Positions 1 to 64,000 of a DNA stretch of 64,000 nt are shown one piece after another; within the stretch, counting starts at the first letter, position 1, and each line of letters begins with the position of its first letter. A program made the position numbers and the translations under genes. The DNA is taken from assembly GCF_018390735.1 (NCBI RefSeq), contig NZ_JAHBCL010000008.1:62001-126000 (forward strand), given 5' to 3'. Origin of the DNA: Fusibacter paucivorans. Lineage in GTDB: Bacteria > Bacillota > Clostridia > Peptostreptococcales > Acidaminobacteraceae. The notes below the pieces were generated by a model. It ran no database searches. It was not told the DNA's origin and worked only from the letters and a program-made list of their open reading frames with translations.

Positions 1-1244
1 ACGATATTGCCTTTGGGCGTTAGATCAAGTCCGCTTGTCGACTGAGGGACGAGTGGATTAGGGCCTTGTCCGATTGCGACGACAACTGTATCGATTGGCA
101 TGGTAACAGTGTCACCGTGGATGGCAATCGGCTTGCGTCGGCCGGAAGCATCAGCTTCACCAAGTTCGTAGCGCTGAAGGATCATTTGGTTTAAATTGCC
201 TGCTGCATCACCTTCATAGGCGATGGGACTGTTGAGCAACAGGAATTTTACCCCTTCTTCTGCAGCGTGTTCTATTTCTTCATGTCTGGCAGGCATTTCT
301 GCCTCAGAACGTCTATAAACGATATAACTCTCTTCGGCACCAAGCCTTAGTGCGGTTCGTGCTGCATCCATCGCCACGTTGCCTGCACCGATGACGGCAA
401 CGCGTTTGCCGATTTTTATCGGGGTATGATAATTGACGTCGTATGCTTTCATCAAATTTGTTCGCGTTAGAAATTCGTTGGCGGCGTAGATTCCATTCAA
501 GTTCTCGCCATCTATGCCCATGAAATTCGGCAGTCCTGCACCTGTGCCAATAAAGACAGCATCGAATCCGTCGTCGAGGAGTTCATCAACGCTGGATGAT
601 TTGCCAATAACGGCATTGACTTCAATTTTGACACCAAGGGATTTGATCATGTCAATTTCTTTTTGAACGATTGCTTTTGGCAGTCTAAACTCGGGGATCC
701 CGTACATAAGGACGCCCCCCGGTGCATGGAGTGCTTCAAAAACAGTGACGTCATGTCCTCTTTTAGCGAGATCGGCAGCGGCTGTTAAGCCGGCAGGGCC
801 TGCGCCAACGACGGCAACGCGTTTATGACTGACTGTTTCAGCGGTCCACGTCTTGGCTGGCTGCTTAAGATTCCAATCAGCGGTGTAACGTTCCAATCGA
901 CCGATGGCAACGGGTTCGCCTTTAATGCCAAGAATACATTGCGCCTCACATTGTGATTCCTGAGGGCAGACGCGTCCGCAAATAGCGGGTAAGTTATTCT
1001 TTCGCATCAGAACTTCAATTGCCGAAGACATGTCATCGGCGACAATTGCTTTTATAAAGCCCGGTATATCAACGCCGACAGGACAACCGCTCACACATTT
1101 TGGATTTTTACAGTCCAAACAGCGTGAGGCCTCTTCCTTTGCCATTTCTGCTGTATAGCCTAAAGCGACTTCGCTAAAATTGCTGCGTCTTCTTTCGGGA
1201 TCTTGAACGGGCATTGCCATGCGGGTGCGTTTTAATGCTGACAT
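1..1244 (-). CDS. nfnB: NfnB/GltD-family FAD and Fe-S oxidoreductase large subunit, C-terminus cut off
   Basis: This is the large subunit of a cytoplasmic NADH-dependent ferredoxin:NADP+ oxidoreductase, of the same family as glutamate synthase small subunit GltD. About 414 residues are present of the usual 460 or so; the C-terminus lies beyond base 1. Cysteines C42, C45, C50, C54 and C89, C93, C99, C103 match the two N-terminal [4Fe-4S] sites, and GAGPAG and GAGNVAMDAA are the two dinucleotide-binding loops. The ATG at 1244 overlaps the end of the upstream gene by 13 nt, so the two are translationally coupled. Pairing with an NfnA-like subunit favours Nfn over GltD, because no glutamate synthase large subunit is visible. 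The family bifurcates electrons between ferredoxin, NADH and NADPH; that activity is inferred here. Confidence 0.88.
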   Translation of the reverse strand, partial: MSALKRTRMAMPVQDPERRRSNFSEVALGYTAEMAKEEASRCLDCKNPKCVSGCPVGVDIPGFIKAIVADDMSSAIEVLMRKNNLPAICGRVCPQESQCEAQCILGIKGEPVAIGRLERYTADWNLKQPAKTWTAETVSHKRVAVVGAGPAGLTAAADLAKRGHDVTVFEALHAPGGVLMYGIPEFRLPKAIVQKEIDMIKSLGVKIEVNAVIGKSSSVDELLDDGFDAVFIGTGAGLPNFMGIDGENLNGIYAANEFLTRTNLMKAYDVNYHTPIKIGKRVAVIGAGNVAMDAARTALRLGAEESYIVYRRSEAEMPARHEEIEHAAEEGVKFLLLNSPIAYEGDAAGNLNQMILQRYELGEADASGRRKPIAIHGDTVTMPIDTVVVAIGQGPNPLVPQSTSGLDLTPKGNI

Positions 1245-2080
1245 AATCCGGCACCTCCGCACTTGCATTCATGCTGTTCAACCGCTTTTTTTTCATCCTC
1301 TTTATAAACAGCGGCACGGCGCATCGCCAAATCGAAATCGACGAGGTGACCATCAAATTCCGGCCCATCAACACATGCAAATTTCGTGTCAGTGCCAATT
1401 TGAACGCGACATCCACCGCACATGCCGGTACCGTCTACCATGATGGGATTTAAGCTGACCGTTGTTTTAATGTTAAAAGGGCGTGTTGTTTCTGAAACGG
1501 CTTTCATCATGACCATCGGGCCAATTGCCCAAAGATGATCAATGGATTCTTTTTGGATCACCTCTTGAAGAAGGTCGGTAACAAAGCCTTTGACACCGAC
1601 ACTGCCGTCGTCAGTGGCAATATAACAGACATCGCTGACAGACGCCATTTCTTTTTCCAAAAAAAGCAACTCTTCGTTTCGTGCACCAATGATGGCGATA
1701 ACACGATTGCCGGCAGCTTTAAGCGCCTTTGCAATAGGATAAACAGGTGCGATACCAACACCGCCGCCGATACAGACAACCGTACCATACTGTTCAATTT
1801 CGGTTGGCATGCCAAGCGGTCCGACAACATCCAAAATTGTATTGCCTTCAGAAAGTGTCATCAGCGCCTGTGTTGAAAATCCCACAGCTTGAAAGACCAG
1901 TGTAATTGTACCTTTCTCTCGGTTATAATCGGCAATGGTCAGTGGAATGCGCTCAGCGAACTCATCCTGACGAACAATGATGAACTGTCCAGCGAGTGCT
2001 TTTGACGCGATTGAAGGTGCGTGAACGTCAATTTGAATGATTTGATTGCCTAAATTTTTTTTCTCGGTAATCTTATACAA
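1232..2080 (-). CDS. nfnA: NfnA/SudB-type ferredoxin-NADP reductase small subunit
   Basis: The 282-residue protein has an FAD/NAD-binding reductase fold of the dihydroorotate dehydrogenase electron-transfer (PyrK-like) group. Seen are the flavin-binding RIPLTIAD region near residues 44-51, the NAD loop GGGVGIAPVYPIAK near 105-118, and a [2Fe-2S] motif, GMCGGCRVQ followed by a distal cysteine, near residues 218-236. The start is TTG at 2080, preceded by GGAGG with seven-base spacing. It forms an operon with the NfnB-like gene. The C-terminus carries an extra cysteine-rich tail (HECKCGGAGLC). An alternative name is sulfide dehydrogenase subunit SudB, which is the same family. Confidence 0.87.
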   Translation of the reverse strand: MYKITEKKNLGNQIIQIDVHAPSIASKALAGQFIIVRQDEFAERIPLTIADYNREKGTITLVFQAVGFSTQALMTLSEGNTILDVVGPLGMPTEIEQYGTVVCIGGGVGIAPVYPIAKALKAAGNRVIAIIGARNEELLFLEKEMASVSDVCYIATDDGSVGVKGFVTDLLQEVIQKESIDHLWAIGPMVMMKAVSETTRPFNIKTTVSLNPIMVDGTGMCGGCRVQIGTDTKFACVDGPEFDGHLVDFDLAMRRAAVYKEDEKKAVEQHECKCGGAGLCQH

Positions 2081-2109
2081 TAATTGCCTCCCTGATTATA
2101 AAATAGTTA

Positions 2110-2157
2110 GGCACCCATAGCAGTGATCATTGCTTAAATAAAGCAAGACCGGGTGCC
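2110..2157 (-). promoter_or_regulatory. Nested stem-loop in the nfnA leader
   Basis: GGCACCC at 2110-2116 pairs with GGGTGCC at 2151-2157, and inside it TTGCTT at 2130-2135 pairs with AAGCAA at 2141-2146. It sits about 30 nt before the TTG start of nfnA. I recognise no known riboswitch consensus. The distal arm also contains a TTGGCAC...TTGC pair resembling a sigma-54 promoter, but with six instead of five intervening bases. Confidence 0.4.
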
Positions 2158-2506
2158 AAACGATTGTAATTCAACACGGCAGGTTTTGTTATAAACTGTA
2201 ATGCCGGCAAAGGGCAGAAATACTGCCGGTACAACAGACGGGACCGCTAGGGAACAACACAAGATTACAATTGAATTTTATCCAAAATAATGATATTATG
2301 CAATACAAAAATGGATTTGAAAAGTTCGTTAAAAACGTGACGAAAGCCTTTGGTTGCAATGGTTTGAAGGAGAAACTGCAGCAAAAATGTCCGATAATAC
2401 CGCACGCCAATATCATCAGATGGATGTCTGCTGCATTTTATCGTCAAAAATGTATCCTCGCAGGGATCATATGACGAGGCAAATCGTTGATATTGATTGC
2501 CCGGCA
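2158..2506. other. Intergenic stretch without a supported gene
   Basis: Between the nfn leader and the flavoprotein promoter I see only a short inverted repeat (CCGGCA at 2204-2209 with TGCCGG at 2224-2229). Open frames here lack ribosome sites and have no recognisable motifs. Confidence 0.5.
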
Positions 2507-2535
2507 TTCACATTTTGCTTTGAATGACGTATACT
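2507..2535 (+). promoter_or_regulatory. Sigma-70-type promoter for the flavoprotein gene
   Basis: TTCACA at 2507-2512 and TATACT at 2530-2535 are separated by exactly 17 bases. The pair points toward the flavoprotein gene starting at 2624. Confidence 0.5.
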
Positions 2536-2623
2536 GGTGGAAAGCATAGTGGCTTTATAAAAAACGTTATAACAGTAAATCAACAATGTGATGACATTAT
2601 ATGATGAGGAGAGAGAGGCGAAA

Positions 2624-3256
2624 ATGAAAGTACTATTGGTGAATGGCAGTCCAAATGAAAAGGGATGTACTTACACGGCACTTACTGAGATTCAAGAGAC
2701 TTTGACATCTGAAGGGATTGACAGCGAGATCTTTCAGCTTGGTAAAAAGCCGATTGCAGGTTGTATTGCATGCGGCAAGTGTTCGGGTACAGGGCAGTGT
2801 GTCTTTAATGACAAGGTTAACCAGTTTTTGGATTTGGCAGAGACGGCAGATGGATTCATATTCGGTTCACCTGTTCACTATGCAGCGGCGACAGGTGCGA
2901 TTACTTCGTTTTTAGATCGTGTCTTTAGGACGGATTCCAGCGGTGGGAGAAATGCATTTTATCTGAAGCCGGGGGCGGCGATACTATCGGCCAGACGTGC
3001 GGGGACAGTCGCAGCACTAGATCAACTCAATAAATATTTTCTCATTTCTCAAATGCCCATCGTTTCTTCGCGATATTGGAACATGGTATACGGGAATAAC
3101 CCTGAAGAAGTGAAACAAGATCTTGAAGGACTTCAAATGATGCGGATTCTCGCCAGAAATATGGCTTATATGTTAAAGTGTAAAGCAGCCGGTGAAGCGG
3201 CAGGCGTCAAAGTGCCAGAAGCAGAAGGGCGTGTTCGAACGAACTTTATAAAATAA
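2624..3256 (+). CDS. Iron-sulfur flavoprotein / NADPH-dependent FMN reductase family protein
   Basis: A 210-residue flavodoxin-fold protein that should bind FMN and pass electrons in the cytoplasm. The N-terminal LLVNGSPNEKGCTYTA is the phosphate-binding loop of this family. C47, C50, C53 and C59 form a compact CX2CX2CX5C cluster like that of Isf-type iron-sulfur flavoproteins, so a [4Fe-4S] centre is likely. GSPVHYAAATG near residue 88 is the second flavin loop. ATG 2624 is chosen because GAGAGAGG lies just upstream; ATG 2588 has no ribosome site. The physiological electron partner is unknown. Confidence 0.85.
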   Translation: MKVLLVNGSPNEKGCTYTALTEIQETLTSEGIDSEIFQLGKKPIAGCIACGKCSGTGQCVFNDKVNQFLDLAETADGFIFGSPVHYAAATGAITSFLDRVFRTDSSGGRNAFYLKPGAAILSARRAGTVAALDQLNKYFLISQMPIVSSRYWNMVYGNNPEEVKQDLEGLQMMRILARNMAYMLKCKAAGEAAGVKVPEAEGRVRTNFIK

Positions 3257-3318
3257 GGCGAGGCGCACACTAAAGCAGGTTTATTCTGTAAATGCTGATA
3301 TAGTATTCAGGAGGGATA

Positions 3319-3840
3319 ATGGAAGATTATCAGTTTGTTCGCGGAACCGCATCTCTGGTGAGTGTTATTCAAATGCTTTCCATTGAGACATTTAGTGAAA
3401 CGTTTGGCGATCAAAACCATGCAGCAGATTTGGCGCTGTTCTTAAAGAAAGCTTATGCAACTGAAAAACTGCTTCGCGAGCTTGCAGATTCAGATACGTT
3501 TTTTTACCTGCTTTACGTTGGCGAAGAAGCAGTCGGTTATTTGAAACTCAATGTGGATTCTGCACAGTCAGACATTCATGATCCTGCGGCTTTGGAGGTA
3601 GAACGCATTTATATGAAGCGTGCGTATCAAGGGCGTGGACTAGGACATTTGCTGATGAATAAAGCGATTGAAATTGCGAACGATCTTGAGAAATGTTACC
3701 TTTGGCTAGGTGTGTGGGAAAAGAATGAACATGCACTTGGTTATTATCGACATTATGATTTTTACCAGATTGGTATGCATGACTTTGTCGTCGGCAATGA
3801 TGTACAGACAGATTTGCTCATGCGGAAAGATTTAGCATAG
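3319..3840 (+). CDS. GNAT N-acetyltransferase, PaiA-like
   Basis: A 173-residue Gcn5-related acetyltransferase that transfers acetyl groups from acetyl-CoA to an amine. The acetyl-CoA loop is RAYQGRGLGHLLMNKA near residues 101-116, and the following LWLGVWEKNEHALGYYRHYDF is the pattern of the PaiA spermidine/spermine acetyltransferase branch. A strong AGGAGGG lies six bases before ATG 3319. It follows the flavoprotein gene by 62 nt and may be cotranscribed. A polyamine substrate is an inference from the subfamily. Confidence 0.83.
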   Translation: MEDYQFVRGTASLVSVIQMLSIETFSETFGDQNHAADLALFLKKAYATEKLLRELADSDTFFYLLYVGEEAVGYLKLNVDSAQSDIHDPAALEVERIYMKRAYQGRGLGHLLMNKAIEIANDLEKCYLWLGVWEKNEHALGYYRHYDFYQIGMHDFVVGNDVQTDLLMRKDLA

Positions 3841-3865
3841 AATTTTTTAAAAGATGAATATGAGA

Positions 3866-3906
3866 CAAGCCGCCGCAATCGTTTTGAATGATGTTGTGAC
3901 GGCTTG
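3866..3906 (+). terminator. Stem-loop between convergent genes, possible terminator
   Basis: CAAGCCG at 3866-3872 pairs with CGGCTTG at 3900-3906 with further imperfect pairing inside. It lies between two convergent genes but lacks a clear run of T on either side. Confidence 0.4.
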
Positions 3907-3912
3907 AAACAT

Positions 3913-4308
3913 TTAAAATGTCATGCGCTTTGTTTCGCCGGAAAAGGCACAAAAGTCAGCAGTTGCATTTTGAAGGTAGAATACTTCCATGAGCTGATCA
4001 TCCACGTGATACATACTGCTGAGGACCTTTTCATTTGCCGTCATCATGGCAACACGTGCTTCGCGGCGCTCATCATGAATGGCTTCTGCTTCGAGACGAA
4101 TCCAGGTGCCTTGGTACATACCGCTGATTTCAACCTTGGGGTGATGCTTCATTTGAGCAAAGACTTTCTTTTGATTATTGGTGACAATGTAAAGCTTACC
4201 GTCATATTCGGCGACGGCGCCAAACGGTCTGACGCGAGGTGTCTCACCATCCATCGTCGCCAAGTAAAAAGTGCCGCAGTTTTGCAGATACGTCAATACT
4301 TCTTTCAT
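3913..4308 (-). CDS. Pyridoxamine 5'-phosphate oxidase-fold flavoprotein
   Basis: A 131-residue split-barrel protein of the PPOX family, which binds FMN (or sometimes haem or F420). The pattern LATMDGETPRVRPFGAV near residues 16-32, KLYIVTNNQKKVF and the C-terminal DFCAFSGETKRM are characteristic. AGGGA lies ahead of the ATG at 4308. It is divergent from an HxlR regulator with a shared intergenic operator, so it is probably the target of that regulator. The substrate is unknown. Confidence 0.82.
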   Translation of the reverse strand: MKEVLTYLQNCGTFYLATMDGETPRVRPFGAVAEYDGKLYIVTNNQKKVFAQMKHHPKVEISGMYQGTWIRLEAEAIHDERREARVAMMTANEKVLSSMYHVDDQLMEVFYLQNATADFCAFSGETKRMTF

Positions 4309-4381
4309 AAGCTTGTTCCCTTCTATATGTCATGATATAATAATTCACGTGTTTATTATAATTGGTAAGAACGATTATTCA

Positions 4382-4420
4382 AGTACGATATTTGACGATA
4401 CTAGTATCGCAAATGATACT
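4382..4420. promoter_or_regulatory. Extended dyad, likely HxlR operator
   Basis: CGATACTAGTATCG at 4396-4409 is a perfect 14-base palindrome. Outer arms AGTACGATATTTG (from 4382) and CAAATGATACT (to 4420) extend the symmetry imperfectly to about 39 bases. It lies between the divergent PPOX-fold and HxlR genes. Confidence 0.55.
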
Positions 4421-4510
4421 GTTGGGAATTGGTGGCTTGAGGATGCATGTTGGGATGCTTCTAGTAGCTGAAGGATCATGTGAAAAAATATTAAGAGGGA
4501 GGCTTATAAG

Positions 4511-4846
4511 GTGACGCCGATAGATTTATATGGGATATGTCCATTTGTAACGTCTCAAAAAGTATTGACGGGAAAATGGTCCATGTACATTATGTATTTG
4601 CTTCAGGACGGGCCAATACGGTTTAATGCGTTAAAGCGGAAAATGCCGGAAGAAATGACGCATACGACACTGTCGAGACAATTGAAATCCCTTGAACAAG
4701 AGGGGCTGGTTGTGAGAACAGCCTATACGCAGGTACCGCCAAAGGTAGAGTATGAACTCAGTGATATTGGCAGACAGTTTGAACCCGTTCTCAAGGCATT
4801 GGGCAATTGGGGCGAAGCGTATATTGAATACTTAAAAAAACAGTAG
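4511..4846 (+). CDS. HxlR-family winged-helix transcriptional regulator
   Basis: A 111-residue MarR-like DNA-binding protein. Diagnostic features are C10-P11 near the N-terminus, LTGKWSMYIMYLL, the recognition helix region THTTLSRQLKSLEQEGLV and YELSDIGRQFEPVLKALGNWGE. HxlR proteins of the YodB/HypR type use the N-terminal cysteine to sense quinones, aldehydes or disulfide stress; C10 is present, so redox sensing is plausible. The start is GTG at 4511, with GAGGGAGG upstream. Its divergent neighbour is a flavoprotein, a common arrangement for this family. Confidence 0.9.
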   Translation: MTPIDLYGICPFVTSQKVLTGKWSMYIMYLLQDGPIRFNALKRKMPEEMTHTTLSRQLKSLEQEGLVVRTAYTQVPPKVEYELSDIGRQFEPVLKALGNWGEAYIEYLKKQ

Positions 4847-4867
4847 ATCTAAGATCTGCTGTTTTTT
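4839..4867 (+). terminator. Intrinsic terminator of the HxlR gene
   Basis: AACAG-T-AGATCT pairs with AGATCT-G-CTGTT, followed by six T. The left arm overlaps the stop codon. Confidence 0.75.
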
Positions 4868-4894
4868 AATAAAGGATACCATTTCCTTAAAGGA

Positions 4895-6085
4895 TTAGCG
4901 TTTGTTTAACTTTAATGCTGTGTTGACAAAAACTTTGACGCCGCAGGCCAAGGCATCTTCATTTAAATTTAGAATGGGGCTGTGGAGTTCGCCACGGTCT
5001 TCACCCTCGGCGCCAACGCCGAGGAGAAAGATGACCCCCGGGATGACTTCCTGATAGTAAGAAAAATCTTCCGAACCGAGGTGCGGCATTTGAAGTTCTA
5101 CAATGTGTTGTTCGCCGCCTAAAATTTCTGAGGCGGCATTTTTCAGCAGCTCGTTATAAGTGGGATCATTGTATACAGCCGGAAATCCTTCAATAAAATC
5201 GACATCCGCACTGCCGCCGAGTGCCATTGCCGCATGACTGCAAATGCGTTCAATGCGTTCACGATAAAGCAGTTTGTTTTGCCGATCAATGCAGCGTATC
5301 ATCCCGGACATCTCCACTGTATCAGCGATGACGTTGTCTGCTTCGCCCCCCCTGATCTTGCAGATATCAAAGGTGGTGATGTCAAAAGGGCTGATACTGC
5401 TGGCCTTTATGGATTGTAGAGCCATCAGCATATTGGCAGCAATCATAATGGCATTGACGCCTTTTTCCGGTTCCGAAGAATGGGCGGCAATGCCGTGAAC
5501 GTTGATGACGACAATATCATCCGTTGCAGAGAGGTAACCGCTTTTTATGCCGATGTTGCCAGCGGGAATTGCGGGCATAATGTGAAGCGCAAAAATAGCT
5601 TCGGCTTTTGGGTTTTCAAGGACATCGCCATCAATCATGCATTTGGCGCCGCCGTTGGCTTCTTCACCGGGCTGAAAAATGATTTTGATGATTCCCTTTA
5701 GTTCGTCTTTCATATCAGCCAGTATTTTAGCAGTACCGAGTAGAACGGCCATATGGGCATCGTGTCCGCAGGCGTGCATAATGCCGCAGCGCTTTGATTC
5801 GAATGAAAGGCCGGTCGCTTCAACCACGGGCAAAGCGTCCATGTCGGCGCGAAAAGCAATACAGGGTCCGCAATTGCCGGTATCAAGTGTTCCCAAAACA
5901 CCGGTGCCGCCAATGCGCGTCTGCACATGATAACCGAATGATTCCAGCATTTCTGCAATATAGGCTGAGGTTTCGAATTCTTCAAAACTCAGTTCTGGAT
6001 TTTCATGTAAATGTCTTCGCCATTTAATCATATCCGACTGTAAAGCTTCAATGCGATGGCTTAAATCACTTAATTGGTCCTTCAT
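4895..6085 (-). CDS. M20D-family metallo-amidohydrolase (N-acyl amino acid / hippurate hydrolase type)
   Basis: A 396-residue zinc or manganese amidohydrolase that cleaves an acyl group from an amino acid or related amide. Metal ligands are visible as C106 and H108 in HACGHDAHM, E141/E142 in QPGEEANGG, H168 in FALHIMP and a C-terminal histidine in GELHSP. AAGGAG precedes the ATG. It lies nine bases after the isochorismatase-fold gene, in one operon behind a sigma-54 promoter. The two hydrolases together suggest stepwise breakdown of an amide-linked nitrogen compound; the substrate is not evident. Confidence 0.87.
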   Translation of the reverse strand: MKDQLSDLSHRIEALQSDMIKWRRHLHENPELSFEEFETSAYIAEMLESFGYHVQTRIGGTGVLGTLDTGNCGPCIAFRADMDALPVVEATGLSFESKRCGIMHACGHDAHMAVLLGTAKILADMKDELKGIIKIIFQPGEEANGGAKCMIDGDVLENPKAEAIFALHIMPAIPAGNIGIKSGYLSATDDIVVINVHGIAAHSSEPEKGVNAIMIAANMLMALQSIKASSISPFDITTFDICKIRGGEADNVIADTVEMSGMIRCIDRQNKLLYRERIERICSHAAMALGGSADVDFIEGFPAVYNDPTYNELLKNAASEILGGEQHIVELQMPHLGSEDFSYYQEVIPGVIFLLGVGAEGEDRGELHSPILNLNEDALACGVKVFVNTALKLNKR

Positions 6086-6094
6086 GAGATCTCC

Positions 6095-6793
6095 TTATAA
6101 CATATTGTCCAGTCTGTTTAACAGGGCTTCAGTATTCTCTGAAGCGGCATATATTTTTCGAATGCCTTGAAGTGCGTATTCATGACGTTCTTTGCTGAGA
6201 GCGCCGATGGCATCGTCAATAATTTCTGTTGCATAGCCTAAGTCGGCGAGATCACGAACGGAAGAACTAACGCATTGGTCTGTATAAAAACCGACGACCA
6301 ATACATTTTTCACGCCAAGATTTCTCAAGATTCGATCAATTGGTGTACCGACGTGTATACCTGAGCAGGTTTTTTTCAGAATGATTTCATCATCCAGCGG
6401 CTGCGCGACAGGTAGAAAGTTGCCTTCGCGCATACCGGGTGGATATTTCATACCAGCACAGGCGTGAAGTCTGCCGGTATCTGCTGCATCAGGAAGGTAA
6501 GCTTCGATTTTGATGTGTATTGGTCGAATACCTTTTTCGCGGCATTTTGTCAAGATTTTACCGATATTTTCAAGGGTGCCGCTGATATAGCTGTCGAGTT
6601 CTTCGAGAATTGGCTTTAGCATTTCTGGGTCAAAACCAAACTTTGGCCATGCTTCTTCATAATAATCCTTGGTTAAACAGTCTTGCACATCAATGAGTAC
6701 CAATGCTGTCTCTTTAGCATCAAGTGGTACGGGTTTGTGAACCATGTCGCCGTAAGCGCCGTAATATTGTGCGGCAAATTCATTTAAATTCAT
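6095..6793 (-). CDS. Isochorismatase-fold cysteine hydrolase
   Basis: A 232-residue cysteine hydrolase. The catalytic triad can be read as D35 in LVLIDVQD, K140 or K141 in ILKKTCSGIHVG, and C174 in GFYTDQCVSSSVRDL. Family members include nicotinamidase, N-carbamoylsarcosine amidase and ureidoacrylate hydrolase. ATG 6793 is preferred because GGAGGT precedes it by four bases; upstream start codons lie inside the sigma-54 promoter. First gene of a two-gene operon with the M20 amidohydrolase. An amide or carbamoyl substrate is likely, but which one is unknown. Confidence 0.86.
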   Translation of the reverse strand: MNLNEFAAQYYGAYGDMVHKPVPLDAKETALVLIDVQDCLTKDYYEEAWPKFGFDPEMLKPILEELDSYISGTLENIGKILTKCREKGIRPIHIKIEAYLPDAADTGRLHACAGMKYPPGMREGNFLPVAQPLDDEIILKKTCSGIHVGTPIDRILRNLGVKNVLVVGFYTDQCVSSSVRDLADLGYATEIIDDAIGALSKERHEYALQGIRKIYAASENTEALLNRLDNML

Positions 6794-6830
6794 AAATACC
6801 TCCATAATTAAGATGATACTTTTAATTAAC

Positions 6831-6846
6831 GCAAATTGTGTGCCAA
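6831..6846 (-). promoter_or_regulatory. Sigma-54 (-24/-12) promoter of the isochorismatase/M20 operon
   Basis: On the minus strand TTGGCAC-ACAAT-TTGC matches the sigma-54 consensus with the required five-base gap between TGGCAC and TTGC. It lies about 40 bases before ATG 6793. The next gene upstream on this strand encodes a sigma-54 activator. Confidence 0.82.
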
Positions 6847-6880
6847 CCCGATTGCGATCGCGGTCAATGATAAACGATAA

Positions 6881-6967
6881 TTGCAATTGCAACTATTTGG
6901 GCTGTAGCATGCAATGGCGATGCGAAGAGTTCACTGTTTGAGGGTATCTCTTTTGCAAAAAATTGCA
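6881..6967. promoter_or_regulatory. Candidate enhancer (UAS) sites for the sigma-54 activator
   Basis: TGCAA-AAAA-TTGCA lies at 6954-6967, about 115 bases upstream of the -24 element. TTGCAATTGCAA at 6881-6892 carries the same half-sites without a spacer. The same TGCAA-N4-TTGCA arrangement recurs twice upstream of the activator gene itself. Confidence 0.55.
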
Positions 6968-7130
6968 GCAATTTACCGCATGAAAGTGATATTAAGTCAT
7001 TTGCTTTATTACATGAGAAAATATCATCACTCATTTTTTTATCCCTTCACCATGATATAGTCGGCCTTTGTGAGATGGCAACTCAAGAGATGCTGGTGAA
7101 GGATCAACGGAAGGCTATGATGCAATTGCC

Positions 7131-8372
7131 TTAAATACCTAATTTCTTACATTTGTAATAGAGTGTCCTAAGGGGGATGTCGAGGTCGTGAGCAGCACGG
7201 TTTTTATCGCCGCGGTGGCGTGCCAGAGCAGAAGAAATGCATTGTCGCTCAACATTTTCAATCGCATCGGAAAGCTTCGTTGGCACTGTGCCGGTCACAA
7301 TGCTCGGATATGTTACAAGCGCTTGCGACGTTTGGACAAGATAGCGTTTTTCGAGGATTGTTGTTTCTTCCGGGAGGCGAATAAGCGCACGGGTCAGCAC
7401 ATTTTCAAGTTCTCTGACGTTTCCTCGCCAAGATTGCTTTTGCAGGTATTCAATTGCGGCAGGCGCAATTATTTTGACTTTTTTGGCATAAAGATCATTA
7501 TATTGGTTAAGTAGATAGAGCAGCAGCGGTTCAATATCTTCAGGGCGTTCTCGAAGCGGCGGCAAATGGATAGGGATAACATTGAGGCGATAATATAAGT
7601 CTTCTCTGAAAAGGCCGTTTTCTACCATTGTTTCCAGTGGTTTGTTGGTAGCACTGATAATGCGAACGTCAACGGGTTCTGTTTCGGCACTGCCGACGCG
7701 CATGACTTCTTTTTCCTGCAGGACACGCAATAACTTGACTTGCATATTCGCGGAGATGTCGCCAATCTCATCTAAAAAGAGTGTGCCGCGGTGTGCTTCC
7801 TGAAACAAGCCTTTTCTGCCGCGTTTAAGTGCTCCGGTAAAAGCCCCTTCACTATAGCCGAAGAGTTCACTCTCCATTAAAGCTTCCGGAATTGAAGCGC
7901 AATTGACTTTGATGAATTTTTCATGTCGACGCATACTAGCGTTATGAATGGCATTGGCAAAGATTTCTTTTCCGGTACCGCTTTCACCGCGAATTAGAAT
8001 AGTTGCGGTTGTCTTTGCAGCGCCTTGTGCAATTTTTTTGGTGTGCTGCAATGCAGGGCTGTTGCCAACGAAATCTTTAAAAGTGTATTTGGCTTGAATT
8101 TTACGTAATTTTTGATCGAGTTTATCCAATTCGCGTTTAAGGCGTGCAACATCTGAAACGTCATGGAAGACAGTGATACAGCCAAGCGACTGATCGTTGA
8201 TAATGATATTTGAGGTGTCGGCAACGACATCGCTGCCCGAACGCCTTTGCATTATTTCAAATGCATTGTTTGTGTAGACTGTTTTTTGGTGATTGGATTC
8301 AATTTTAATGGCGAAGGACATCCCGTCGAGAACGGGGCGGATTTGATCGATAAGGGACTTAAGCGTGTGCAA
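7131..8372 (-). CDS. Sigma-54-dependent transcriptional activator, PAS-AAA+-Fis
   Basis: A 413-residue enhancer-binding protein. Residues 1-85 or so form a divergent PAS-like sensor domain, followed by a short coiled linker (LKRELDKLDQKLRKIQAKY). The AAA+ domain has Walker A GESGTGKE, the sigma-54 contact loop GAFTGA and Walker B LFLDEIGD, with an arginine finger region in LREDLYYRLNV-like sequence. The C-terminal Fis-type helix-turn-helix is GDKNRAAHDLDIPLRTLYYKCKKLG. The start is TTG at 8372 with AGGAGG close upstream. It precedes the sigma-54-controlled hydrolase operon on the same strand, so it is the obvious regulator; the ligand is unknown. Confidence 0.92.
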   Translation of the reverse strand: MHTLKSLIDQIRPVLDGMSFAIKIESNHQKTVYTNNAFEIMQRRSGSDVVADTSNIIINDQSLGCITVFHDVSDVARLKRELDKLDQKLRKIQAKYTFKDFVGNSPALQHTKKIAQGAAKTTATILIRGESGTGKEIFANAIHNASMRRHEKFIKVNCASIPEALMESELFGYSEGAFTGALKRGRKGLFQEAHRGTLFLDEIGDISANMQVKLLRVLQEKEVMRVGSAETEPVDVRIISATNKPLETMVENGLFREDLYYRLNVIPIHLPPLRERPEDIEPLLLYLLNQYNDLYAKKVKIIAPAAIEYLQKQSWRGNVRELENVLTRALIRLPEETTILEKRYLVQTSQALVTYPSIVTGTVPTKLSDAIENVERQCISSALARHRGDKNRAAHDLDIPLRTLYYKCKKLGI

Positions 8373-8464
8373 GCGAACCTCCTTTCATAAGCGTTATAAT
8401 CCACATCATAAGCATTCTTGTTTTCAAATGAAGTATTAGAATGCTAAATGCTAGTAAGATTGTG

Positions 8465-8520
8465 TTTTGCAATATATTGCAAAATGATCAAGGTGATCAA
8501 ACGGAATGCAAAATATTGCA
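8465..8520. promoter_or_regulatory. Two palindromic activator-binding sites
   Basis: The 20-base stretch 8465-8484 is a perfect palindrome built on TGCAA-TATA-TTGCA. A second site, TGCAA-AATA-TTGCA, lies at 8507-8520 with centres 39 bases apart. The pair stands between the divergent activator and MBL-fold genes, and its architecture equals that of the site at 6954. Confidence 0.6.
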
Positions 8521-8614
8521 AAGCAATGGATGTTATCTATCATATCGCATTATTGCCATTCTGTCTGCATAAAATTCTAAATTTTCCGATAATTTCGTTT
8601 TTGTTTGGCGATGA

Positions 8615-8643
8615 TTGCAATGTATGTTTTTTATTGCTATACT
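8615..8643 (+). promoter_or_regulatory. Sigma-70-type promoter for the MBL-fold gene
   Basis: TTGCAA at 8615-8620 and TATACT at 8638-8643 are spaced by 17 bases and point toward the gene starting at 8824. Confidence 0.5.
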
Positions 8644-8772
8644 CATAAGCAACGTCGCCTTTTATTGACGGATGAACAACCAATATATGTTAAGGGAATA
8701 GAACAAAAGATCAAGCATAGCAAAAGCAGATTAATGATCGAACAGCAACACATTGATTCATACATAACTTAG

Positions 8773-8808
8773 ATAGAAAGAATAAATTAAATAGAAAGAA
8801 TAAATTAA
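8773..8808 (+). repeat. Tandem 18-base direct repeat in the MBL-fold gene leader
   Basis: ATAGAAAGAATAAATTAA occurs twice without a gap (8773-8790 and 8791-8808), just before the ribosome site. It looks like a recent slippage duplication. Confidence 0.85.
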
Positions 8809-8823
8809 AAAGAGGATAAAGAC

Positions 8824-9825
8824 ATGACCGCATTTGAAATGCCGATGGAAGTTATGCAGGATGTTTATCTCATCAAAATTCCATTGCCGGGCAATCCATT
8901 AAAAAATACAAATAGCTACTTTATTAAAGGCGAGCAGCGCAATCTGCTCATTGATACAGCATTTAACCGCAAAGAATGCTTGGAAGCGCTAAAGAGTGCC
9001 CTAGAAGTGCTTCAAGTGGATTTTAATAAAACGGATATTTTTTTAACGCATCTTCACAGTGATCACACGGGGCTGGCAGGTTCGATTGGCACACCTGAGA
9101 CCGTTCGCTATATTGGTGCCAAGGATAAGGTTATTATGGACAAGCTCTTTAATGAAGATTATTGGGAAGAACTTGATGCACGCTATTACACATTGGGGTT
9201 TACCATGGAACAGCTTCATGACAACAGACAGAATAACCCCGCCGGTATTTATAATCCGGCCCCTATGAAGCTGACATCTGTCAATGATGGCGATCTTATT
9301 GATTTAGGTGATAAAGTGCTACAGTGCATTGAAACGCCGGGTCATACGCCAGGACATATGTGTCTGTATATGCAGACGGAGCAGGTGCTCTTTAGCGGCG
9401 ATCATATTATCTTTGACATTACGCCCAATATCGCCATGTGGTCGCTAGAGGATCATTCGTTAGAGGACTATATGAAAAGTTTAGAAAAAATTCAAAACTT
9501 GTCAATTCGGCAAACATTCTCGGGTCACCGTAATGCACTGGGCGATTGTCATGCGCGCATTGATGCCCTGATGTCACATCACGCCGAAAGACTCGCTGAG
9601 GTACTTGCAATTTTAAAAACAGCATCCTCTGCAACGGTATATGAGGTTGCATCGCAAATGACGTGGTCAATACGTGCTAAAGACTGGTTGGATTTTCCAA
9701 TGGCTCAGAAGTGGTTTGCCGTTAGCGAAGCGGGCAGTCATCTTGAGTTTCTGAGAGGCAGAGGGGTTGTAAGGCGAAAGATAATAGACGGATGGTATTA
9801 CTACCAGCTGATAGAACGGAAATGA
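8824..9825 (+). CDS. MBL-fold metallo-hydrolase with C-terminal winged helix
   Basis: A 333-residue metallo-beta-lactamase-fold hydrolase. The dinuclear metal motif is LTHLHSDHTG (HxHxDH), with further ligands in TPGHTPGHMCLY and FSGDHIIFDI, and a final histidine in FSGHRNAL. Residues about 245-333 form a winged-helix-like tail (ATVYEVASQM...HLEFLRGRGVVRRK), as in LACTB2-type proteins. AGAGGA stands ahead of ATG 8824. Single-gene unit ended by a strong terminator. It is divergent from a sigma-54 activator whose putative sites lie between them. The substrate is unknown. Confidence 0.86.
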   Translation: MTAFEMPMEVMQDVYLIKIPLPGNPLKNTNSYFIKGEQRNLLIDTAFNRKECLEALKSALEVLQVDFNKTDIFLTHLHSDHTGLAGSIGTPETVRYIGAKDKVIMDKLFNEDYWEELDARYYTLGFTMEQLHDNRQNNPAGIYNPAPMKLTSVNDGDLIDLGDKVLQCIETPGHTPGHMCLYMQTEQVLFSGDHIIFDITPNIAMWSLEDHSLEDYMKSLEKIQNLSIRQTFSGHRNALGDCHARIDALMSHHAERLAEVLAILKTASSATVYEVASQMTWSIRAKDWLDFPMAQKWFAVSEAGSHLEFLRGRGVVRRKIIDGWYYYQLIERK

Positions 9826-9855
9826 CAATGATTAAGCAATATGTGCAATAAACTG

Positions 9856-9889
9856 AAAAAGCCGCCGTTGTTGATACGGCGGCTTTTTT
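9856..9889 (+). terminator. Intrinsic terminator
   Basis: AAAAAGCCGCCG pairs with CGGCGGCTTTTT in a perfect 12-base stem, followed by a T run. It ends the MBL-fold gene. Confidence 0.9.
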
Positions 9890-9951
9890 ATGGCGACTTA
9901 ACGATTTATAGTTAAGTGATATGAATGTGGAGAAACTTTTGTGGAATAAAA

Positions 9952-9980
9952 TTGATAACGGCTTCAAATTCCTGTAAAAT
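9952..9980 (+). promoter_or_regulatory. Sigma-70-type promoter
   Basis: TTGATA at 9952-9957 and TAAAAT at 9975-9980 with a 17-base spacer, ahead of the zinc-ribbon membrane protein gene. Confidence 0.5.
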
Positions 9981-10074
9981 ATGAGTATGAATACGAATTG
10001 GTTTAAAGATGATTATTTCAACATTGCGTATAACCGCAGTCCATTATTGAGACTGTGCAGAGAAAGGACACCAT

Positions 10075-11091
10075 ATGAACTGTCATCGTTGCGGTCAGGA
10101 AATAAGCCGTTTTGCCAAGACTTGTAAATACTGCGGCGCTCCCGTTGTTAGGGCGGCAAATACGAGCGCTGATTATTATGCAACAAACACTGAGAATAAC
10201 CGTTCGTCATCATTAGGCCGTCAAAGAGAGGCTGTTGATGCAGAAGAACGAGAACCAGAGCGATCAAGATCGCAGCAAACAAGACCGCAAACGCAAACAA
10301 AACCGCAAAGACAATCGAGACATACGAGGTCATCTGCGACAGATGTTTATAAAGTTCAGCGCAAGTGGAGCTGGGGCGCCTTTACATTCACTTGGATTTG
10401 GGGTCTATTCAATGGAACTTACATTGCGTTCTTGACACTGCTTCCGATGTTTGGCATTCTTTTTAAGATTTTTTTGGGTGTTAAGGGAAACACTTGGGCT
10501 TATCAAAATCGAAAATGGGAAAGCGATCAGCATTATGTTGATACGATGCATAAGTGGAACTTATTCGGTTTTATAGGATTCCTAGTGTGGTGTCTGATTA
10601 TTGCAGGCTATGCTTTAATGATGTTTAATGGCGTCAGCGAAATACATCATTTTGAAACGACGGCGGTCACAGAAGTGCCTGCATATGAGGAAGCGTATGA
10701 AGATTGGGATTTATATGACGAAGGCAGCATGCGCAATGAAGATGCTTTTTTTGACAGTTACACCACTGAGGGGGTATTGATTAGCGATATCCTCATCTGG
10801 GGCTTTGATAACACGGCAATTAGTTTTATTGAGCCGGATTCTCTAGACGGAGGGACGGCGACGGTTCGCAGTGATATTGTCTATATGAATGTTCCAGCAG
10901 AGGCAACACTCGTCTTTGAACGCGAATCTGAAGATGTCTACCGTTGTACCGCTGTCTACTTAGATGATCTGCGATTGGATGAGGAAGCGCAAAAAACTTT
11001 TTTATCGGAGCTTTATGATGCCGTTCAATGGGATTATCCGGATACAGAATATGATTTGGATGAAGATGTGATGATTGAAAAGACACTGTGA
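10075..11091 (+). CDS. Zinc-ribbon membrane protein of unknown function (DUF2628-like core)
   Basis: A 338-residue protein. It opens with a zinc ribbon, CHRCGQEISRFAKTCKYCG, followed by a basic, glutamine/arginine-rich low-complexity linker to about residue 95. The WSWGAFTFTWIWGLFNGTYIA pattern and two or three hydrophobic segments (about 105-130 and 160-185) resemble DUF2628-type small membrane proteins. The C-terminal 150 residues are acidic and probably a soluble extracytoplasmic domain. AAAGGA precedes the ATG. No function can be assigned; the zinc ribbon may recruit a cytoplasmic partner. Confidence 0.75.
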   Translation: MNCHRCGQEISRFAKTCKYCGAPVVRAANTSADYYATNTENNRSSSLGRQREAVDAEEREPERSRSQQTRPQTQTKPQRQSRHTRSSATDVYKVQRKWSWGAFTFTWIWGLFNGTYIAFLTLLPMFGILFKIFLGVKGNTWAYQNRKWESDQHYVDTMHKWNLFGFIGFLVWCLIIAGYALMMFNGVSEIHHFETTAVTEVPAYEEAYEDWDLYDEGSMRNEDAFFDSYTTEGVLISDILIWGFDNTAISFIEPDSLDGGTATVRSDIVYMNVPAEATLVFERESEDVYRCTAVYLDDLRLDEEAQKTFLSELYDAVQWDYPDTEYDLDEDVMIEKTL

Positions 11092-11260
11092 GCATACGGT
11101 GTCGAGAGTATTTTAATAGAAATTGTGCATGGGCATGGTGTTGCGCTGTGCTAACGGTACGAACCAAAGGTGTCTGAGCAGTACAGATATTGCCGAACGA
11201 TTTGTACAATGCTTTTAGATGATATAAAAAGGTATAGGCTGATATTGGCTAAGTTACATG

Positions 11261-11297
11261 CGGGTGTTTGTCAGATTGATGACTGCACCCGTTTTTT
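11261..11297 (+). terminator. Intrinsic terminator of the zinc-ribbon gene
   Basis: CGGGTG pairs with CACCCG and GTCA with TGAC inside, followed by six T. Confidence 0.8.
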
Positions 11298-11383
11298 GAT
11301 GTGAATTAGGGAATCATTTTGTAGGTATTATAGATAAACTTGTCGGTAAATAAAACAGAAAAATGGGTATATTTAAGAAATCA

Positions 11384-11412
11384 TTGCAATTTGTCGATAG
11401 CAGTCTTATATT
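11384..11412 (+). promoter_or_regulatory. Sigma-70-type promoter of the DUF438 gene
   Basis: TTGCAA at 11384-11389 and TATATT at 11407-11412 are separated by 17 bases, 34 bases ahead of the start codon. Confidence 0.5.
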
Positions 11413-11445
11413 ACTGTCCCAAGCAATGGATGAGAGGAGGATGAG

Positions 11446-12648
11446 ATGTCATCACACAAGGAGAATCTAACCCAGTTTGTCGAGGGGTTAATCAATAAAG
11501 AGGACGTACAAAAGCTTTATCAAACCTATGAAGCCGATATTCAGGTTATTACGCCTATGGAAGTCTTTGAAATGATGTCGGCACGAATGCGTGCCGGAGA
11601 GACGCCGCAGGCATTGCTGCCTTTTGTTGATAAACTAATCAACGTTTTTTACATGCCGTTAAAGGGTTTCCAGTGGCAGAGGCCGGCGCCGGATACATTT
11701 TTAAATTATCTCATGTTGGAAAATGATGCGTTGATCGGTATTTTAGAAGCCTTTAAAAATGTGATTAAGTCTAGTCATCTCATTGATGAAAAGCCGGCGA
11801 TTGCAAAATTGCTGAAACAATGTTTTGCCTATGAAAGTCATCTTCAGAAATTGGAGAATATTTTATTTCCCTATTTAGAAAAGCGCAATAACCATTTTGA
11901 AGGTCTTAAAATTATGTGGACGCTGCACGATGAGACGCGTCGCATTATGAAGACGATGGATGCCAACGTTTCGAGGCTGGATACAAATGAGGCGCTGCTG
12001 AAAGTTCAGCTTGGACAGCTCTATTTTAAACTTTACGGTTTGGTTCAAAAGCAGGATTTGCTGCTTTTTCCGGCAGCGACCAGCTGCTTGAGTGACGCTG
12101 ATTTTCTGGCAATGCACATGCAGAGTTTTGACTATGTTTTCCCATATATTTCACGTCCTGAAAAACCTGATATAGCACTTGAAACGCTTCTTTATGAGCA
12201 TGGCGGCGTCGCTTATGAGTATCAAGAAATGCTGGGAGATGAAAAATTAATTCAGACCGAGACCGGTATTATGACGATAACGCAAATGATTCAAATGCTC
12301 AATCATTTACCGGTCGATATTACTTTTGTCGATGCAGAGGACAAGGTTGCTTTTTTTACAAAGCCGAAGAAGCGCATTTTCCCAAGATCCCCTGCGGTTA
12401 TTGGAAGAGATGTTCGCAACTGTCATCCTGCCGAAAGTGTCCATGTCGTTGAGCGCATATTGGAGGACTTTAGAAATGGGGTGCGAGATCAGGAGACCTT
12501 TTGGATTCAAATGAAGGAAATGTTCATACTCATTCAGTATTTTGCTGTCCGCGATGAATCCGGGCAATATATGGGGACTTTGGAAGTCAGTCAAGAAATA
12601 GGTGAGATCCGTCGACTGACGGGTGAAAAGCGTTTATTGTCTTCATAA
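11446..12648 (+). CDS. DUF438 / hemerythrin-like / PAS domain protein
   Basis: A 400-residue cytoplasmic protein with the three-part layout known from anaerobes: DUF438 at about 5-75, a hemerythrin-like four-helix region at about 85-220 (FLNYLMLENDALIGILEAF, ESHLQKLENILFPYLEKRNNHFEGLKIMW) and a PAS_10 domain at about 290-395 (ITFVDAEDKVAFFTKP, GRDVRNCHPAESVHVVERI). The hemerythrin region lacks several of the usual metal histidines, so iron binding is uncertain. GAGGAGG is positioned before the ATG. A redox or oxygen-sensing role is inferred from the family. It carries no output domain, so it must work through a partner. Confidence 0.84.
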   Translation: MSSHKENLTQFVEGLINKEDVQKLYQTYEADIQVITPMEVFEMMSARMRAGETPQALLPFVDKLINVFYMPLKGFQWQRPAPDTFLNYLMLENDALIGILEAFKNVIKSSHLIDEKPAIAKLLKQCFAYESHLQKLENILFPYLEKRNNHFEGLKIMWTLHDETRRIMKTMDANVSRLDTNEALLKVQLGQLYFKLYGLVQKQDLLLFPAATSCLSDADFLAMHMQSFDYVFPYISRPEKPDIALETLLYEHGGVAYEYQEMLGDEKLIQTETGIMTITQMIQMLNHLPVDITFVDAEDKVAFFTKPKKRIFPRSPAVIGRDVRNCHPAESVHVVERILEDFRNGVRDQETFWIQMKEMFILIQYFAVRDESGQYMGTLEVSQEIGEIRRLTGEKRLLSS

Positions 12649-12804
12649 TCATTCGCTTTTAGACATTATTCGCGCTATAATGGTTTGTATATAAGGTAAT
12701 GACACAATTTACCCAGATCATTTCAATCTAAAGGTATTTGCAAACCTTTTTAAAAGAGCTTACAAAAATTGAAGACGTTAGCGTGAAAACGGGAGGTCGA
12801 AGAC

Positions 12805-14193
12805 GTGACAGCAATTAATCGTGAATATCAATTGGTCTTTGAGACATTCGTCTCGGAGATGATGACGGCATACAATGTGCAGGGGATTGGCATTGTTGGA
12901 TTTGACAGAGAAAACGTCCTGTACGAGTATATAAATGGCTACCGAGATGTTGAACAAAAATTGCCGATTACACGTGATACGATCTTTGGCATTGCCTCAA
13001 TTTCAAAATCATTCACGACGCTTGCACTGATGCAGCTCGTTTCAAAAGGCGTTATTGATTTAGATGCCAAAATAAATCAGTATTTGCCTGAAATTGAATT
13101 ATCCGCAGCGCACATGCCGACAATCCGACAGCTTTTGAGCCATGCCGGCGGTTTTTTGCCGCAGGAGCGTTTCTTGATGTGTGATGTCCTTAAAACGCTG
13201 GCAGCCAGCGACAGTGAAGAACCCGCCTTTCATCAGACGCTTGCAGATGAGGGACTCGCGATGATTGTTAAGCGGATTAATGCGATGCAGGATTTTACCG
13301 GAGCACCTGGTCAATACCACAGTTACAGCAATTATAGTTTTGGCCTTATTACGGGTTTAATCCAGCGATATGGCGGCGAAAAGCACTATTCAACCTATAT
13401 GATGGAACATATTTTTAAACCGTTGGGTCTTGAACGCACATTTTTAGCATTTAATGAAACTAAAAAATGCAATAATATTACAAAGCTTTACGAAAATGTA
13501 TTAGGGCATCTTAATGCCTTGACGGATTACCGTGACCAAGGGTTTGTTCTGTTAGGCGGCGGTGCGATTAAATCGACTTTGAATGATCTGATGACGTATA
13601 CGCGCTTATATCTTAATGACGGTAAAATAAATGGACAGCCAATAATTGATTCAGCGCTTATTAAGGCAATGGCCCTACCGCATGTTTCGGTTAAACCTTA
13701 TGAGGGCTATGGTTATGGCCTAGTATCCGGCAGGTTTTCTGAGATTGATTATGCCGGACATAGTGGCGGACTGACAGGTGTGTCAAGTTTTTTTGGTTTT
13801 TCAAAAACAACTGGGAAGGGGATCGTCGTCTTGTGCAACACGAGTGATGTTCCTGCCTCAGCGATTGGTATTGCGGCACTTAAACTGATTAACGATGTGA
13901 TACCGGATTGGCAGCTGGCGCATTTTGACGGCATGCTGTGGACGCCGGCGATAATTGATGCCACGGTAGGTGTTTACAAAAGTGAGGAAGGTGCGCACAT
14001 AGAGCTTCACCCAGGTGATGGCACCGTAATTTGGCATCAAGGTGATGACGTTTTACGTGTATTGCCGGTTTCAACAGACGCTGCCATAGTATACCATAAA
14101 AAAACATGGTCCTATGCCCCGATTATTCGAGATGCTGACGGCAGGGCAATTGCTCTATACAGCGGTTCTCGAATGGTTCGCAGGCAGGCGTAA
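12805..14193 (+). CDS. Serine hydrolase of the class C beta-lactamase / penicillin-binding fold
   Basis: A 462-residue serine hydrolase. The nucleophile motif is S65-I-S-K68, the second motif Y174-S175-N176 and the third H319-S-G-G322, in the correct order and spacing for this family. No signal peptide is seen, so it acts in the cytoplasm or leaves by another route. Residues beyond about 375 form an extra beta domain. The start is GTG at 12805 with GGGAGG upstream. It is followed by hprK after only 25 nt. Family members are D-aminopeptidases, esterases and peptidases; the substrate is not evident. Confidence 0.82.
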   Translation: MTAINREYQLVFETFVSEMMTAYNVQGIGIVGFDRENVLYEYINGYRDVEQKLPITRDTIFGIASISKSFTTLALMQLVSKGVIDLDAKINQYLPEIELSAAHMPTIRQLLSHAGGFLPQERFLMCDVLKTLAASDSEEPAFHQTLADEGLAMIVKRINAMQDFTGAPGQYHSYSNYSFGLITGLIQRYGGEKHYSTYMMEHIFKPLGLERTFLAFNETKKCNNITKLYENVLGHLNALTDYRDQGFVLLGGGAIKSTLNDLMTYTRLYLNDGKINGQPIIDSALIKAMALPHVSVKPYEGYGYGLVSGRFSEIDYAGHSGGLTGVSSFFGFSKTTGKGIVVLCNTSDVPASAIGIAALKLINDVIPDWQLAHFDGMLWTPAIIDATVGVYKSEEGAHIELHPGDGTVIWHQGDDVLRVLPVSTDAAIVYHKKTWSYAPIIRDADGRAIALYSGSRMVRRQA

Positions 14194-14218
14194 CAATGGT
14201 GGTGAAAAGGGGGAGCCC

Positions 14219-15262
14219 ATGGAAAATTATTATGTAACGATGAAAGATATTGCAGATAAAATGCATTTGGTACATTTGACGCCAAGTATTGATCTGTCTG
14301 ATATACGTGTTTTTCAAACAGATATCAACCGCCCAGCGCTGCAATTAACAGGTTTCTTTGACTATTTTGATTCGGAGCGCGTTCAGGTCATTGGCAAAGT
14401 GGAGTATACGTATTTGATGTCTTTGACGGAGACAAAACGAAAAGCGGTGCTTCAAAAACTGTTTGAATGCAAAATTCCGTGTCTGATATTAACGCGAACC
14501 CAGCTCCCTTTTCCTGAAATGCTGCAAGATGCGACGCGATTTGGTGTTCCAATTTTGCAGACGAGCCGAGCAACCTCCTATTTTAATTCAGAGCTCAATC
14601 GCTATTTAAAAGTAGAATTGGCACCGAGGGTTACCAAGCACGGTGTCCTTGTCGATGTCTATGGTGAGGGTGTTTTAATCATGGGTGAGAGCGGCATTGG
14701 TAAATCTGAAGTTGCACTGGAATTGATTAAGCGCGGTCATCGATTAGTTGCCGATGATGCAGTCGATATCAAAAAGGTTTCTGACGAAACGCTGCTGGGT
14801 TCATCACCTCAAATGATACGTCATTTCATTGAAGTGCGCGGCATTGGTATTGTAGATTGCAAAATGCTCTTTGGTGTTGAATCCGTCAAAGATATTCATC
14901 CGATTGATTTGTGCATTCAGCTTGAAGAGTGGCAGTCGAAGAAAGATTACGATAGACTTGGTTTAGAAGATCACACCATTGAAATTTTGGGCAATCAAGT
15001 TGTTAATCACATACTACCGGTGCGGCCGGGACGTAATATTGCAATTATCGTTGAAGCGACGGCACTGAATTCCAGACAGAAAAAGATGGGTTACAATGCG
15101 GCTGTAGAACTGGACAATCGCTTGAAAGATCATTTGTTGAAAGTAGCTGCTTCCCGAAAGACGGCATCTGAACCGGATCGAGCTATGATTCACGCAGGTG
15201 ATACAGCCGATCAGGGACAGATTACGCAGGCGCAAATCAATTATCGTGATGAAGACAATTAA
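14219..15262 (+). CDS. hprK: HPr kinase/phosphorylase
   Basis: A 347-residue bifunctional kinase/phosphorylase that modifies Ser46 of HPr (and Crh) in response to ATP, fructose-1,6-bisphosphate and phosphate, and so drives CcpA-dependent catabolite repression. Visible are catalytic H141 in TKHGVLVDVYG, Walker A GESGIGKS at 156-163, and the signature EVRGIGIVDCKMLFG. The start ATG 14219 has AAAGGGGGA upstream; an earlier in-frame ATG inside the serine hydrolase gene has no support. The protein is about 30 residues longer than usual because of a polar C-terminal tail. No ptsH is nearby, which is common for this gene. Confidence 0.95.
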   Translation: MENYYVTMKDIADKMHLVHLTPSIDLSDIRVFQTDINRPALQLTGFFDYFDSERVQVIGKVEYTYLMSLTETKRKAVLQKLFECKIPCLILTRTQLPFPEMLQDATRFGVPILQTSRATSYFNSELNRYLKVELAPRVTKHGVLVDVYGEGVLIMGESGIGKSEVALELIKRGHRLVADDAVDIKKVSDETLLGSSPQMIRHFIEVRGIGIVDCKMLFGVESVKDIHPIDLCIQLEEWQSKKDYDRLGLEDHTIEILGNQVVNHILPVRPGRNIAIIVEATALNSRQKKMGYNAAVELDNRLKDHLLKVAASRKTASEPDRAMIHAGDTADQGQITQAQINYRDEDN

Positions 15263-15346
15263 ATGAATCAACTGATTAATGGGGCGTGCTTTTATCACTA
15301 GGTTGAAAAATGAAGCTGAAAATAATAGTGAAGAGATCGGCGCTCA

Positions 15347-16027
15347 TCAGATATCATTGCTATAAATCACAAGGGTATCTTTTGCCCAATTGAAGAGTAA
15401 GCCGGCATAATAATCAAATGATGTTTCAGCTAAGTTAGGATTTTCTTTAAATGCCAAGTCCGTTTTAAGGATAAATAGATCTGCTGCATCGACCTGCGTA
15501 CACAGTTCGGCCTTGTGGCGGATATAGGTGGAGGTGCGATTATAATAAATGGCCTGCAAGATGAAAATCGCAGACTTGTATTGCGATTGCAATGCGGCAG
15601 CTTTTTTTTGGTGTACCATATTGTGTCCGCATAAATGATATAAGTTGCAAACACCGATTTGGATTGCACGTTGAACATCCGCGCGCTTGATAAGCGGTTT
15701 TAAAAAATCCAGATCACCGTACAAAGGGGTCGTATCGTGATAGAACTGGAATAAGTCAGAGCGATCCCAGTTCAATAATGATTTTTGATCGGCAATAAAA
15801 CCGCAGGCCTTTTCGGGATAGGACAGACAGGCTACCATGTCGTGATAGGCGCTTAAGTCAACGGGAGATACATCGTCAAGAATGACGACGATATCGACAT
15901 CGCTCGCTTCTGTTGCCTCATTTCTGGCATAACTTCCCTGTAAGCCGACAAAACGGATTCGTTTATTAAAAAGTGCCTTTAAGTTATGTAAAAAAGCTTC
16001 TAGCCAAAGGTGGATATCAAATGTCAT
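15347..16027 (-). CDS. Nucleotidyltransferase-domain protein
   Basis: A 226-residue protein with the polymerase-beta/MNT nucleotidyltransferase core: LQGSYARNEATEASDVDIVV contains the G-S loop and the D-x-D metal pair near residues 43-45, with a third acidic position further on. It resembles stand-alone aminoglycoside- or toxin-type nucleotidyltransferases, but no HEPN/MntA partner lies beside it. The C-terminal half is helical. AAAGGAGG precedes ATG 16027. It is a single gene between convergent and divergent neighbours; the target is unknown. Confidence 0.78.
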   Translation of the reverse strand: MTFDIHLWLEAFLHNLKALFNKRIRFVGLQGSYARNEATEASDVDIVVILDDVSPVDLSAYHDMVACLSYPEKACGFIADQKSLLNWDRSDLFQFYHDTTPLYGDLDFLKPLIKRADVQRAIQIGVCNLYHLCGHNMVHQKKAAALQSQYKSAIFILQAIYYNRTSTYIRHKAELCTQVDAADLFILKTDLAFKENPNLAETSFDYYAGLLFNWAKDTLVIYSNDI

Positions 16028-16114
16028 TTGTGCCTCCTTTTATAATAAACAGCCTCGTGCCTCGTACTATTTTATGATGCGTAAGATAACCTGTCAATGC
16101 CAATATAAATCTTG

Positions 16115-16144
16115 TTGGTGTTTCGTGAAGACGTCTGTTATAAT
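16115..16144 (+). promoter_or_regulatory. Sigma-70-type promoter of folC
   Basis: TTGGTG at 16115-16120 and TATAAT at 16139-16144 with an 18-base spacer. Confidence 0.5.
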
Positions 16145-16230
16145 GTTTAAAGCATGATTGGCAACTGACTGTGGCTAACAGAATGACTTGTCAAAAACAT
16201 TGTAACGGATAATGAATACGAGGTAGACAC

Positions 16231-17508
16231 ATGACACTTGAAGCGGCAATGGCTTATATTAACCAATGGAACTATACACAGATGCCAAGGGGGCTGATGC
16301 GCATTGAGCGCCTTTTAGAAGCGCTTGGTAATCCTCATAGAGCGTTGAAATTTATACATGTCGCCGGTACGAACGGCAAGGGATCAACAGTGGCGTTTAT
16401 CAGTCATATATTACAAGAAGCGGATTACTGTGTCGGCATGTATACATCACCGGGGTTAATGCGCTACCACGAAAGAATCAGCGTCAATGGGGAAGAAATT
16501 GGCGATGATGCGCTGATCGGCTATGTTGAAATAATTAAGCAGGCAATCGGATCGGCATTTGAAAATGAACCGTATGAACCGAATTTTTTTGAAATAACGC
16601 TGGCCATTGCAATGCTTCACTATCAGGCCTGCGGCTGTGATTTTGTCGTCCTTGAGGTAGGGCTTGGCGGCACGCTTGATGCAACGAATGTTATTGACGC
16701 ACCGGAAGTCGCTGTGATCATGACCATCGATTTTGATCATATGGCACAATTGGGGAATACGCTTGGTGAAATAGCAAGGGAAAAGGCGGGGATTATTAAA
16801 ATGGGATCTGCTGTTGTCGTCTATCCGCAGCAGGACGAGGCGGCGGCTGTTATTGATGCTAAATGCCGTGAACAACAGGTGGTAAAACATACTGTAGATT
16901 TACAGAGTCTGAAGCCTTTAGGGCATACCCTCACGGCTCAATCTTTCAACTATAAAGCCTATCAAGCCCTCAACATTACCATGCTCGGGAACCATCAAAT
17001 AAAGAATGCGGCGACGGCGATTGAAGTGACAGAGGCTCTGCGGCAAAAGGGATACAGTATTTCTGATGCCGCAATGCGCGACGGATTGATGAGAACCAAA
17101 TGGCCTGCACGTTTTGAATGTGTGCACACTGAACCAACCGTTATTGTAGATGCAGCTCACAACCCCGAAGGTGCGGCACTTTTGGCAGCAAATATAGAAC
17201 AATATTTTCCGAAGCGCCGCGTCTTTTTTATTATGGGTGTTATGGCAGATAAAGCATATGAAGAACTTGTACAGCGTGTTCTGGGCGTGGCGACAACTTT
17301 TTACTGTATAACGACTTATAGCGATCGAGCGCTGCATGCAGAAGAACTTGCCGACTGCATTCGGTCTGCCGGCGGCAATGCCGTTGTTTGCAAGTCGCCT
17401 GTTGAAGCGCTGGAACGCGCTATGACAGATGCTGATAATGAAACTGTTATCTGTGCCTTTGGTTCATTTTATTATATCGGGCATATTCGTGCTTATTTCG
17501 GAAGGTAA
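16231..17508 (+). CDS. folC: Folylpolyglutamate synthase / dihydrofolate synthase
   Basis: A 425-residue cytoplasmic Mur-ligase-type enzyme that adds glutamate to (tetrahydro)folate and, in bifunctional forms, to dihydropteroate. The ATP loop is HVAGTNGKGST at about 47-57, followed by MYTSPGL, VLEVGLGGTLDATN and DAAHNPEGA, all diagnostic. Length is normal. No ribosome site is strong; ATG 16231 lies behind GAGG at short distance and fits the conserved N-terminus TLEAAMAYIN. Folates matter for one-carbon metabolism in acetogenic or amino-acid-fermenting anaerobes. Confidence 0.94.
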   Translation: MTLEAAMAYINQWNYTQMPRGLMRIERLLEALGNPHRALKFIHVAGTNGKGSTVAFISHILQEADYCVGMYTSPGLMRYHERISVNGEEIGDDALIGYVEIIKQAIGSAFENEPYEPNFFEITLAIAMLHYQACGCDFVVLEVGLGGTLDATNVIDAPEVAVIMTIDFDHMAQLGNTLGEIAREKAGIIKMGSAVVVYPQQDEAAAVIDAKCREQQVVKHTVDLQSLKPLGHTLTAQSFNYKAYQALNITMLGNHQIKNAATAIEVTEALRQKGYSISDAAMRDGLMRTKWPARFECVHTEPTVIVDAAHNPEGAALLAANIEQYFPKRRVFFIMGVMADKAYEELVQRVLGVATTFYCITTYSDRALHAEELADCIRSAGGNAVVCKSPVEALERAMTDADNETVICAFGSFYYIGHIRAYFGR

Positions 17509-17513
17509 TTGAC

Positions 17514-17576
17514 ATGACGGCACACGAAGCGCTGATTGATATGTATAACCGTGGCAAGGTGCTTATCAGAATGTGA
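17514..17576 (+). CDS. Possible 20-residue peptide or gene remnant after folC
   Basis: An ATG six bases after the folC stop, with GGAAGG upstream, opens a 20-codon frame (MTAHEALIDMYN...). It may be the surviving 5' end of a lost gene or a chance frame. No homology can be recognised. Confidence 0.2.
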   Translation: MTAHEALIDMYNRGKVLIRM

Positions 17577-17758
17577 TCGGCTAAGTTGTATGTTGTAAGA
17601 GATGTATTTCAAGTGCATCAAGTACGAGAAAATAGTCGGTCATTCTGTATAACAACCTGTTACTGAACGAAAAACAATACTGCATTTACTTGAAACCGAC
17701 GAAACGACAAATTGCAAGCCGAAGAAATGATTATTACGGAATTAATCTGCGGATGACG

Positions 17759-17794
17759 AATAGCGGGGGTACTTATAAGGTTCCCTCGCTATTT
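17759..17794 (+). terminator. Terminator-like hairpin
   Basis: AATAGCG pairs with CGCTATT and the inner GGG/GTAC region pairs imperfectly with CCC; a T-rich stretch follows. Confidence 0.6.
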
Positions 17795-17799
17795 AACTT

Positions 17800-17828
17800 T
17801 TGATGTGTTTTGAAATTACCTATATAAT
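17800..17828 (+). promoter_or_regulatory. Sigma-70-type promoter of the two-component operon
   Basis: TTGATG at 17800-17805 and TATAAT at 17823-17828 with a 17-base spacer. Confidence 0.55.
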
Positions 17829-17894
17829 AAACTTAAAAGCGTTGATAAAAAATAGAAAATTAAGCGATAGAATGAGGGAATGGAGGTGTGACGG

Positions 17895-18569
17895 ATGCCC
17901 TTTAAGATATTAGTTGTCGACGATGAGGCGGATATTGTTGGCTTGCTTAGAGATTATTTTGAAATAAACGGTTATGAAGTCCTAACAGCTTTTAACGGCT
18001 TGGAAGCGTTGAAGCAAGTCGAAAAACTTCCCGATTTGATATTGCTGGATATTAATTTGCCTGATATAGATGGGCTGCAAATCTGCACGAAAATACGGCG
18101 TTTTGTTTCCTGCCCAATTCTGTTCTTGACTGCCAGAGTAGAGGATGCCGATAAAATCACCGGTTTTGGGGTTGGTGGCGACGATTATATTGTGAAGCCG
18201 TTTTCCATCGAAGAGCTTGGGGCGCGGGTATCGGCGCACCTTCGCCGTGAAAGAAGGCAGCATGAAGCTTCTAGAAAGAAATTTACAGGCGATTTGGTGA
18301 TTGATTACAATGCGAGATCCGTGTATTTTGAGAATGAGCGGATTCAGTTCGCCAAAAAGGAATTTGATATTACCGAATTACTTTCTATAAACAGCGGTCA
18401 GGTCTTTGATAAGGAACGCATTTACGAACGCGTGTGGGGGTGGGACTGTGAAGGCGACAGTGGCGTAGTTGCAGAGCATATCCGAAGAATCCGCGTAAAG
18501 CTATCGGCGGTTAGCAATAAAAAATATATTGAAACGGTTTGGGGAATAGGTTATAAATGGGTAGGTTAA
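17895..18569 (+). CDS. OmpR/PhoB-family response regulator
   Basis: A 224-residue regulator. The receiver domain (1-118) carries D10-E11, phospho-acceptor D52 in LLDINLPD, and K102 in DDYIVKPFS. The winged-helix DNA-binding domain (about 128-224) ends with the typical VWGIGYKWVG. GGAGG lies ahead of ATG 17895. The gene overlaps its kinase by 13 nt and is followed by an ABC exporter, the classic arrangement for antimicrobial-peptide sensing modules in Firmicutes. Confidence 0.94.
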   Translation: MPFKILVVDDEADIVGLLRDYFEINGYEVLTAFNGLEALKQVEKLPDLILLDINLPDIDGLQICTKIRRFVSCPILFLTARVEDADKITGFGVGGDDYIVKPFSIEELGARVSAHLRRERRQHEASRKKFTGDLVIDYNARSVYFENERIQFAKKEFDITELLSINSGQVFDKERIYERVWGWDCEGDSGVVAEHIRRIRVKLSAVSNKKYIETVWGIGYKWVG

Positions 18570-19738
18570 AAAGAGCGTTTCAGAATCTGTCGCTTAAAAA
18601 GTCCTTTATGCTATACATGCTGCTATTCTTACTGCTGGCAACGGCACTCAGTTCCATCAGCATCAATTTGGCAGACAGTGTACGGAATCAAATCAATTCT
18701 ACGTATGTGGACACGGATAATCAATATCTGTTGCAGAACAGTATGCGCAATGTTGTGATATTTGCATCTCCACCTGAGTACACGCCAAAAGATCAGACCA
18801 TCGTCAAGATTTGCAATGCTATTCAGATCGGTTCAATCCCTGTGTTCTTTGGCGTTTGCATTGTCTTGGCGGCTTTGCTTTTCTATCGTAATAAGCTGAA
18901 GAAGCCCATTGAACTGCTGAATGAAGCCTCTGATAAAATAGCGGCGGCCGACTTGGATTTTCACCTTTTCTATGACAGTAATGATGAAATGGGCCAGCTT
19001 TGCGCCTCTTTTGAAACCATGCGTGGCGCACTGGACGAAAATAACCGTACGATGTGGCGCGCCATGGAGGAGCGTAAGCGGCTTAACGCCACCTTTTCCC
19101 ACGATTTGCGAACGCCGCTTACAGTACTGCGTGGATATACTGACTTTTTAAAAAACTATCTGCCTCAGGGAAAGGTTTCCAAAGAAAAACTGTTGTCCAC
19201 GATTTCTACCATGTCCGGGCACATTGACAGATTGGAAAAATACACATGTCAGATGAGTGAAATTCAAAAGCTGGAGGATATCACATTCAATCCGCAGAAT
19301 GTGGAAATCCATACTCTTGTCCGCCAGTTTAAAAGCACAGCAGAGCTTCTTTCTCAGAATACTGAGCTGATCCTGAGCTTTGCAGATGAAACTAAAGGGA
19401 GCCACATGATGCTGGATACAGCCCTTATCATGCGAGTTTATGAAAATTTAATTTCCAATGCCATCCGGTACGCAAAAAGTACCGTCAGCGTTGACATAAA
19501 GAGTGCGGATAGAATGCTTCTCATTGACATTGCTGATGATGGGCAGGGCTTTTCGGAGGAAGATTTGCAAATGGCGCTGAAACCCTATTATCAGCGAAAG
19601 TCCGGTGGCGCTGAACTTCATTTTGGACTTGGTCTGTATATCAGTAAGATACTGTGTGAAAAACATGGAGGAATAATAATCATTGGAAACACACAAAGCC
19701 GCGGCGCTACGGTGGCGGCAAGTTTTATGGCTAAATGA
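18557..19738 (+). CDS. Membrane sensor histidine kinase
   Basis: A 393-residue kinase with transmembrane segments at about 16-38 and 90-110, an external loop of only about 50 residues, a HAMP linker to about 165, HisKA with H182 in ATFSHDLRTPL, and HATPase_c with N box NLISNAIRYA, DIADDGQGF and HFGLGLYISK. The small loop argues against direct binding of a large ligand. Translationally coupled to the response regulator. The partner ABC transporter may take part in sensing, as in Bce-type systems, but the permease is of a different size class. Confidence 0.93.
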   Translation: MGRLKRAFQNLSLKKSFMLYMLLFLLLATALSSISINLADSVRNQINSTYVDTDNQYLLQNSMRNVVIFASPPEYTPKDQTIVKICNAIQIGSIPVFFGVCIVLAALLFYRNKLKKPIELLNEASDKIAAADLDFHLFYDSNDEMGQLCASFETMRGALDENNRTMWRAMEERKRLNATFSHDLRTPLTVLRGYTDFLKNYLPQGKVSKEKLLSTISTMSGHIDRLEKYTCQMSEIQKLEDITFNPQNVEIHTLVRQFKSTAELLSQNTELILSFADETKGSHMMLDTALIMRVYENLISNAIRYAKSTVSVDIKSADRMLLIDIADDGQGFSEEDLQMALKPYYQRKSGGAELHFGLGLYISKILCEKHGGIIIIGNTQSRGATVAASFMAK

Positions 19739-19779
19739 AAATTGAGATAAAGTTGAAAGAAAATAGAAGTTTGCGTTTT

Positions 19780-19817
19780 ACACTCTCCTTGTTATCAAAA
19801 ATAAGGAGGGTGTTTTT
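19780..19817 (+). promoter_or_regulatory. Hairpin enclosing the ribosome site of the ABC ATPase gene
   Basis: ACACTCTCCTT at 19780-19790 pairs with AAGGAGGGTGT at 19803-19813 (one T-G wobble), loop of 12, then five T and the ATG at 19818. The right arm is the Shine-Dalgarno sequence itself, and the helix plus T run also has terminator form. Confidence 0.65.
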
Positions 19818-20501
19818 ATGTTATCTAAAGAAAGTGAGATTGTCCTCCGGGCAAACGGATTAATGAAATACTATGGGGCTGAGCCAAACCTTGTAAAAGC
19901 TCTGGACGGGATTGATTTAACTGTCTCTAAGGGTGAATTTGTGTCGGTTGTGGGAACATCCGGCAGCGGGAAAACGACGCTGCTGCATATGCTTGGTGGC
20001 CTCGACGCTCCAACTGCCGGCAGCGTTGAAGTTGGTGGTAAAGAACTGTCAAAGATGAATGACGAGGCGCTCGCTGTATTCCGGCGCAGAAACGTCGGCT
20101 TCATCTTCCAGAATTATAATTTGGTGCCCGTACTCAATGTCTATGAAAATATTACGCTTCCTGTTGAATTGGATGGTAAGACACCGGACCGGGCGTTTAT
20201 AGACGAGGTTATACAAATGCTTGGCCTCACCAAAAAACTTCAAAATCTTCCAAACAACTTATCCGGCGGTCAGCAGCAGCGTGTTGCCATTGCTAGAGCG
20301 CTTTCGGCTAAACCAGCCGTCATTCTCGCGGATGAACCCACCGGAAATCTGGACAGCGGAACCAGCCGCGACGTTATGGCACTTCTGAAATCCACCAGCG
20401 AAAAATTCAATCAGACAATTGTGATGATTACCCACAATCAGGAGATTGCTCGGCTTGCAGACCGGAGCATCCATATCGAGGACGGCAGAATTGTCGCGTA
20501 G
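19818..20501 (+). CDS. ABC transporter ATP-binding protein, MacB/LolD type
   Basis: A 227-residue ATPase that powers the adjacent FtsX-type permease. Walker A is GTSGSGKTT at about 51-59, the signature [15 protein letters not shown], Walker [13 protein letters not shown], and the switch histidine is in [15 protein letters not shown] is used for initiation but lies in a hairpin. Four bases separate its stop from the AGGAG-start region of the permease gene. Family members export antimicrobial peptides or perform mechanotransmission at the membrane rather than import. Confidence 0.94.
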
Positions 20502-20513
20502 GAGATGAACTTG

Positions 20514-23003
20514 ATGAAGCAGAAAAACAACATTGTAAAAAAACTGACTCGGCGCACGCTGGTGGCTAACCGCCCACGAAATAGAACGATCATAGCGGCC
20601 ATTGTACTGACAACCCTGTTGCTTTCCTCCGTGTTCAGTGTCGGCATGAGTTATCTAGAATCTGTTCAGGCGCAGCAGGTGCGCTTAATGGGCACGACGG
20701 CACAGGTCGCGGTAACCCATGCCACGACGGAACAGGTGGAAAAGTTGCAAAATCTGTCTTATGTTCAATCCGTCGGTCTTCAGCACAATGTCGGTGCGTT
20801 GAAAATAACATCCGACATGAAAGATATGACAATCTCTCTGCACTGGTACGATCAGACGGAGTGGGAAACGTTTCGTAAGCCAGCTTATGCTAACGTCATG
20901 GGAAACTATCCGGAGCAGGAAAATGAAATCATGGTTCCGCTGTGGATTCTTCAGAACATGGGAATTGACAATCCGCAGATCGGCATGGAAATGCCACTGG
21001 CGTTTTACCTTGGCGATGAAAGAGGCGTTTCTCAAACAAAGACCTTTGTGCTGTCCGGATATTGCACGGATTATTCCCATATTCGCACAGGGAACATTGG
21101 TTCCATTTTGGTTTCAGAAACATTCGCAGAGCAAAGCGGAAATACTGTCGAAAAGGACGGAGCCGCTTCTGTTACTTATAACGACAGTAAAAATATTGAT
21201 CGATACAACGAGCGGTTAAAGCAGGATTTGGTCATTACAGAAGATCAGCAGGTGAGGACTGTTCCGATGTATGACGCCTCCGGCAAGAGTGGCTTCATAA
21301 CAGCACTTGCCTTTACGGCTGTGATTTTATTCCTGATGCTGACCGGCTATCTGCTGATCTATAATGTTTTTTATATTTCCGTATCAAAGGACATCCGTTT
21401 CTATGGCCTTCTAAAAATAGTTGGTACAGCTCCGCGGCAGCTGCGAAAAATGGTCATTGGGCAGGCACTTTTACTGGCAGCGATCGGAATCCCTGCTGGA
21501 CTTGCTGTGGGGGCAGCCATGTCTTTTGCCGCTGTCCCCATGGCGCTCAACATGGCCAATCTCGAAACGGGCGTTATTGTTTCCTTTCATCCTGCTATTT
21601 TTATAGGCGCCGCCCTTTTTGCACTGATCACGACGGTGTTGGGAGCGGCCAAGTCCGCTCGGACTGCTGCAAAAATCTCTCCTGTGGAGGCTCTGCGCTA
21701 CACGGGCGCACATAGCCGCAGGATACGGCAACACGGGACGAGCGGCGGAAGTCCTTTATGGATGGCATGGCGTAATATTTTTCGGGATCGCAAGCGCACG
21801 GCAATCGTTCTCCTGTCCCTCTTCTTGGGGATTACGACGTTTATGGTGGTGACCACTCTGGTTTCTAGCATGAACACGGATCATTATATTGCATCTTATG
21901 TTCAAAACGACTTTATTCTGAAGAACAATACGCTGGAATCCATCGCAACGGCTTACGGAAAAGCTGAAAAGCAAAAATTTGATGCGCCACTTCTTGCTAA
22001 GCTGAAGAATATAAGCGGGATCACCAACTTTCATACCACCAGTATAGAAAAGATGTGTATGACCTATGACTCTGCGAAATTATCCAAGCATATAAACTGG
22101 TTCTGTAAAAAATTCAATGTTGAGGAAGAACTAACGGATCAGCAAATTCAGGATAATTTCTGGGGCTATCTCATTGGGCTGGATAGCTCCTATATAGAAG
22201 CATTTAACCAGACCAGCGACATGACGATTGATGTCGATGCCTTCGAGGATGGCGATATCGCCCTGATCGGAACGAATGATCCGGAGCTTTATACAGATGT
22301 GACGGAAATGGATATTTTTATTTCTTCCGCAGGGACCAGCAAGCAATTTGCGCTTGGCGGCTTTGCACCGTTTGGATTTCAATATGCCGGAGGCGGCATG
22401 GCGCCGAACATTTACGTATCCGAAGCCGCGCTCCAGGCGCTTGTGTCCGTTCCAAAGATCTACAAAGTCAATATTGACGTGGAGGACGGACAGGAAGAAC
22501 AGGCGCTCGAAGAAATTAAAACGCTTATGGATGGCGACAATGAGATTTCAAGAACGTCTAAGCTGGAACAGCAGGAAGCGATGATGGACGTCAAGCTGAT
22601 GTTGTACATTCTGGGTGGTGGGATTGCACTGGTTCTTGCTTTCATAGGCGTTCTGAATTTTACCAACGTTATGGTGACGGGTGTCATGGCCCGTAAGCGG
22701 GAGCTTGCCATGCTGGAGAGCGTTGGTATGACGAAGCGGCAGATACGACAAATGCTGATCGCAGAGGGAGTGGGATACGGCGTTATTTCGATGCTGTCGA
22801 TTGGAACGCTGGGAAGCGCTTTGACCTACGGGATTTTTACACTGTTTCGACAGCAGGCGGATTACGCCGTTTTCACCTTTCCGATTATACAGATGCTTGT
22901 TGCAGTTACGGTAGTACTGATCATGTGCATTGTCACACCTTGGCTAGCTTATCTTTTTCTTCATCACGATAGCCTTGTTGAAAGACTCCACAAAGCTGAG
23001 TGA
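20514..23003 (+). CDS. FtsX/MacB-type ABC permease
   Basis: An 829-residue permease with two FtsX modules: TM1 near 20-43, an extracellular MacB-like periplasmic-core domain to about 255, TMs at about 260-385, then a second extracellular domain (about 445-680) between a TM near 425-445 and three C-terminal TMs. ATG 20514 is chosen because AGGAG sits nine bases ahead; ATG 20505 directly abuts it. With the two-component system this suggests bacitracin/lantibiotic or other envelope-stress resistance. The substrate is unknown. Confidence 0.9.
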   Translation: MKQKNNIVKKLTRRTLVANRPRNRTIIAAIVLTTLLLSSVFSVGMSYLESVQAQQVRLMGTTAQVAVTHATTEQVEKLQNLSYVQSVGLQHNVGALKITSDMKDMTISLHWYDQTEWETFRKPAYANVMGNYPEQENEIMVPLWILQNMGIDNPQIGMEMPLAFYLGDERGVSQTKTFVLSGYCTDYSHIRTGNIGSILVSETFAEQSGNTVEKDGAASVTYNDSKNIDRYNERLKQDLVITEDQQVRTVPMYDASGKSGFITALAFTAVILFLMLTGYLLIYNVFYISVSKDIRFYGLLKIVGTAPRQLRKMVIGQALLLAAIGIPAGLAVGAAMSFAAVPMALNMANLETGVIVSFHPAIFIGAALFALITTVLGAAKSARTAAKISPVEALRYTGAHSRRIRQHGTSGGSPLWMAWRNIFRDRKRTAIVLLSLFLGITTFMVVTTLVSSMNTDHYIASYVQNDFILKNNTLESIATAYGKAEKQKFDAPLLAKLKNISGITNFHTTSIEKMCMTYDSAKLSKHINWFCKKFNVEEELTDQQIQDNFWGYLIGLDSSYIEAFNQTSDMTIDVDAFEDGDIALIGTNDPELYTDVTEMDIFISSAGTSKQFALGGFAPFGFQYAGGGMAPNIYVSEAALQALVSVPKIYKVNIDVEDGQEEQALEEIKTLMDGDNEISRTSKLEQQEAMMDVKLMLYILGGGIALVLAFIGVLNFTNVMVTGVMARKRELAMLESVGMTKRQIRQMLIAEGVGYGVISMLSIGTLGSALTYGIFTLFRQQADYAVFTFPIIQMLVAVTVVLIMCIVTPWLAYLFLHHDSLVERLHKAE

Positions 23004-23310
23004 ATAAATTTTTTATGGAAGTATTCCGCACATTAGGTAAAAGGCAATATTCACATTCCTCCAGACTTGCGGGTTTGGAGGGATTTTCTATGCACATTCA
23101 AAATGCTAGGAGTCTCAGGCGACCGCGTACCGGATGGGCTAAAATATGCGGCGGTTAGAAAGCGCGGCAAACACTCCCCGTTTCGCAGTTATCGGAGGTA
23201 CGAAAGTTGCGGTTGTTAAATAGAGTCTCTGATCACAGATGCTGCGGCATTGATTATAGATAAAACTTGTCAATAATGTAGACAATAATAGAATTGATTG
23301 CTATAATCAA
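23004..23310 (+). other. Intergenic region after the ABC permease
   Basis: A terminator-like hairpin lies at 23055-23087. From about 23099 to 23216 there is a comparatively GC-rich stretch with a 38-codon frame (start MLGVSGDRVPDG) that has no ribosome site; it could be a gene remnant. Nothing else is recognisable. Confidence 0.4.
23055..23087 (+). terminator. Probable terminator of the ABC exporter operon
   Basis: ATTCCTCCA pairs with TGGAGGGAT (one T-G wobble), followed by TTTT. Confidence 0.55.
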
Positions 23311-23339
23311 TTGACAATGATTATCATTCGTGATAATAT
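23311..23339 (+). promoter_or_regulatory. feo promoter overlapped by Fur boxes
   Basis: TTGACA at 23311-23316 and TAATAT at 23334-23339 are 17 bases apart. TGACAAT-G-ATTATCA at 23312-23326 differs from the Fur 7-1-7 box by one base, and ATTATCA-TTCG-TGATAAT at 23320-23337 overlaps it, so a bound Fur would cover the promoter. Confidence 0.75.
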
Positions 23340-23403
23340 TTTTGTGTAATTATTATCAATTAGTGCATAATACGGCATGTTCAATATCGAATGGGAGGCG
23401 ACA

Positions 23404-23673
23404 ATGGTAGGATTGTTTGCAAATGCATTTGGACTTAAAACGAGGTCAGAAAGACCGACATCATTGGAGAGCGCAGCTATTGGCGAAACCTATACAATCA
23501 ATTCAATTGAGACGACAGATAGCGAAATGAAGCATTTTTTGTTCACACTTGGCTGTTTTGAAGGCGAGCGTGTAACGCTGGTATCTGTTTTATCTGATTT
23601 ATATGTGATTTCAGTGAAAGATGCACGCTACAGCATCGATCGAGAACTGGCAAGTGCAATCGGTATTGATTAA
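23404..23673 (+). CDS. feoA: FeoA-domain protein of ferrous iron uptake
   Basis: An 89-residue SH3-like FeoA protein that assists the FeoB ferrous iron channel at the inner face of the membrane. The core is AAIGETYTINSIETTDSEMKHFLFTLGCFEGERVTLVS and VKDARYSIDRELASAIGI. ATG 23404 has GGGAGG upstream; ATG 23377 has none. The N-terminal 20 residues precede the usual domain start. First gene of the Fur-controlled feo operon. Confidence 0.86.
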   Translation: MVGLFANAFGLKTRSERPTSLESAAIGETYTINSIETTDSEMKHFLFTLGCFEGERVTLVSVLSDLYVISVKDARYSIDRELASAIGID

Positions 23674-23703
23674 GTCGGCAGGATTATTTTTTTAAATTAT
23701 TAA

Positions 23704-23718
23704 TGAGAATGATTATCG
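23704..23718 (+). promoter_or_regulatory. Second Fur box, between feoA and feoB
   Basis: TGAGAAT-G-ATTATCG matches the 7-1-7 Fur box at 12 of 14 arm positions and lies 68 bases before feoB, suggesting separate iron control of feoB. Confidence 0.55.
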
Positions 23719-23786
23719 AAATCATCAAATCGCTTATTTTTTAAATCATTCTATGAGAACACTTGAAATGGAACTAGGAGGAAATT

Positions 23787-25802
23787 ATGAAAATTGCATT
23801 GGCGGGAAATCCGAACAGTGGGAAAACGACGCTTTTCAATGCGTTGACTGGGAGCCAAGAGAAAGTAGGCAACTGGGCGGGGGTGACCATTGAGAAGAAA
23901 TTTGGCACACTAAAATCGAAGTACAATCCGACGAAAGAAGCGATTGAAATTGTCGATTTGCCGGGTGCGTATTCAATGTCGCCTTTTACATCAGAAGAAA
24001 GTATTACACGTGCTTTTGTCGTGGATGAACATCCTGATGTCATTATCAATATTGTCGATGCAACCAATCTGAGCCGATCGCTCTTTTTTACAACGCAGTT
24101 ATTGGACTTGGGCATTCCCGTTGTCGTCGCATTAAATAAAACGGATTTGCTGACGCGTGATCAGACGGTATTGGATATCAAAGGATTGACTAATCGCATG
24201 AAGTGTACATTTGTCAAGACGATTGCAACCAAGACACAGGAAAATGGGCTGGACGCGCTTATTAAAGAAGCAATGGCCAAAGGCGGCCAAAAGCAAGCAA
24301 CGCCTTTTCAAGTGCCGGATGAAGCACTGAAAGCAGCTCAATATGATGCGAAGATTGCAGAAACGCAGGATCGCGCGCGTTATGATTTTGTTAAAGAAGT
24401 TGTTAGGAGTGTTGAAAAGAGACAGGTCGAAAACAGACGTGAAACAATGCAGGACAAAGTGGATCGAATCGTTGCGCATCGGTGGCTGGGCATTCCGATA
24501 TTTGGCGCAGTCATGTGGCTGGTCTTTTCAGTTTCTCAAACCCATTTAGGACCATTCCTAGCAGATACATTTGTTGGTTGGATAGATGCTTTTTACGGTG
24601 TTGTTGAAGGCGCGATGGGAGACAGTGTTTCACCACTCTTATCATCGCTGCTGCTCGATGGCGTCATCGGTGGTGTTGGCGCAGTCGTCGGTTTCTTGCC
24701 GCTGATTATGGTGCTGTTCTTTATGCTGGCATTGCTTGAAGACTGTGGCTATATGGCACGTGTTGCCGTGGTCATGGATCGCTTTTTAAAACGCGTTGGC
24801 CTATCAGGTAAATCGATCATCCCAATGGTGATTGGAACAGGATGTGCGATTCCCGGTATTATGGCGACGCGTACCATTAAAAATGAAAGACAGCGTCGAA
24901 CGACGGCGATGCTCACGCCATTTATGCCATGCGGCGCAAAACTGCCGGTAATCGCATTGTTCTCAGGTGCTTTTTTCAGTGATGCGGCATGGGTGGGGAC
25001 AACCATGTACTTTATGGGTATTGCACTTATTATTTTCGGTGCAATGATCGTCGTGAGAATTACAGGTGAGAAGAACAAACGGACTTATTTTATCATGGAA
25101 TTACCGGAATATCGTTTTCCGAGTATAAAACGTGCAACACTGTCAATGCTGGATCGCGGAAAAGCGTTTATTATTAAAGCAGGAACGATTATTTTACTCT
25201 GTAACGCGCTTGTGCAGGTTATGCAGACGTTCAACTGGCAATTCCAAGTTGTTGAAGAAGGCATGGAAAGCACCAGTATTTTAGCATCAATTGCTTCACC
25301 GTTTGCGGTACTTTTGATTCCGCTTGGATTTGGTGCATGGCAGCTTGCAGCAGCTGCTATAACCGGCTTTATTGCAAAAGAGAATGTCGTTGGAACACTT
25401 GCAGTCGTCTACGGGATTACAAACTTTATTGATACCGATGCACTGGAACTCGTCAGCGGCAGCAGCAGTGTTGCTGAAATCATGGGATTGACATCGGCAG
25501 CTGCATTAGCGTATCTTGTCTTTAATCTGTTTACACCGCCTTGTTTTGCAGCAATTGGTGCAATGAATGCCGAAATGGAAAATAAAAAGTGGCTCTTTGG
25601 CGGCATTGCCTTTCAATTAGGAACGGGTTATGTGACTGCATTTATTGTTTATCAAGTAGGAACCTTGTTGACAACAGGTTCTGTTGGAACCGGTTTTATA
25701 CCTGGCATCATTGTTGTCGGTGTCATGATCGTGGCTGTCATTGCAATGATGCGCCGCGGTGATCGCATGGCGGTGCCAAAACCGGAGGCTCATTTGGCCT
25801 AG
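23787..25802 (+). CDS. feoB: Ferrous iron transport GTPase/permease FeoB
   Basis: A 671-residue inner-membrane transporter for Fe2+. The N-terminal G domain shows G1 GNPNSGKT at 7-14, G3 DLPGAYSM and G4 NKTD near 117. The membrane domain has Gate and nucleoside-recognition motifs, including GTGCAIPG and MPCGAKLPV with the conserved cysteines, and about eight to ten TM segments. AGGAGG precedes the ATG. Length is typical. Downstream is a small cysteine-rich membrane peptide often found with FeoB. Confidence 0.96.
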   Translation: MKIALAGNPNSGKTTLFNALTGSQEKVGNWAGVTIEKKFGTLKSKYNPTKEAIEIVDLPGAYSMSPFTSEESITRAFVVDEHPDVIINIVDATNLSRSLFFTTQLLDLGIPVVVALNKTDLLTRDQTVLDIKGLTNRMKCTFVKTIATKTQENGLDALIKEAMAKGGQKQATPFQVPDEALKAAQYDAKIAETQDRARYDFVKEVVRSVEKRQVENRRETMQDKVDRIVAHRWLGIPIFGAVMWLVFSVSQTHLGPFLADTFVGWIDAFYGVVEGAMGDSVSPLLSSLLLDGVIGGVGAVVGFLPLIMVLFFMLALLEDCGYMARVAVVMDRFLKRVGLSGKSIIPMVIGTGCAIPGIMATRTIKNERQRRTTAMLTPFMPCGAKLPVIALFSGAFFSDAAWVGTTMYFMGIALIIFGAMIVVRITGEKNKRTYFIMELPEYRFPSIKRATLSMLDRGKAFIIKAGTIILLCNALVQVMQTFNWQFQVVEEGMESTSILASIASPFAVLLIPLGFGAWQLAAAAITGFIAKENVVGTLAVVYGITNFIDTDALELVSGSSSVAEIMGLTSAAALAYLVFNLFTPPCFAAIGAMNAEMENKKWLFGGIAFQLGTGYVTAFIVYQVGTLLTTGSVGTGFIPGIIVVGVMIVAVIAMMRRGDRMAVPKPEAHLA

Positions 25803-25810
25803 GAGATAAA

Positions 25811-25972
25811 ATGGCAAATATAATTGTCTTTGGTATTCTGGTTTTATTGTTTGGTTCGGCAATTGTCTATATTGTCAAAGCTAAGCGAAGCGGTGTAAAA
25901 TGCATTGGCTGTCCGCACAGCGGCAAAAGCCAGTGCAGCTGTGACGACCAGGTTGTCAATTTTAAACTTTAA
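25811..25972 (+). CDS. FeoB-associated Cys-rich membrane peptide
   Basis: A 53-residue peptide with one N-terminal TM helix (residues 3-22) and a cytoplasmic tail with cysteines C31, C34, C42 and C44 (CIGCPHSGKSQCSC). It begins eight bases after feoB, with GGAG upstream. Such peptides (sometimes called FeoC-like) accompany feoB in Firmicutes and may sense iron or redox state. Confidence 0.85.
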   Translation: MANIIVFGILVLLFGSAIVYIVKAKRSGVKCIGCPHSGKSQCSCDDQVVNFKL

Positions 25973-26008
25973 GGGTGTCCTGGCGAACCTCAATGTATTG
26001 GACACACA

Positions 26009-26018
26009 TTGTATACAA
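26009..26018. promoter_or_regulatory. TTGTATACAA palindrome, first copy
   Basis: This ten-base palindrome fits the t-N-GT-N-AC-N-a form of GntR/FadR-type operators. The same decamer occurs at 26371-26380. Confidence 0.35.
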
Positions 26019-26039
26019 AAATGTGTATGCAAAAATGTA

Positions 26040-26079
26040 AAAGGCCGTATGCAACGAAGAAATCGTTAGCATACGGCCT
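26040..26079. terminator. Bidirectional terminator between the feo operon and the zinc-ribbon gene
   Basis: AAGGCCGTATGC pairs perfectly with GCATACGGCCTT (12 bp). On the minus strand it is followed by TTTTACATTTTTG; on the plus strand the tail is weaker. Confidence 0.8.
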
Positions 26080-26119
26080 TCTTAATGCTTTAATATGAAT
26101 GTCGTTATCAATATTATGT

Positions 26120-26317
26120 TTAATCATAAATCGCACACTGCGGACAATACCACCGTTCGACCATTTCCGTTTCAGCGCCTTCGATTTCCGTATGGTTTGT
26201 TGGATCTTCTCCTGGACAAGGTGCATCCGGAAATTCTGCTGTATTGACACAGTAATTGATCGGAACGACTCTGGTTATCATGGCTTCGCCGCATTCTGGA
26301 CATTTGTGAGTTGACAT
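26120..26317 (-). CDS. Small zinc-ribbon protein
   Basis: A 65-residue protein with CPECG at residues 6-10 and CPQC at about 59-62, a likely treble or zinc-ribbon knuckle pair, plus C24 and C34 between. AAGGAG lies seven bases ahead of the ATG at 26317. Not recognised further. It is divergent from the orphan PrpR_N gene and flanked by two copies of TTGTATACAA. Confidence 0.7.
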   Translation of the reverse strand: MSTHKCPECGEAMITRVVPINYCVNTAEFPDAPCPGEDPTNHTEIEGAETEMVERWYCPQCAIYD

Positions 26318-26368
26318 GTCAAAGTCTCCTTTCTTTTATCGTTTTAAGGAATAACATTTAAATGATCG

Positions 26369-26382
26369 ACTTGTATACAAGT
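26369..26382. promoter_or_regulatory. ACTTGTATACAAGT palindrome, second copy of the TTGTATACAA site
   Basis: A perfect 14-base palindrome between the divergent zinc-ribbon and PrpR_N genes, containing the same decamer as 26009-26018. A half-like ACAAGTATATG follows at about 26389. Confidence 0.45.
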
Positions 26383-26552
26383 AGAAAAACAAGTATATGC
26401 AAAATTTAAATGAAAAACGTTATCATTTACTTGGATATCTGATGACTATATACCCCTTTTCATGTATAGCAAACAGACATGTGTCAGAATGTTCATTGCA
26501 TCTCAAAAGCGCTTACAGTAAAATGAGAGAAGGTAAGTCTACGAAAGGATAT

Positions 26553-27269
26553 ATGGAAATGATGAATGATATTGTATTGATTTCTCCGTTTGACGGGTTA
26601 AATGCAATGGCGAAAAAGTTAATCGAAACTGTACCCTATCAAGACGTTGAAGTCGTTGGCGGCGATTTGATGCAAGGTGTTCACGAGGCGCGAAAAGCTG
26701 TGTCACGAGGCGCGGAAGTGATTATTTCAAGGGGTGGCACATACTCAAAAATTCTTGAAATTGTGAATATTCCCGTTGTCGAAATAAAACTTACGGCTTT
26801 TGATGTATTTAACAGCTTTAAAGAAATAAGACATATTTCAGCCCCTATAGCCATCGTCGGTTATGAAAATGTCATTCAGGGATATGATATTATTGAAGAC
26901 TTACTGACGGTGCAAAATATTGTTAAGCTAACCCTTGATGACACCGAATCGGTTGATTCGCAGATTAAAAAGCTAATGGCGCAAGGGATTGAAGTCTTTG
27001 TTGGTGATACAATTGTCAATTCGGTTGCTAAGAAGTATGGCTGTAAAAGCTATATGATCGAATCGGGCGAAACGGCTATTGCCAATGCCATTGACGAAGC
27101 GATACGCATTTTAAATGCTATAAAATCCGATCGAGAGCGCATGAAGCGCTATATGGCTGTTATTGATAATACCAGTATTGTAATAAACCTCACAAGTGAA
27201 ATAACCGCGGCCCACTCCCTAAGGCTGCGGTTGTTTCTTTTTTGTCAGTGTATTTATTTCGCTTCTTGA
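26553..27269 (+). CDS. Orphan PrpR_N-type sensor domain, truncated sigma-54 regulator
   Basis: A 238-residue protein. Residues 1-190 match the PrpR_N sensor domain (GGDLMQGVHEARKAVSRGAEVIISRGGTYSKIL-type pattern) seen complete in the gene at 36161. The linker ERMKRYMAVIDN is where a PAS domain should start, but the frame runs on through a terminator hairpin and stops; PAS, AAA+ and DNA-binding parts are absent. A double stop TAATAA lies one frame away at about 27179, just before the hairpin. ATG 26553 has AAAGGA ahead. It may be a decayed activator or a ligand-binding partner for the activator at 28991. Confidence 0.7.
   Translation: MEMMNDIVLISPFDGLNAMAKKLIETVPYQDVEVVGGDLMQGVHEARKAVSRGAEVIISRGGTYSKILEIVNIPVVEIKLTAFDVFNSFKEIRHISAPIAIVGYENVIQGYDIIEDLLTVQNIVKLTLDDTESVDSQIKKLMAQGIEVFVGDTIVNSVAKKYGCKSYMIESGETAIANAIDEAIRILNAIKSDRERMKRYMAVIDNTSIVINLTSEITAAHSLRLRLFLFCQCIYFAS
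27203..27243. terminator. Terminator between convergent genes, inside the PrpR_N frame
   Basis: AACCGCGGCC pairs with GGCTGCGGTT (one G-T wobble), followed by a T-rich tail. It lies before the stop codon of the plus-strand frame. Confidence 0.75.
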
Positions 27270-28762
27270 GGCGCACGACGGTAATGCGTCAATTGTTCAA
27301 AGGCATAGGCGATAGCGATGAGTTCAGCTTCATCATAAGGCCTGCCTAAAAATTCAACGCCGATTGGAACGCCAATTGGTGCTTCTAAAGAAGGTGAAGA
27401 AAAACCTGCGGGGACAGTGACGGCAGGAAATCCGGAAATAGCACTCAAAACACCATTGCGATCCAGTTGACGTTCACCGACTTTACAGACGAGCCTTTGC
27501 TGATGGGGATAGACGAGTGCATCCAGTTTTAGCCGATCAAAAAGAGCCGTGAGCGATAAACGCAGCGCCTCTGATGTTGCTTTTCGTCGTGCAAAAGCTG
27601 CGGAATGCTGGTCGTAGCGAAGCGCTTCTTTAAGATGTGACTCTATATTGGGATGATATAGTTTCTTCTCAATAATTTCCGATAAGCTTTGAACGGTAGT
27701 GGCATCGCAATGTGCCTTTAAAAATGAATTGAGATCATCTTTGAATGCATAGAGATGAAGACTTACATTTTCAACAAGCCAATGAGCGTCAAACGGCATG
27801 GTGATTTCATTGTTCGTCGAAAGCTCATTTGAATGCACATCAACGGTTGATGCTGCCGACAATGAAGTGACGTCAATGCAAGTAACGCCGTTTATTTTTA
27901 GTAGTTCTAAGACAGATGCCATTTGAGCGTTGACGGCATCATGAATGGGTGCAGTCCCCCAAAAAGGTGTTAGAATGCCTATGCGTTTCCCGCTGAGACT
28001 AGCATGATGGATGGCGTTTTGGTAGACGGAAACACGCGACTGCATTCCACGAAAATCATCGGCGTTTCCGGCGATAATTGCCAATGTAACGGCGGCATCT
28101 GTGACTGTCCTGCAAATGGGACCGGCTGTATCCTGACAGCGTGCATAAGGAACAATACCTGCGTCATTGATAAGGCCGTGCGTTGGTCGAATGCCTACCA
28201 GCGCATTTGCGGAGGCGGGAGATCGGACAGAATTTACAGTATCCGTGCCAATGCCTAAGACGGCAAAATTAGAGGCAATCGCGGCGCCTGTTCCACCAGA
28301 TGAACCGCCCGGTGTTCGGGAAAAGTCATAGGGATTATATGTTTGGCCTTTGATTGAACTGATGGTTTCACCCCATATTGCGAATTCGTGAAGATTGGTC
28401 TTGCCGAGTATAATGGCACCGGCACGCCGCAGTGCACGAATCAGTGGCGCATCTTCAGCAGGACGATAATTCTGAAGTGCGATAGAGCCGGCAGTTGTTG
28501 GCATACCGGCGGTTTCAATATTATCCTTAACGAGGACGGGAATGCCCATTAAAGGCGCTGTGATACCATTTTGACGTATTTTGGCATCACAGGCATCTGC
28601 TTCGGCAAGCGCCTGAGGGTTGATGGTGATGATGCTGTTAATAATGGCGTCATATTTGTCAATGCGATTAAGATACCACTGGATCAATGTACGGCAAGTG
28701 CAGAGACCGTCTTGGTAAGCGTTATGTATACGATCAATGGTTGCTTCTTCAAAAGAATGCAT
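27254..28762 (-). CDS. Amidase signature family protein
   Basis: A 502-residue amidase that hydrolyses a carboxamide. The Ser-cisSer-Lys triad can be read as K79 in VLVKDNIETAG, S154 in GGSSGGTGAAIA, and S178 in GTDTVNSVRSPAS. Position 176-177 is V-N where GatA-like enzymes have G-G. Length is normal for stand-alone amidases and no GatBC is near, so a tRNA role is unlikely. AAAGGAGG precedes the ATG. It lies between the orphan sensor gene and a sigma-54 activator. Confidence 0.88.
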   Translation of the reverse strand: MHSFEEATIDRIHNAYQDGLCTCRTLIQWYLNRIDKYDAIINSIITINPQALAEADACDAKIRQNGITAPLMGIPVLVKDNIETAGMPTTAGSIALQNYRPAEDAPLIRALRRAGAIILGKTNLHEFAIWGETISSIKGQTYNPYDFSRTPGGSSGGTGAAIASNFAVLGIGTDTVNSVRSPASANALVGIRPTHGLINDAGIVPYARCQDTAGPICRTVTDAAVTLAIIAGNADDFRGMQSRVSVYQNAIHHASLSGKRIGILTPFWGTAPIHDAVNAQMASVLELLKINGVTCIDVTSLSAASTVDVHSNELSTNNEITMPFDAHWLVENVSLHLYAFKDDLNSFLKAHCDATTVQSLSEIIEKKLYHPNIESHLKEALRYDQHSAAFARRKATSEALRLSLTALFDRLKLDALVYPHQQRLVCKVGERQLDRNGVLSAISGFPAVTVPAGFSSPSLEAPIGVPIGVEFLGRPYDEAELIAIAYAFEQLTHYRRAPQEAK

Positions 28763-28990
28763 TGATTACCTCCTTTCATATTTTTATCTTATAGGATCAA
28801 TACCGACAATGCAATGACTGTCTTTTCAAGGGCCAACATGGTATAATGACAAAAATGACCACGCTTTGAATAATATGCGAACACAGCTATAATCATACTG
28901 GATGAGGACATTGAGCTTCGATGAGGCATACCAATGTATCTCAGATGATGCGTGATGTGGATGAAATAATCATGAAAGCGAGGCACGCGT

Positions 28991-30436
28991 ATGATGTACA
29001 GTGTGCGGCCACTGATAGAAAAGTATATCAATATTGAACCGGAAGCATACCTCGATATCGTTATTGAGCATTCTTATGATGGCATTTTTATTACCGATGG
29101 TGATGCCAATACGTTGACGATCAACGAAGCTTATGAGCGTATCACTGGTCTTTCCAGAAGTGAGATGCTAAATAGGAATATGCGCGATCTCGTTGCAGAA
29201 GGGTATATTTCTGAATCGGGGTCACTCAAAGCTATTGAAGCAAAACAAACCATATCGCTGAGCCAAACTTTTCGTACTGGCAAGAAGGCGCTGATTACCA
29301 GTAAGCCCGTTATGAATGAAACGGGTGATGTTATCGTCGTCATAACAAATGTCAGGGATATTACCGAATTGACAGAGGTCAAAGATCGCCTAGAAATGCA
29401 GGAACGATTGGCAGAAAAGTATTTGGCAGAAGCTGATGCACTTAAAAAGCAGCTGCTGGATACCTCTGATCTGATCGTCGAAGACAAAAAGATGATTGAT
29501 GTGCTCTATACGGCGCAAAAAGTGGCCATGACGGATTTTACGGTGATGATTACCGGCGAAAGCGGTGTTGGCAAGGAAGTGTTGGCAAAGTTTCTGCATA
29601 ACAACAGCCATCGAAGTGACGGTAATTTTATTAAAGTCAATTGTGGCGCCATTCCAGAAAACCTCATTGAATCAGAACTCTTCGGCTATGAAGGCGGCGC
29701 TTTTACAGGTGCCAGCACTGGCGGCAAACCAGGTCTTTTTGAAATTGCACACGGCGGGACGATTTTTTTGGATGAAATTGGCGAACTGCCTTATAATATG
29801 CAGGTTAAACTGCTAAGAGTGCTCCAAGAAGGCGAATTCACGAGAGTCGGCGGTGTTCTCCCTAAAAAGACGGATATACGCGTTGTGGCTGCAACGCATC
29901 GCAATCTTGAACAAATGGTGCAGTCGCATGTATTTCGAGAGGATTTGTATTATCGCCTCAATGTTATTCCGATTCTCGTACCGCCGCTTAGGGAACGACC
30001 AGAGGATATTCTGGCGCTGATCCGCTATTTTCTTGAAGCGATCAATACGAAGTATCACTGGCAGAAACGGTTTGGACGTGATGCATTGGATGCGATGCAT
30101 GACTATTACTGGCCGGGGAATATTAGAGAATTAAAGAATGTCGTGGAACGCGTCGTTGCCATGAGTCGGGATGATGTGATTGCCTGTGATGATTTGCCCA
30201 ATAAAATTGTCACGGCTAATCGCGAAAATGTCATGCGTTATTTAACCGATATCGTACCATTGGAAGAAGCCGTCATCGGCGTTGAAGAAGCATTGCTGTC
30301 GAAGGCGTTTGAAAAGTACGGCAATGTGAGAGGTGCTGCAAAAGCGCTGGGGATTGATGCGTCAACATTTGTTCGCAAACGTCAGCGCATTCAAAAATAT
30401 CGGGCGACATCCGAAGGGGAGAAGGCCAGTCGTTAA
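28991..30436 (+). CDS. Sigma-54-dependent activator with PAS domain, next to abfD
   Basis: A 481-residue enhancer-binding protein. PAS at about 20-130 (IVIEHSYDGIFITDGDANTL, NVRDITELTEVKDRL), coiled linker to 165, AAA+ to about 400 with Walker A GESGVGKE, GAFTGA and Walker B IFLDEIGE, and a Fis-type helix-turn-helix in GNVRGAAKALGIDASTFVRKRQRI. The start at 28991 has GCGAGG upstream. A perfect sigma-54 promoter and a dyad stand between it and abfD, so control of 4-hydroxybutyryl-CoA dehydration is likely. The PAS ligand is unknown. Confidence 0.92.
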   Translation: MMYSVRPLIEKYINIEPEAYLDIVIEHSYDGIFITDGDANTLTINEAYERITGLSRSEMLNRNMRDLVAEGYISESGSLKAIEAKQTISLSQTFRTGKKALITSKPVMNETGDVIVVITNVRDITELTEVKDRLEMQERLAEKYLAEADALKKQLLDTSDLIVEDKKMIDVLYTAQKVAMTDFTVMITGESGVGKEVLAKFLHNNSHRSDGNFIKVNCGAIPENLIESELFGYEGGAFTGASTGGKPGLFEIAHGGTIFLDEIGELPYNMQVKLLRVLQEGEFTRVGGVLPKKTDIRVVAATHRNLEQMVQSHVFREDLYYRLNVIPILVPPLRERPEDILALIRYFLEAINTKYHWQKRFGRDALDAMHDYYWPGNIRELKNVVERVVAMSRDDVIACDDLPNKIVTANRENVMRYLTDIVPLEEAVIGVEEALLSKAFEKYGNVRGAAKALGIDASTFVRKRQRIQKYRATSEGEKASR

Positions 30437-30540
30437 GATGACTAACAAACGCTTGGTGCAATAATGCACCGATGTTTCGTGTTTGCAACAATACTTGAGT
30501 TGACTTGTTTTAAAGGAAAAAGTTCATATGGATAAATTGA

Positions 30541-30580
30541 AAATCAAATTTTGTTGCATAAGTGCAATCGAATTTGATTT
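30541..30580. promoter_or_regulatory. 40-base dyad: enhancer for abfD or terminator of the activator gene
   Basis: AAATCAAATT pairs with AATTTGATTT as outer arms, and TTGCA-TAAG-TGCAA forms the centre; 16 of 20 positions are symmetric. The centre is 85 bases upstream of the -24 element, ideal for an enhancer. A T-rich tail follows, so a terminator role is also possible. Confidence 0.55.
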
Positions 30581-30644
30581 TTTATATTTTTGAAGAAACG
30601 CTTAAAAGGAACTTATTTGAAGGGCTAATAGTGTTTGATAGTTT

Positions 30645-30660
30645 TGGCACGTGAATTGCA
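30645..30660 (+). promoter_or_regulatory. Sigma-54 promoter of abfD
   Basis: TTGGCAC-GTGAA-TTGCA is a full match to the -24/-12 consensus with five-base gap, about 63 bases ahead of ATG 30723. Confidence 0.88.
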
Positions 30661-30722
30661 TTAAAATTAAGCAGACAGAAGAAAGATTCAAATGTTTTCA
30701 GGATAAGTATAAGGAGGCCGTT

Positions 30723-32177
30723 ATGGCAATTAAAACAAAGGAAGATTACATTGAAAGCTTAAGAAAGCTCAACACGAAGGTTTATATGTTTGGCGAGCTG
30801 GTTGAGAATCCAGTTGACCATCCGATTATCAGACCGTCGATCAACTCGGTGGCTATGACTTATGAGCTGGCAAATAACCCGGAATACGAGGATTTAATGA
30901 CCGTAACGTCGCACTTGACGGGTGAAAAAATCAATCGTTTTTGCCATATTCACCAGAGTACCGAAGACCTTGTTAAAAAAGTGAAGATGCAGCGCCTCTT
31001 AGGACAGAAGACCGGTGCTTGTTTTCAAAGATGTGTTGGCATGGATGCGTTTAATGCCATCTACAGTACAACTTTTGAAGTCGATGAAAAATATGGTACA
31101 AAGTATCATGAACAGTTTAAAGCCTATATGAAAATGGTACAGGAGAACGATTGGACGGTTGATGGTGCGATGACAGATCCTAAAGGTGATCGGAGTTTAT
31201 CGCCGAGCAAACAGGAAGATCCCGATTTGTTTATGCATGTTGTGGAGAGACGTCCTGATGGGATCGTCGTACGCGGTGCAAAAGCACATCAGACTGGATG
31301 CATCAACTCGCATGAGCATTTGATTATGCCGACGATTGCCATGGGGCCGGAAGACAAAGACTATGCGATTTCTTTTGCCGTTCCGACTGATACGGAAGGC
31401 GTTTTCATGATTTACGGCAGACAGTCATGCGATACGCGAAAACTCGAAGAAAATGCTTCACTGGATCTCGGGAACAGTGAGTTTGGGGGTCAGGAAGCAC
31501 TCGTGGTATTCAACGATGTATTTGTACCAAATGATCGTATATTCTTAAATGGTGAGACCGATTTTGCTGGAATGCTGGTTGAAAGGTTTGCCGGTTATCA
31601 CAGACAGAGTTACGGCGGCTGCAAGGTCGGGGTGGGCGATGTGCTCATTGGCGCGGCAGCTGTTGCGGCAGAATTTAATGGCGTACCAAAAGCTTCACAT
31701 ATTAAAGATAAACTTATTGAAATGATCCATCTAAATGAAACCCTTTACTGCAGCGGCATTGCCTGTTCATCAGAGGGGTATCCAACGGCATCGGGGAATT
31801 ACCAGATTGACTTGCTGCTGGCAAATGTCTGTAAACAGAATGTTACGCGTTTTCCATATGAGATTACACGCCTTGCGGAAGATATTGCCGGGGGGCTTAT
31901 GGTGACCATGCCATCTGAAAAAGATTTCAATGCGCCGGAGATCGGAGACATCTGTAAAAAATACTTTAAAGGCGTTGCCAGTGTTCCGACGATGGACCGT
32001 ATGAAAATACTGAGACTGGTTGAAAATTTAACACTTGGTACAGCAGCGGTGGGATATCGTACAGAATCGCTCCACGGTGCGGGATCACCTCAAGCACAGC
32101 GTGTGATGATTTGGCGACAAGGCAATATCGAGCATAAAAAAGCATTGGCTAAAAAAATTGCGAAAGTTGAATCGTAA
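30723..32177 (+). CDS. abfD: 4-hydroxybutyryl-CoA dehydratase / vinylacetyl-CoA isomerase
   Basis: A 484-residue FAD and [4Fe-4S] enzyme that dehydrates 4-hydroxybutyryl-CoA to crotonyl-CoA by a ketyl radical mechanism. The cluster ligands C100, C104, H293 and C300 align with C99, C103, H292 and C299 of the characterised clostridial enzyme (one residue offset). Long family stretches are recognisable (KVKMQRLLGQKTGACFQRC, GAKAHQTGCINSHEHLIMPT, SYGGCKVGVGDV). ATG 30723 has AAGGAGG upstream. The enzyme is oxygen-sensitive, which supports an anaerobic host. It is a single gene under sigma-54 control. Confidence 0.95.
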   Translation: MAIKTKEDYIESLRKLNTKVYMFGELVENPVDHPIIRPSINSVAMTYELANNPEYEDLMTVTSHLTGEKINRFCHIHQSTEDLVKKVKMQRLLGQKTGACFQRCVGMDAFNAIYSTTFEVDEKYGTKYHEQFKAYMKMVQENDWTVDGAMTDPKGDRSLSPSKQEDPDLFMHVVERRPDGIVVRGAKAHQTGCINSHEHLIMPTIAMGPEDKDYAISFAVPTDTEGVFMIYGRQSCDTRKLEENASLDLGNSEFGGQEALVVFNDVFVPNDRIFLNGETDFAGMLVERFAGYHRQSYGGCKVGVGDVLIGAAAVAAEFNGVPKASHIKDKLIEMIHLNETLYCSGIACSSEGYPTASGNYQIDLLLANVCKQNVTRFPYEITRLAEDIAGGLMVTMPSEKDFNAPEIGDICKKYFKGVASVPTMDRMKILRLVENLTLGTAAVGYRTESLHGAGSPQAQRVMIWRQGNIEHKKALAKKIAKVES

Positions 32178-32193
32178 ACGACAATATTTTCAC

Positions 32194-32214
32194 TTGTAAA
32201 ACTATGTTTTACAA
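32194..32214. promoter_or_regulatory. Perfect inverted repeat after abfD
   Basis: TTGTAAAAC-TAT-GTTTTACAA, nine-base arms, 17 bases after the abfD stop. It lacks a strong T run, so it could be an operator rather than a terminator. Confidence 0.5.
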
Positions 32215-32255
32215 TGATTTTACAAAAGGTTGCAGCGCCGTGCGATGTGCTAAAA

Positions 32256-32285
32256 TTGACATAAGTATACAAATCATGGTATAAT
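32256..32285 (+). promoter_or_regulatory. Near-consensus sigma-70 promoter upstream of opuA
   Basis: TTGACA at 32256-32261 and TATAAT at 32280-32285, 18-base spacer. Transcription would start near 32292 and meet two terminators before opuA. Confidence 0.75.
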
Positions 32286-32291
32286 GTCCCA

Positions 32292-32579
32292 TACAATTAA
32301 ATGTTGAAGTAAGGAATATGAGTAGTTTTGTCGTCGAGCAGGGATATGTTCTCGTGAATAGATCAATGTGAGGCGACATTGAGCGTCAAGTGCCTTTAAC
32401 CACACAACAGGTGTATTATTGACGAAAGTATGACTGAAAAAACAAGGTTTTAGAACTGGGGTCTGCACAGGCTCAAATGGGAATGTGCTATACTATCATA
32501 TGGTGGTATAATGTGAGTCATTTACGGCGAAGCTTAGACACTCTAACTCTATTGAAAAATAGGGTTGGGGTGTCTTTTT
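32292..32579 (+). ncRNA. Candidate untranslated transcript or attenuator leader
   Basis: Bounded by the consensus promoter at 32256-32285 and the strong hairpin-plus-T terminator ending at 32579, a transcript of about 290 nt is predicted. No convincing protein frame lies inside. It could be a small RNA or a prematurely terminated leader of the glycine betaine transporter operon. No family is recognised. Confidence 0.4.
32536..32579 (+). terminator. 18-bp hairpin with GAAA loop and T run
   Basis: The arms 32536-32553 and 32558-32575 pair over 18 bp with three G-T wobbles and no mismatch, capped by GAAA, then TTTTT. The wobbles pair only in plus-strand RNA, so it acts on rightward transcripts. 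Confidence 0.88.
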
Positions 32580-32714
32580 ATTTAAATTAAAGACTTGAAT
32601 GTCAAGTGCCTTTACGGATGGTCCAACCGTGAAAATATGAATGAGAAAATCTTATTAAAAATTGACCTCAGTGTACGGTATATCTTAAAACGAAAAAAAC
32701 GCTAAGCTGACTGT

Positions 32715-32747
32715 GATTCACGTCGAATGGGCGACGCGAATCTTTTT
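32715..32747 (+). terminator. Terminator or attenuator just upstream of opuA
   Basis: GATTC-A-CGTCG pairs with CGACG-C-GAATC, loop of six, then TTTTT, 73 bases ahead of ATG 32821. Confidence 0.75.
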
Positions 32748-32820
32748 GCATGTCAAGAATTGTTATTTGTCCCCATATAAAAAATACAGTAAAAAATAAT
32801 AGAAAATAAAGGAGGTATTT

Positions 32821-34017
32821 ATGGCGAAAGTCACAGTAAAGTCGCTTTATAAAATTTATGGACCAAGACCTCAAAAGGCACTTCCGCTCGTAAAACAGGG
32901 TATATCAAAAGATGAACTTCTGAAAAAGACGGGAAATGGTATTGGCATAAACGACGCTAGTTTTGATGTACAAGAAGGTGAGATCTTTGTCGTCATGGGA
33001 TTATCAGGCAGTGGTAAATCGACGCTGATCAGGTGTCTTAATCGATTAATCGAACCGACTGCCGGTGAAATTCACATTGATGGTCAAAATATTGTTGGAT
33101 GTTCCGACGATGTTTTGCTGCAAGTCAGACGCAAGAAAGTGGCAATGGTGTTTCAGCATTTTGCGCTCTTTCCACATCGAACAGTAGCAGAGAATGTCGC
33201 TTATGGACTTGAAGTTCAAAAAGTGCCGCCAGAAGAAAGAATTAAAAAAGCATATGAGGCACTTGAAATGGTGGGACTGAGCGGCTACGAAGAATCTTTT
33301 CCAAGTGAACTCAGCGGCGGTATGCAACAGCGTGTAGGTCTTGCAAGAGCTTTGGCGACAGAAGCGGATATCTTATTGATGGATGAAGCATTTAGTGCGT
33401 TGGACCCGCTTATCCGGACAGAAATGCAGGATGAACTCATTGCACTTCAAGAACGAATGAAAAAGACAATCATTTTTATTACCCATGATTTAGATGAGGC
33501 GCTTAAAATCGGTGATCGCATTGCAATTATGAAAGAAGGCGTCGTCGTCCAAATCGGAACGCCGGAAGAAATTCTAGATCATCCAGCAGATGATTATGTT
33601 CGAGCATTTATCAAAGATGTCAATCGTGCAAAAGTGCTGACTGCCTCTGCCGTCATGAAAAAACCCGATGGTGTCGTTACGCTCAAAGACGGTATTCGCG
33701 TCGCCATGCGGAAAATGGAAGAAGTGGGGATATCCAGTATCTTTGTCGTTGACAAGGCCCGAATTTTGCAGGGGATTGTTACCATTGATGATGCTATTGA
33801 TGCACTGAAGCGCGGCGAGACATCATTGCAGGCTATTATAAATAATGATATTGAAACCACAGATGGCGATACGCCGCTGCTTGATCTCATGCCGATAGCG
33901 ATCAAAACGAAATACCCGATTGCAGTCATTAACGATTCGAATAAACTCTTGGGCATTATTGTCAGGGTATCAGTACTCGCTGGTATTTTAGGAGAGGAGG
34001 CTGAAAGTAATGATTAG
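32821..34017 (+). CDS. Glycine betaine/proline ABC importer ATPase with CBS domains
   Basis: A 398-residue OpuAA/ProV-type ATPase. Walker A GLSGSGKST at about 60-68, signature LSGGMQQRVGLARAL, Walker B ILLMDEAFSALD and switch histidine in FITHDLDEA. Residues about 275-395 hold tandem CBS domains, which in OpuA sense ionic strength or nucleotides. AAAGGAGG precedes the ATG. It overlaps the permease gene by eight bases. In this catabolic setting the betaine could serve as osmolyte or as methylamine precursor; the sequence does not decide. Confidence 0.93.
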   Translation: MAKVTVKSLYKIYGPRPQKALPLVKQGISKDELLKKTGNGIGINDASFDVQEGEIFVVMGLSGSGKSTLIRCLNRLIEPTAGEIHIDGQNIVGCSDDVLLQVRRKKVAMVFQHFALFPHRTVAENVAYGLEVQKVPPEERIKKAYEALEMVGLSGYEESFPSELSGGMQQRVGLARALATEADILLMDEAFSALDPLIRTEMQDELIALQERMKKTIIFITHDLDEALKIGDRIAIMKEGVVVQIGTPEEILDHPADDYVRAFIKDVNRAKVLTASAVMKKPDGVVTLKDGIRVAMRKMEEVGISSIFVVDKARILQGIVTIDDAIDALKRGETSLQAIINNDIETTDGDTPLLDLMPIAIKTKYPIAVINDSNKLLGIIVRVSVLAGILGEEAESND

Positions 34018-34849
34018 ACTGCCATTAGGTGAATATTTTGAAGCATTTATTGATTTGTTAAAAGATAATTTTGATCCATTCTTTAAGGGCATGAAAAAAG
34101 GTGTGCTCTCAATTATTGATCACATTGAGGATTTCTTGCATTTTATACCGTGGTGGCTGTTGATTATTCTGGTAGCTATATTGGCATGGCGATTATCAGG
34201 TAAGAAACTAGGCATTCTGTCTGCAATTGGACTTTACATTATCTACTCGATCGATCTCTGGTCTGAAATGATTGATACGCTGTCACTGGTGTTTAGTGCG
34301 ACGTTTTTGGCGCTGGTCATCGGCATCCCACTTGGTATTTGGATGGCGAAAAAGGATATGGTCGAGCGCATTGTTAAGCCAATCCTCGATTTCATGCAGA
34401 CGATGCCTGCGTTTGTCTATTTGATTCCCTCCGTTATATTCTTTGGACTCGGGAAGATGCCAGGCGCTATTGCGACGATTATTTTTGCAATGCCGCCGGT
34501 GGTGCGCTTGACCAATTTAGGAATCCGCCAAGTACCGGAAGATGTTGTGGAAGCGGCAACCTCGTTTGGTTCCACTTCAGGTCAGATGCTTTTAAAAGTA
34601 CAGATACCACTAGCGATGCCGACGATACTTGCTGGTGTCAATCAAACCATAATGCTCTCACTTTCAATGGTCGTTATATCGGCTATGATTGGTGCCAGAG
34701 GGCTTGGTGAAGTCGTCTTAAGCGGTGTCACGCAAATGCAGATCGGCGATGGTTTTGAAGGCGGGATTGCCGTTGTTATACTCGCCATCGTACTTGACCG
34801 TATTACACAAGCTGTTGGAACGCGAACGAACGCTAAAAAAACGTCATAA
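34010..34849 (+). CDS. Glycine betaine/proline ABC importer permease
   Basis: A 279-residue OpuAB/ProW-type inner-membrane permease with about six TM segments (first near 44-62). The EAA loop is VVEAATSFGSTSGQMLLKVQIPLAMPTI at about 179-206, which contacts the ATPase. It starts inside the ATPase gene, with GGAGG upstream. No fused substrate-binding domain; a separate lipoprotein follows 126 bases downstream. Confidence 0.92.
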   Translation: MIRLPLGEYFEAFIDLLKDNFDPFFKGMKKGVLSIIDHIEDFLHFIPWWLLIILVAILAWRLSGKKLGILSAIGLYIIYSIDLWSEMIDTLSLVFSATFLALVIGIPLGIWMAKKDMVERIVKPILDFMQTMPAFVYLIPSVIFFGLGKMPGAIATIIFAMPPVVRLTNLGIRQVPEDVVEAATSFGSTSGQMLLKVQIPLAMPTILAGVNQTIMLSLSMVVISAMIGARGLGEVVLSGVTQMQIGDGFEGGIAVVILAIVLDRITQAVGTRTNAKKTS

Positions 34850-34975
34850 GAAAGTGCTGGAACATGTAAAGTGTACTGCAAAGCCAGTTGACATGAGCGT
34901 TCAGCAACAAGCTTCATAAAATTATCGGTAAATCACTTACCATAGATCAACCAACGTATTTAATAAGGAGGTAAC

Positions 34976-35929
34976 ATGAGAAAAGGAAATATGAAATGGG
35001 TAGCATTGATATTAACACTCTTATTGAGTTTAATGATGCTGGCTGGCTGTTCAGAGACTGCACCAGAAACCAGTGGCAGCACTAGCGGCAGTGAATCCGA
35101 GGCGGCATCATCAGATGATCAGTCGACAGATGAAACACCTGATACTGAAAAGGGGACGGTAAAGCTCGTTTATGTTAACTGGTCTGAAGGCGTTGCGATG
35201 ACTAATCTGGCAAAAGCCATTCTCGAAGACAAAATGGGATACACTGTTGAAATAACAATGGCCGATGTTGCACCGATCTTTACATCACTGGCCAATGGTG
35301 ACCAAGATGCATTTATGGATGCATGGCTCCCAACAACTCATGCAAGTTACATGGATGAATACGGTGATGATTTAGATGATTTGGGCAATAACTTTGAAGA
35401 TGCCAAAATTGGCTTAGTCGTACCATCTTACGTTGCCATTAATAGTCTTGATGAACTTAATGATGTTGCAGATGATTTTAATCATGAACTCATTGGGATT
35501 GATTCAGGCGCTGGTATTATGAAGGCGACTGATGCTGCTATTGAAGCTTACGGTTTGGATTACGAATTGATACCAGGTAGTGGTCCGGCGATGACAGCAG
35601 CACTTGCTACGGCGATTGAAGATAACGAAGCAATTGCTGTAACAGGCTGGGCGCCACACTGGAAATTTGCACGATGGGATCTTAAATTCTTAGAAGATCC
35701 ACAAGGTGTCTACGGTGGTTCGGAAAACATTCATACCATAACACGTAAAGGTTTTAGCGATGATATGCCGGATGTAGCTGCATTCTTGACGAATTTCTAT
35801 ATGGACGGTCAACAACTCGGTGACTTAATGGGCGCCATTGCAGACAGTGATGATGATCCTGTCGATGTTGCAAGAGTTTGGATGGCAGACAATGAAGAAC
35901 TTATAAATTCGTGGATTCCTGCAGAATAA
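34976..35929 (+). CDS. Glycine betaine-type substrate-binding lipoprotein
   Basis: A 317-residue OpuAC-family lipoprotein. Signal peptide with lipobox LAGC (C25), then a Ser/Thr/Glu-rich tether to about 58. Tryptophans in YVNWSEG, DAWLPTTH and TGWAPHWKFARWD are placed to build the aromatic box that cages quaternary ammonium groups. Last gene of the importer operon; a terminator follows. Betaine, carnitine or choline are all possible ligands. Confidence 0.92.
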   Translation: MRKGNMKWVALILTLLLSLMMLAGCSETAPETSGSTSGSESEAASSDDQSTDETPDTEKGTVKLVYVNWSEGVAMTNLAKAILEDKMGYTVEITMADVAPIFTSLANGDQDAFMDAWLPTTHASYMDEYGDDLDDLGNNFEDAKIGLVVPSYVAINSLDELNDVADDFNHELIGIDSGAGIMKATDAAIEAYGLDYELIPGSGPAMTAALATAIEDNEAIAVTGWAPHWKFARWDLKFLEDPQGVYGGSENIHTITRKGFSDDMPDVAAFLTNFYMDGQQLGDLMGAIADSDDDPVDVARVWMADNEELINSWIPAE

Positions 35930-35965
35930 CCAGCGACGAGAGAATATAATCAAAAAAAATAAAAC

Positions 35966-36015
35966 AGCAATTCGTCATTGAATGATAGCATTCTTTGTCG
36001 GATTGCTTTTTTTTT
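35966..36015 (+). terminator. Intrinsic terminator of the importer operon
   Basis: AGCAATTCG pairs with CGGATTGCT (one wobble), followed by nine T. Confidence 0.8.
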
Positions 36016-36160
36016 GCAGAAAATGGGATTAAAAATATTTTTTTAACGCCAAGACAAGTTAAATGCTATGTTTTAATGTATGACTATTCGTACAATGATG
36101 TTGTAGTGAAGCGGTTTTAGTGTTACGCTAGGTTCAAATAGCATGATGGGAGGTTAACAA

Positions 36161-38065
36161 ATGGCTAAAATTGGGGTTGTCTGGCATTATATCAAATATG
36201 AGGAATACTTTCGAATCATTGCAGAATCCATAGGAGAAACGATCTATTTCAAACTCGGCAATCTATATGATGGCATACGAGCGGCTAAAGCACTCATTGA
36301 AGAAGCAGACGTCGAGGTTATTATTGCTCGAGGCTACACGGGAGAATTGATAAGAGAATCTGTAGAAATCCCCGTTGTCGTTATGGAAAACTCTAACTTT
36401 GACTTGATCAATGCTGTTCACAAAGCGCATGAACTTGGGGAAAAGATTGCATTTGTGGATTATCAGCGTAATAAACAGTTTTATGATTTTGAACTGATTA
36501 AGCGATTGCTCGATATTGATTTTGACTATTTTACCTTTAATGAAATTCATGAAATCGAAGGTAAGACGCATGAGATTGCAAAAAAAGGATATGATGTCGT
36601 CATTGGTACGGGATCCTGTGTCTTTCGAAATGCCTTTAAATCTGGGATAGACAGTGTGTTGCTAGAAACAAGCCGTGAGGATTTTATTTCAGCGATTAAC
36701 CGCGCAAAGGCAACGGTGGAAATCAGACGCCGCGAGACAGAGAAAAATAAATGGATGAAGGCGATCTACGACAATGCTAAAGAAGGTTATATGCTGGTGA
36801 CAGGTGAAGGCAAAATAACGGTTTTCAATGAAATCATGTCTGAAATTTTTAATGTGGAAAGTGAATCGATTATTGGTAAAGAGATGTCTGAAGCGATGAA
36901 GGTTGCCACAGATATCCGTAAGGTTTATGCCAAGACGGCGATTAGTGGTGAACTCATCGATGTTAATCGAAACCGTGTCATTGTCAATCGATTTCCCATT
37001 GATGAAGAAGACCAGACGGATTGTGTATTGATCAATTTACAAAAAGCGTCGAATATTCATGACTTGGATGCAAAACTGCGTCATGATTATGTGAAAAAGG
37101 GGTTTGTATCCAAAACACACTTTGATGATATAATCACGAAAAATACAGAAATGCTGGAACTCATTCAAAAGGCAAAGCTCTATGCCAAATCAAAATCCAA
37201 TATCCTAATCTATGGCGAAAGCGGTACGGGGAAAGAATTGTTTGCCCAGAGTATTCATCGTGAAAGTACATGTGCTGCAGGACCTTTCGTTGCGATAAAC
37301 TGTGCCTCTCTACCTGAAAATCTTTTGGAGAGTGAGCTCTTTGGCTATGAAGAAGGGGCTTTTACCGGTGCCCGAAAAGGCGGCAAGCTCGGTATATTTG
37401 AACTGGCACACAAGGGCACGATTTTTTTAGATGAAATTGGCGAAATGAGTATTCAGCTACAGTCGCGGTTTTTACGCGTGCTGCAGGAGCGGGAAGTTAT
37501 CCGGTTAGGCGGTGATCGCGTCATTCCAGTTGATGTGCGCATTATTTGCGCGACGAATAAAAATCTCTTTAACCTCGTCGTCGATGGCAAGTTTAGAGAG
37601 GATCTCTATTATCGCATTAACATTTTAAAATTGAGCGTGCCGCCGCTTCGGCAACGAAAAGATGATATCTGGTGTATTTTTAAGTATTTTTTAAATCACA
37701 AAGGCTATGTCAACACAGATGAGCTTGCTTTTTTGGAGCCGTTGATGATTCGCTATGACTGGCCGGGAAACGTGCGAGAGCTTCAGGCTTTTGGGGAAAG
37801 ACTGATGGCGATGCGCGATTCGCTCGATGCAGTAACGGCAAAGGCACTTTTCAGCGAATGCGTTCACGACGGTGATTCTGATGACAGGCGCTATAAGCGA
37901 CTTGACGATAAAGTGATACAAATCAATCTTGCGTCGATGAATGAAATGGAAAATCAGATCATACAGCTTCTTTATGAGCACCTTGGTGGCGATAAAGACG
38001 AAATGGCAAACATCCTCAATATTTCAAAGACGACACTTTGGCGTAAACTTAAAGAAATTAACTAA
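36161..38065 (+). CDS. Sigma-54-dependent activator, PrpR_N-PAS-AAA+-Fis
   Basis: A 634-residue enhancer-binding protein of the PrpR type. PrpR_N sensor at about 1-190, PAS at about 200-300 (KAIYDNAKEGYMLVTGEGKI), AAA+ at about 325-550 with Walker A GESGTGKE, GAFTGA and Walker B IFLDEIGE, and C-terminal Fis-type helix-turn-helix GGDKDEMANILNISKTTLWRKL. GGGAGG precedes the ATG. PrpR_N domains bind small carboxylates (2-methylcitrate in PrpR). A sigma-54 promoter and enhancer-like dyad follow directly, so the TRAP/CoA operon downstream is its target. Confidence 0.94.
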   Translation: MAKIGVVWHYIKYEEYFRIIAESIGETIYFKLGNLYDGIRAAKALIEEADVEVIIARGYTGELIRESVEIPVVVMENSNFDLINAVHKAHELGEKIAFVDYQRNKQFYDFELIKRLLDIDFDYFTFNEIHEIEGKTHEIAKKGYDVVIGTGSCVFRNAFKSGIDSVLLETSREDFISAINRAKATVEIRRRETEKNKWMKAIYDNAKEGYMLVTGEGKITVFNEIMSEIFNVESESIIGKEMSEAMKVATDIRKVYAKTAISGELIDVNRNRVIVNRFPIDEEDQTDCVLINLQKASNIHDLDAKLRHDYVKKGFVSKTHFDDIITKNTEMLELIQKAKLYAKSKSNILIYGESGTGKELFAQSIHRESTCAAGPFVAINCASLPENLLESELFGYEEGAFTGARKGGKLGIFELAHKGTIFLDEIGEMSIQLQSRFLRVLQEREVIRLGGDRVIPVDVRIICATNKNLFNLVVDGKFREDLYYRINILKLSVPPLRQRKDDIWCIFKYFLNHKGYVNTDELAFLEPLMIRYDWPGNVRELQAFGERLMAMRDSLDAVTAKALFSECVHDGDSDDRRYKRLDDKVIQINLASMNEMENQIIQLLYEHLGGDKDEMANILNISKTTLWRKLKEIN

Positions 38066-38109
38066 TCCAATTTCATCCAAGTGATTTCATTTTGAAATTC
38101 AAATTTAAA

Positions 38110-38131
38110 TTTGCAATAAAAATATTGCAAA
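38110..38131. promoter_or_regulatory. Candidate enhancer of the TRAP/CoA operon
   Basis: TTTGCAAT-N6-ATTGCAAA, a perfect inverted repeat with eight-base arms, centred about 75 bases upstream of the -24 element. Confidence 0.6.
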
Positions 38132-38194
38132 TTTTTTTTGCTAAGAGTTTAGTAAATTGAGGATTTTCAATGTCTTGAGAGATTTTAAAAAAGA

Positions 38195-38210
38195 TGGCAC
38201 GGGTTTTGCT
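38195..38210 (+). promoter_or_regulatory. Sigma-54 promoter of the TRAP/CoA operon
   Basis: TGGCAC-GGGTT-TTGCT matches the consensus with five-base gap. It lies 36 bases ahead of the dctP-like start codon, consistent with a short leader. Confidence 0.88.
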
Positions 38211-38245
38211 TTATATATAAGCAACGAAATTAAAGGAGGTTCTAA

Positions 38246-39364
38246 ATGAACAAGAGGGTTAATGGTTATAAGCGTTTTTGGGGACTAGTACTGATAATTT
38301 GCATGATCGTATCCTTGACGGCATGCAGCGGAAGCAAAACACAGACGAATGCACAGACTGACACGGGCAGTGAGACGAACAGTGAGACGATGACATCAAC
38401 TGAAACAGCGCCGGAAACGATCAAGCTGAAAGTGGCAGATATTTATCCAGGAACGCATTATGTGCCGGCCAACAGTTTAATGGTATGGACAGAGCGCGTG
38501 ACGGAACTGACGAATAATCAAGTTCAGTTCGATATTTATCCTTCACAGCAAATGGGCAGCAGTGCTGATATGCTGGATATCATGAGCAAGGGCATCGCAG
38601 ATATTGGCTATGTACCATTTCCGTACTTTAGCAGCAGAATGCCGTTGATCACAGGCGCAGGCGCTATTTCGGGTACATGGGCAAACTGTAGTACAGGCAA
38701 TCCCGCTGTATGGTCAGTAGCGACAGCATCGCCGGTTCTTGAAAATGATTTTCTAAGCAATGACATCAGGCCGATCCTGCCTTTTGCCAATCAGACCTTT
38801 CAGCTATTAACGAATAAAGTGCTCGTTACTTCATTGGATGAAATTAAAGGATTAAAAATAAGGAGCAGCGGTGGCGTCATGGATAAGATTATCACGTCGC
38901 TCGGCGCCATCCCCGTTCAAATTCCGGTGACAGAACTCTATGAAGCCATGGCGCGTGGAACAGTTGACGGCACACTGATTTCATGTATCGCAGCGGATTC
39001 AAATAAGATCAACGAAGCGTCGAAATACGTGACGACAGGTGTTAATGTTTCCGGCGGTGTCTTTGGCTATGTCATCAATGAAGACGTTTGGCAGTCATTG
39101 CCGCAAAATGTTCGGGATGCTATGAATCAGGCGAGTACAGAGGCATTGACGCAACTTGGCGAAACAATGGATAAATTAGAGTTGGAAGCGTTGGAGGCCT
39201 TTAAAAGCGGAGGGCTCGAAGTTCATGAATTATCGCAGGATGAACAGAAAAAATGGATACTGGCTCAGGCAAATGTTGAAGCGGACTGGATCAGTGATAT
39301 GGATGGCAAAGGACTACCCGGTGCGCAAGTACTGCAAAGTCTAAGAGATCATATTGAGCCTTAA
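38246..39364 (+). CDS. dctP: TRAP transporter substrate-binding lipoprotein DctP
   Basis: A 372-residue solute receptor. Signal peptide with lipobox LTAC (C27), Thr/Ser/Glu-rich tether to about 60, then the DctP fold. The motif GLKIRSSGGVMDKIITSLGAIPVQIPVTELYEAM contains the conserved arginine (in KIRSS, near residue 209) that binds the ligand carboxylate. AAAGGAGG precedes the ATG. First gene of a seven-gene operon. The ligand is a carboxylate of unknown identity. Confidence 0.92.
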   Translation: MNKRVNGYKRFWGLVLIICMIVSLTACSGSKTQTNAQTDTGSETNSETMTSTETAPETIKLKVADIYPGTHYVPANSLMVWTERVTELTNNQVQFDIYPSQQMGSSADMLDIMSKGIADIGYVPFPYFSSRMPLITGAGAISGTWANCSTGNPAVWSVATASPVLENDFLSNDIRPILPFANQTFQLLTNKVLVTSLDEIKGLKIRSSGGVMDKIITSLGAIPVQIPVTELYEAMARGTVDGTLISCIAADSNKINEASKYVTTGVNVSGGVFGYVINEDVWQSLPQNVRDAMNQASTEALTQLGETMDKLELEALEAFKSGGLEVHELSQDEQKKWILAQANVEADWISDMDGKGLPGAQVLQSLRDHIEP

Positions 39365-39374
39365 GGAGTGTGTC

Positions 39375-39866
39375 ATGAAAAGAATTTTCGAAAAATTGGA
39401 TGACATTATTATTAAGATCAGCAGTGCCATTCTTTTCATTATGATGATTTGGGTATTTTCTGATGCAGTTGGGCGGTATGTCTTTAATCACCCGCTACCG
39501 GGAACACTGGAAATAACAGAAGAGTATTTGATGGTTTGTATTGTTTTTTTATCTATCAGTTATGCACAAAAGCACAAGGCGCATGTACGTGTTGATTTGT
39601 TTATCCACTATATTCCCGAGCACATCTTAAAAGTGACAGATGTAATCATGCAGCTCTTCATGCTCTTTTATGCCGTGCTGCTGACAAGGCAAGCTTTTGC
39701 GCAGGCGCTATGGTGTATTGAAGTCAACAGCACGTCGAGAGGATCGTTGGGGTATCCGTTGGCACCGGCCTATTTCTTGATGGGGTTGGGACTGTTGATG
39801 ACATCGGTGAGAATACTCTTTGAGCTCGTTGAAGGTGCAAGGGTCATCAAAGGAGGGCAATCGTGA
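39375..39866 (+). CDS. dctQ: TRAP transporter small membrane subunit DctQ
   Basis: A 163-residue four-TM protein (segments about 15-35, 48-65, 85-108, 126-148) of the DctQ family; GRYVFNHPLPGTLEITEEYLM is the family pattern. ATG 39375 has AAGGAG upstream and lies ten bases after the dctP stop. Its 3' end overlaps the dctM-like start by four bases. Confidence 0.9.
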   Translation: MKRIFEKLDDIIIKISSAILFIMMIWVFSDAVGRYVFNHPLPGTLEITEEYLMVCIVFLSISYAQKHKAHVRVDLFIHYIPEHILKVTDVIMQLFMLFYAVLLTRQAFAQALWCIEVNSTSRGSLGYPLAPAYFLMGLGLLMTSVRILFELVEGARVIKGGQS

Positions 39867-41143
39867 TCATCGGATTGATTTTATTACTCATATTTTTATT
39901 TCTTGGCATGCCGATCGGATTTTGTCTGGGGGCAGCAGGCATCATCGGACTAACATATGTCCAAGGGTTTGATTTAGCTGTCAATATATTGATGACGACA
40001 CCATTTAGAAGTGTTGCAAGTTATACCCTTGTGACGATACCGCTATTTGTTCTAATGGCTGAATTTCTCGATGTAACGGGATTGGCGAAGAAGTCTTATA
40101 TTGCCGCGTATAAATGGATTGGTCATCTTCGAGGCGGTCTAGGAATTGCTACCATTATCGGCGGTGCCGCATTTGGTGCATGTTCGGGGTCGAGTTCGGC
40201 ATCAACAGCAACATTTGGTGCCATCGCCATTCCGGAAATGAAAAAATGCAATTACAGTGATGAACTAAGCGCTGGAACGGTTGCCATTGCCGGTACGCTT
40301 GCGGCGATTATTCCGCCGAGCATATTGCTGGTCGTCTATGGATCACAAGCCAATGTTTCAATCGGTAAAGTTTTAATCGCAGGGATTATACCAGGGGCTA
40401 TGATGGCTTTACTCTATGCTTTTGGGGTTTGGCTCATTGTCAAGATTTGGCCGAAACATGCCCCGCCGGTTGAACCCTATAGCTGGTCTGAGCGCTTTAA
40501 AGCACTGTGGGATATTTGGCCAATGGTGATTATAGCGCTTATGATTTTAATTTTTCTCTATTCCGGCATTACCACACCGACGGAGACTGCCGCTTTTGGT
40601 GCGATTGTGACACTGTTGTTAGGCATATTGACAAAGTCAATTACATTACCAGAGGTGATTCAATCATTAAAAAATACGTTGAAGACGACGGCGATGATGT
40701 TTACCATCATCATTGGCGCTCAGATTTTCACATACTATTTGACGCTGACGGGGTTGACGCAAGCTGCGATTACAGCGATCAGCGGACTTGATGTTTCAAA
40801 TGCGGTTATTATGCTGCTCATCGTCATCGTCTACTTGTTCTTAGGCATGTTCCTGCCATCTATGGGAACGATGCTGCTGACATTGCCATTGGTACTGCCG
40901 CTTATGATTGAGATGGGTTATGATCCTATCTGGTTTGGTGTTGTCTTGGTAATGTTGCTCGAGGTTGGTCTTATTACACCGCCCGTCGGATTAAATTGTT
41001 TTATCGCCAGCGGCACTAGTGGGATTCCATTATCAAAAGTTTTTAAAGGAGCGATGCCGCTTTTGGCTATGGCGATGTTTGGTATTTTTCTGATGATCAT
41101 GTTTCCTCAAATTGTACTGTGGTTACCGACAATGATGAAATAA
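39863..41143 (+). CDS. dctM: TRAP transporter large membrane subunit DctM
   Basis: A 426-residue sodium-driven permease with about 12 TM segments. Conserved stretches include GAAFGACSGSSSASTATFGAIAIPEM and IPPSILLVVYG, both typical of DctM. The start is GTG at 39863, overlapping the dctQ stop (GTGA), with AGGAGGG upstream. It works with DctP and DctQ to import organic acids. Confidence 0.92.
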   Translation: MIIGLILLLIFLFLGMPIGFCLGAAGIIGLTYVQGFDLAVNILMTTPFRSVASYTLVTIPLFVLMAEFLDVTGLAKKSYIAAYKWIGHLRGGLGIATIIGGAAFGACSGSSSASTATFGAIAIPEMKKCNYSDELSAGTVAIAGTLAAIIPPSILLVVYGSQANVSIGKVLIAGIIPGAMMALLYAFGVWLIVKIWPKHAPPVEPYSWSERFKALWDIWPMVIIALMILIFLYSGITTPTETAAFGAIVTLLLGILTKSITLPEVIQSLKNTLKTTAMMFTIIIGAQIFTYYLTLTGLTQAAITAISGLDVSNAVIMLLIVIVYLFLGMFLPSMGTMLLTLPLVLPLMIEMGYDPIWFGVVLVMLLEVGLITPPVGLNCFIASGTSGIPLSKVFKGAMPLLAMAMFGIFLMIMFPQIVLWLPTMMK

Positions 41144-41163
41144 AATTAAAGGAGAAACAACAT

Positions 41164-41637
41164 ATGATAAAAAAATTAGATCACATGACTTTTGCGGTGC
41201 ATGATCGCGCAACAGTAGGTGCGCGGATTGAAAAAGTTTACGGCGGCAATTTTCTGATGACTGTTAAGAGTGAACCGAAGCAGTACGTCTGTGACATGTA
41301 TATGATTGAAGGTGACATCATACTGGGGCTCTTGGAGCCGACCTCACCAGATAGCTTTGTTGCTAAACATCTTGAGAAATTCGGCGAAAGCCTACAGCAT
41401 ATTGGTGTCGATGTGGACAATTTGGACAATGCCATTCAGATATTCGATGAGAATGCCATTAAGTATGGCCTTTACGAAGAAGTTGAAAACATACGTCGTG
41501 AAGTGATCGTTTCGCCAAAATATACATTTGGTACTGTTATGCAGGTGATGGAGTGGTTTGATGACTATAAGACAAAGTCATCAGAAGAACGTATGCGCAT
41601 TGTATGGAATGAAATTGAAGGAGCTGACAATGAGTAA
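41164..41637 (+). CDS. VOC-family protein, methylmalonyl-CoA epimerase-like
   Basis: A 157-residue vicinal-oxygen-chelate protein. Metal ligands are probably H7 in KLDHMTFAV, the histidine in SLQHIGVDV near residue 79, and E in QVMEWF near residue 131, the spacing of methylmalonyl-CoA epimerase or glyoxalase. AAAGGAG stands ahead of ATG 41164. It sits between transporter and CoA-activating genes, which suggests epimerisation or isomerisation of an acyl-CoA. The substrate is not established. Confidence 0.8.
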   Translation: MIKKLDHMTFAVHDRATVGARIEKVYGGNFLMTVKSEPKQYVCDMYMIEGDIILGLLEPTSPDSFVAKHLEKFGESLQHIGVDVDNLDNAIQIFDENAIKYGLYEEVENIRREVIVSPKYTFGTVMQVMEWFDDYKTKSSEERMRIVWNEIEGADNE

Positions 41638-43741
41638 TCAGCAATTGATGAAACATTTGATGGCGCCTGACAGCATTGCCGTTTTAGGTGCCTCTAATCG
41701 CCCTGAAAGTATTGGCGGCAGACCAATTAAGTTTTTAAAGGATTATGGTTTCAAGGGCGCAGTTTATCCAATCAATCCAAAATATGAAACCATACAAGGG
41801 CTGCCGTGTTACAAGGACATCAGCAGCATTCCCCAAAAAGCTGATTTATTGATCATCATCACGAAGCCCAATAGCATCCTGCAGGCAATGCGTGATGCAA
41901 AAGCTCGGAAAATTCCAGCCGTTATGATTATAACGTCAGGGTTTTCCGAGTCGGGTGATGATGGCAAAAAGCTTGAAGAGGCACTCGTTACGTATGCCAG
42001 AGATAATGAGATGCTCGTCATGGGCCCCAATTGTCAGGGATTTGTCAATTTTGACAAGAAAGTGACGGCAACTTTTACGGGTGCTTTGAGTCGCGGGAAT
42101 CTGCAGCAGGGCAACATTTGTCTTATATCTCAGAGCGGCGCCATGAGCGGCATGCTCTATGCTATGGCCGTGGATCTCGGCATTGGTTTTTCTTATCTGA
42201 TCAGCGGCGGCAACGAATCTATTGTTACCACATCGCATTTTATTGACTATGCGGTGGATGATGATCGAACAGATGCTATTTGCGTTTACATGGAAGGGAT
42301 TAAAGATGCGCCGCTATTGAAAGCTGCGGCTAGAAAAGCAGTTGAACAAGACAAACCCATTGTTGCGATGAAAGTGGGAAAATCGGAAGCTGGCAGCAAG
42401 GCGGCGTCTTCTCACACCGGTGCATTAGCATCCTCTGATGCCATCGTGGACAGCTTTATGAAACAATCTGGCATTTTGCGTGTTGAAACGACAGATGATC
42501 TCTTTGACGCGATGAAAGTGTTCTCAAATGGCAAACGATCTGATGGTAATCGCATAGGTGTCGTGTCAATCTCCGGAGGTGCTGGCGTCGTCATGGCAGA
42601 TGCCTGTGAAAAATATCAGATGACACTGCCAAAACTCTCGGGAGAGACCGAAAAAGAACTCAGTGCAAATATCCCCGCATTTGGTTCACCGCATAATCCA
42701 GTCGATTTAACGGCACAGGTTTTAACAGCTTATGAGAAATTCTATCATTGTATTGAAACGGTTGCAGCAGATGAAAGCGTAGATGCAGTGGTCATATTCA
42801 TCGGTTTACTGGAGCATTTGAAAGATAATCTCTTAAAGGCGATTGAAGATCTGAATGCTGTAACGCAGAAACCAATTTTGGTAACTTGGCTTGCGGCGAC
42901 GCCTGAAATAAAATCATGGTTCTATGAAAAGAAAATACCGCTCTTTGAAGATTCGGATCGCTGCATATTTGGCGCTTCGCTGCTTTGGCGCTATACAGCA
43001 CTAAAGCGGGAAGTCATGTTGCCAATAGAAAGAACCGGTGATGATTTGACTGCGTCAGTGCATGAAATGTACAAAGGCATAAATGGATTTTTAAATGAAT
43101 GGGACTCAAAACAGATGATTGCTGCAGCAGGCGTGATGACTGATTCGCCAATCGTTGCAGCGGATGCAGCCGCACTGGCATCAATTGCGGAAAAGTTAAA
43201 TTACCCAGTTGCCGTAAAAGTATTATCGCAGTCAATTTTGCACAAGTCAGATATTGGCGGTGTCGTACTAAATGTTGGCGATAAAACGGCATTATTAAAT
43301 GCTTATACCTCTATTCTCGACAATGTTGAGGCAAATGGTTTGGCTTCAGCTTTTGAGGGGGTTATTGTCTCACCAATGCGGCCAAAAGGAACGGAGATGA
43401 TCGTTGGTATTAAAAAGGATCCGCATCTTGGGACAGCTGTTGTATTGGGGATGGGCGGCACGATGGTAGAGATCTTGAAGGATTCGGTTATGCAGCTTAT
43501 TCCCATCGATAAACGTAATGCAGTCAAAATGATTGATTCCCTTAAAAGTAGAAAAATGCTGTATGGCTATCGGGACATTGCGCGAAAGGATATTGATGCA
43601 TTAGCGGCGATTATTGTCCGCGTCAGCGACTTATGTATGGCACGTCCGGATATTCAAGAAATGGACATCAACCCGATCTTTGTCTACGATGAAGGACAGG
43701 GGGCGGTCGCCCTTGATGCTTTGATTAAACTGGAGGTTTAA
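41630..43741 (+). CDS. NDP-forming acyl-CoA synthetase, fused alpha and beta domains
   Basis: A 703-residue acetate-CoA ligase (ADP-forming) family enzyme, which links acyl-CoA formation or cleavage to ATP. The CoA-binding domain (about 10-135) starts SIAVLGASNRPESIGGRP, the ligase domains follow (SGAMSGMLYAMA, SHTGALASSDAIVDSF), and the ATP-grasp domain occupies about 480-700 (YPVAVKVLSQSILHKSDIGGV). GGAG precedes ATG 41630, which overlaps the VOC gene by eight bases. Substrate range in this family is wide. Confidence 0.9.
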   Translation: MSNQQLMKHLMAPDSIAVLGASNRPESIGGRPIKFLKDYGFKGAVYPINPKYETIQGLPCYKDISSIPQKADLLIIITKPNSILQAMRDAKARKIPAVMIITSGFSESGDDGKKLEEALVTYARDNEMLVMGPNCQGFVNFDKKVTATFTGALSRGNLQQGNICLISQSGAMSGMLYAMAVDLGIGFSYLISGGNESIVTTSHFIDYAVDDDRTDAICVYMEGIKDAPLLKAAARKAVEQDKPIVAMKVGKSEAGSKAASSHTGALASSDAIVDSFMKQSGILRVETTDDLFDAMKVFSNGKRSDGNRIGVVSISGGAGVVMADACEKYQMTLPKLSGETEKELSANIPAFGSPHNPVDLTAQVLTAYEKFYHCIETVAADESVDAVVIFIGLLEHLKDNLLKAIEDLNAVTQKPILVTWLAATPEIKSWFYEKKIPLFEDSDRCIFGASLLWRYTALKREVMLPIERTGDDLTASVHEMYKGINGFLNEWDSKQMIAAAGVMTDSPIVAADAAALASIAEKLNYPVAVKVLSQSILHKSDIGGVVLNVGDKTALLNAYTSILDNVEANGLASAFEGVIVSPMRPKGTEMIVGIKKDPHLGTAVVLGMGGTMVEILKDSVMQLIPIDKRNAVKMIDSLKSRKMLYGYRDIARKDIDALAAIIVRVSDLCMARPDIQEMDINPIFVYDEGQGAVALDALIKLEV

Positions 43742-43742
43742 A

Positions 43743-44513
43743 ATGCGTGATTCAAAATTGTTAATGGATGCTCTGGCTAGATTTATAAAGCCTTTGACCA
43801 TGCCGGTGGCAGTGATGCGACCGACTGATAAAACGGCAATCACTGACAAATTCATTCAGCCCAGCGTGAAGTTTGAACGGAAACTCGCGCTTTGTCAAGG
43901 GGTTGCAGCAGCACGGCGATATGGCTGGACACTGCTGTTTGAAGAAGCTGATCACGGATGCCCGGCATCATATGCTTATTTGGGTTTTAAAGAATCAGCT
44001 TATTTTAAAGAAGGTGGCATTGTCTATCCTGGTTATGCCAACGATATGGCCATTGCAAAAAAAATTGAACAGGGCAATAGTTTCTTTGAGGTGCCGCCAA
44101 CCTATTTATTGATGGGAGCACTTGAAAAGGTCGATTTTGAACCGGAACTTGTGCTTGTCTATGGGAACTCCGCACAGATTGCGCGCATTGCACAGGGCAT
44201 TAATTATTATTATGGCGACGGTGTCAAGAGTACGACTTTTGGACGTGCAGCTTGTGCCTCTTACATTGTGAAAGCGCTTAAGTGCAATGAGCCGCTCATT
44301 GTCATTCCAAGCGGCGGCGAGCGTATTTTCGCCAGCACACAGGATGATGAACTCATTGTTGCGATTCCTAGAGCCTACTTTTTAGATACGGCTAAAGGGA
44401 TTGAGCGTGTTCATAAAGAAGGGCTTTCCAGATTCCCGACGATCTTCCATGGCGTGCTGAGCACACCGGACTTCCCGGCGAAATATTGGGAGGTTATCAA
44501 TGACGGCAGATAA
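43743..44513 (+). CDS. DUF169-family protein
   Basis: A 256-residue protein of the DUF169 family, whose function is uncharacterised. Seen are KLALCQGVAAARRYGWTLL, FEEADHGCPASYAYLGF with a conserved cysteine, and VPSGGERIFA-like GGERIFASTQDDE. Metal or haem binding has been suggested for the family, but no ligand set is certain here. It begins directly after the synthetase (stop TAA, then ATG) and overlaps the CoA-transferase by 14 bases, so expression is tightly coupled and a role in acyl-CoA metabolism is likely. Confidence 0.78.
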   Translation: MRDSKLLMDALARFIKPLTMPVAVMRPTDKTAITDKFIQPSVKFERKLALCQGVAAARRYGWTLLFEEADHGCPASYAYLGFKESAYFKEGGIVYPGYANDMAIAKKIEQGNSFFEVPPTYLLMGALEKVDFEPELVLVYGNSAQIARIAQGINYYYGDGVKSTTFGRAACASYIVKALKCNEPLIVIPSGGERIFASTQDDELIVAIPRAYFLDTAKGIERVHKEGLSRFPTIFHGVLSTPDFPAKYWEVINDGR

Positions 44514-45822
44514 GGCAATTTTAAAACAGTATGGTACAAAACATGTTTCGGCAGATGAGGCGGTGGCCTGTGTCAAATCTGGTGACTGGATTGAATTTGG
44601 TTTTTTTGCCAATCTGCCGCTGACGCTGGATGTGGCATTGGCAAAGCGGATACGAGATCAGAGGCTGTTCGACATTAAACTTCGCGGCGGCGTGTTGATG
44701 CAAAGGCTTCAATCATTGGAAAGTGACAATGCAATATGGTATTCCTATCATTTTGGCGGTCTCGAGAGAGCATTGGCAAAAGAGGGTAAAGCCTATCACA
44801 TTCCGATAAAGTATTCTGAAGTGCCAGTTTACTTGAGAGAGAATCTGACGACAAATGTGGTGATGATACAGACAACACCAATGGATGAAGAAGGCTATTT
44901 TAACTTTGGTGTCACTTTTTCACACTTTAAGGCGGCCATTGAAAAGGCAGATACTGTCATTGTTGAAATCAATACCAACCTTCCCAAAGTACACGGCGGC
45001 TTTGATCACGCTGTTCACATTGATGATGTCCACTACATTGTCGAAGGTGGGAATAATCCGATCTTTGAATTGCCAAGTGCTTCACCAAGTGAAACTGATT
45101 TAAAGATTGCAAGTTATGTCATGCCGGAAATCAATGATGGCGCGTGCTTACAACTCGGCATTGGTGGGCTTCCCAATGCGCTTGGCAAGCTCATTGCAAA
45201 GTCGGAACTAAAGGACCTAAGCGTTCACAGCGAAATGTTGGCAGATGCATTTGTCGACTTGGTCGAAGCGGGAAAGATCACAGGCAAGTACAAGGAACTG
45301 GATAACGGCAAAATTGTGTTCACTTTTGCGGCAGGCTCACAGAAACTATATGATTTTATGCATGATAATCCTATGCTGGCGGCATATCCTGTTGACTATG
45401 TCAACAATGTGCTCGTCACATCAAAGATCAATCACTTTATCTCGATCAACGGGGCTTTGGAAATTGATTTGACAGGGCAAGTATGCTCTGAATCCATGGG
45501 GTATAAACAGTTTACCGGTGCCGGTGGTCAGCTCGATTTTGTTGAAGGTGCCTACCTTTCAGAGGGAGGAAAAACATTTATTTGCTTGCCGGCGACCTTT
45601 AAAAATAAATCGGGTGTGCTTCATTCGAGAATTAATCCGATGCTGACACCCGGCGCTGTTGTGACAACCCCCAGAAACGCCGTTCAGTATGTGGTAACAG
45701 AGTATGGATGTATTAATCTTAAGGGATTGTCGACAAGAGAACGTGCAGAAAAATTAGCCAGTATTGCACACCCGGATTTTCGAGACGGTTTAAAAAAGGC
45801 TGCAGAGAAGATGGGATTATAG
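44500..45822 (+). CDS. AbfT-like CoA-transferase (acetyl-CoA hydrolase/transferase family)
   Basis: A 440-residue class I CoA-transferase that moves CoA from acetyl-CoA or similar to a carboxylate. GIGGLPNALG at about 220-229 and catalytic E245 in SVHSEMLADAF are visible; the C-terminus YGCINLKGLSTRERAEKL is typical of 4-hydroxybutyrate CoA-transferase and butyryl-CoA:acetate transferase. TTGGGAGG overlaps the previous gene. Given abfD 12 kb away, 4-hydroxybutyrate is a fair candidate substrate, but the operon context allows others. Confidence 0.88.
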   Translation: MTADKAILKQYGTKHVSADEAVACVKSGDWIEFGFFANLPLTLDVALAKRIRDQRLFDIKLRGGVLMQRLQSLESDNAIWYSYHFGGLERALAKEGKAYHIPIKYSEVPVYLRENLTTNVVMIQTTPMDEEGYFNFGVTFSHFKAAIEKADTVIVEINTNLPKVHGGFDHAVHIDDVHYIVEGGNNPIFELPSASPSETDLKIASYVMPEINDGACLQLGIGGLPNALGKLIAKSELKDLSVHSEMLADAFVDLVEAGKITGKYKELDNGKIVFTFAAGSQKLYDFMHDNPMLAAYPVDYVNNVLVTSKINHFISINGALEIDLTGQVCSESMGYKQFTGAGGQLDFVEGAYLSEGGKTFICLPATFKNKSGVLHSRINPMLTPGAVVTTPRNAVQYVVTEYGCINLKGLSTRERAEKLASIAHPDFRDGLKKAAEKMGL

Positions 45823-45851
45823 AAACATAGTATTATTAAGATGACTAAGGA

Positions 45852-45880
45852 AGAAAGCATCGCCGCAGGCGGTGCTTTCT
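45852..45880 (+). terminator. Hairpin after the TRAP/CoA operon
   Basis: AGAAAGCATCGCC pairs with GGCGGTGCTTTCT (one wobble); no long T run follows. Confidence 0.6.
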
Positions 45881-45904
45881 GCTTGCAAAGCGATTGCTAA
45901 CATA

Positions 45905-45946
45905 AAAAGCCGGCGTCTCCATCAAAGGGATGGAGAGCTGGCTTTT
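45905..45946 (+). terminator. Second terminator hairpin between convergent operons
   Basis: AAAAGCCGGCGTCTCCATC pairs with GATGGAGAGCTGGCTTTT with minor mismatches, ending in a T run. Confidence 0.75.
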
Positions 45947-45993
45947 ATGAAGCTGTGCTTTAATGATTCATAAGCTTTGTTGTTGAAAACTGA

Positions 45994-46221
45994 TTACAAA
46001 TACTTTTCGAGCTCTTTTGCAGAGGGAACACGACCGTAGAATTTAACGACTTCATCGACGACGAGTGCTGGTGTCTGCATAACGCCGTATGCCATGATTG
46101 CTTTGAAATCCTCTACCTTTTCGACTGTAGCATCAATGCCCATTGCATCAACCGCCGCTTTGACATTTGCTTCGAGCTTTTTGCAATTGGCGCATCCTGA
46201 ACCCAATACTTTAATAATCAT
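45994..46221 (-). CDS. Thioredoxin-fold small redox protein
   Basis: A 75-residue thioredoxin-like protein of the redox-active disulfide protein 2 group, with the CxxC pair C10 and C13 in GSGCANCKK and the cis-proline region MQTPALVVD. GGAGG precedes the ATG. It lies last in a regulator-permease-thioredoxin set; this trio recurs in anaerobes with DUF318 permeases and suggests metal(loid) or thiol handling. Confidence 0.88.
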   Translation of the reverse strand: MIIKVLGSGCANCKKLEANVKAAVDAMGIDATVEKVEDFKAIMAYGVMQTPALVVDEVVKFYGRVPSAKELEKYL

Positions 46222-46341
46222 AATTGCCTCCTAAAAATAATTTAAAAAGTTGATATTCTAAAATTTGAAAGAAAAAGATGTTTTTACACCCAATAAATGT
46301 TAGTGGGAGCTGTGTAGTTTCCTAAAAATTAATGGTTTAGC

Positions 46342-47349
46342 TTAAGTAATCAATAAGTAGCCAAATGCGTTAAAGGTAAATCCGATGATCAGAATGCCAA
46401 CTGTGACAATTCCGGCGAATATTACGAGCAGTTTTGTTTTAACCACATTTTTAAGCAGGATCATTGACGGCAGTGACAAGGCTGTGACGGCCATCATAAA
46501 AGCGAGTGCTGTTCCGATGCCAACGCCTTTAAGGACGAGTGCTTCTGCGATCGGCAATGTACCGAAGATATCAGCATACATTGGAACACCGACAATGGTT
46601 GCCAGTGGTACGGAATACCATTTATCCTGTCCGAGTACAGCAGAGATGACGCTTGCCGGAATCCAGTTGTGGATAGCGGCGCCAATACCGACGCCAATTA
46701 AGATATAGAGCCATACTTTCTTAATGATATCAAGTACCTGTTGTTTTGCAAAGGCTAATCGATCGGCCGTGGTAAGTGACTCTTCCGGTAAATCGACGAG
46801 TTTATTGCTGAATACAAAAGGCTCCACATATTTCTCCAGTTTAGCTTTGCTGATAATTGTGCCGCCAATAACAGCCAGCACAAGCCCTACAACAACGTAA
46901 GCAAGTGCGATACGCCAGTTGAAAATGCTCGCCAGCAGCAGGACGGATGCAAGATCCACAAGCGGTGAGGAAATGAGAAATGAAAAAGTGACCCCGATGG
47001 GAAGGCCGGCGCTGGTGAAGCCGATAAACAGCGGAATTGATGAACATGAACAAAATGGTGTGACTGTTCCAAGCAGGGCACCGAGAATATTGGCAGTAAT
47101 GCCGTTAAATCTTCCGAGTATTTCCCTTGTTCGCTCTGGTGGGAAGAAGCTTTGAATATAGGAGATTGCAAAAATAAGGACTGATAATAAAATAAATATC
47201 TTGATGACGTCGTAAAGATAGAAATGAACACTGCCGCCGAGTCGTGAATGAATATCCAATCCAAATACGCCGGTGACGAGTTTTTCTATCAGATTGGACA
47301 GCCAATTCATTTTGAGGACTTCATCATTAAGCCATTGAAATATAAACAT
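46342..47349 (-). CDS. DUF318/ArsP-type permease
   Basis: A 335-residue membrane protein with about eight TM segments. The motif TPFCSCSSIPLFIGF (C100, C102) and FLISSPLVDLASVLLL are typical of DUF318 permeases, of which ArsP exports trivalent organoarsenicals; other members are uncharacterised. An AAGG-rich ribosome site precedes ATG 47349. It follows an ArsR-type regulator by 40 bases. A metalloid or organic-thiol export role is inferred. Confidence 0.86.
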   Translation of the reverse strand: MFIFQWLNDEVLKMNWLSNLIEKLVTGVFGLDIHSRLGGSVHFYLYDVIKIFILLSVLIFAISYIQSFFPPERTREILGRFNGITANILGALLGTVTPFCSCSSIPLFIGFTSAGLPIGVTFSFLISSPLVDLASVLLLASIFNWRIALAYVVVGLVLAVIGGTIISKAKLEKYVEPFVFSNKLVDLPEESLTTADRLAFAKQQVLDIIKKVWLYILIGVGIGAAIHNWIPASVISAVLGQDKWYSVPLATIVGVPMYADIFGTLPIAEALVLKGVGIGTALAFMMAVTALSLPSMILLKNVVKTKLLVIFAGIVTVGILIIGFTFNAFGYLLIT

Positions 47350-47389
47350 CCTTCTAAATCCTTTCCTGTCAAATTAATAATTTTACCTA

Positions 47390-47746
47390 TTAATAATTTG
47401 GTACATTAATCTGACATTGGTTTAAATATTGTTCTTTAGCGTCAAGGCGCTGGTAATCGGTTTCAAACATTGCATATTGATCAATATCATCACTCAATGT
47501 GGTCAGTACTTGCATCAGCAATGGATTTTCTCTTTTTAAGGCATAGAATACAAATTTTTCACGCCTCTCATCTTCAACGAGGCCTAGATCGCGCAATTTT
47601 GCCAGATTCTTTGAAATGCGCGGTTGAGGAACCTCTAAGATGCCAACGAGTTCGCAGACGCATAGGGGTTCCCGATACAGAAGCATTAAGATGCGTAGTC
47701 TGGTTTCATCGGATAACAGTTTGAAAACGCTTGTTGGTTGTTGCAT
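47390..47746 (-). CDS. ArsR/SmtB-family metalloregulator
   Basis: A 118-residue winged-helix repressor. The LCVCEL motif (C29, C31) at the start of the recognition region is the alpha-3 metal site of ArsR-type sensors of arsenite or cadmium. VPQPRISKNLAKLRDLGLV is the DNA-binding helix pair. First gene of the operon; a 24-base dyad lies 39 bases upstream. Confidence 0.9.
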   Translation of the reverse strand: MQQPTSVFKLLSDETRLRILMLLYREPLCVCELVGILEVPQPRISKNLAKLRDLGLVEDERREKFVFYALKRENPLLMQVLTTLSDDIDQYAMFETDYQRLDAKEQYLNQCQINVPNY

Positions 47747-47784
47747 AAAATAACCTCACAGTTAAAATAGGGGATCAATAACGA

Positions 47785-47808
47785 ATTCTCATATACTCAT
47801 ATGGGAAT
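47785..47808. promoter_or_regulatory. ArsR operator candidate
   Basis: ATTCTCATAT-ACTC-ATATGGGAAT, arms symmetric at nine of ten positions, upstream of the arsR-like start. Confidence 0.6.
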
Positions 47809-47885
47809 GTGTAAATTTTACAATGAATTCTTTTCAATGTCAAGGTCTGATGAGAATCTTTTTAAAAGGAAGTGTGGTGAGAGGA

Positions 47886-48785
47886 TCAACGCGTTGATGA
47901 AACGGATTTTTGGCTATAGTGCAGGCAAAAGTCTTTAAAACACAATAATGATTTTGTGAGGTATTTGTGTTTATGAAAGGCGATTCTAAATGTGCGGTTA
48001 AATTGAACGCCACGAACGGTAAAGGCAGCCAATTTGTTTGATTCAACGTAATCTGCAACGGCGCGTTCTGAGATAACGGTAAGGCCCAAGTTGAGTGCAA
48101 CGGCATTTTTGATTGTGTCAGCATTATTGCAGGTCCAGGATGTCTGCCAAGGCTGCTGTGCAGCACGCATGGTATCTTCAAACTTTTTCCTTGTGCCGCT
48201 TCCGATTTCACGGAGAATAAAATTTTCGCCGTCTAGCTTTTCAGGTGACAAATTCTGTTTTCCGGCGAAAGGATGGTCAGGGGAACAGATGAAGACTAAA
48301 TGATCAGACATAAAGGGCAATTCTAAGAGATCGGAAGTTGTGATCTCGCCTTCAATTAAACCAATATCCAACTGATCGTTCATGAGCAGCTGTTCAATGG
48401 CTGCTGTATTGTCTTCTGTGATGGTGATATTAATATTGGGGTATGCCTTTTGAAAAGAGACGATAAGTATTGGTAGAACACATGTTGCAACAGTTACGCT
48501 GGCACCGATTCGTATCGCTGCATTTTGTTCATAGGCTTTCATTTCAGCTTCAATATCTTCATAAAGTCTTAAGACATGACGCGCATAGCTGAGTAGGCTT
48601 TCGCCGGCTGATGTCAAATAAAGTTTACGAGAAAGCCTTTCGAAAAAACGGACGCCATACTGGCTTTCGAGTTCTTGTATCGCTTGGCTGACTGCCGACT
48701 GTGAAATGTAAAGCGTCTTTGCGGCCAATGTCATGTTCATGTTGTCACAAACTGCCGTGAAAATTTGAAAGTGCCTGCGTGTCAT
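47886..48785 (-). CDS. LysR-family regulator, YeiE-like
   Basis: A 299-residue regulator. N-terminal helix-turn-helix (MNMTLAAKTLYISQSAVSQAIQELE) and a CysB-like effector domain from about 90, with LPFMSDHLVFICSPDHPFAG and FILREIGSGTRKKFED typical of the YeiE/CysL branch. AGGAGG-like GGAGGATCCT precedes the ATG. It is divergent from a YeiH-type exporter, the standard pairing, so sulfite or a related sulfur compound is the likely signal. Confidence 0.9.
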   Translation of the reverse strand: MTRRHFQIFTAVCDNMNMTLAAKTLYISQSAVSQAIQELESQYGVRFFERLSRKLYLTSAGESLLSYARHVLRLYEDIEAEMKAYEQNAAIRIGASVTVATCVLPILIVSFQKAYPNINITITEDNTAAIEQLLMNDQLDIGLIEGEITTSDLLELPFMSDHLVFICSPDHPFAGKQNLSPEKLDGENFILREIGSGTRKKFEDTMRAAQQPWQTSWTCNNADTIKNAVALNLGLTVISERAVADYVESNKLAAFTVRGVQFNRTFRIAFHKHKYLTKSLLCFKDFCLHYSQKSVSSTR

Positions 48786-49044
48786 AGGATCCTCCTGTTA
48801 TAAAACTGTGTGATGCATACAATAGCGTACAGAACTGTACTTTGATAACCAAAATAGTAAGAAATCAATGAAGTAAATAGAGTTCAATAAGTAAAAGATT
48901 ATTAAAACAATAAGATAATAATATTATACTTATTTGTATTGGTAAAGTATAATAAGAAAATCAAATGGCAAAATGAGTGAGTAAATGAGTGTGTCAGTCA
49001 TATGGCAGGCTTCATCAAAATCGTTATCAATAAGGAGGCAAGAT
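48786..49044. other. Shared regulatory region of the LysR and YeiH genes
   Basis: Very AT-rich. AATAAG near 48906 and CTTATT near 48930 frame an ATAATATTAT palindrome, a plausible LysR site. No other element is clear. Confidence 0.35.
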
Positions 49045-50082
49045 TTGGAGATAATCAGAAAAAGGAGTCCCGGTATTTTATTGGCATTTATAATTGCCGC
49101 TATTGCATGGCAACTTGGGAAATGGGCGCCAATTGTCGGCAGTCCTGTTTTTGGCATTTTAATCGGCATGATAATTGCGACGTGGCAGCGTCCGAAATAC
49201 TTTGATGCAGGGATTAATTATACATCGAAAAAGCTTCTCAAGCTTGCTATAATTCTCATTGGTTTTAATATGAATCTCGTCCATGTGCTCGCAGTAGGCA
49301 GACAGACGCTGGTGTTAATGTTCTTTACGCTTTCTGCAACGTTTTTAACAGCTTATTTAGCAGGGCGATGGCTTAAAATTGAACGTAATGCCAATATTCT
49401 CATTGGGGTTGGTACGGCGATCTGCGGCGGATCGGCAATTGCGGCAACAGCACCTGTTATTGATGCCGATGATAGTGAAGTCGCCAGTGCCATTTCGACG
49501 ATCTTTCTCTTTAATGTAATTGCAGCTTTTGCTTTCCCGGCGATGGGGCACTTTTTTGGGATGACGGATCACTTTTTCGGCTTATGGGCGGGAACGGCTA
49601 TCAACGATACATCTTCAGTAGTTGCAGCGGGCTATGCCTACAGCAGTACAGCGGGCGATTTGGCTGTTATTGTAAAATTAACGCGCACATTGATGATTAT
49701 CCCTGTGACATTGGTGCTTGCGATTTACCAATCAAAAAAAGACGCAGCAAGTCACAAAATCAGTGTTAAAGGTATCGAAACGGAGATGCACAGCGGCAGT
49801 TATCATCTTGTATCAATTTTTCCTTGGTTTGTACTGGGGTTTTTAGCTGCGGCATTTCTCAATACGGTGGTTGAACCCATGTGGGAGGGATGGATTCCGG
49901 CAGCGCATCAATTGGCGGTTCTTGGTAAATTCATGATTGTCATGGCGATGGCAGCCATCGGTCTCAATACACATTTGGGCAAGCTCGTACGAAATGGCAT
50001 CAGACCATTGATACTAGGCTTTACAACCTGGGTAGTTCTAGCCGTAGTGTCTATCTTAGTGCAGGTGACTTTGCAGTTCTAA
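49045..50082 (+). CDS. YeiH-family putative sulfate/sulfite exporter
   Basis: A 345-residue membrane protein with about ten TM segments. The pattern LLKLAIILIGFNMNL, GVGTAICGGSAIAATAPVI and GTAINDTSSVVAAG is diagnostic of the YeiH family (UPF0324), linked to sulfite/sulfonate release. TTG 49045 is chosen because AAGGAGG lies seven bases ahead; an ATG at 48985 has no ribosome site. Expected to be activated by the divergent LysR protein. Confidence 0.85.
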   Translation: MEIIRKRSPGILLAFIIAAIAWQLGKWAPIVGSPVFGILIGMIIATWQRPKYFDAGINYTSKKLLKLAIILIGFNMNLVHVLAVGRQTLVLMFFTLSATFLTAYLAGRWLKIERNANILIGVGTAICGGSAIAATAPVIDADDSEVASAISTIFLFNVIAAFAFPAMGHFFGMTDHFFGLWAGTAINDTSSVVAAGYAYSSTAGDLAVIVKLTRTLMIIPVTLVLAIYQSKKDAASHKISVKGIETEMHSGSYHLVSIFPWFVLGFLAAAFLNTVVEPMWEGWIPAAHQLAVLGKFMIVMAMAAIGLNTHLGKLVRNGIRPLILGFTTWVVLAVVSILVQVTLQF

Positions 50083-50145
50083 TCATTTGTTTTACCTGAC
50101 CTCTTATGACTTTTAATACAGATTTTAATAACAGATGAGAGATAT

Positions 50146-50187
50146 AAAAAACGGGGCAATTGTTTTTAAAGCAATCGCCCCGTTTTT
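50146..50187. terminator. Bidirectional terminator
   Basis: AAAACGGGGCAATTG pairs with CAATCGCCCCGTTTT and a T run. On the minus strand it includes the last codons of the YibE/F gene. Confidence 0.85.
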
Positions 50188-51482
50188 ATATGGTAAGAAC
50201 GAGGGGGATTAGGTGCTGCAAGAGGTGTTGGCATTTGCTGTGTAAATGGCGGCGTTTTTGCGAAATGAATTTCCGAATTGATTGTAATTGTTTCAAGAGC
50301 AGCTTTGTTTGCATTTTCTTCGAAATGATCATTAGAGCGTTTATCGGCATTGTGATGATCATGCTTGTCAGGATGTGCTAAAAGGAAGCCGCTGGTGAGT
50401 GCAGTAAAAGGTGCGACAGTAACGAGACCGATACTGCCGATCACAGTATGGAGGATTTCTGAAGAGATATATTTAAGATTTAAAATATTGATAAGTGGTG
50501 TTCCCTGTGCCATAAAGACCATCAAAAGCGATATGAATCCACCTGAATAAGCCAGCAGCAACGTCGTGGTCATCGTTCCCATGATGGCACGGCCGATGGC
50601 AAAACCGGATTGAATTAGTTTTCGACGGCTCAAATCAGGTGCTGAAATAATGAGTTCGTGCATAGCGGAAGTAATATCCACAGAGACATCCATCATGGCA
50701 CCAGAGCTGGCAATAAAGATGCTGGCGATGAAGATTTGCGTTAAATCCAAATAAGCATAGCCGGCATACATCAAGCTTTCGGCATAGGGCATGACAGCAC
50801 CGTGAATATTGAAGGCGCCAACTAAATACATCGCAATAAAAGCAGTCAGCAGCGTCCCTAGTGACGAACCGAGAATGGCAGAAAGGGATCGTGTATCGAG
50901 GCCGTATACTAATAAGATGATAAGGGATGTCAAAGCGAGCGTACAGCCGAGACCAATGAGAATGGGATTAAAGCCGTTGAGAAAAGCAGGAACGAGTATC
51001 TTCCAGATGACGAGAACAGTCATCATAAAGGAAATAATCGATCTAAAACCCGTCCACCCCGCAAACGCGATCAGCAATATGATAAATGCGGCGACGAGGA
51101 CGATGGTTTTGGTCAAGCGATAATGATCCACGAGATTGATATAATGAATGCCATCATCGGTGTAGTCTATAACAGCAAGGGCTTTATCACCTGGCACGTA
51201 GAGTTTGTCTTGTTCCAATGATCCGAGCATCAGGTTGACGGCGGGCGCTGTTTGTCCTTTATACTGCCCGCCAAGTACTTCAACGCTGCAATTTTGTTCG
51301 CCTTGCTTTACGAGGCCGATCTGATGAACGCTGTCATTATCGACGGTGAGAATTGACACGGGGACACGTTCGGTGTTTGGAAAGATTTTTTGTGTATACT
51401 GAGATGGTAAAAGCCAGAGCATTATACACAGGATAAGTGTAATAATCGTTGGAACAGCAATATGGTATTGTGCACGAATCAT
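50166..51482 (-). CDS. YibE/F-family membrane protein
   Basis: A 438-residue protein with one N-terminal TM (about 8-25), an extracytoplasmic beta domain to about 130, and some seven TM segments in the YibE/F core (TMTVLVIWKILVPAF-like, SGAMMDVSVDITSAMHEL, GRAIMGTMTTTLLLAYSG). The tail is polar, with a histidine cluster HPDKHDHHN near residue 380 that could bind metal. ATG 51482 has AAAGGAG upstream; the longer frame has no support. Function is unknown for the family. Confidence 0.82.
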   Translation of the reverse strand: MIRAQYHIAVPTIITLILCIMLWLLPSQYTQKIFPNTERVPVSILTVDNDSVHQIGLVKQGEQNCSVEVLGGQYKGQTAPAVNLMLGSLEQDKLYVPGDKALAVIDYTDDGIHYINLVDHYRLTKTIVLVAAFIILLIAFAGWTGFRSIISFMMTVLVIWKILVPAFLNGFNPILIGLGCTLALTSLIILLVYGLDTRSLSAILGSSLGTLLTAFIAMYLVGAFNIHGAVMPYAESLMYAGYAYLDLTQIFIASIFIASSGAMMDVSVDITSAMHELIISAPDLSRRKLIQSGFAIGRAIMGTMTTTLLLAYSGGFISLLMVFMAQGTPLINILNLKYISSEILHTVIGSIGLVTVAPFTALTSGFLLAHPDKHDHHNADKRSNDHFEENANKAALETITINSEIHFAKTPPFTQQMPTPLAAPNPPRSYHIKTGRLL

Positions 51483-51612
51483 AGAATGCGCACTCCTTTC
51501 AGCAGAATGAGATAAAGAATAACTTGGTAAATTCATGCGATTAAACGCAAGCGACAGATTTAGATCGATTTTTATGGATGACTTTTTACAGCAGTTTTTT
51601 TATTAAGAAAAA

Positions 51613-51641
51613 GCAAAAGGAAGTTGGACACTTCCTTTTGC
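51613..51641 (-). terminator. Terminator of the alkaline phosphatase gene
   Basis: GCAAAAGGAAGT pairs with ACTTCCTTTTGC, loop TGGAC; the minus-strand transcript ends in a T-rich tail. Confidence 0.8.
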
Positions 51642-51719
51642 CATATTCATAAGAAGATGCTGTTTAGATAGTTGCATTGTCATGTCAATTCATAAAAGCG
51701 TCTTTCTCTGTGAGGGCGT

Positions 51720-53231
51720 TTATTTGACGTGTGTCAGTGTCGCCATTTTTGTAAAGAGATCCGTATTGTCATAAGCGCCTGAAAATAATGAAGCACCAAC
51801 GCCTTCGGCATAAACAGCTGTTGGCAGGCCAGTATGAGAATATGAAGTCCAGCCTATTCCCGACTTATTGTTAAGCAAGTGTGTAATCGTGACAGAAAGG
51901 GGTTCATAGCCACCGTAGAGCAAGTAATCTTCTTCTGAAAGATTACGCGCATCTGGATCAATCATACTGAGTGTATACGCTTTTTCTAACTTGCTGAGTT
52001 CTAAATCACTGAGAACCATGTTTGGATACGCTGTTGCAGAAGCATTTACCTCTGTAACCAGACCAAAATTATCTTGGATGTCGAGGAGGACGGTATCAAA
52101 GCTTGCACTTTGCGCACGGAATGTATCTACTTTTTCATTATATGCTTCAAATGACATTGTTTGTGCATCAAGTTGGTTGAGATAGGTGCTGTATTTGGTA
52201 CCTGCATAGCCAATGGTCAGACCGCCGGTTTCATGGTCGCCGGTTACGATGATGAGTGTTTCATCTGGGTATTTGTTATAGAATTTGATTGCTTCTTGAA
52301 CAGCTTCATCAAAGGCGATGGTATCATCAATGGATGCTTTTGCGTCATTGGCATGACAAGCCCAGTCAATTTTACCGCCTTCAACCATCATAAAGAACCC
52401 TCTGTCATTATTCAGAACATCGATTCCCTTACGCGTAAAGTCTGCCAGTGAAAGGTCGCCGCTTTTACGATCAAGTTCATATGGCAATGCACCGCCAACT
52501 AATGTTGGATTGATTGCAATGACTTTATCATTGGTTTTGCTGAGGTTCAAAATGCTTTTGGTATCATTGTATACTTTGTAGCCGCTGTCTTTTGCGACTT
52601 CTAGTACTTCTTTTTGATCGCCATTTTTACCGGTGCTGACCAACAGACCGCCACCGCCAAAGTAATCAAAGCCGCTATCAATCATTTCAAGGCCAATTTC
52701 ATAATAATTGCTTCTCGTCGGTTGGTGTGCATAAAATGCAGCTGGCGTTGCATGGTTTAATGGTACAGATGAGATAATACCGATTTTGTAGCCAAACTGT
52801 TTTTTCAATTTTTCTGCGATCGTTTCATAAGCAATCGTTTTTTGCTCATCCATGTTGATAACGCCGCTGAGTGTTTTAAAGCCAGTTGAAATAGAGGTTG
52901 CCGTCGAAGCGGAATCTGGACAGAATGAAGTTGAATCAAATGTCGTTGCATTGCCGGCGACTGAGAAATTCATAAATGCCAATGGATCATTTTCCACTTT
53001 TTTGCCTTCATAAGCGACGGCACCAAGATAATCACTTGCCGCTGTCAGCTGAGGGAAAGTCATACCGTCTCCGATAAACAAGAAGACGTATTTCGGCGCA
53101 TCGCCTTGCCAAGTGCTGCTTTCCGTAGAGGCAACGCTAGGTGACGAAATCTGTGAGGCAAAGACTAAGCCTGAAACGACGAGTGTCAGTGCCATAAATG
53201 CTGTTAACAAGCGTTTTAATTTTGTTTTCAT
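51720..53231 (-). CDS. Secreted alkaline phosphatase
   Basis: A 503-residue phosphomonoesterase with a signal peptide (basic MKTKLKR, hydrophobic to about residue 25). The nucleophile is S107 in CPDSASTATS; D54 in FIGDGMT and the metal histidines in ACHANDA, GDHETGG and SHTG are seen. No lipobox or sortase signal, so it is secreted or loosely held. ATG 53231 has GGAGG five bases ahead. A five-unit Pho box precedes it, so it is a phosphate-starvation gene. Confidence 0.94.
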   Translation of the reverse strand: MKTKLKRLLTAFMALTLVVSGLVFASQISSPSVASTESSTWQGDAPKYVFLFIGDGMTFPQLTAASDYLGAVAYEGKKVENDPLAFMNFSVAGNATTFDSTSFCPDSASTATSISTGFKTLSGVINMDEQKTIAYETIAEKLKKQFGYKIGIISSVPLNHATPAAFYAHQPTRSNYYEIGLEMIDSGFDYFGGGGLLVSTGKNGDQKEVLEVAKDSGYKVYNDTKSILNLSKTNDKVIAINPTLVGGALPYELDRKSGDLSLADFTRKGIDVLNNDRGFFMMVEGGKIDWACHANDAKASIDDTIAFDEAVQEAIKFYNKYPDETLIIVTGDHETGGLTIGYAGTKYSTYLNQLDAQTMSFEAYNEKVDTFRAQSASFDTVLLDIQDNFGLVTEVNASATAYPNMVLSDLELSKLEKAYTLSMIDPDARNLSEEDYLLYGGYEPLSVTITHLLNNKSGIGWTSYSHTGLPTAVYAEGVGASLFSGAYDNTDLFTKMATLTHVK

Positions 53232-53285
53232 GAGTTCCTCCAAATTTATTATGATATAGCAGTTGTACTCATGATAATCATTTTA

Positions 53286-53335
53286 CGTTAAATGGAAATG
53301 TGAAGGTTGTAAAAAAAATGTTATGAGAATGTCAA
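53286..53335 (-). promoter_or_regulatory. Pho box of the alkaline phosphatase gene
   Basis: On the minus strand hexamers recur every 11 bases: TTGACA, ATAACA, TTTACA, CACATT, TTAACG. Four of five fit the Gram-positive PhoP hexamer TT(A/T/C)A(C/T)A well, each separated by five bases. ATATC/CATAAT sequences downstream could serve as the -10. Confidence 0.75.
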
Positions 53336-53405
53336 ATGTGGCAAAGTTGAAACAGACAAGAAAATTTTGATATGCTTGACATTGTTTGCCGTTGAGGTAA
53401 TGAAA

Positions 53406-53434
53406 TTGTTAATATTGCGACAAGTGGGTATAAA
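53406..53434 (+). promoter_or_regulatory. Sigma-70-type promoter of the flavodoxin gene
   Basis: TTGTTA at 53406-53411 and TATAAA at 53429-53434, 17-base spacer. Confidence 0.5.
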
Positions 53435-53479
53435 TAGAAAGATACAAAAACACGTCGTGGGCGTTTAAAGGAGGACGTT

Positions 53480-53953
53480 ATGAAGGTAGGAATCATATTA
53501 TACTCACAAACAGGCAATACCAGATCCGTTGCAAATCGTCTCGAAACGGCTCTCGCCAACGCAGGACATGATGTTATGTTGATGGAGGTTATGGTTAGCG
53601 GCAATGCGCCTCATCTCGAAATTGTTGAGAAGCCTGACCCGTCGCCATTTGATCTTGTCATTTTTGGTGGACCGGTCCAGGGGTTCAACATTAGTCTCCC
53701 AATGAAGCAGTACTTGACAACAATGCCCAATATAACGGGTAAGCGCTTTATTTGTTTTGCAACGCAGCAGCTTCCATTTAAGTGGATGGGCGGGGAGCGG
53801 TCGATCCGAAGTATGCGTGAGATTGTCGAAGAGAAGGGTGGTCATTTTGTTGGACACGGTGTTATCAACTGGTCTCGAACAGATCGTGAAGCCAGAATAG
53901 AGCGCATGCTGGCGCATATGATGCGGATGCTGGAAATTGATTTAATGGATTAA
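53480..53953 (+). CDS. Flavodoxin family protein
   Basis: A 157-residue flavodoxin-like protein. YSQTGNTRSVA at about 8-18 is the FMN phosphate loop and VIFGGPVQGFNIS near 61-73 the isoalloxazine loop. AAAGGAGG lies ahead of ATG 53480. It is monocistronic, divergent from alkaline phosphatase and followed by a terminator. An electron carrier or a quinone reductase role is possible. Confidence 0.87.
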   Translation: MKVGIILYSQTGNTRSVANRLETALANAGHDVMLMEVMVSGNAPHLEIVEKPDPSPFDLVIFGGPVQGFNISLPMKQYLTTMPNITGKRFICFATQQLPFKWMGGERSIRSMREIVEEKGGHFVGHGVINWSRTDREARIERMLAHMMRMLEIDLMD

Positions 53954-53991
53954 ATGCGGTGTAATGGAATGATTACATTATGCTTATGATT

Positions 53992-54026
53992 AAAAGACGC
54001 TGCCGAAATATCGGCAACGTCTTTTT
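53992..54026 (+). terminator. Intrinsic terminator of the flavodoxin gene
   Basis: AAAAGACG and TGCCGA pair with TCGGCA and CGTCTTTTT with a single-base offset; T run present. Confidence 0.85.
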
Positions 54027-54152
54027 GATTGGAATACTCTGTTGATTGAATGTGAATACTGCTTCTAGGGAAAGCATTTCATAGCCTCTAATCTGCTTAC
54101 ATATTTCAGATTTTACACTGAAGATCGTCTATGGATACATTTGATTTGTGAT

Positions 54153-55598
54153 TTAGAGATAAGTGGCCGTCATCATTTTTTTACGCGTATAGAATTCAAC
54201 ACCGTCTTTACCATTGGCGTGAAGATCACCATAAAATGAACTTTTGTAGCCGGAGAATGGGAAGAATGCCATTGGTGCCGGTACGCCCAGGTTAATGCCC
54301 AGCATGCCTGCATCAATAGTGTCGCGGAATTCTCTCACCGCATTAGCGCTGTTTGTGAAAAGACAGGCGCCATTGGCAAACGCAGACTGATTAGTAATGG
54401 CAATCGCCTCGGTTAATGTCTCTGCTCTGACAATGGATAAGACTGGTGCAAAAATCTCATCTGTCCATATTTTCATTCCCGGCTTGACATCATCAAAAAT
54501 TGTTGCCCCTAGGAAGTATCCGACACCTTTGCATGCATCGTCCAAACGACCATCTCTAACCAGTGTTGCGCCCTCTTGAATGCCTGTTTCGATATAGTTA
54601 AGGGTTTTGGCTTTATGCGCTTCCCGAATGACTGGTCCCAAGAAAACACCATCATCAAGACCGTTGCCGATCACGATGGCATCAGCCGCTGTTTTGAGTG
54701 CTGCGACGAGTTCATCGGCAACGGTACCAACTGCGACGACAACGGAGCAGGCCATGCAGCGTTCACCGGCAGAACCAAATGCAGCACCAATAATATTTTT
54801 GACTGCATTTTGCAGGTTAGCATCTGGGAGCACAATGGTGTGATTTTTTGCACCCGCAAGCGCCTGAACGCGTTTGCCGTTTGCGGCAGCGGTTTTATAG
54901 ATGTATTCTGCAACAGGCTGAGAGCCGACGAAAGAGACGGCTTTAACATCCGGATGTTCTAAAATGCCGTTGACGACATCGTGAGCACCGTGAACAATAT
55001 TGAAAACACCATCTGGGAATCCAGCTTCCTTTGTGAGTTCGGCGAGTCTGTTGGCAAGCAGCGGTGTCCGTTCGGAAGGTTTTAAAATAAATGTGTTGCC
55101 ACAGGCGACGGCGAGCGGAAACATCCAGCACGGAACCATCATTGGGAAGTTAAAAGGCGTAATGCCGCCAATGACGCCGATTGGATAGCGCCACATACCA
55201 GATTCGACATTAGTGGCAATATCGGGAAGCTGGGAGCCCATCATCAGCGTGGGCGCACCGCAGGCAAATTCGACGCATTCGATGCCGCGTTGAACTTCAC
55301 CCATGGCTTCTCCGACGCTTTTGCCGTTTTCTTTTGTAATTAAGATTGCGAGTTCTTCCCAGTGTTCGACGAGCAGTTGCTGGTATTTAAAGAGGATACG
55401 CGCTCGGCGCGGCACTGCTGTCTTTGACCATGCTGGAAAGGCATTTTTTGCTGCTGTGACTGCTTTTTCAAAATCAGTTCTATTTGAAATGGGGACGTGA
55501 ATAAGGACTTCACCAGTTGCAGGATTTGGGACCACTTCTGTTTTGTCGGATTCAGCAGCGATCCATTCGCCGTTAATATAATTTTTGGATATGTTCAT
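54153..55598 (-). CDS. mmsA: CoA-acylating methylmalonate-semialdehyde dehydrogenase family
   Basis: A 481-residue NAD-dependent aldehyde dehydrogenase that oxidises malonate- or methylmalonate-semialdehyde to acetyl- or propionyl-CoA. Catalytic C281 in GERCMAC, with R104 in [11 protein letters not shown] and R280, are the residues that set this family (IolA/MmsA) apart from non-acylating relatives. GAGGTG precedes ATG 55598. It follows an iron-type alcohol dehydrogenase by 44 bases under a sigma-54 promoter. No inositol or valine genes are nearby, so another semialdehyde (for example from 3-hydroxypropionate or beta-alanine) is possible. Confidence 0.9.
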
Positions 55599-55642
55599 TT
55601 TTATCACCTCATCAGTAGATTGGATTATCGTTTGGAATGTCG

Positions 55643-56827
55643 CTATTTGGCAGCATAATCGTAGTGGTAACATGTTCTATAGAGCTCAATGATTTCCGCA
55701 TGCGTTGGAACGACAGGATTATAATTAGGGCTGCCGCTTGCCAACGCATCAGTTGCCATTTTATCAAGTACTTCATTAAATTTTGCTTCATCAATGCCCC
55801 AGCCTTTTAAATTTGGAATATTGAGATCGTGACAAAGTCCCTTGATAACGGCAATGGCATGATCGGCCCAATCGCTGTCACTGTTGCAGGCAGCATCAGG
55901 ATCAATTAATCTGCCAATAACGGCTAATTGCGGCGTTGCGGCCTCTTTGCTGAACGACAGACAGGCGGGCAGCAGCATGGCATTTGATATGCCGTGCGGG
56001 ACGTGAAACAATGCGCCAATGGGTCTGGACATCCCATGAATTAACGTTACTGAAGCGTTGGAAAAGGCTACACCCGCCTGCATTGCTGCGAGAGACATTT
56101 TTTCGCGGGCATCAACATCGTCGCCATGCTCATAGACGCGTTTAATGTTTTTAGTAATGAGCTCAATCGCTGAAAGTGCGAAAGAATCGGTCATAGGGTG
56201 GGCACTTTTTGAAAAATAAGCTTCAATGGCGTGGCACAGTGCATCAAGGCCGGTTGCCGAGGTAACATTTTTAGGTGTTGTCAATGTAAGGAACGGGTCA
56301 ACAATTGACATTCGCGGTAAAAAAGCACTTTGCTTAATCATCATTTTGACATCTTTTTCAAGGTTTGTGATGACAGCGACATTGGTTACCTCTGAACCGG
56401 TGCCGGCAGTGGTTGGTATGGCAATCACGGGCAGCGGTACGGTTTCTGCAATGCGTTTGCCGCCCATGAACTCGCCAATATACCCCTTGTTGGTGGCGAC
56501 GACGGAAACGGCTTTTGCGGTGTCGATACAGCTGCCGCCGCCAATGGCGACAATGATATCGCAAGATTCAGCTTCACAAATGCGAAGGGCATCCTGTACA
56601 AAGGCATCAGAAGGCTCGCTGTTGGCATCTAAATAGTAGGCACATGAAATGCCTTTCGCGTTCAGCAAGACGGTACATTTTTCCACATAGCCTACTTTTT
56701 CCATAATTCGATCACTGACAATCAGCGCTTTTTGCCCCAATGAAGCAGCCAATTCACCCAGTTGACTCAGAGAATCACGGCCATAAAGCAGTTTTTGCGG
56801 CATTTCAAAGTTTGAAAAAGATTGCAT
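55643..56827 (-). CDS. Iron-containing alcohol dehydrogenase
   Basis: A 394-residue group III alcohol dehydrogenase. [10 protein letters not shown] at about 96-105 binds NAD(P), and the metal ligands are D195, H199, H264 and H278. ATG 56827 is preferred since GGGGGA abuts the other ATG at 56833. With the CoA-acylating dehydrogenase it can turn an alcohol or hydroxyacid into an acyl-CoA via the aldehyde. 4-Hydroxybutyrate and 3-hydroxypropionate dehydrogenases belong to this family. Sigma-54 control is likely. Confidence 0.9.
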
Positions 56828-56999
56828 CTTCATTCCCCCTTAGATTATTTACATCAAATGTGTAACCGTTGTAGGATTGCAGCACTAGAGACAGTAAACA
56901 CAGTATAAATCTCTTTGCGTAAACCGTTCAACGGTCATTGAGCACGTCGACGAAACGACGTATTGAATGTTCTCAGGTGCGCCACCTGCTTTATAACAT

Positions 57000-57016
57000 T
57001 GCAAAGATGATGCCAA
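57000..57016 (-). promoter_or_regulatory. Sigma-54 promoter of the dehydrogenase operon
   Basis: Minus strand TTGGCAT-CATCT-TTGCA matches the -24/-12 pattern with five-base gap (one change, C to T). The leader would be about 160 nt. Confidence 0.72.
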
Positions 57017-57054
57017 ATAGAAAGTTTATACGAAAAAAAGCAGTTAATAGCTAT

Positions 57055-57137
57055 CACGTCGTTGGAAAGACTGGTTCGACGTGCAGCGCAAAGATATAGG
57101 AGAAGAAGTGTTGTAATGCAATGCATAAGGGCATTGC
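57055..57137. promoter_or_regulatory. Candidate enhancer dyads of the dehydrogenase operon
   Basis: CACGTCG-N15-CGACGTG at 57055-57083 and GCAATGC-N6-GCATTGC at 57118-57137. The second is about 110 bases upstream of the -24 element, a typical enhancer distance. Confidence 0.5.
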
Positions 57138-57244
57138 TTCGAAATGTTCAAAAAATCATACATATCTTAACGGATACTGTTTTTATTTTCGAACAGTTTC
57201 AAAAATGTAACAGTGAACACATCGTTTTTTGGTTTTTACTGGAA

Positions 57245-57277
57245 AAAAAGAAGGTGCTTTGAAAACGCACCTTCTTT
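57245..57277 (-). terminator. Terminator of the CBS-PAS activator gene
   Basis: AAAGAAGGTGC pairs with GCACCTTCTTT, followed by T on the minus strand. It separates the activator from the dehydrogenase promoter. Confidence 0.85.
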
Positions 57278-59072
57278 ACTGTAGATTATGTTTTTTCATT
57301 TTCATATAAAGGGTTGAACGCTGAATGTTCAATAATCTGGCAGCTGCGGCTTTATTACCGCTCGTCTGCTTCAAAGTTTCTAAGATCAACAGTTTTTCCT
57401 GCTGATCCATTACGGCTTTAATATTGCTTTCGACTTCATCGACACTGAGCTGATGTGCAGCTGCGACTTTGTGTCTTATGTTTTTGGGGAGATCTTCAGG
57501 TGATATCTCTGCCTGTTCTGTTAGACAGACCAGCATTTCACATAGGTTGATGATCTCACGAACATTGCCGTGCCAATTGTAGGCCTGAAGGATGAGCATG
57601 GCGGCTTTCGAGACTTTTTTTTCAGCGATTCCAAAGGCAGAACTGTATTGATGAATAAAATGATTAATCAATTTTGGAATATCTTCAGTTCGTTCTCTGA
57701 GTGGTGGCAAATGCAGGCGAATAATATTGATTCGATAATACAGGTCTTCCCGAAATTGACCGGATTCTACCATAGATTCCATGTCGCGGTTTGTTGCGGC
57801 GATAATTCGGACGTTAATTTTTTTCCGATTGGTGCCGCCGACGCGTTCGACAACGCGTTCTTGGAGGACGCGAAGAATTTTTGCCTGCATGAGGAGCGGC
57901 ATGTCGCCGATTTCGTCTAAAAAGATCGTACCGTTGTCAGCCTGTTCAAAACGGCCGGGTTTACCACCGCGTCGTGCATCGGTGAAAGCGCCCTCTTCAT
58001 AACCAAAGAGTTCTGTTTCAAGCAGGTTTTCAGGAATGGCGGCACAGTTGACACTGATGAGCGGGCCATCTGAAAAAGCGCTCATGTCGTGGATTGCTTG
58101 AGCAAAAACTTCTTTTCCCGTACCGCTTTCACCGGTGATCAAAACAGTGGCGGGTGTTACTGCCGCTTTTTTTGCAAGGCGCTTTGCGCTGAGCATTGCC
58201 GCACTGGTGCCGATAATTTTGTTGAGATGATAGAGATCGCGCTCTGAAAAGACAAATTCATTTTCGCTCGGTTTTTGTCTGGCATCATGGACGCGTCCCA
58301 AAATATGATAAAGCTGTGTAACATCCTGAAAAATGAGCATACCAATTGCGCCGACAACTTTCTTGCCATTAAAAATTGGGATACGATGGACGATCATATC
58401 GTGTCCTTGAATGCGCTGAATAAAACCTCGTTCTTCAGTGCCGTTTTTGACAACAATGTGAAGTCTTGTGTTTTCGATAACCTCTCGAACATCTTTGCCG
58501 ATAATGGCATCCCGGCTCTTGCCGACAAATCGACAGTAAGCTTCGTTGAATTCGATGATTTTACAAGTTTGATCAATGACGACAACGCCTTCGTAGGCCG
58601 AATTGAGGACGAGTTTTAAGATTTCCACATGATCAATTGTATCGCGAAAGTACTGTAGGTAGAAGGCGTTAGCTTTTAGAATATCAGTACGAGTGATAAT
58701 GCCGAGCAGTTTTTTATCAGAATCGACGACGGGCAGACAGCCGTCGCGCATTTGAATGGCTTTGTCAATTTTGTCTTTCGGCGATATCGTCGCAAATTCA
58801 GTTTCCATAACATATGACACAGGTGTTTCAAGGTTGCAGCTTTTAAAAAAAGCTTGGATCAGTGTTGATTTGGTAATTAATCCGAGCAGCGTACGTTGGT
58901 CAGAGACAACGGGAACGCTGTAAATATGATGTGCATTGAGTAAATCTGTCGCTTCTTTAAGTGTCTGATACGGATGGACAACATAGGGCTCGGGTGTCAT
59001 CCATTTTTCTACGGGGGTATCGATATGCAAATGATCGAAGGGCAAGTGATCAAATGCCTCGTAGTTCAGCAT
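57276..59072 (-). CDS. Sigma-54-dependent activator, CBS-CBS-PAS-AAA+-Fis
   Basis: A 598-residue enhancer-binding protein. Tandem CBS domains at about 20-135 (nucleotide sensing), PAS at about 150-260 (ILKLVLNSAYEGVVVIDQT), AAA+ at about 295-520 with Walker A GESGTGKE and Walker B IFLDEIGD, and Fis-type helix-turn-helix SGNKAAAARLLNIQRSTLYMKM. The sigma-54 contact loop reads GAFTDA instead of GAFTGA. AAGGAGG precedes the ATG. It sits directly upstream of the dehydrogenase operon, its probable target. Confidence 0.93.
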   Translation of the reverse strand: MLNYEAFDHLPFDHLHIDTPVEKWMTPEPYVVHPYQTLKEATDLLNAHHIYSVPVVSDQRTLLGLITKSTLIQAFFKSCNLETPVSYVMETEFATISPKDKIDKAIQMRDGCLPVVDSDKKLLGIITRTDILKANAFYLQYFRDTIDHVEILKLVLNSAYEGVVVIDQTCKIIEFNEAYCRFVGKSRDAIIGKDVREVIENTRLHIVVKNGTEERGFIQRIQGHDMIVHRIPIFNGKKVVGAIGMLIFQDVTQLYHILGRVHDARQKPSENEFVFSERDLYHLNKIIGTSAAMLSAKRLAKKAAVTPATVLITGESGTGKEVFAQAIHDMSAFSDGPLISVNCAAIPENLLETELFGYEEGAFTDARRGGKPGRFEQADNGTIFLDEIGDMPLLMQAKILRVLQERVVERVGGTNRKKINVRIIAATNRDMESMVESGQFREDLYYRINIIRLHLPPLRERTEDIPKLINHFIHQYSSAFGIAEKKVSKAAMLILQAYNWHGNVREIINLCEMLVCLTEQAEISPEDLPKNIRHKVAAAHQLSVDEVESNIKAVMDQQEKLLILETLKQTSGNKAAAARLLNIQRSTLYMKMKKHNLQ

Positions 59073-59428
59073 GGCGGCCTCCTTCTAACACACGTCAAAT
59101 GTTTGAATTTTTATTACAAACATTATAGCATTACTATATGTGATAAATCAAAAAATAATTTTTCAATCATTTGCATTACAACCCCTCTGGTTGTTGAAAT
59201 AAGGAAAACTCACGCTGTTCCATTTATCTTTTCAATGACATTTTAAACGTTGCAATTTATACTAAGTATCAAAAAGAGTTATATATAATAAAATAATACT
59301 AATGTGTATACCAAACGCACAGCGATTACATACCGAATTCGTGCGGATGAATTACTGGTAATATCTTCATGGCTGTTAGTCATGATATAATGAGATATAG
59401 TTTTTAAAACAATCGGGAGATGTTGAAA
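59073..59428. other. Intergenic region between divergent activator and LysR genes
   Basis: AT-rich, with a short ATACTAAGTAT palindrome near 59259 and a TATAAT near 59386. No gene is seen. Confidence 0.4.
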
Positions 59429-60316
59429 ATGACCTTATTAAATTTTGAAATATTTAACATGGTAGTTCGCTGTCAAAGTTTTCAGAAAGCGGCAGAGCAT
59501 TTAAATTTAACGCCTTCAGCCGTTAGTCATGCCATTACAAAGTTCGAAACAGAAATTGGTCTCAAACTTTTTGTACGGCATCGCAGCGGTGTTGAACTGA
59601 CAGATGCCGGTTATATTTTATTGCCGTATATTCGTACGGTTATTAACGACGTGGCTCAGCTTGAACAAGTCGTGTCGCGAATTAAGGGGCTTGAGACGGG
59701 CTGTGTAAAAGTGGGCATGTTTAACAGCGTATGCGTGAACTGGATTCCAAATATCATTAAAGGGTATGCTAATGCACACCCCAATATTGATATTCAGATT
59801 TTTCAAGGTGGTTATGAGGATGTAGCAGCATGGATTGAAAATGCAACGATTGACATGGGGTTTGTTTCGTTATCAAGTGATTATCCGTTTGAAATTCAGC
59901 CGCTCTACAGAGATCCGCTTGTATGCATTGTGCCAAAGGGCTTTCAGTGCAAGTCGCCGGGCATTGTGACAATAGAAGATTTAAAAGAACAGTATCTCGT
60001 CCATCAGAGCGAGGGCAATGATGCGGAGACGAGCAATTATTTGAAATGCCATGATGTATCGGTGTCGGCACCGTTCCAAATTGAAGATGATCAATCACTG
60101 CTTGCGATTGTAGAAAGCGGTCTTGGGATTTGTCTTGTTCCCGAACTCGTCATTAAAAACGGCAATCACAATGTGGATGCTTATCCTATTTCACCAGAAG
60201 CCTATCGCGTTATTGGTCTTGCAGCGAGAGATGAAAAGAGTCTTTCACCTGTTGCAAGAAGCTTTTATGACTTTGTTTTACAATATATGAAGGCAGAAGG
60301 CATCTATAATGTATGA
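59429..60316 (+). CDS. LysR-family regulator
   Basis: A 295-residue regulator with N-terminal helix-turn-helix (SFQKAAEHLNLTPSAVSHAITKFE) and a periplasmic-binding-like effector domain from about 85. ATG 59429 is preferred, as GGGAG directly abuts the ATG at 59420 but stands nine bases from this one. It precedes an aminotransferase gene on the same strand by 120 bases and may regulate it. Confidence 0.92.
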   Translation: MTLLNFEIFNMVVRCQSFQKAAEHLNLTPSAVSHAITKFETEIGLKLFVRHRSGVELTDAGYILLPYIRTVINDVAQLEQVVSRIKGLETGCVKVGMFNSVCVNWIPNIIKGYANAHPNIDIQIFQGGYEDVAAWIENATIDMGFVSLSSDYPFEIQPLYRDPLVCIVPKGFQCKSPGIVTIEDLKEQYLVHQSEGNDAETSNYLKCHDVSVSAPFQIEDDQSLLAIVESGLGICLVPELVIKNGNHNVDAYPISPEAYRVIGLAARDEKSLSPVARSFYDFVLQYMKAEGIYNV

Positions 60317-60436
60317 TGAAAAAAATTCATCTTAAAGTTGATTAAAATTAATTTTACTTAATATAAAAAATGTAATACACTAATCTCATAATAGAGATAA
60401 AGACAGTACTATCAAGAAATTTACGTGGAGGTACAC

Positions 60437-61627
60437 ATGGCAAAGTATCAATTTGCAAAGCGCGTTGAAGGCATTCAGCCATCGGCGATTAAGGAACTTC
60501 TGGCGCTTGGCGCCGACCCTGAAGTGATCTCCTTTGGCGGCGGTTATCCTGACCCGGATTTATTTCCGCTGGATAAGCTAAGCGGTGTTTATCAGGAAGT
60601 GATTTTAGAAGAAGGAAAACAAGCGCTTCAATACTCGACAACAGAGGGGTTGCCGGCATTGCGCGAAAAAATAATTAAGCGGATGGCCCATATCGGTATT
60701 GAGTGCACAATGGATGAAGTGATGATGATTTCAGGTGGACAGCAAGGGTTGGACTTGGTGTCAAAGCTCTTTATCAACGAAGGGGATGCCATTATATGTG
60801 AGAGTCCAACCTTTTTAGGAGCTTTGCTGTCTTTTAAGCCATATGGTCCGAAATTTGTTTCTGTTCCGCTTGAAGCCGATGGTATATCTATTGACCATTT
60901 GGAAGCCGCATTGAAAGAAAATCCCAATACAAAGTTTATTTATACAATACCGGAATTTCAAAATCCAACTGGCGTCACGATGTCGCTTGAAAAGCGCAAA
61001 GCACTGCTGTCGCTGGCAAGTCAGCACAATGTGCTGATTTTAGAGGATAGTCCTTATCGTGAACTGCGTTATGAAGGTGATGTTTTGCCTTCTATTAAAA
61101 GTCTTGATACAGAAGGGCGCGTTATTCACTTAGGCAGTTTTTCAAAAATACTATGTCCCGGTTTGCGACTGGGCTGGGTGGTTGCACCTGCGGAGGTCAT
61201 TGGCAAAATCAGCATGTTAAAACTGGCTTCTGATACGCAGAACTCCACGCTGAACATGCATGCCGTCAATCGATTTATGGACAAATACGATATTGATTCA
61301 CATATTGAAGTACTAAAGCAAACGTACAAACGTAAAAAGGATTTGATGGTTGAAAACATGCGGACAAGTTTTCCGGATGCCGTTCAGTACACGAATCCTG
61401 AAGGGGGTCTATTCTCGTGGATTACATTTCCAGAGCGCGTAGACACCGTTAAACTGATGCGTGAAACCCTGGCAGAGGCCAAAGTTGCCTATGTTCCGGG
61501 GCTGTCATTTTTCCCCACTAAAGTTGAGAATAATCACTGCCGTATCAACTATTCCTATATGCCGGATGAAAAAATTGAATTTGGCATTCAGGCGATTGGC
61601 CGTATTGTTCAAAATTACTTTAAGTAA
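60437..61627 (+). CDS. PLP-dependent aminotransferase, LysN/ARO8-like
   Basis: A 396-residue class I/II aminotransferase. PLP lysine in LGSFSKILCPGLRLGW near residue 239, and FQNPTGVTM, DSPYRELRYEG are family features; the opening SFGGGYPDPDLFP is typical of 2-aminoadipate and related broad-range aminotransferases of the MocR-like branch. GGAGGT lies ahead of ATG 60437. Probably acts on 2-aminoadipate, aromatic or branched amino acids with 2-oxoglutarate; the exact substrate is open. Confidence 0.9.
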   Translation: MAKYQFAKRVEGIQPSAIKELLALGADPEVISFGGGYPDPDLFPLDKLSGVYQEVILEEGKQALQYSTTEGLPALREKIIKRMAHIGIECTMDEVMMISGGQQGLDLVSKLFINEGDAIICESPTFLGALLSFKPYGPKFVSVPLEADGISIDHLEAALKENPNTKFIYTIPEFQNPTGVTMSLEKRKALLSLASQHNVLILEDSPYRELRYEGDVLPSIKSLDTEGRVIHLGSFSKILCPGLRLGWVVAPAEVIGKISMLKLASDTQNSTLNMHAVNRFMDKYDIDSHIEVLKQTYKRKKDLMVENMRTSFPDAVQYTNPEGGLFSWITFPERVDTVKLMRETLAEAKVAYVPGLSFFPTKVENNHCRINYSYMPDEKIEFGIQAIGRIVQNYFK

Positions 61628-61628
61628 C

Positions 61629-61686
61629 CGTTATGTGAAGGTTGCAGCTCACATAACGTCTCTGGCGCCTTTGAGGCGCTTTTTTT
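61629..61686 (+). terminator. Tandem hairpins ending the aminotransferase gene
   Basis: CGTTATGTGA pairs with TCACATAACG (61629-61658), then GCGCCT-TTG-AGGCGC with seven T (61665-61686). The second is a clear intrinsic terminator. Confidence 0.85.
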
Positions 61687-61861
61687 AATGCAATTGTTGA
61701 AGAAGCATACTTTTCAATTGTATGCAAATGCGTTATAATGCTACTGAAACGCTGTAAACGAGATTAATGTGTTGCCATAACGATGCCGTTAAGGCGATTG
61801 AGTGACATGAAAATCGGCGGGTTCGTTGTTATTTTCCCTATAGAAGAAATAGAGGTGAGGT

Positions 61862-62239
61862 ATGTACCAAATTGTTCATATGTGTATCCGCGTAATGGAT
61901 TTAGAAAAATCGTTGGCTTTTTACCGCGACGCGTTTGGCTTTGAAGAGACGCGCCGAAAAGAATTTCCAGAAGATGCATTTTCTCTGGTCTTTATATCGG
62001 ATGCCGACCGCAATTTTGAAATTGAATTAACCTATAATTATAATCCTGAAAAGCCTTATGAACTCGGCAATGGCTACTCTCATTTGGGGATCGTTGTTGA
62101 AGATCTCGAAGCAAGTCATGCACGCCATCAGGCGATGGGTTATGAAGTGACGAAATTAATGGGGCTGCCTAATCAGGCACCAAGATTTTATTTTATTGAT
62201 GACCCTGACGGCTATAGCATTGAGGTTATCAGAAAATAG
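61862..62239 (+). CDS. Glyoxalase I-like VOC protein
   Basis: A 125-residue lactoylglutathione lyase family protein. H6 in IVHMCIRVMD, E55-region in FEIELTYNY, H78-region in GYSHLGIVVED and E122 in GYSIEVIRK match the four metal positions of glyoxalase I. GAGGTGAGG stands ahead of the ATG. It would detoxify methylglyoxal hemithioacetals; the thiol cofactor in this organism is unknown. Confidence 0.87.
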   Translation: MYQIVHMCIRVMDLEKSLAFYRDAFGFEETRRKEFPEDAFSLVFISDADRNFEIELTYNYNPEKPYELGNGYSHLGIVVEDLEASHARHQAMGYEVTKLMGLPNQAPRFYFIDDPDGYSIEVIRK

Positions 62240-62344
62240 CGACGATGAACCGCGCTGTTGTAAAAATATAAACTATTCAAGTACAAATACTGAGTAAAGA
62301 AAATTAAATCGATTGTAAAATCAATAAAAATGCTTTGACACAAG

Positions 62345-62374
62345 GACTGTCTCTTCAGAGGGACAGTCTTTTTT
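62345..62374 (+). terminator. Intrinsic terminator
   Basis: GACTGTC pairs with GACAGTC, with CTCT/AGGG pairing inside, then six T. Confidence 0.8.
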
Positions 62375-62404
62375 AATAGGGAGTGCTGTACTTTTAAATG
62401 CTGA

Positions 62405-62453
62405 TTGACGATGCGTTAAAAAGTGTATAAAATAAAACTACCAATGGTAGTTT
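62405..62453 (+). promoter_or_regulatory. Promoter and operator of the TetR gene
   Basis: TTGACG at 62405-62410 and TAAAAT at 62428-62433 have a 17-base spacer. AAACTACCA-A-TGGTAGTTT at 62435-62453 is a perfect 19-base palindrome over the transcription start, fitting autorepression by a TetR dimer. Confidence 0.78.
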
Positions 62454-62472
62454 TTGAAGGAGAAAGTTGATT

Positions 62473-63051
62473 ATGAGACATCAGTATTTAACAGAATCAC
62501 GTATTTTATCTGTAACACTGGCGATGATCGAATCAAATAATGGTACACAGCATTTGAATCTCAGAGCGATTGCGCGGGCGCTAACATGTGCGCATCAAAG
62601 TATTTACCGCTATTATGCAAATTATGATTTGCTGTTGGAAGCAGTGGCGGCCTATGGTGTTGGAAAGATGCGAACAGAATTGGCAGAACGGATACAGCCG
62701 GCGATTAATCTCTGGGATGCGATGCAGATTATCTTCGTGTATTTTATGGCACATGAGGGACTATTTCGTTTTTTATGGCTTGAAAAACATGCTTTTACTG
62801 AAAAACGCGTTTTAGGTATAGAAGGGAATCCTTCGGAATGGCTGAGGTCGTTATTAAAGACCGTAAAGACACCTGCAAATGAAGCAGTGCTTATAAAACA
62901 GCTAGATATTGCACATACTTATATGATAGGACGCCTTGCAAAATATTTCAATCATACGGATCGGCAGCAGTCGTCAGCGGAATTACTGAAAGAAGCGGGA
63001 GAAGCTCTAAGGATGATCGTTATTATTGAAATGGGAGAGGAGGATATATGA
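62473..63051 (+). CDS. TetR-family repressor
   Basis: A 192-residue regulator. The helix-turn-helix LNLRAIARALTCAHQSIYRYYANYDLLLEAV is at about 24-54. The ligand domain is helical and not recognisable further. ATG 62473 has GAAGGAG upstream. It overlaps the membrane protein gene by four bases (ATGA), so both are expressed together from the autoregulated promoter. Confidence 0.9.
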   Translation: MRHQYLTESRILSVTLAMIESNNGTQHLNLRAIARALTCAHQSIYRYYANYDLLLEAVAAYGVGKMRTELAERIQPAINLWDAMQIIFVYFMAHEGLFRFLWLEKHAFTEKRVLGIEGNPSEWLRSLLKTVKTPANEAVLIKQLDIAHTYMIGRLAKYFNHTDRQQSSAELLKEAGEALRMIVIIEMGEEDI

Positions 63052-63902
63052 TAAAAGACAGGCAATATAATATTGGATTGGTTAGCATCATGGCATTGCT
63101 CACATGTCTGACAATTGGAGCGGCATTTATAGGAGAAAGCACACAAGATTTGCAGACATTTGTTTCGCTGCGAGGTGAAACCGTTTTGCTATACGGTAAA
63201 GGCATTTACGCTAAAGAAGCAGTTGATTATGCACTGCAGGCGATTGCGCAGGATATTGTAACACTATTGGTGGGAATTCCCATGTTGGTTTATGGTGCTG
63301 TTTCTAAATCGCTTAGAGGGCGTGCTGTATTAGTAGGAGGACTAGCTTATTTTTTATATACGTATGTTTCTTACTGCTTTTTACTTCAATACAATCAGCT
63401 TTTTCTCGTTTATGTTTCACTCATGTCTTTGAGTTTTTTTGGACTTTGGCACAATCTGCCCTATCTTAAAGGAGAGCTGGTAAAGACCATGCTGGAACCT
63501 GTACTTAACAGAAAGTCCTATATCATATTTCAATGGCTGCTGGCACTGATGCTGTCTGCAATGTGGCTTGCACGCATTATCCCCACTTTTTGGGGAGATT
63601 TCAGCAAAATTCAGTTAGCACATTATAACACAGCTGTCATTCAGGTTCTTGATCTTGGCATTATTGTACCGCTTGCTTGTATTTCTGGGTACTATTTATG
63701 GCGAAAAACACCGACGGGTTACTTGTTAACGCTCATACTGATGATTAAGGGGGCGGCACTTGGCACGGCGCTCTTAGCGATGATTGTAATGCTTATTTTA
63801 AAGGGGAGTGCTGTCAGTATTGTGGAATGTATTGTTTTTACCGTTATGATTGGCAGTATTGATCTGTTGGCCATCCGGCTATTTATGAAATTGCCTGCAT
63901 GA
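63048..63902 (+). CDS. Membrane protein of unknown function, coupled to TetR
   Basis: A 284-residue protein with about seven or eight hydrophobic helices (first at about 10-30, then 68-88, 95-130, 150-175, 195-215, 225-275). An extracytoplasmic loop follows TM1. No family motif is recognised. Coupling to the TetR gene suggests that the repressor's ligand is handled or sensed here. Confidence 0.78.
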   Translation: MIKDRQYNIGLVSIMALLTCLTIGAAFIGESTQDLQTFVSLRGETVLLYGKGIYAKEAVDYALQAIAQDIVTLLVGIPMLVYGAVSKSLRGRAVLVGGLAYFLYTYVSYCFLLQYNQLFLVYVSLMSLSFFGLWHNLPYLKGELVKTMLEPVLNRKSYIIFQWLLALMLSAMWLARIIPTFWGDFSKIQLAHYNTAVIQVLDLGIIVPLACISGYYLWRKTPTGYLLTLILMIKGAALGTALLAMIVMLILKGSAVSIVECIVFTVMIGSIDLLAIRLFMKLPA

Positions 63903-63912
63903 GCAGCGTCAT

Positions 63913-63931
63913 GGCGTGAAAGACGCCGTTT
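63913..63931 (+). terminator. Short hairpin after the membrane protein gene
   Basis: GGCGT-GAAAG-ACGCC followed by GTTTT; a weak terminator. Confidence 0.45.
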
Positions 63932-64000
63932 TGATCGAAAACATTGATTATTCAGTGTTTATAGAAAGAATTTATCATTTGCTGAATAGGATTATTTGCA

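Follow-up and report, generated by a model that had tools for sequence, protein, structure and literature searches.

Predicted sigma-54 control of the 4-hydroxybutyryl-CoA dehydratase gene of Fusibacter paucivorans by a neighboring activator, with an enhancer site in a putative terminator hairpin

We propose that abfD of Fusibacter paucivorans, the gene for 4-hydroxybutyryl-CoA dehydratase, is driven by the sigma-54 activator encoded next to it through an array of three upstream activating sites (UAS), the third of which may double as a terminator of the activator transcript; we would put the probability of this reading, which is predicted from sequence, at about 85%. The genome spans 4.43 Mb in 96 contigs, and the analysis centered on a 64-kb window, the whole stretch of DNA around abfD, to which all positions below refer. 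RNA polymerase with sigma-54 (RpoN) would transcribe abfD from a -24/-12 element at 30644-30660, and dimers of the upstream activator would bind palindromic TTGCA-N4-TGCAA sites situated, relative to the predicted start, at about -208 (UAS1), -189 (UAS2, 19 bp away) and -110 (UAS3). The bound activator would then oligomerize, loop to the promoter and melt it by means of its AAA+ domain, once its PAS domain has sensed a signal inside the cell, the likeliest being a 4-hydroxybutyrate-related metabolite or redox state. As UAS3 falls within the probable terminator hairpin of the activator mRNA, the activator transcript would be ended, and abfD enhanced, by one and the same element.

The dehydratase gene and its sigma-54 promoter

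AbfD is a radical-type dehydratase that feeds crotonyl-CoA and butyrate formation in clostridia. The window encodes a 484-aa protein (30723..32177, plus strand; also a vinylacetyl-CoA isomerase) with the HpaB_N and HpaB domains of Pfam, whose top PDB match is 1u8v, the Clostridium aminobutyricum AbfD (E = 1.5e-249). It keeps all four residues that we take to be the iron-sulfur ligands (C99, C103, H292 and C299 in C. aminobutyricum numbering) and, among the positions checked, all five further residues that are presumably part of the active site (T190, E257, Y296, K300 and E455). The earlier note's assignment of this gene to 4-hydroxybutyryl-CoA dehydratase is thereby borne out, and by these residues the product is a true AbfD with predicted catalysis. 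The gene is present in a single copy in the whole genome. Its likely start is the ATG at 30723, preceded by AAGGAGG at 30711-30717; the GTG at 30651, the mechanical start of the open reading frame, was rejected as it falls within the -24/-12 promoter.

This promoter, TTGGCACGTGAATTGCA (30644-30660, plus strand), scores 31/32 against YTGGCACGRNNNTTGCW with GG-N10-GC spacing, is one of the two top-scoring -24/-12 sites of the window and fits a YTGGCACG-N4-TTGCW context 79 nt ahead of the abfD ATG, in agreement with the element that had been claimed at this place. Such sites are rare, the strict pattern TGGCACN5TTGCW occurring 15 times in the 4.43 Mb versus once for a reversed control pattern. 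Among about 100 abfD loci drawn from GTDB genomes and relatives, many other clostridia display a similar site, mostly 53-135 nt upstream of abfD, and the loci from Bacteroidales and C. difficile showed none within 250 nt of the gene. The element is kept between the window, the congener L172 and the family members L174 and L175 amid a diverged spacer. The genome has one rpoN gene (a single Sigma54_DBD match, E = 6.4e-63). These observations support 30644-30660 as the sigma-54 promoter of abfD, with its RpoN dependence as a prediction. The earlier note had also suggested aligning the upstream regions of abfD in related Clostridia; this comparison shows the GG/GC element co-occurring with the enhancer motif and an orthologous activator.

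The enhancer array and the putative terminator hairpin

A 40-base dyad had been described ahead of the promoter; it is present at 30540-30581 and its core is UAS3 (TTGCATAAGTGCAA, 30554..30567), an exact TTGCA-N4-TGCAA and the third of three such sites. The two weaker copies had been overlooked: UAS1 (GTGCAATAATGCAC, 30456..30469) and UAS2 (TTTCGTGTTTGCAA, 30475..30488), 19 bp apart and each with two mismatches in the window (none of the three sites being assigned a strand). UAS1 occupies the same array position in relatives and is kept in L172, L174 and L175; UAS2, the weakest of the three, is unrecognizable at two mismatches in L172. The window conforms to the common array of relatives, in which two sites 18-19 bp apart are followed by a third about 55-110 bp beyond. 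In the 450 nt before abfD of 28 activator-linked loci, there are 57 copies at one mismatch or fewer versus 1.7 in shuffles, and 13 exact copies versus 0.17. Presence of the motif tracks both an adjacent activator (26/28 loci with one versus 12/76 without, p 3e-13) and a sigma-54 site (34/46 versus 4/58, p 5e-13), these p values ignoring shared ancestry. Hence, on statistically strong grounds, the array constitutes the candidate binding sites of the activator. The strength of the dyad by itself was rejected as evidence: a 40-base pattern made from its arms and center matches the window once and 100 shuffles not at all but is derived from the dyad itself, and when the intergenic region is shuffled 2000 times, a generic dyad of equal strength appears in 16 cases, so the real evidence is the conservation. 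A second target in the same genome was also sought, and only one of its nine exact TTGCAN4TGCAA places, that of abfD, lies near a strict -24/-12 site, degenerate sites escaping such a search.

The dyad around UAS3 (30540..30581, plus strand) folds into a hairpin of -17.2 kcal/mol (z -4.75) with T-rich sequence on its 3' side and probably terminates the activator mRNA. How strong a terminator it makes is uncertain, given its AT-rich stem, and a stricter terminator scan does not list it. A terminator-like hairpin occurs in 20 of the 28 regions, the best one holding the core of a site in 16; as random placement already predicts 9.5 of the 20, the claim of overlap is carried by the permutation and covariation tests. 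In the former, the ten-base flanks of 27 third sites, picked by position with hairpin-less ones (about half of the loci) included, pair in 59% of positions as against 42% with flanks swapped among loci (0/5000), whereas those of UAS1 and UAS2 self-pair at chance level. In the latter, 88% of cells pair across 16 loci, selected partly for visible hairpins, versus 40-52% when slid, with 53 double changes versus at most 17. In L052, L062, L071 and L076, the first and second sites pair with each other instead.

The terminator-like hairpin that often encloses the third site has covarying arms, so enhancer and activator terminator seem to be one element, and the simplest reading is that a terminator of the activator transcript shares its stem with UAS3. 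We offer more tentatively, as somewhat less probable than its converse, that the two evolve as one, the UAS forming the loop-proximal stem and the outer arms drifting by compensatory change, with termination and abfD activation physically coupled; this would include the genera in which two adjacent sites pair to form the hairpin. If so, the bound activator might affect the 3' end of its own transcript or insulate the abfD promoter from read-through, and the overlap would neatly exemplify how two transcription units can be served by one DNA element. The most probable of the alternatives, which we still consider improbable, is that the dyad is merely the intrinsic terminator of the activator, with the enhancers being UAS1 and UAS2 or lying elsewhere and the likeness of the core being incidental. 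The stable hairpin followed by T-rich sequence and arms that covary and differ between lineages are what it would predict; yet the core is conserved far beyond the need of a terminator stem and repeats the motif of the tandem UAS1 and UAS2, whose flanks form no hairpins.

The activator and the alternatives to local control

The PAS-type sigma-54 activator that had been noted just upstream is a 481-aa enhancer-binding protein (28991..30436, plus strand) ending 286 nt before the abfD ATG. It combines PAS, Sigma54_activat (E = 1.4e-70) and AAA_lid_14 domains with a C-terminal HTH_50 domain, which is significant by E-value (3.6e-5) and slightly below the Pfam cut-off. A quick tree places the majority of the abfD-linked activators, this one among them, on a 34-row branch that contains no own-genome paralogs (SH-aLRT 81), and this activator forms a 100% group with its three closest relatives. 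Based on this grouping of abfD-linked activators, it is probably an ortholog of XanR.

The genome is very rich in such regulators: the abfD activator has 47 matches in it at E <= 1e-20, alongside one rpoN, and thus another activator could act on abfD in trans. Control by one of these rather than by the neighbor would also find a parallel in the Fusibacter-type relatives L176 and L177, which keep the sigma-54 site and carry a different activator beside abfD. Adjacency and the co-occurrence of the activator group with the motif across genera speak against it, and we rate it as slightly less probable still than a terminator-only dyad. In L176 and L177 themselves, the activator is divergently oriented and of another group and no TTGCA-N4-TGCAA array was found at abfD, an apparent swap of the activator at the same target. 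Transcription of abfD from a housekeeping promoter or by activator read-through, with the -24/-12 element as a chance match, is very improbable: the sigma-70-like matches of the region are weak and within shuffle noise (13 versus 8.9, sd 3.2), and against it stand the conserved position and sequence of the element, the UAS array, the adjacent activator and a putative terminator that would block read-through. Control of abfD by its neighbor, with sigma-54 and the UAS array, is thus the reading that we retain; a dedicated activator with a defined motif makes the inducer and regulon of abfD testable across many genera.

Other sigma-54 features of the window were observed. At 36161-45822, a PrpR_N-type activator (36161-38065) is followed by a -24/-12 site at 38194 (31/32) and genes for a TRAP-type transporter, an acyl-CoA synthetase-like protein and an acetyl-CoA hydrolase/transferase-family protein (44500-45822), a unit that probably serves organic acid uptake and activation. 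On the minus strand at 55643-59072, another activator adjoins an iron-containing alcohol dehydrogenase (55643-56833), with a -24/-12-like site, TTGGCATCATCTTTGCA, at 57016 between the two genes. A 290-aa protein at 26397-27269, adjoining an amidase gene, has only a PrpR_N sensor domain, lacking AAA+ and HTH domains, and is possibly the remnant of a sigma-54 activator.

Pathway genes and an RNA element around abfD

AbfT, 4HbD or SucD is encoded within 5 kb of abfD in 50 of the 61 loci with enough flank and in 14 of the 17 with an adjacent activator; 11 of these 17 have a NifU-like gene. In relatives, the activator-abfD pair mostly precedes nifU and abfT, and in L077 and L175 the orthologous activator is followed by abfD-nifU-(small gene)-abfT. 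No pathway-type AbfT, 4HbD or SucD homolog was found near abfD in the window or L172. The earlier picture of abfD standing alone with its own activator thus holds for the genus, as represented by these two loci; the pair, though, is not peculiar to this genome, being conserved in relatives and predicted earlier. The abfT gene of the genome (63% to AbfT) is on another contig, unlinked from abfD, and was rejected as a co-regulated gene, its locus (L171) having neither a sigma-54 site in position nor a UAS with at most one mismatch. The idea of a hidden but complete succinate pathway was likewise set aside, since the genome yielded no close 4HbD or SucD, the best matches being 35% over part of the protein and 39%, respectively, and a complete route from succinate to 4-hydroxybutyrate is not evident. 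The unlinked abfT devoid of UAS and these weak matches suggest that abfD is regulated apart from the remainder of the pathway, and the substrate of AbfD may come from uptake or from the action of other dehydrogenases.

Downstream of abfD and ahead of proV (32821) lies a structured RNA element (32439-32593, plus strand), which is preceded by a perfect sigma-70 promoter (32256-32285) and ends in an intrinsic terminator hairpin (32536-32575). Copies of its DNA turn up at unrelated positions in 14 of the 41 genomes of the family, and by a covariance model 39 of 247 genomes from the order and 28 of a 398-genome sample of the phylum (Bacillota) carry it in full length. In an alignment of 42 sequences that was fitted to, and so favors, this model, 94.8% of cells pair versus 36-48% when slid, with 266 double changes versus at most 40. 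The genes on its 3' side include those for BCCT betaine transporters, ProV/OpuC components, amino-acid binding proteins, and AblA and AblB (N-acetyl-beta-lysine). Rfam 15 returned no credible match, and two published motifs, proX from primarily Spiribacter and opuB from mostly Enterobacteriaceae, differ from it in taxa and are described as controlling translation. We regard it as a candidate for a new, seemingly undescribed class of osmolyte-related riboswitch which, if it is one, would outweigh the abfD finding in importance. A second, more divergent copy (80 bits) lies outside the window at G000:C96:82547-82688.

Comparison with known systems

Sigma-54 control of abfD is of a known kind, as it was predicted or listed in two surveys. 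In the available text of Nie et al. 2019 (PMC6615313), XanR control of abfD-nifU-hyp-ach-golB is predicted in Clostridium and most UAS of Clostridiales are placed 100-250 bp upstream of the promoter; in a 2025 survey (PMC12316311), COG2368, the group to which 4-hydroxybutyryl-CoA dehydratase belongs, is listed as being under sigma-54 regulation mainly in Clostridia. The system studied here resembles the XanR regulon in having a sigma-54 activator that controls abfD and, in L077 and L175, the abfD-nifU-(small gene)-abfT arrangement. It differs in that the organism is outside the genus Clostridium and no nifU or abfT follows abfD: the target operon order abfD-nifU-hyp-ach is absent from the window, which has abfD only, and is seen in L077 and L175. 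It differs also in the overlap of a UAS with a hairpin, of which the available text of Nie et al. makes no mention. The enzyme resembles that of C. aminobutyricum in its top structural match and its kept iron-sulfur ligands and active-site residues, but its gene is unlinked from abfT in a genome with no close 4HbD or SucD. Compared with promoters of the NtrC, NifA and FhlA type, the domain order of the activator, its adjacency and the UAS array upstream of a -24/-12 promoter are shared, whereas the UAS of the window are TTGCA-N4-TGCAA, theirs being commonly TGT-N10-12-ACA, and one of them sits in a terminator-like hairpin. XanR-type control of abfD is thus already predicted; what is added here is the defined motif, its array and the overlap with the hairpin.
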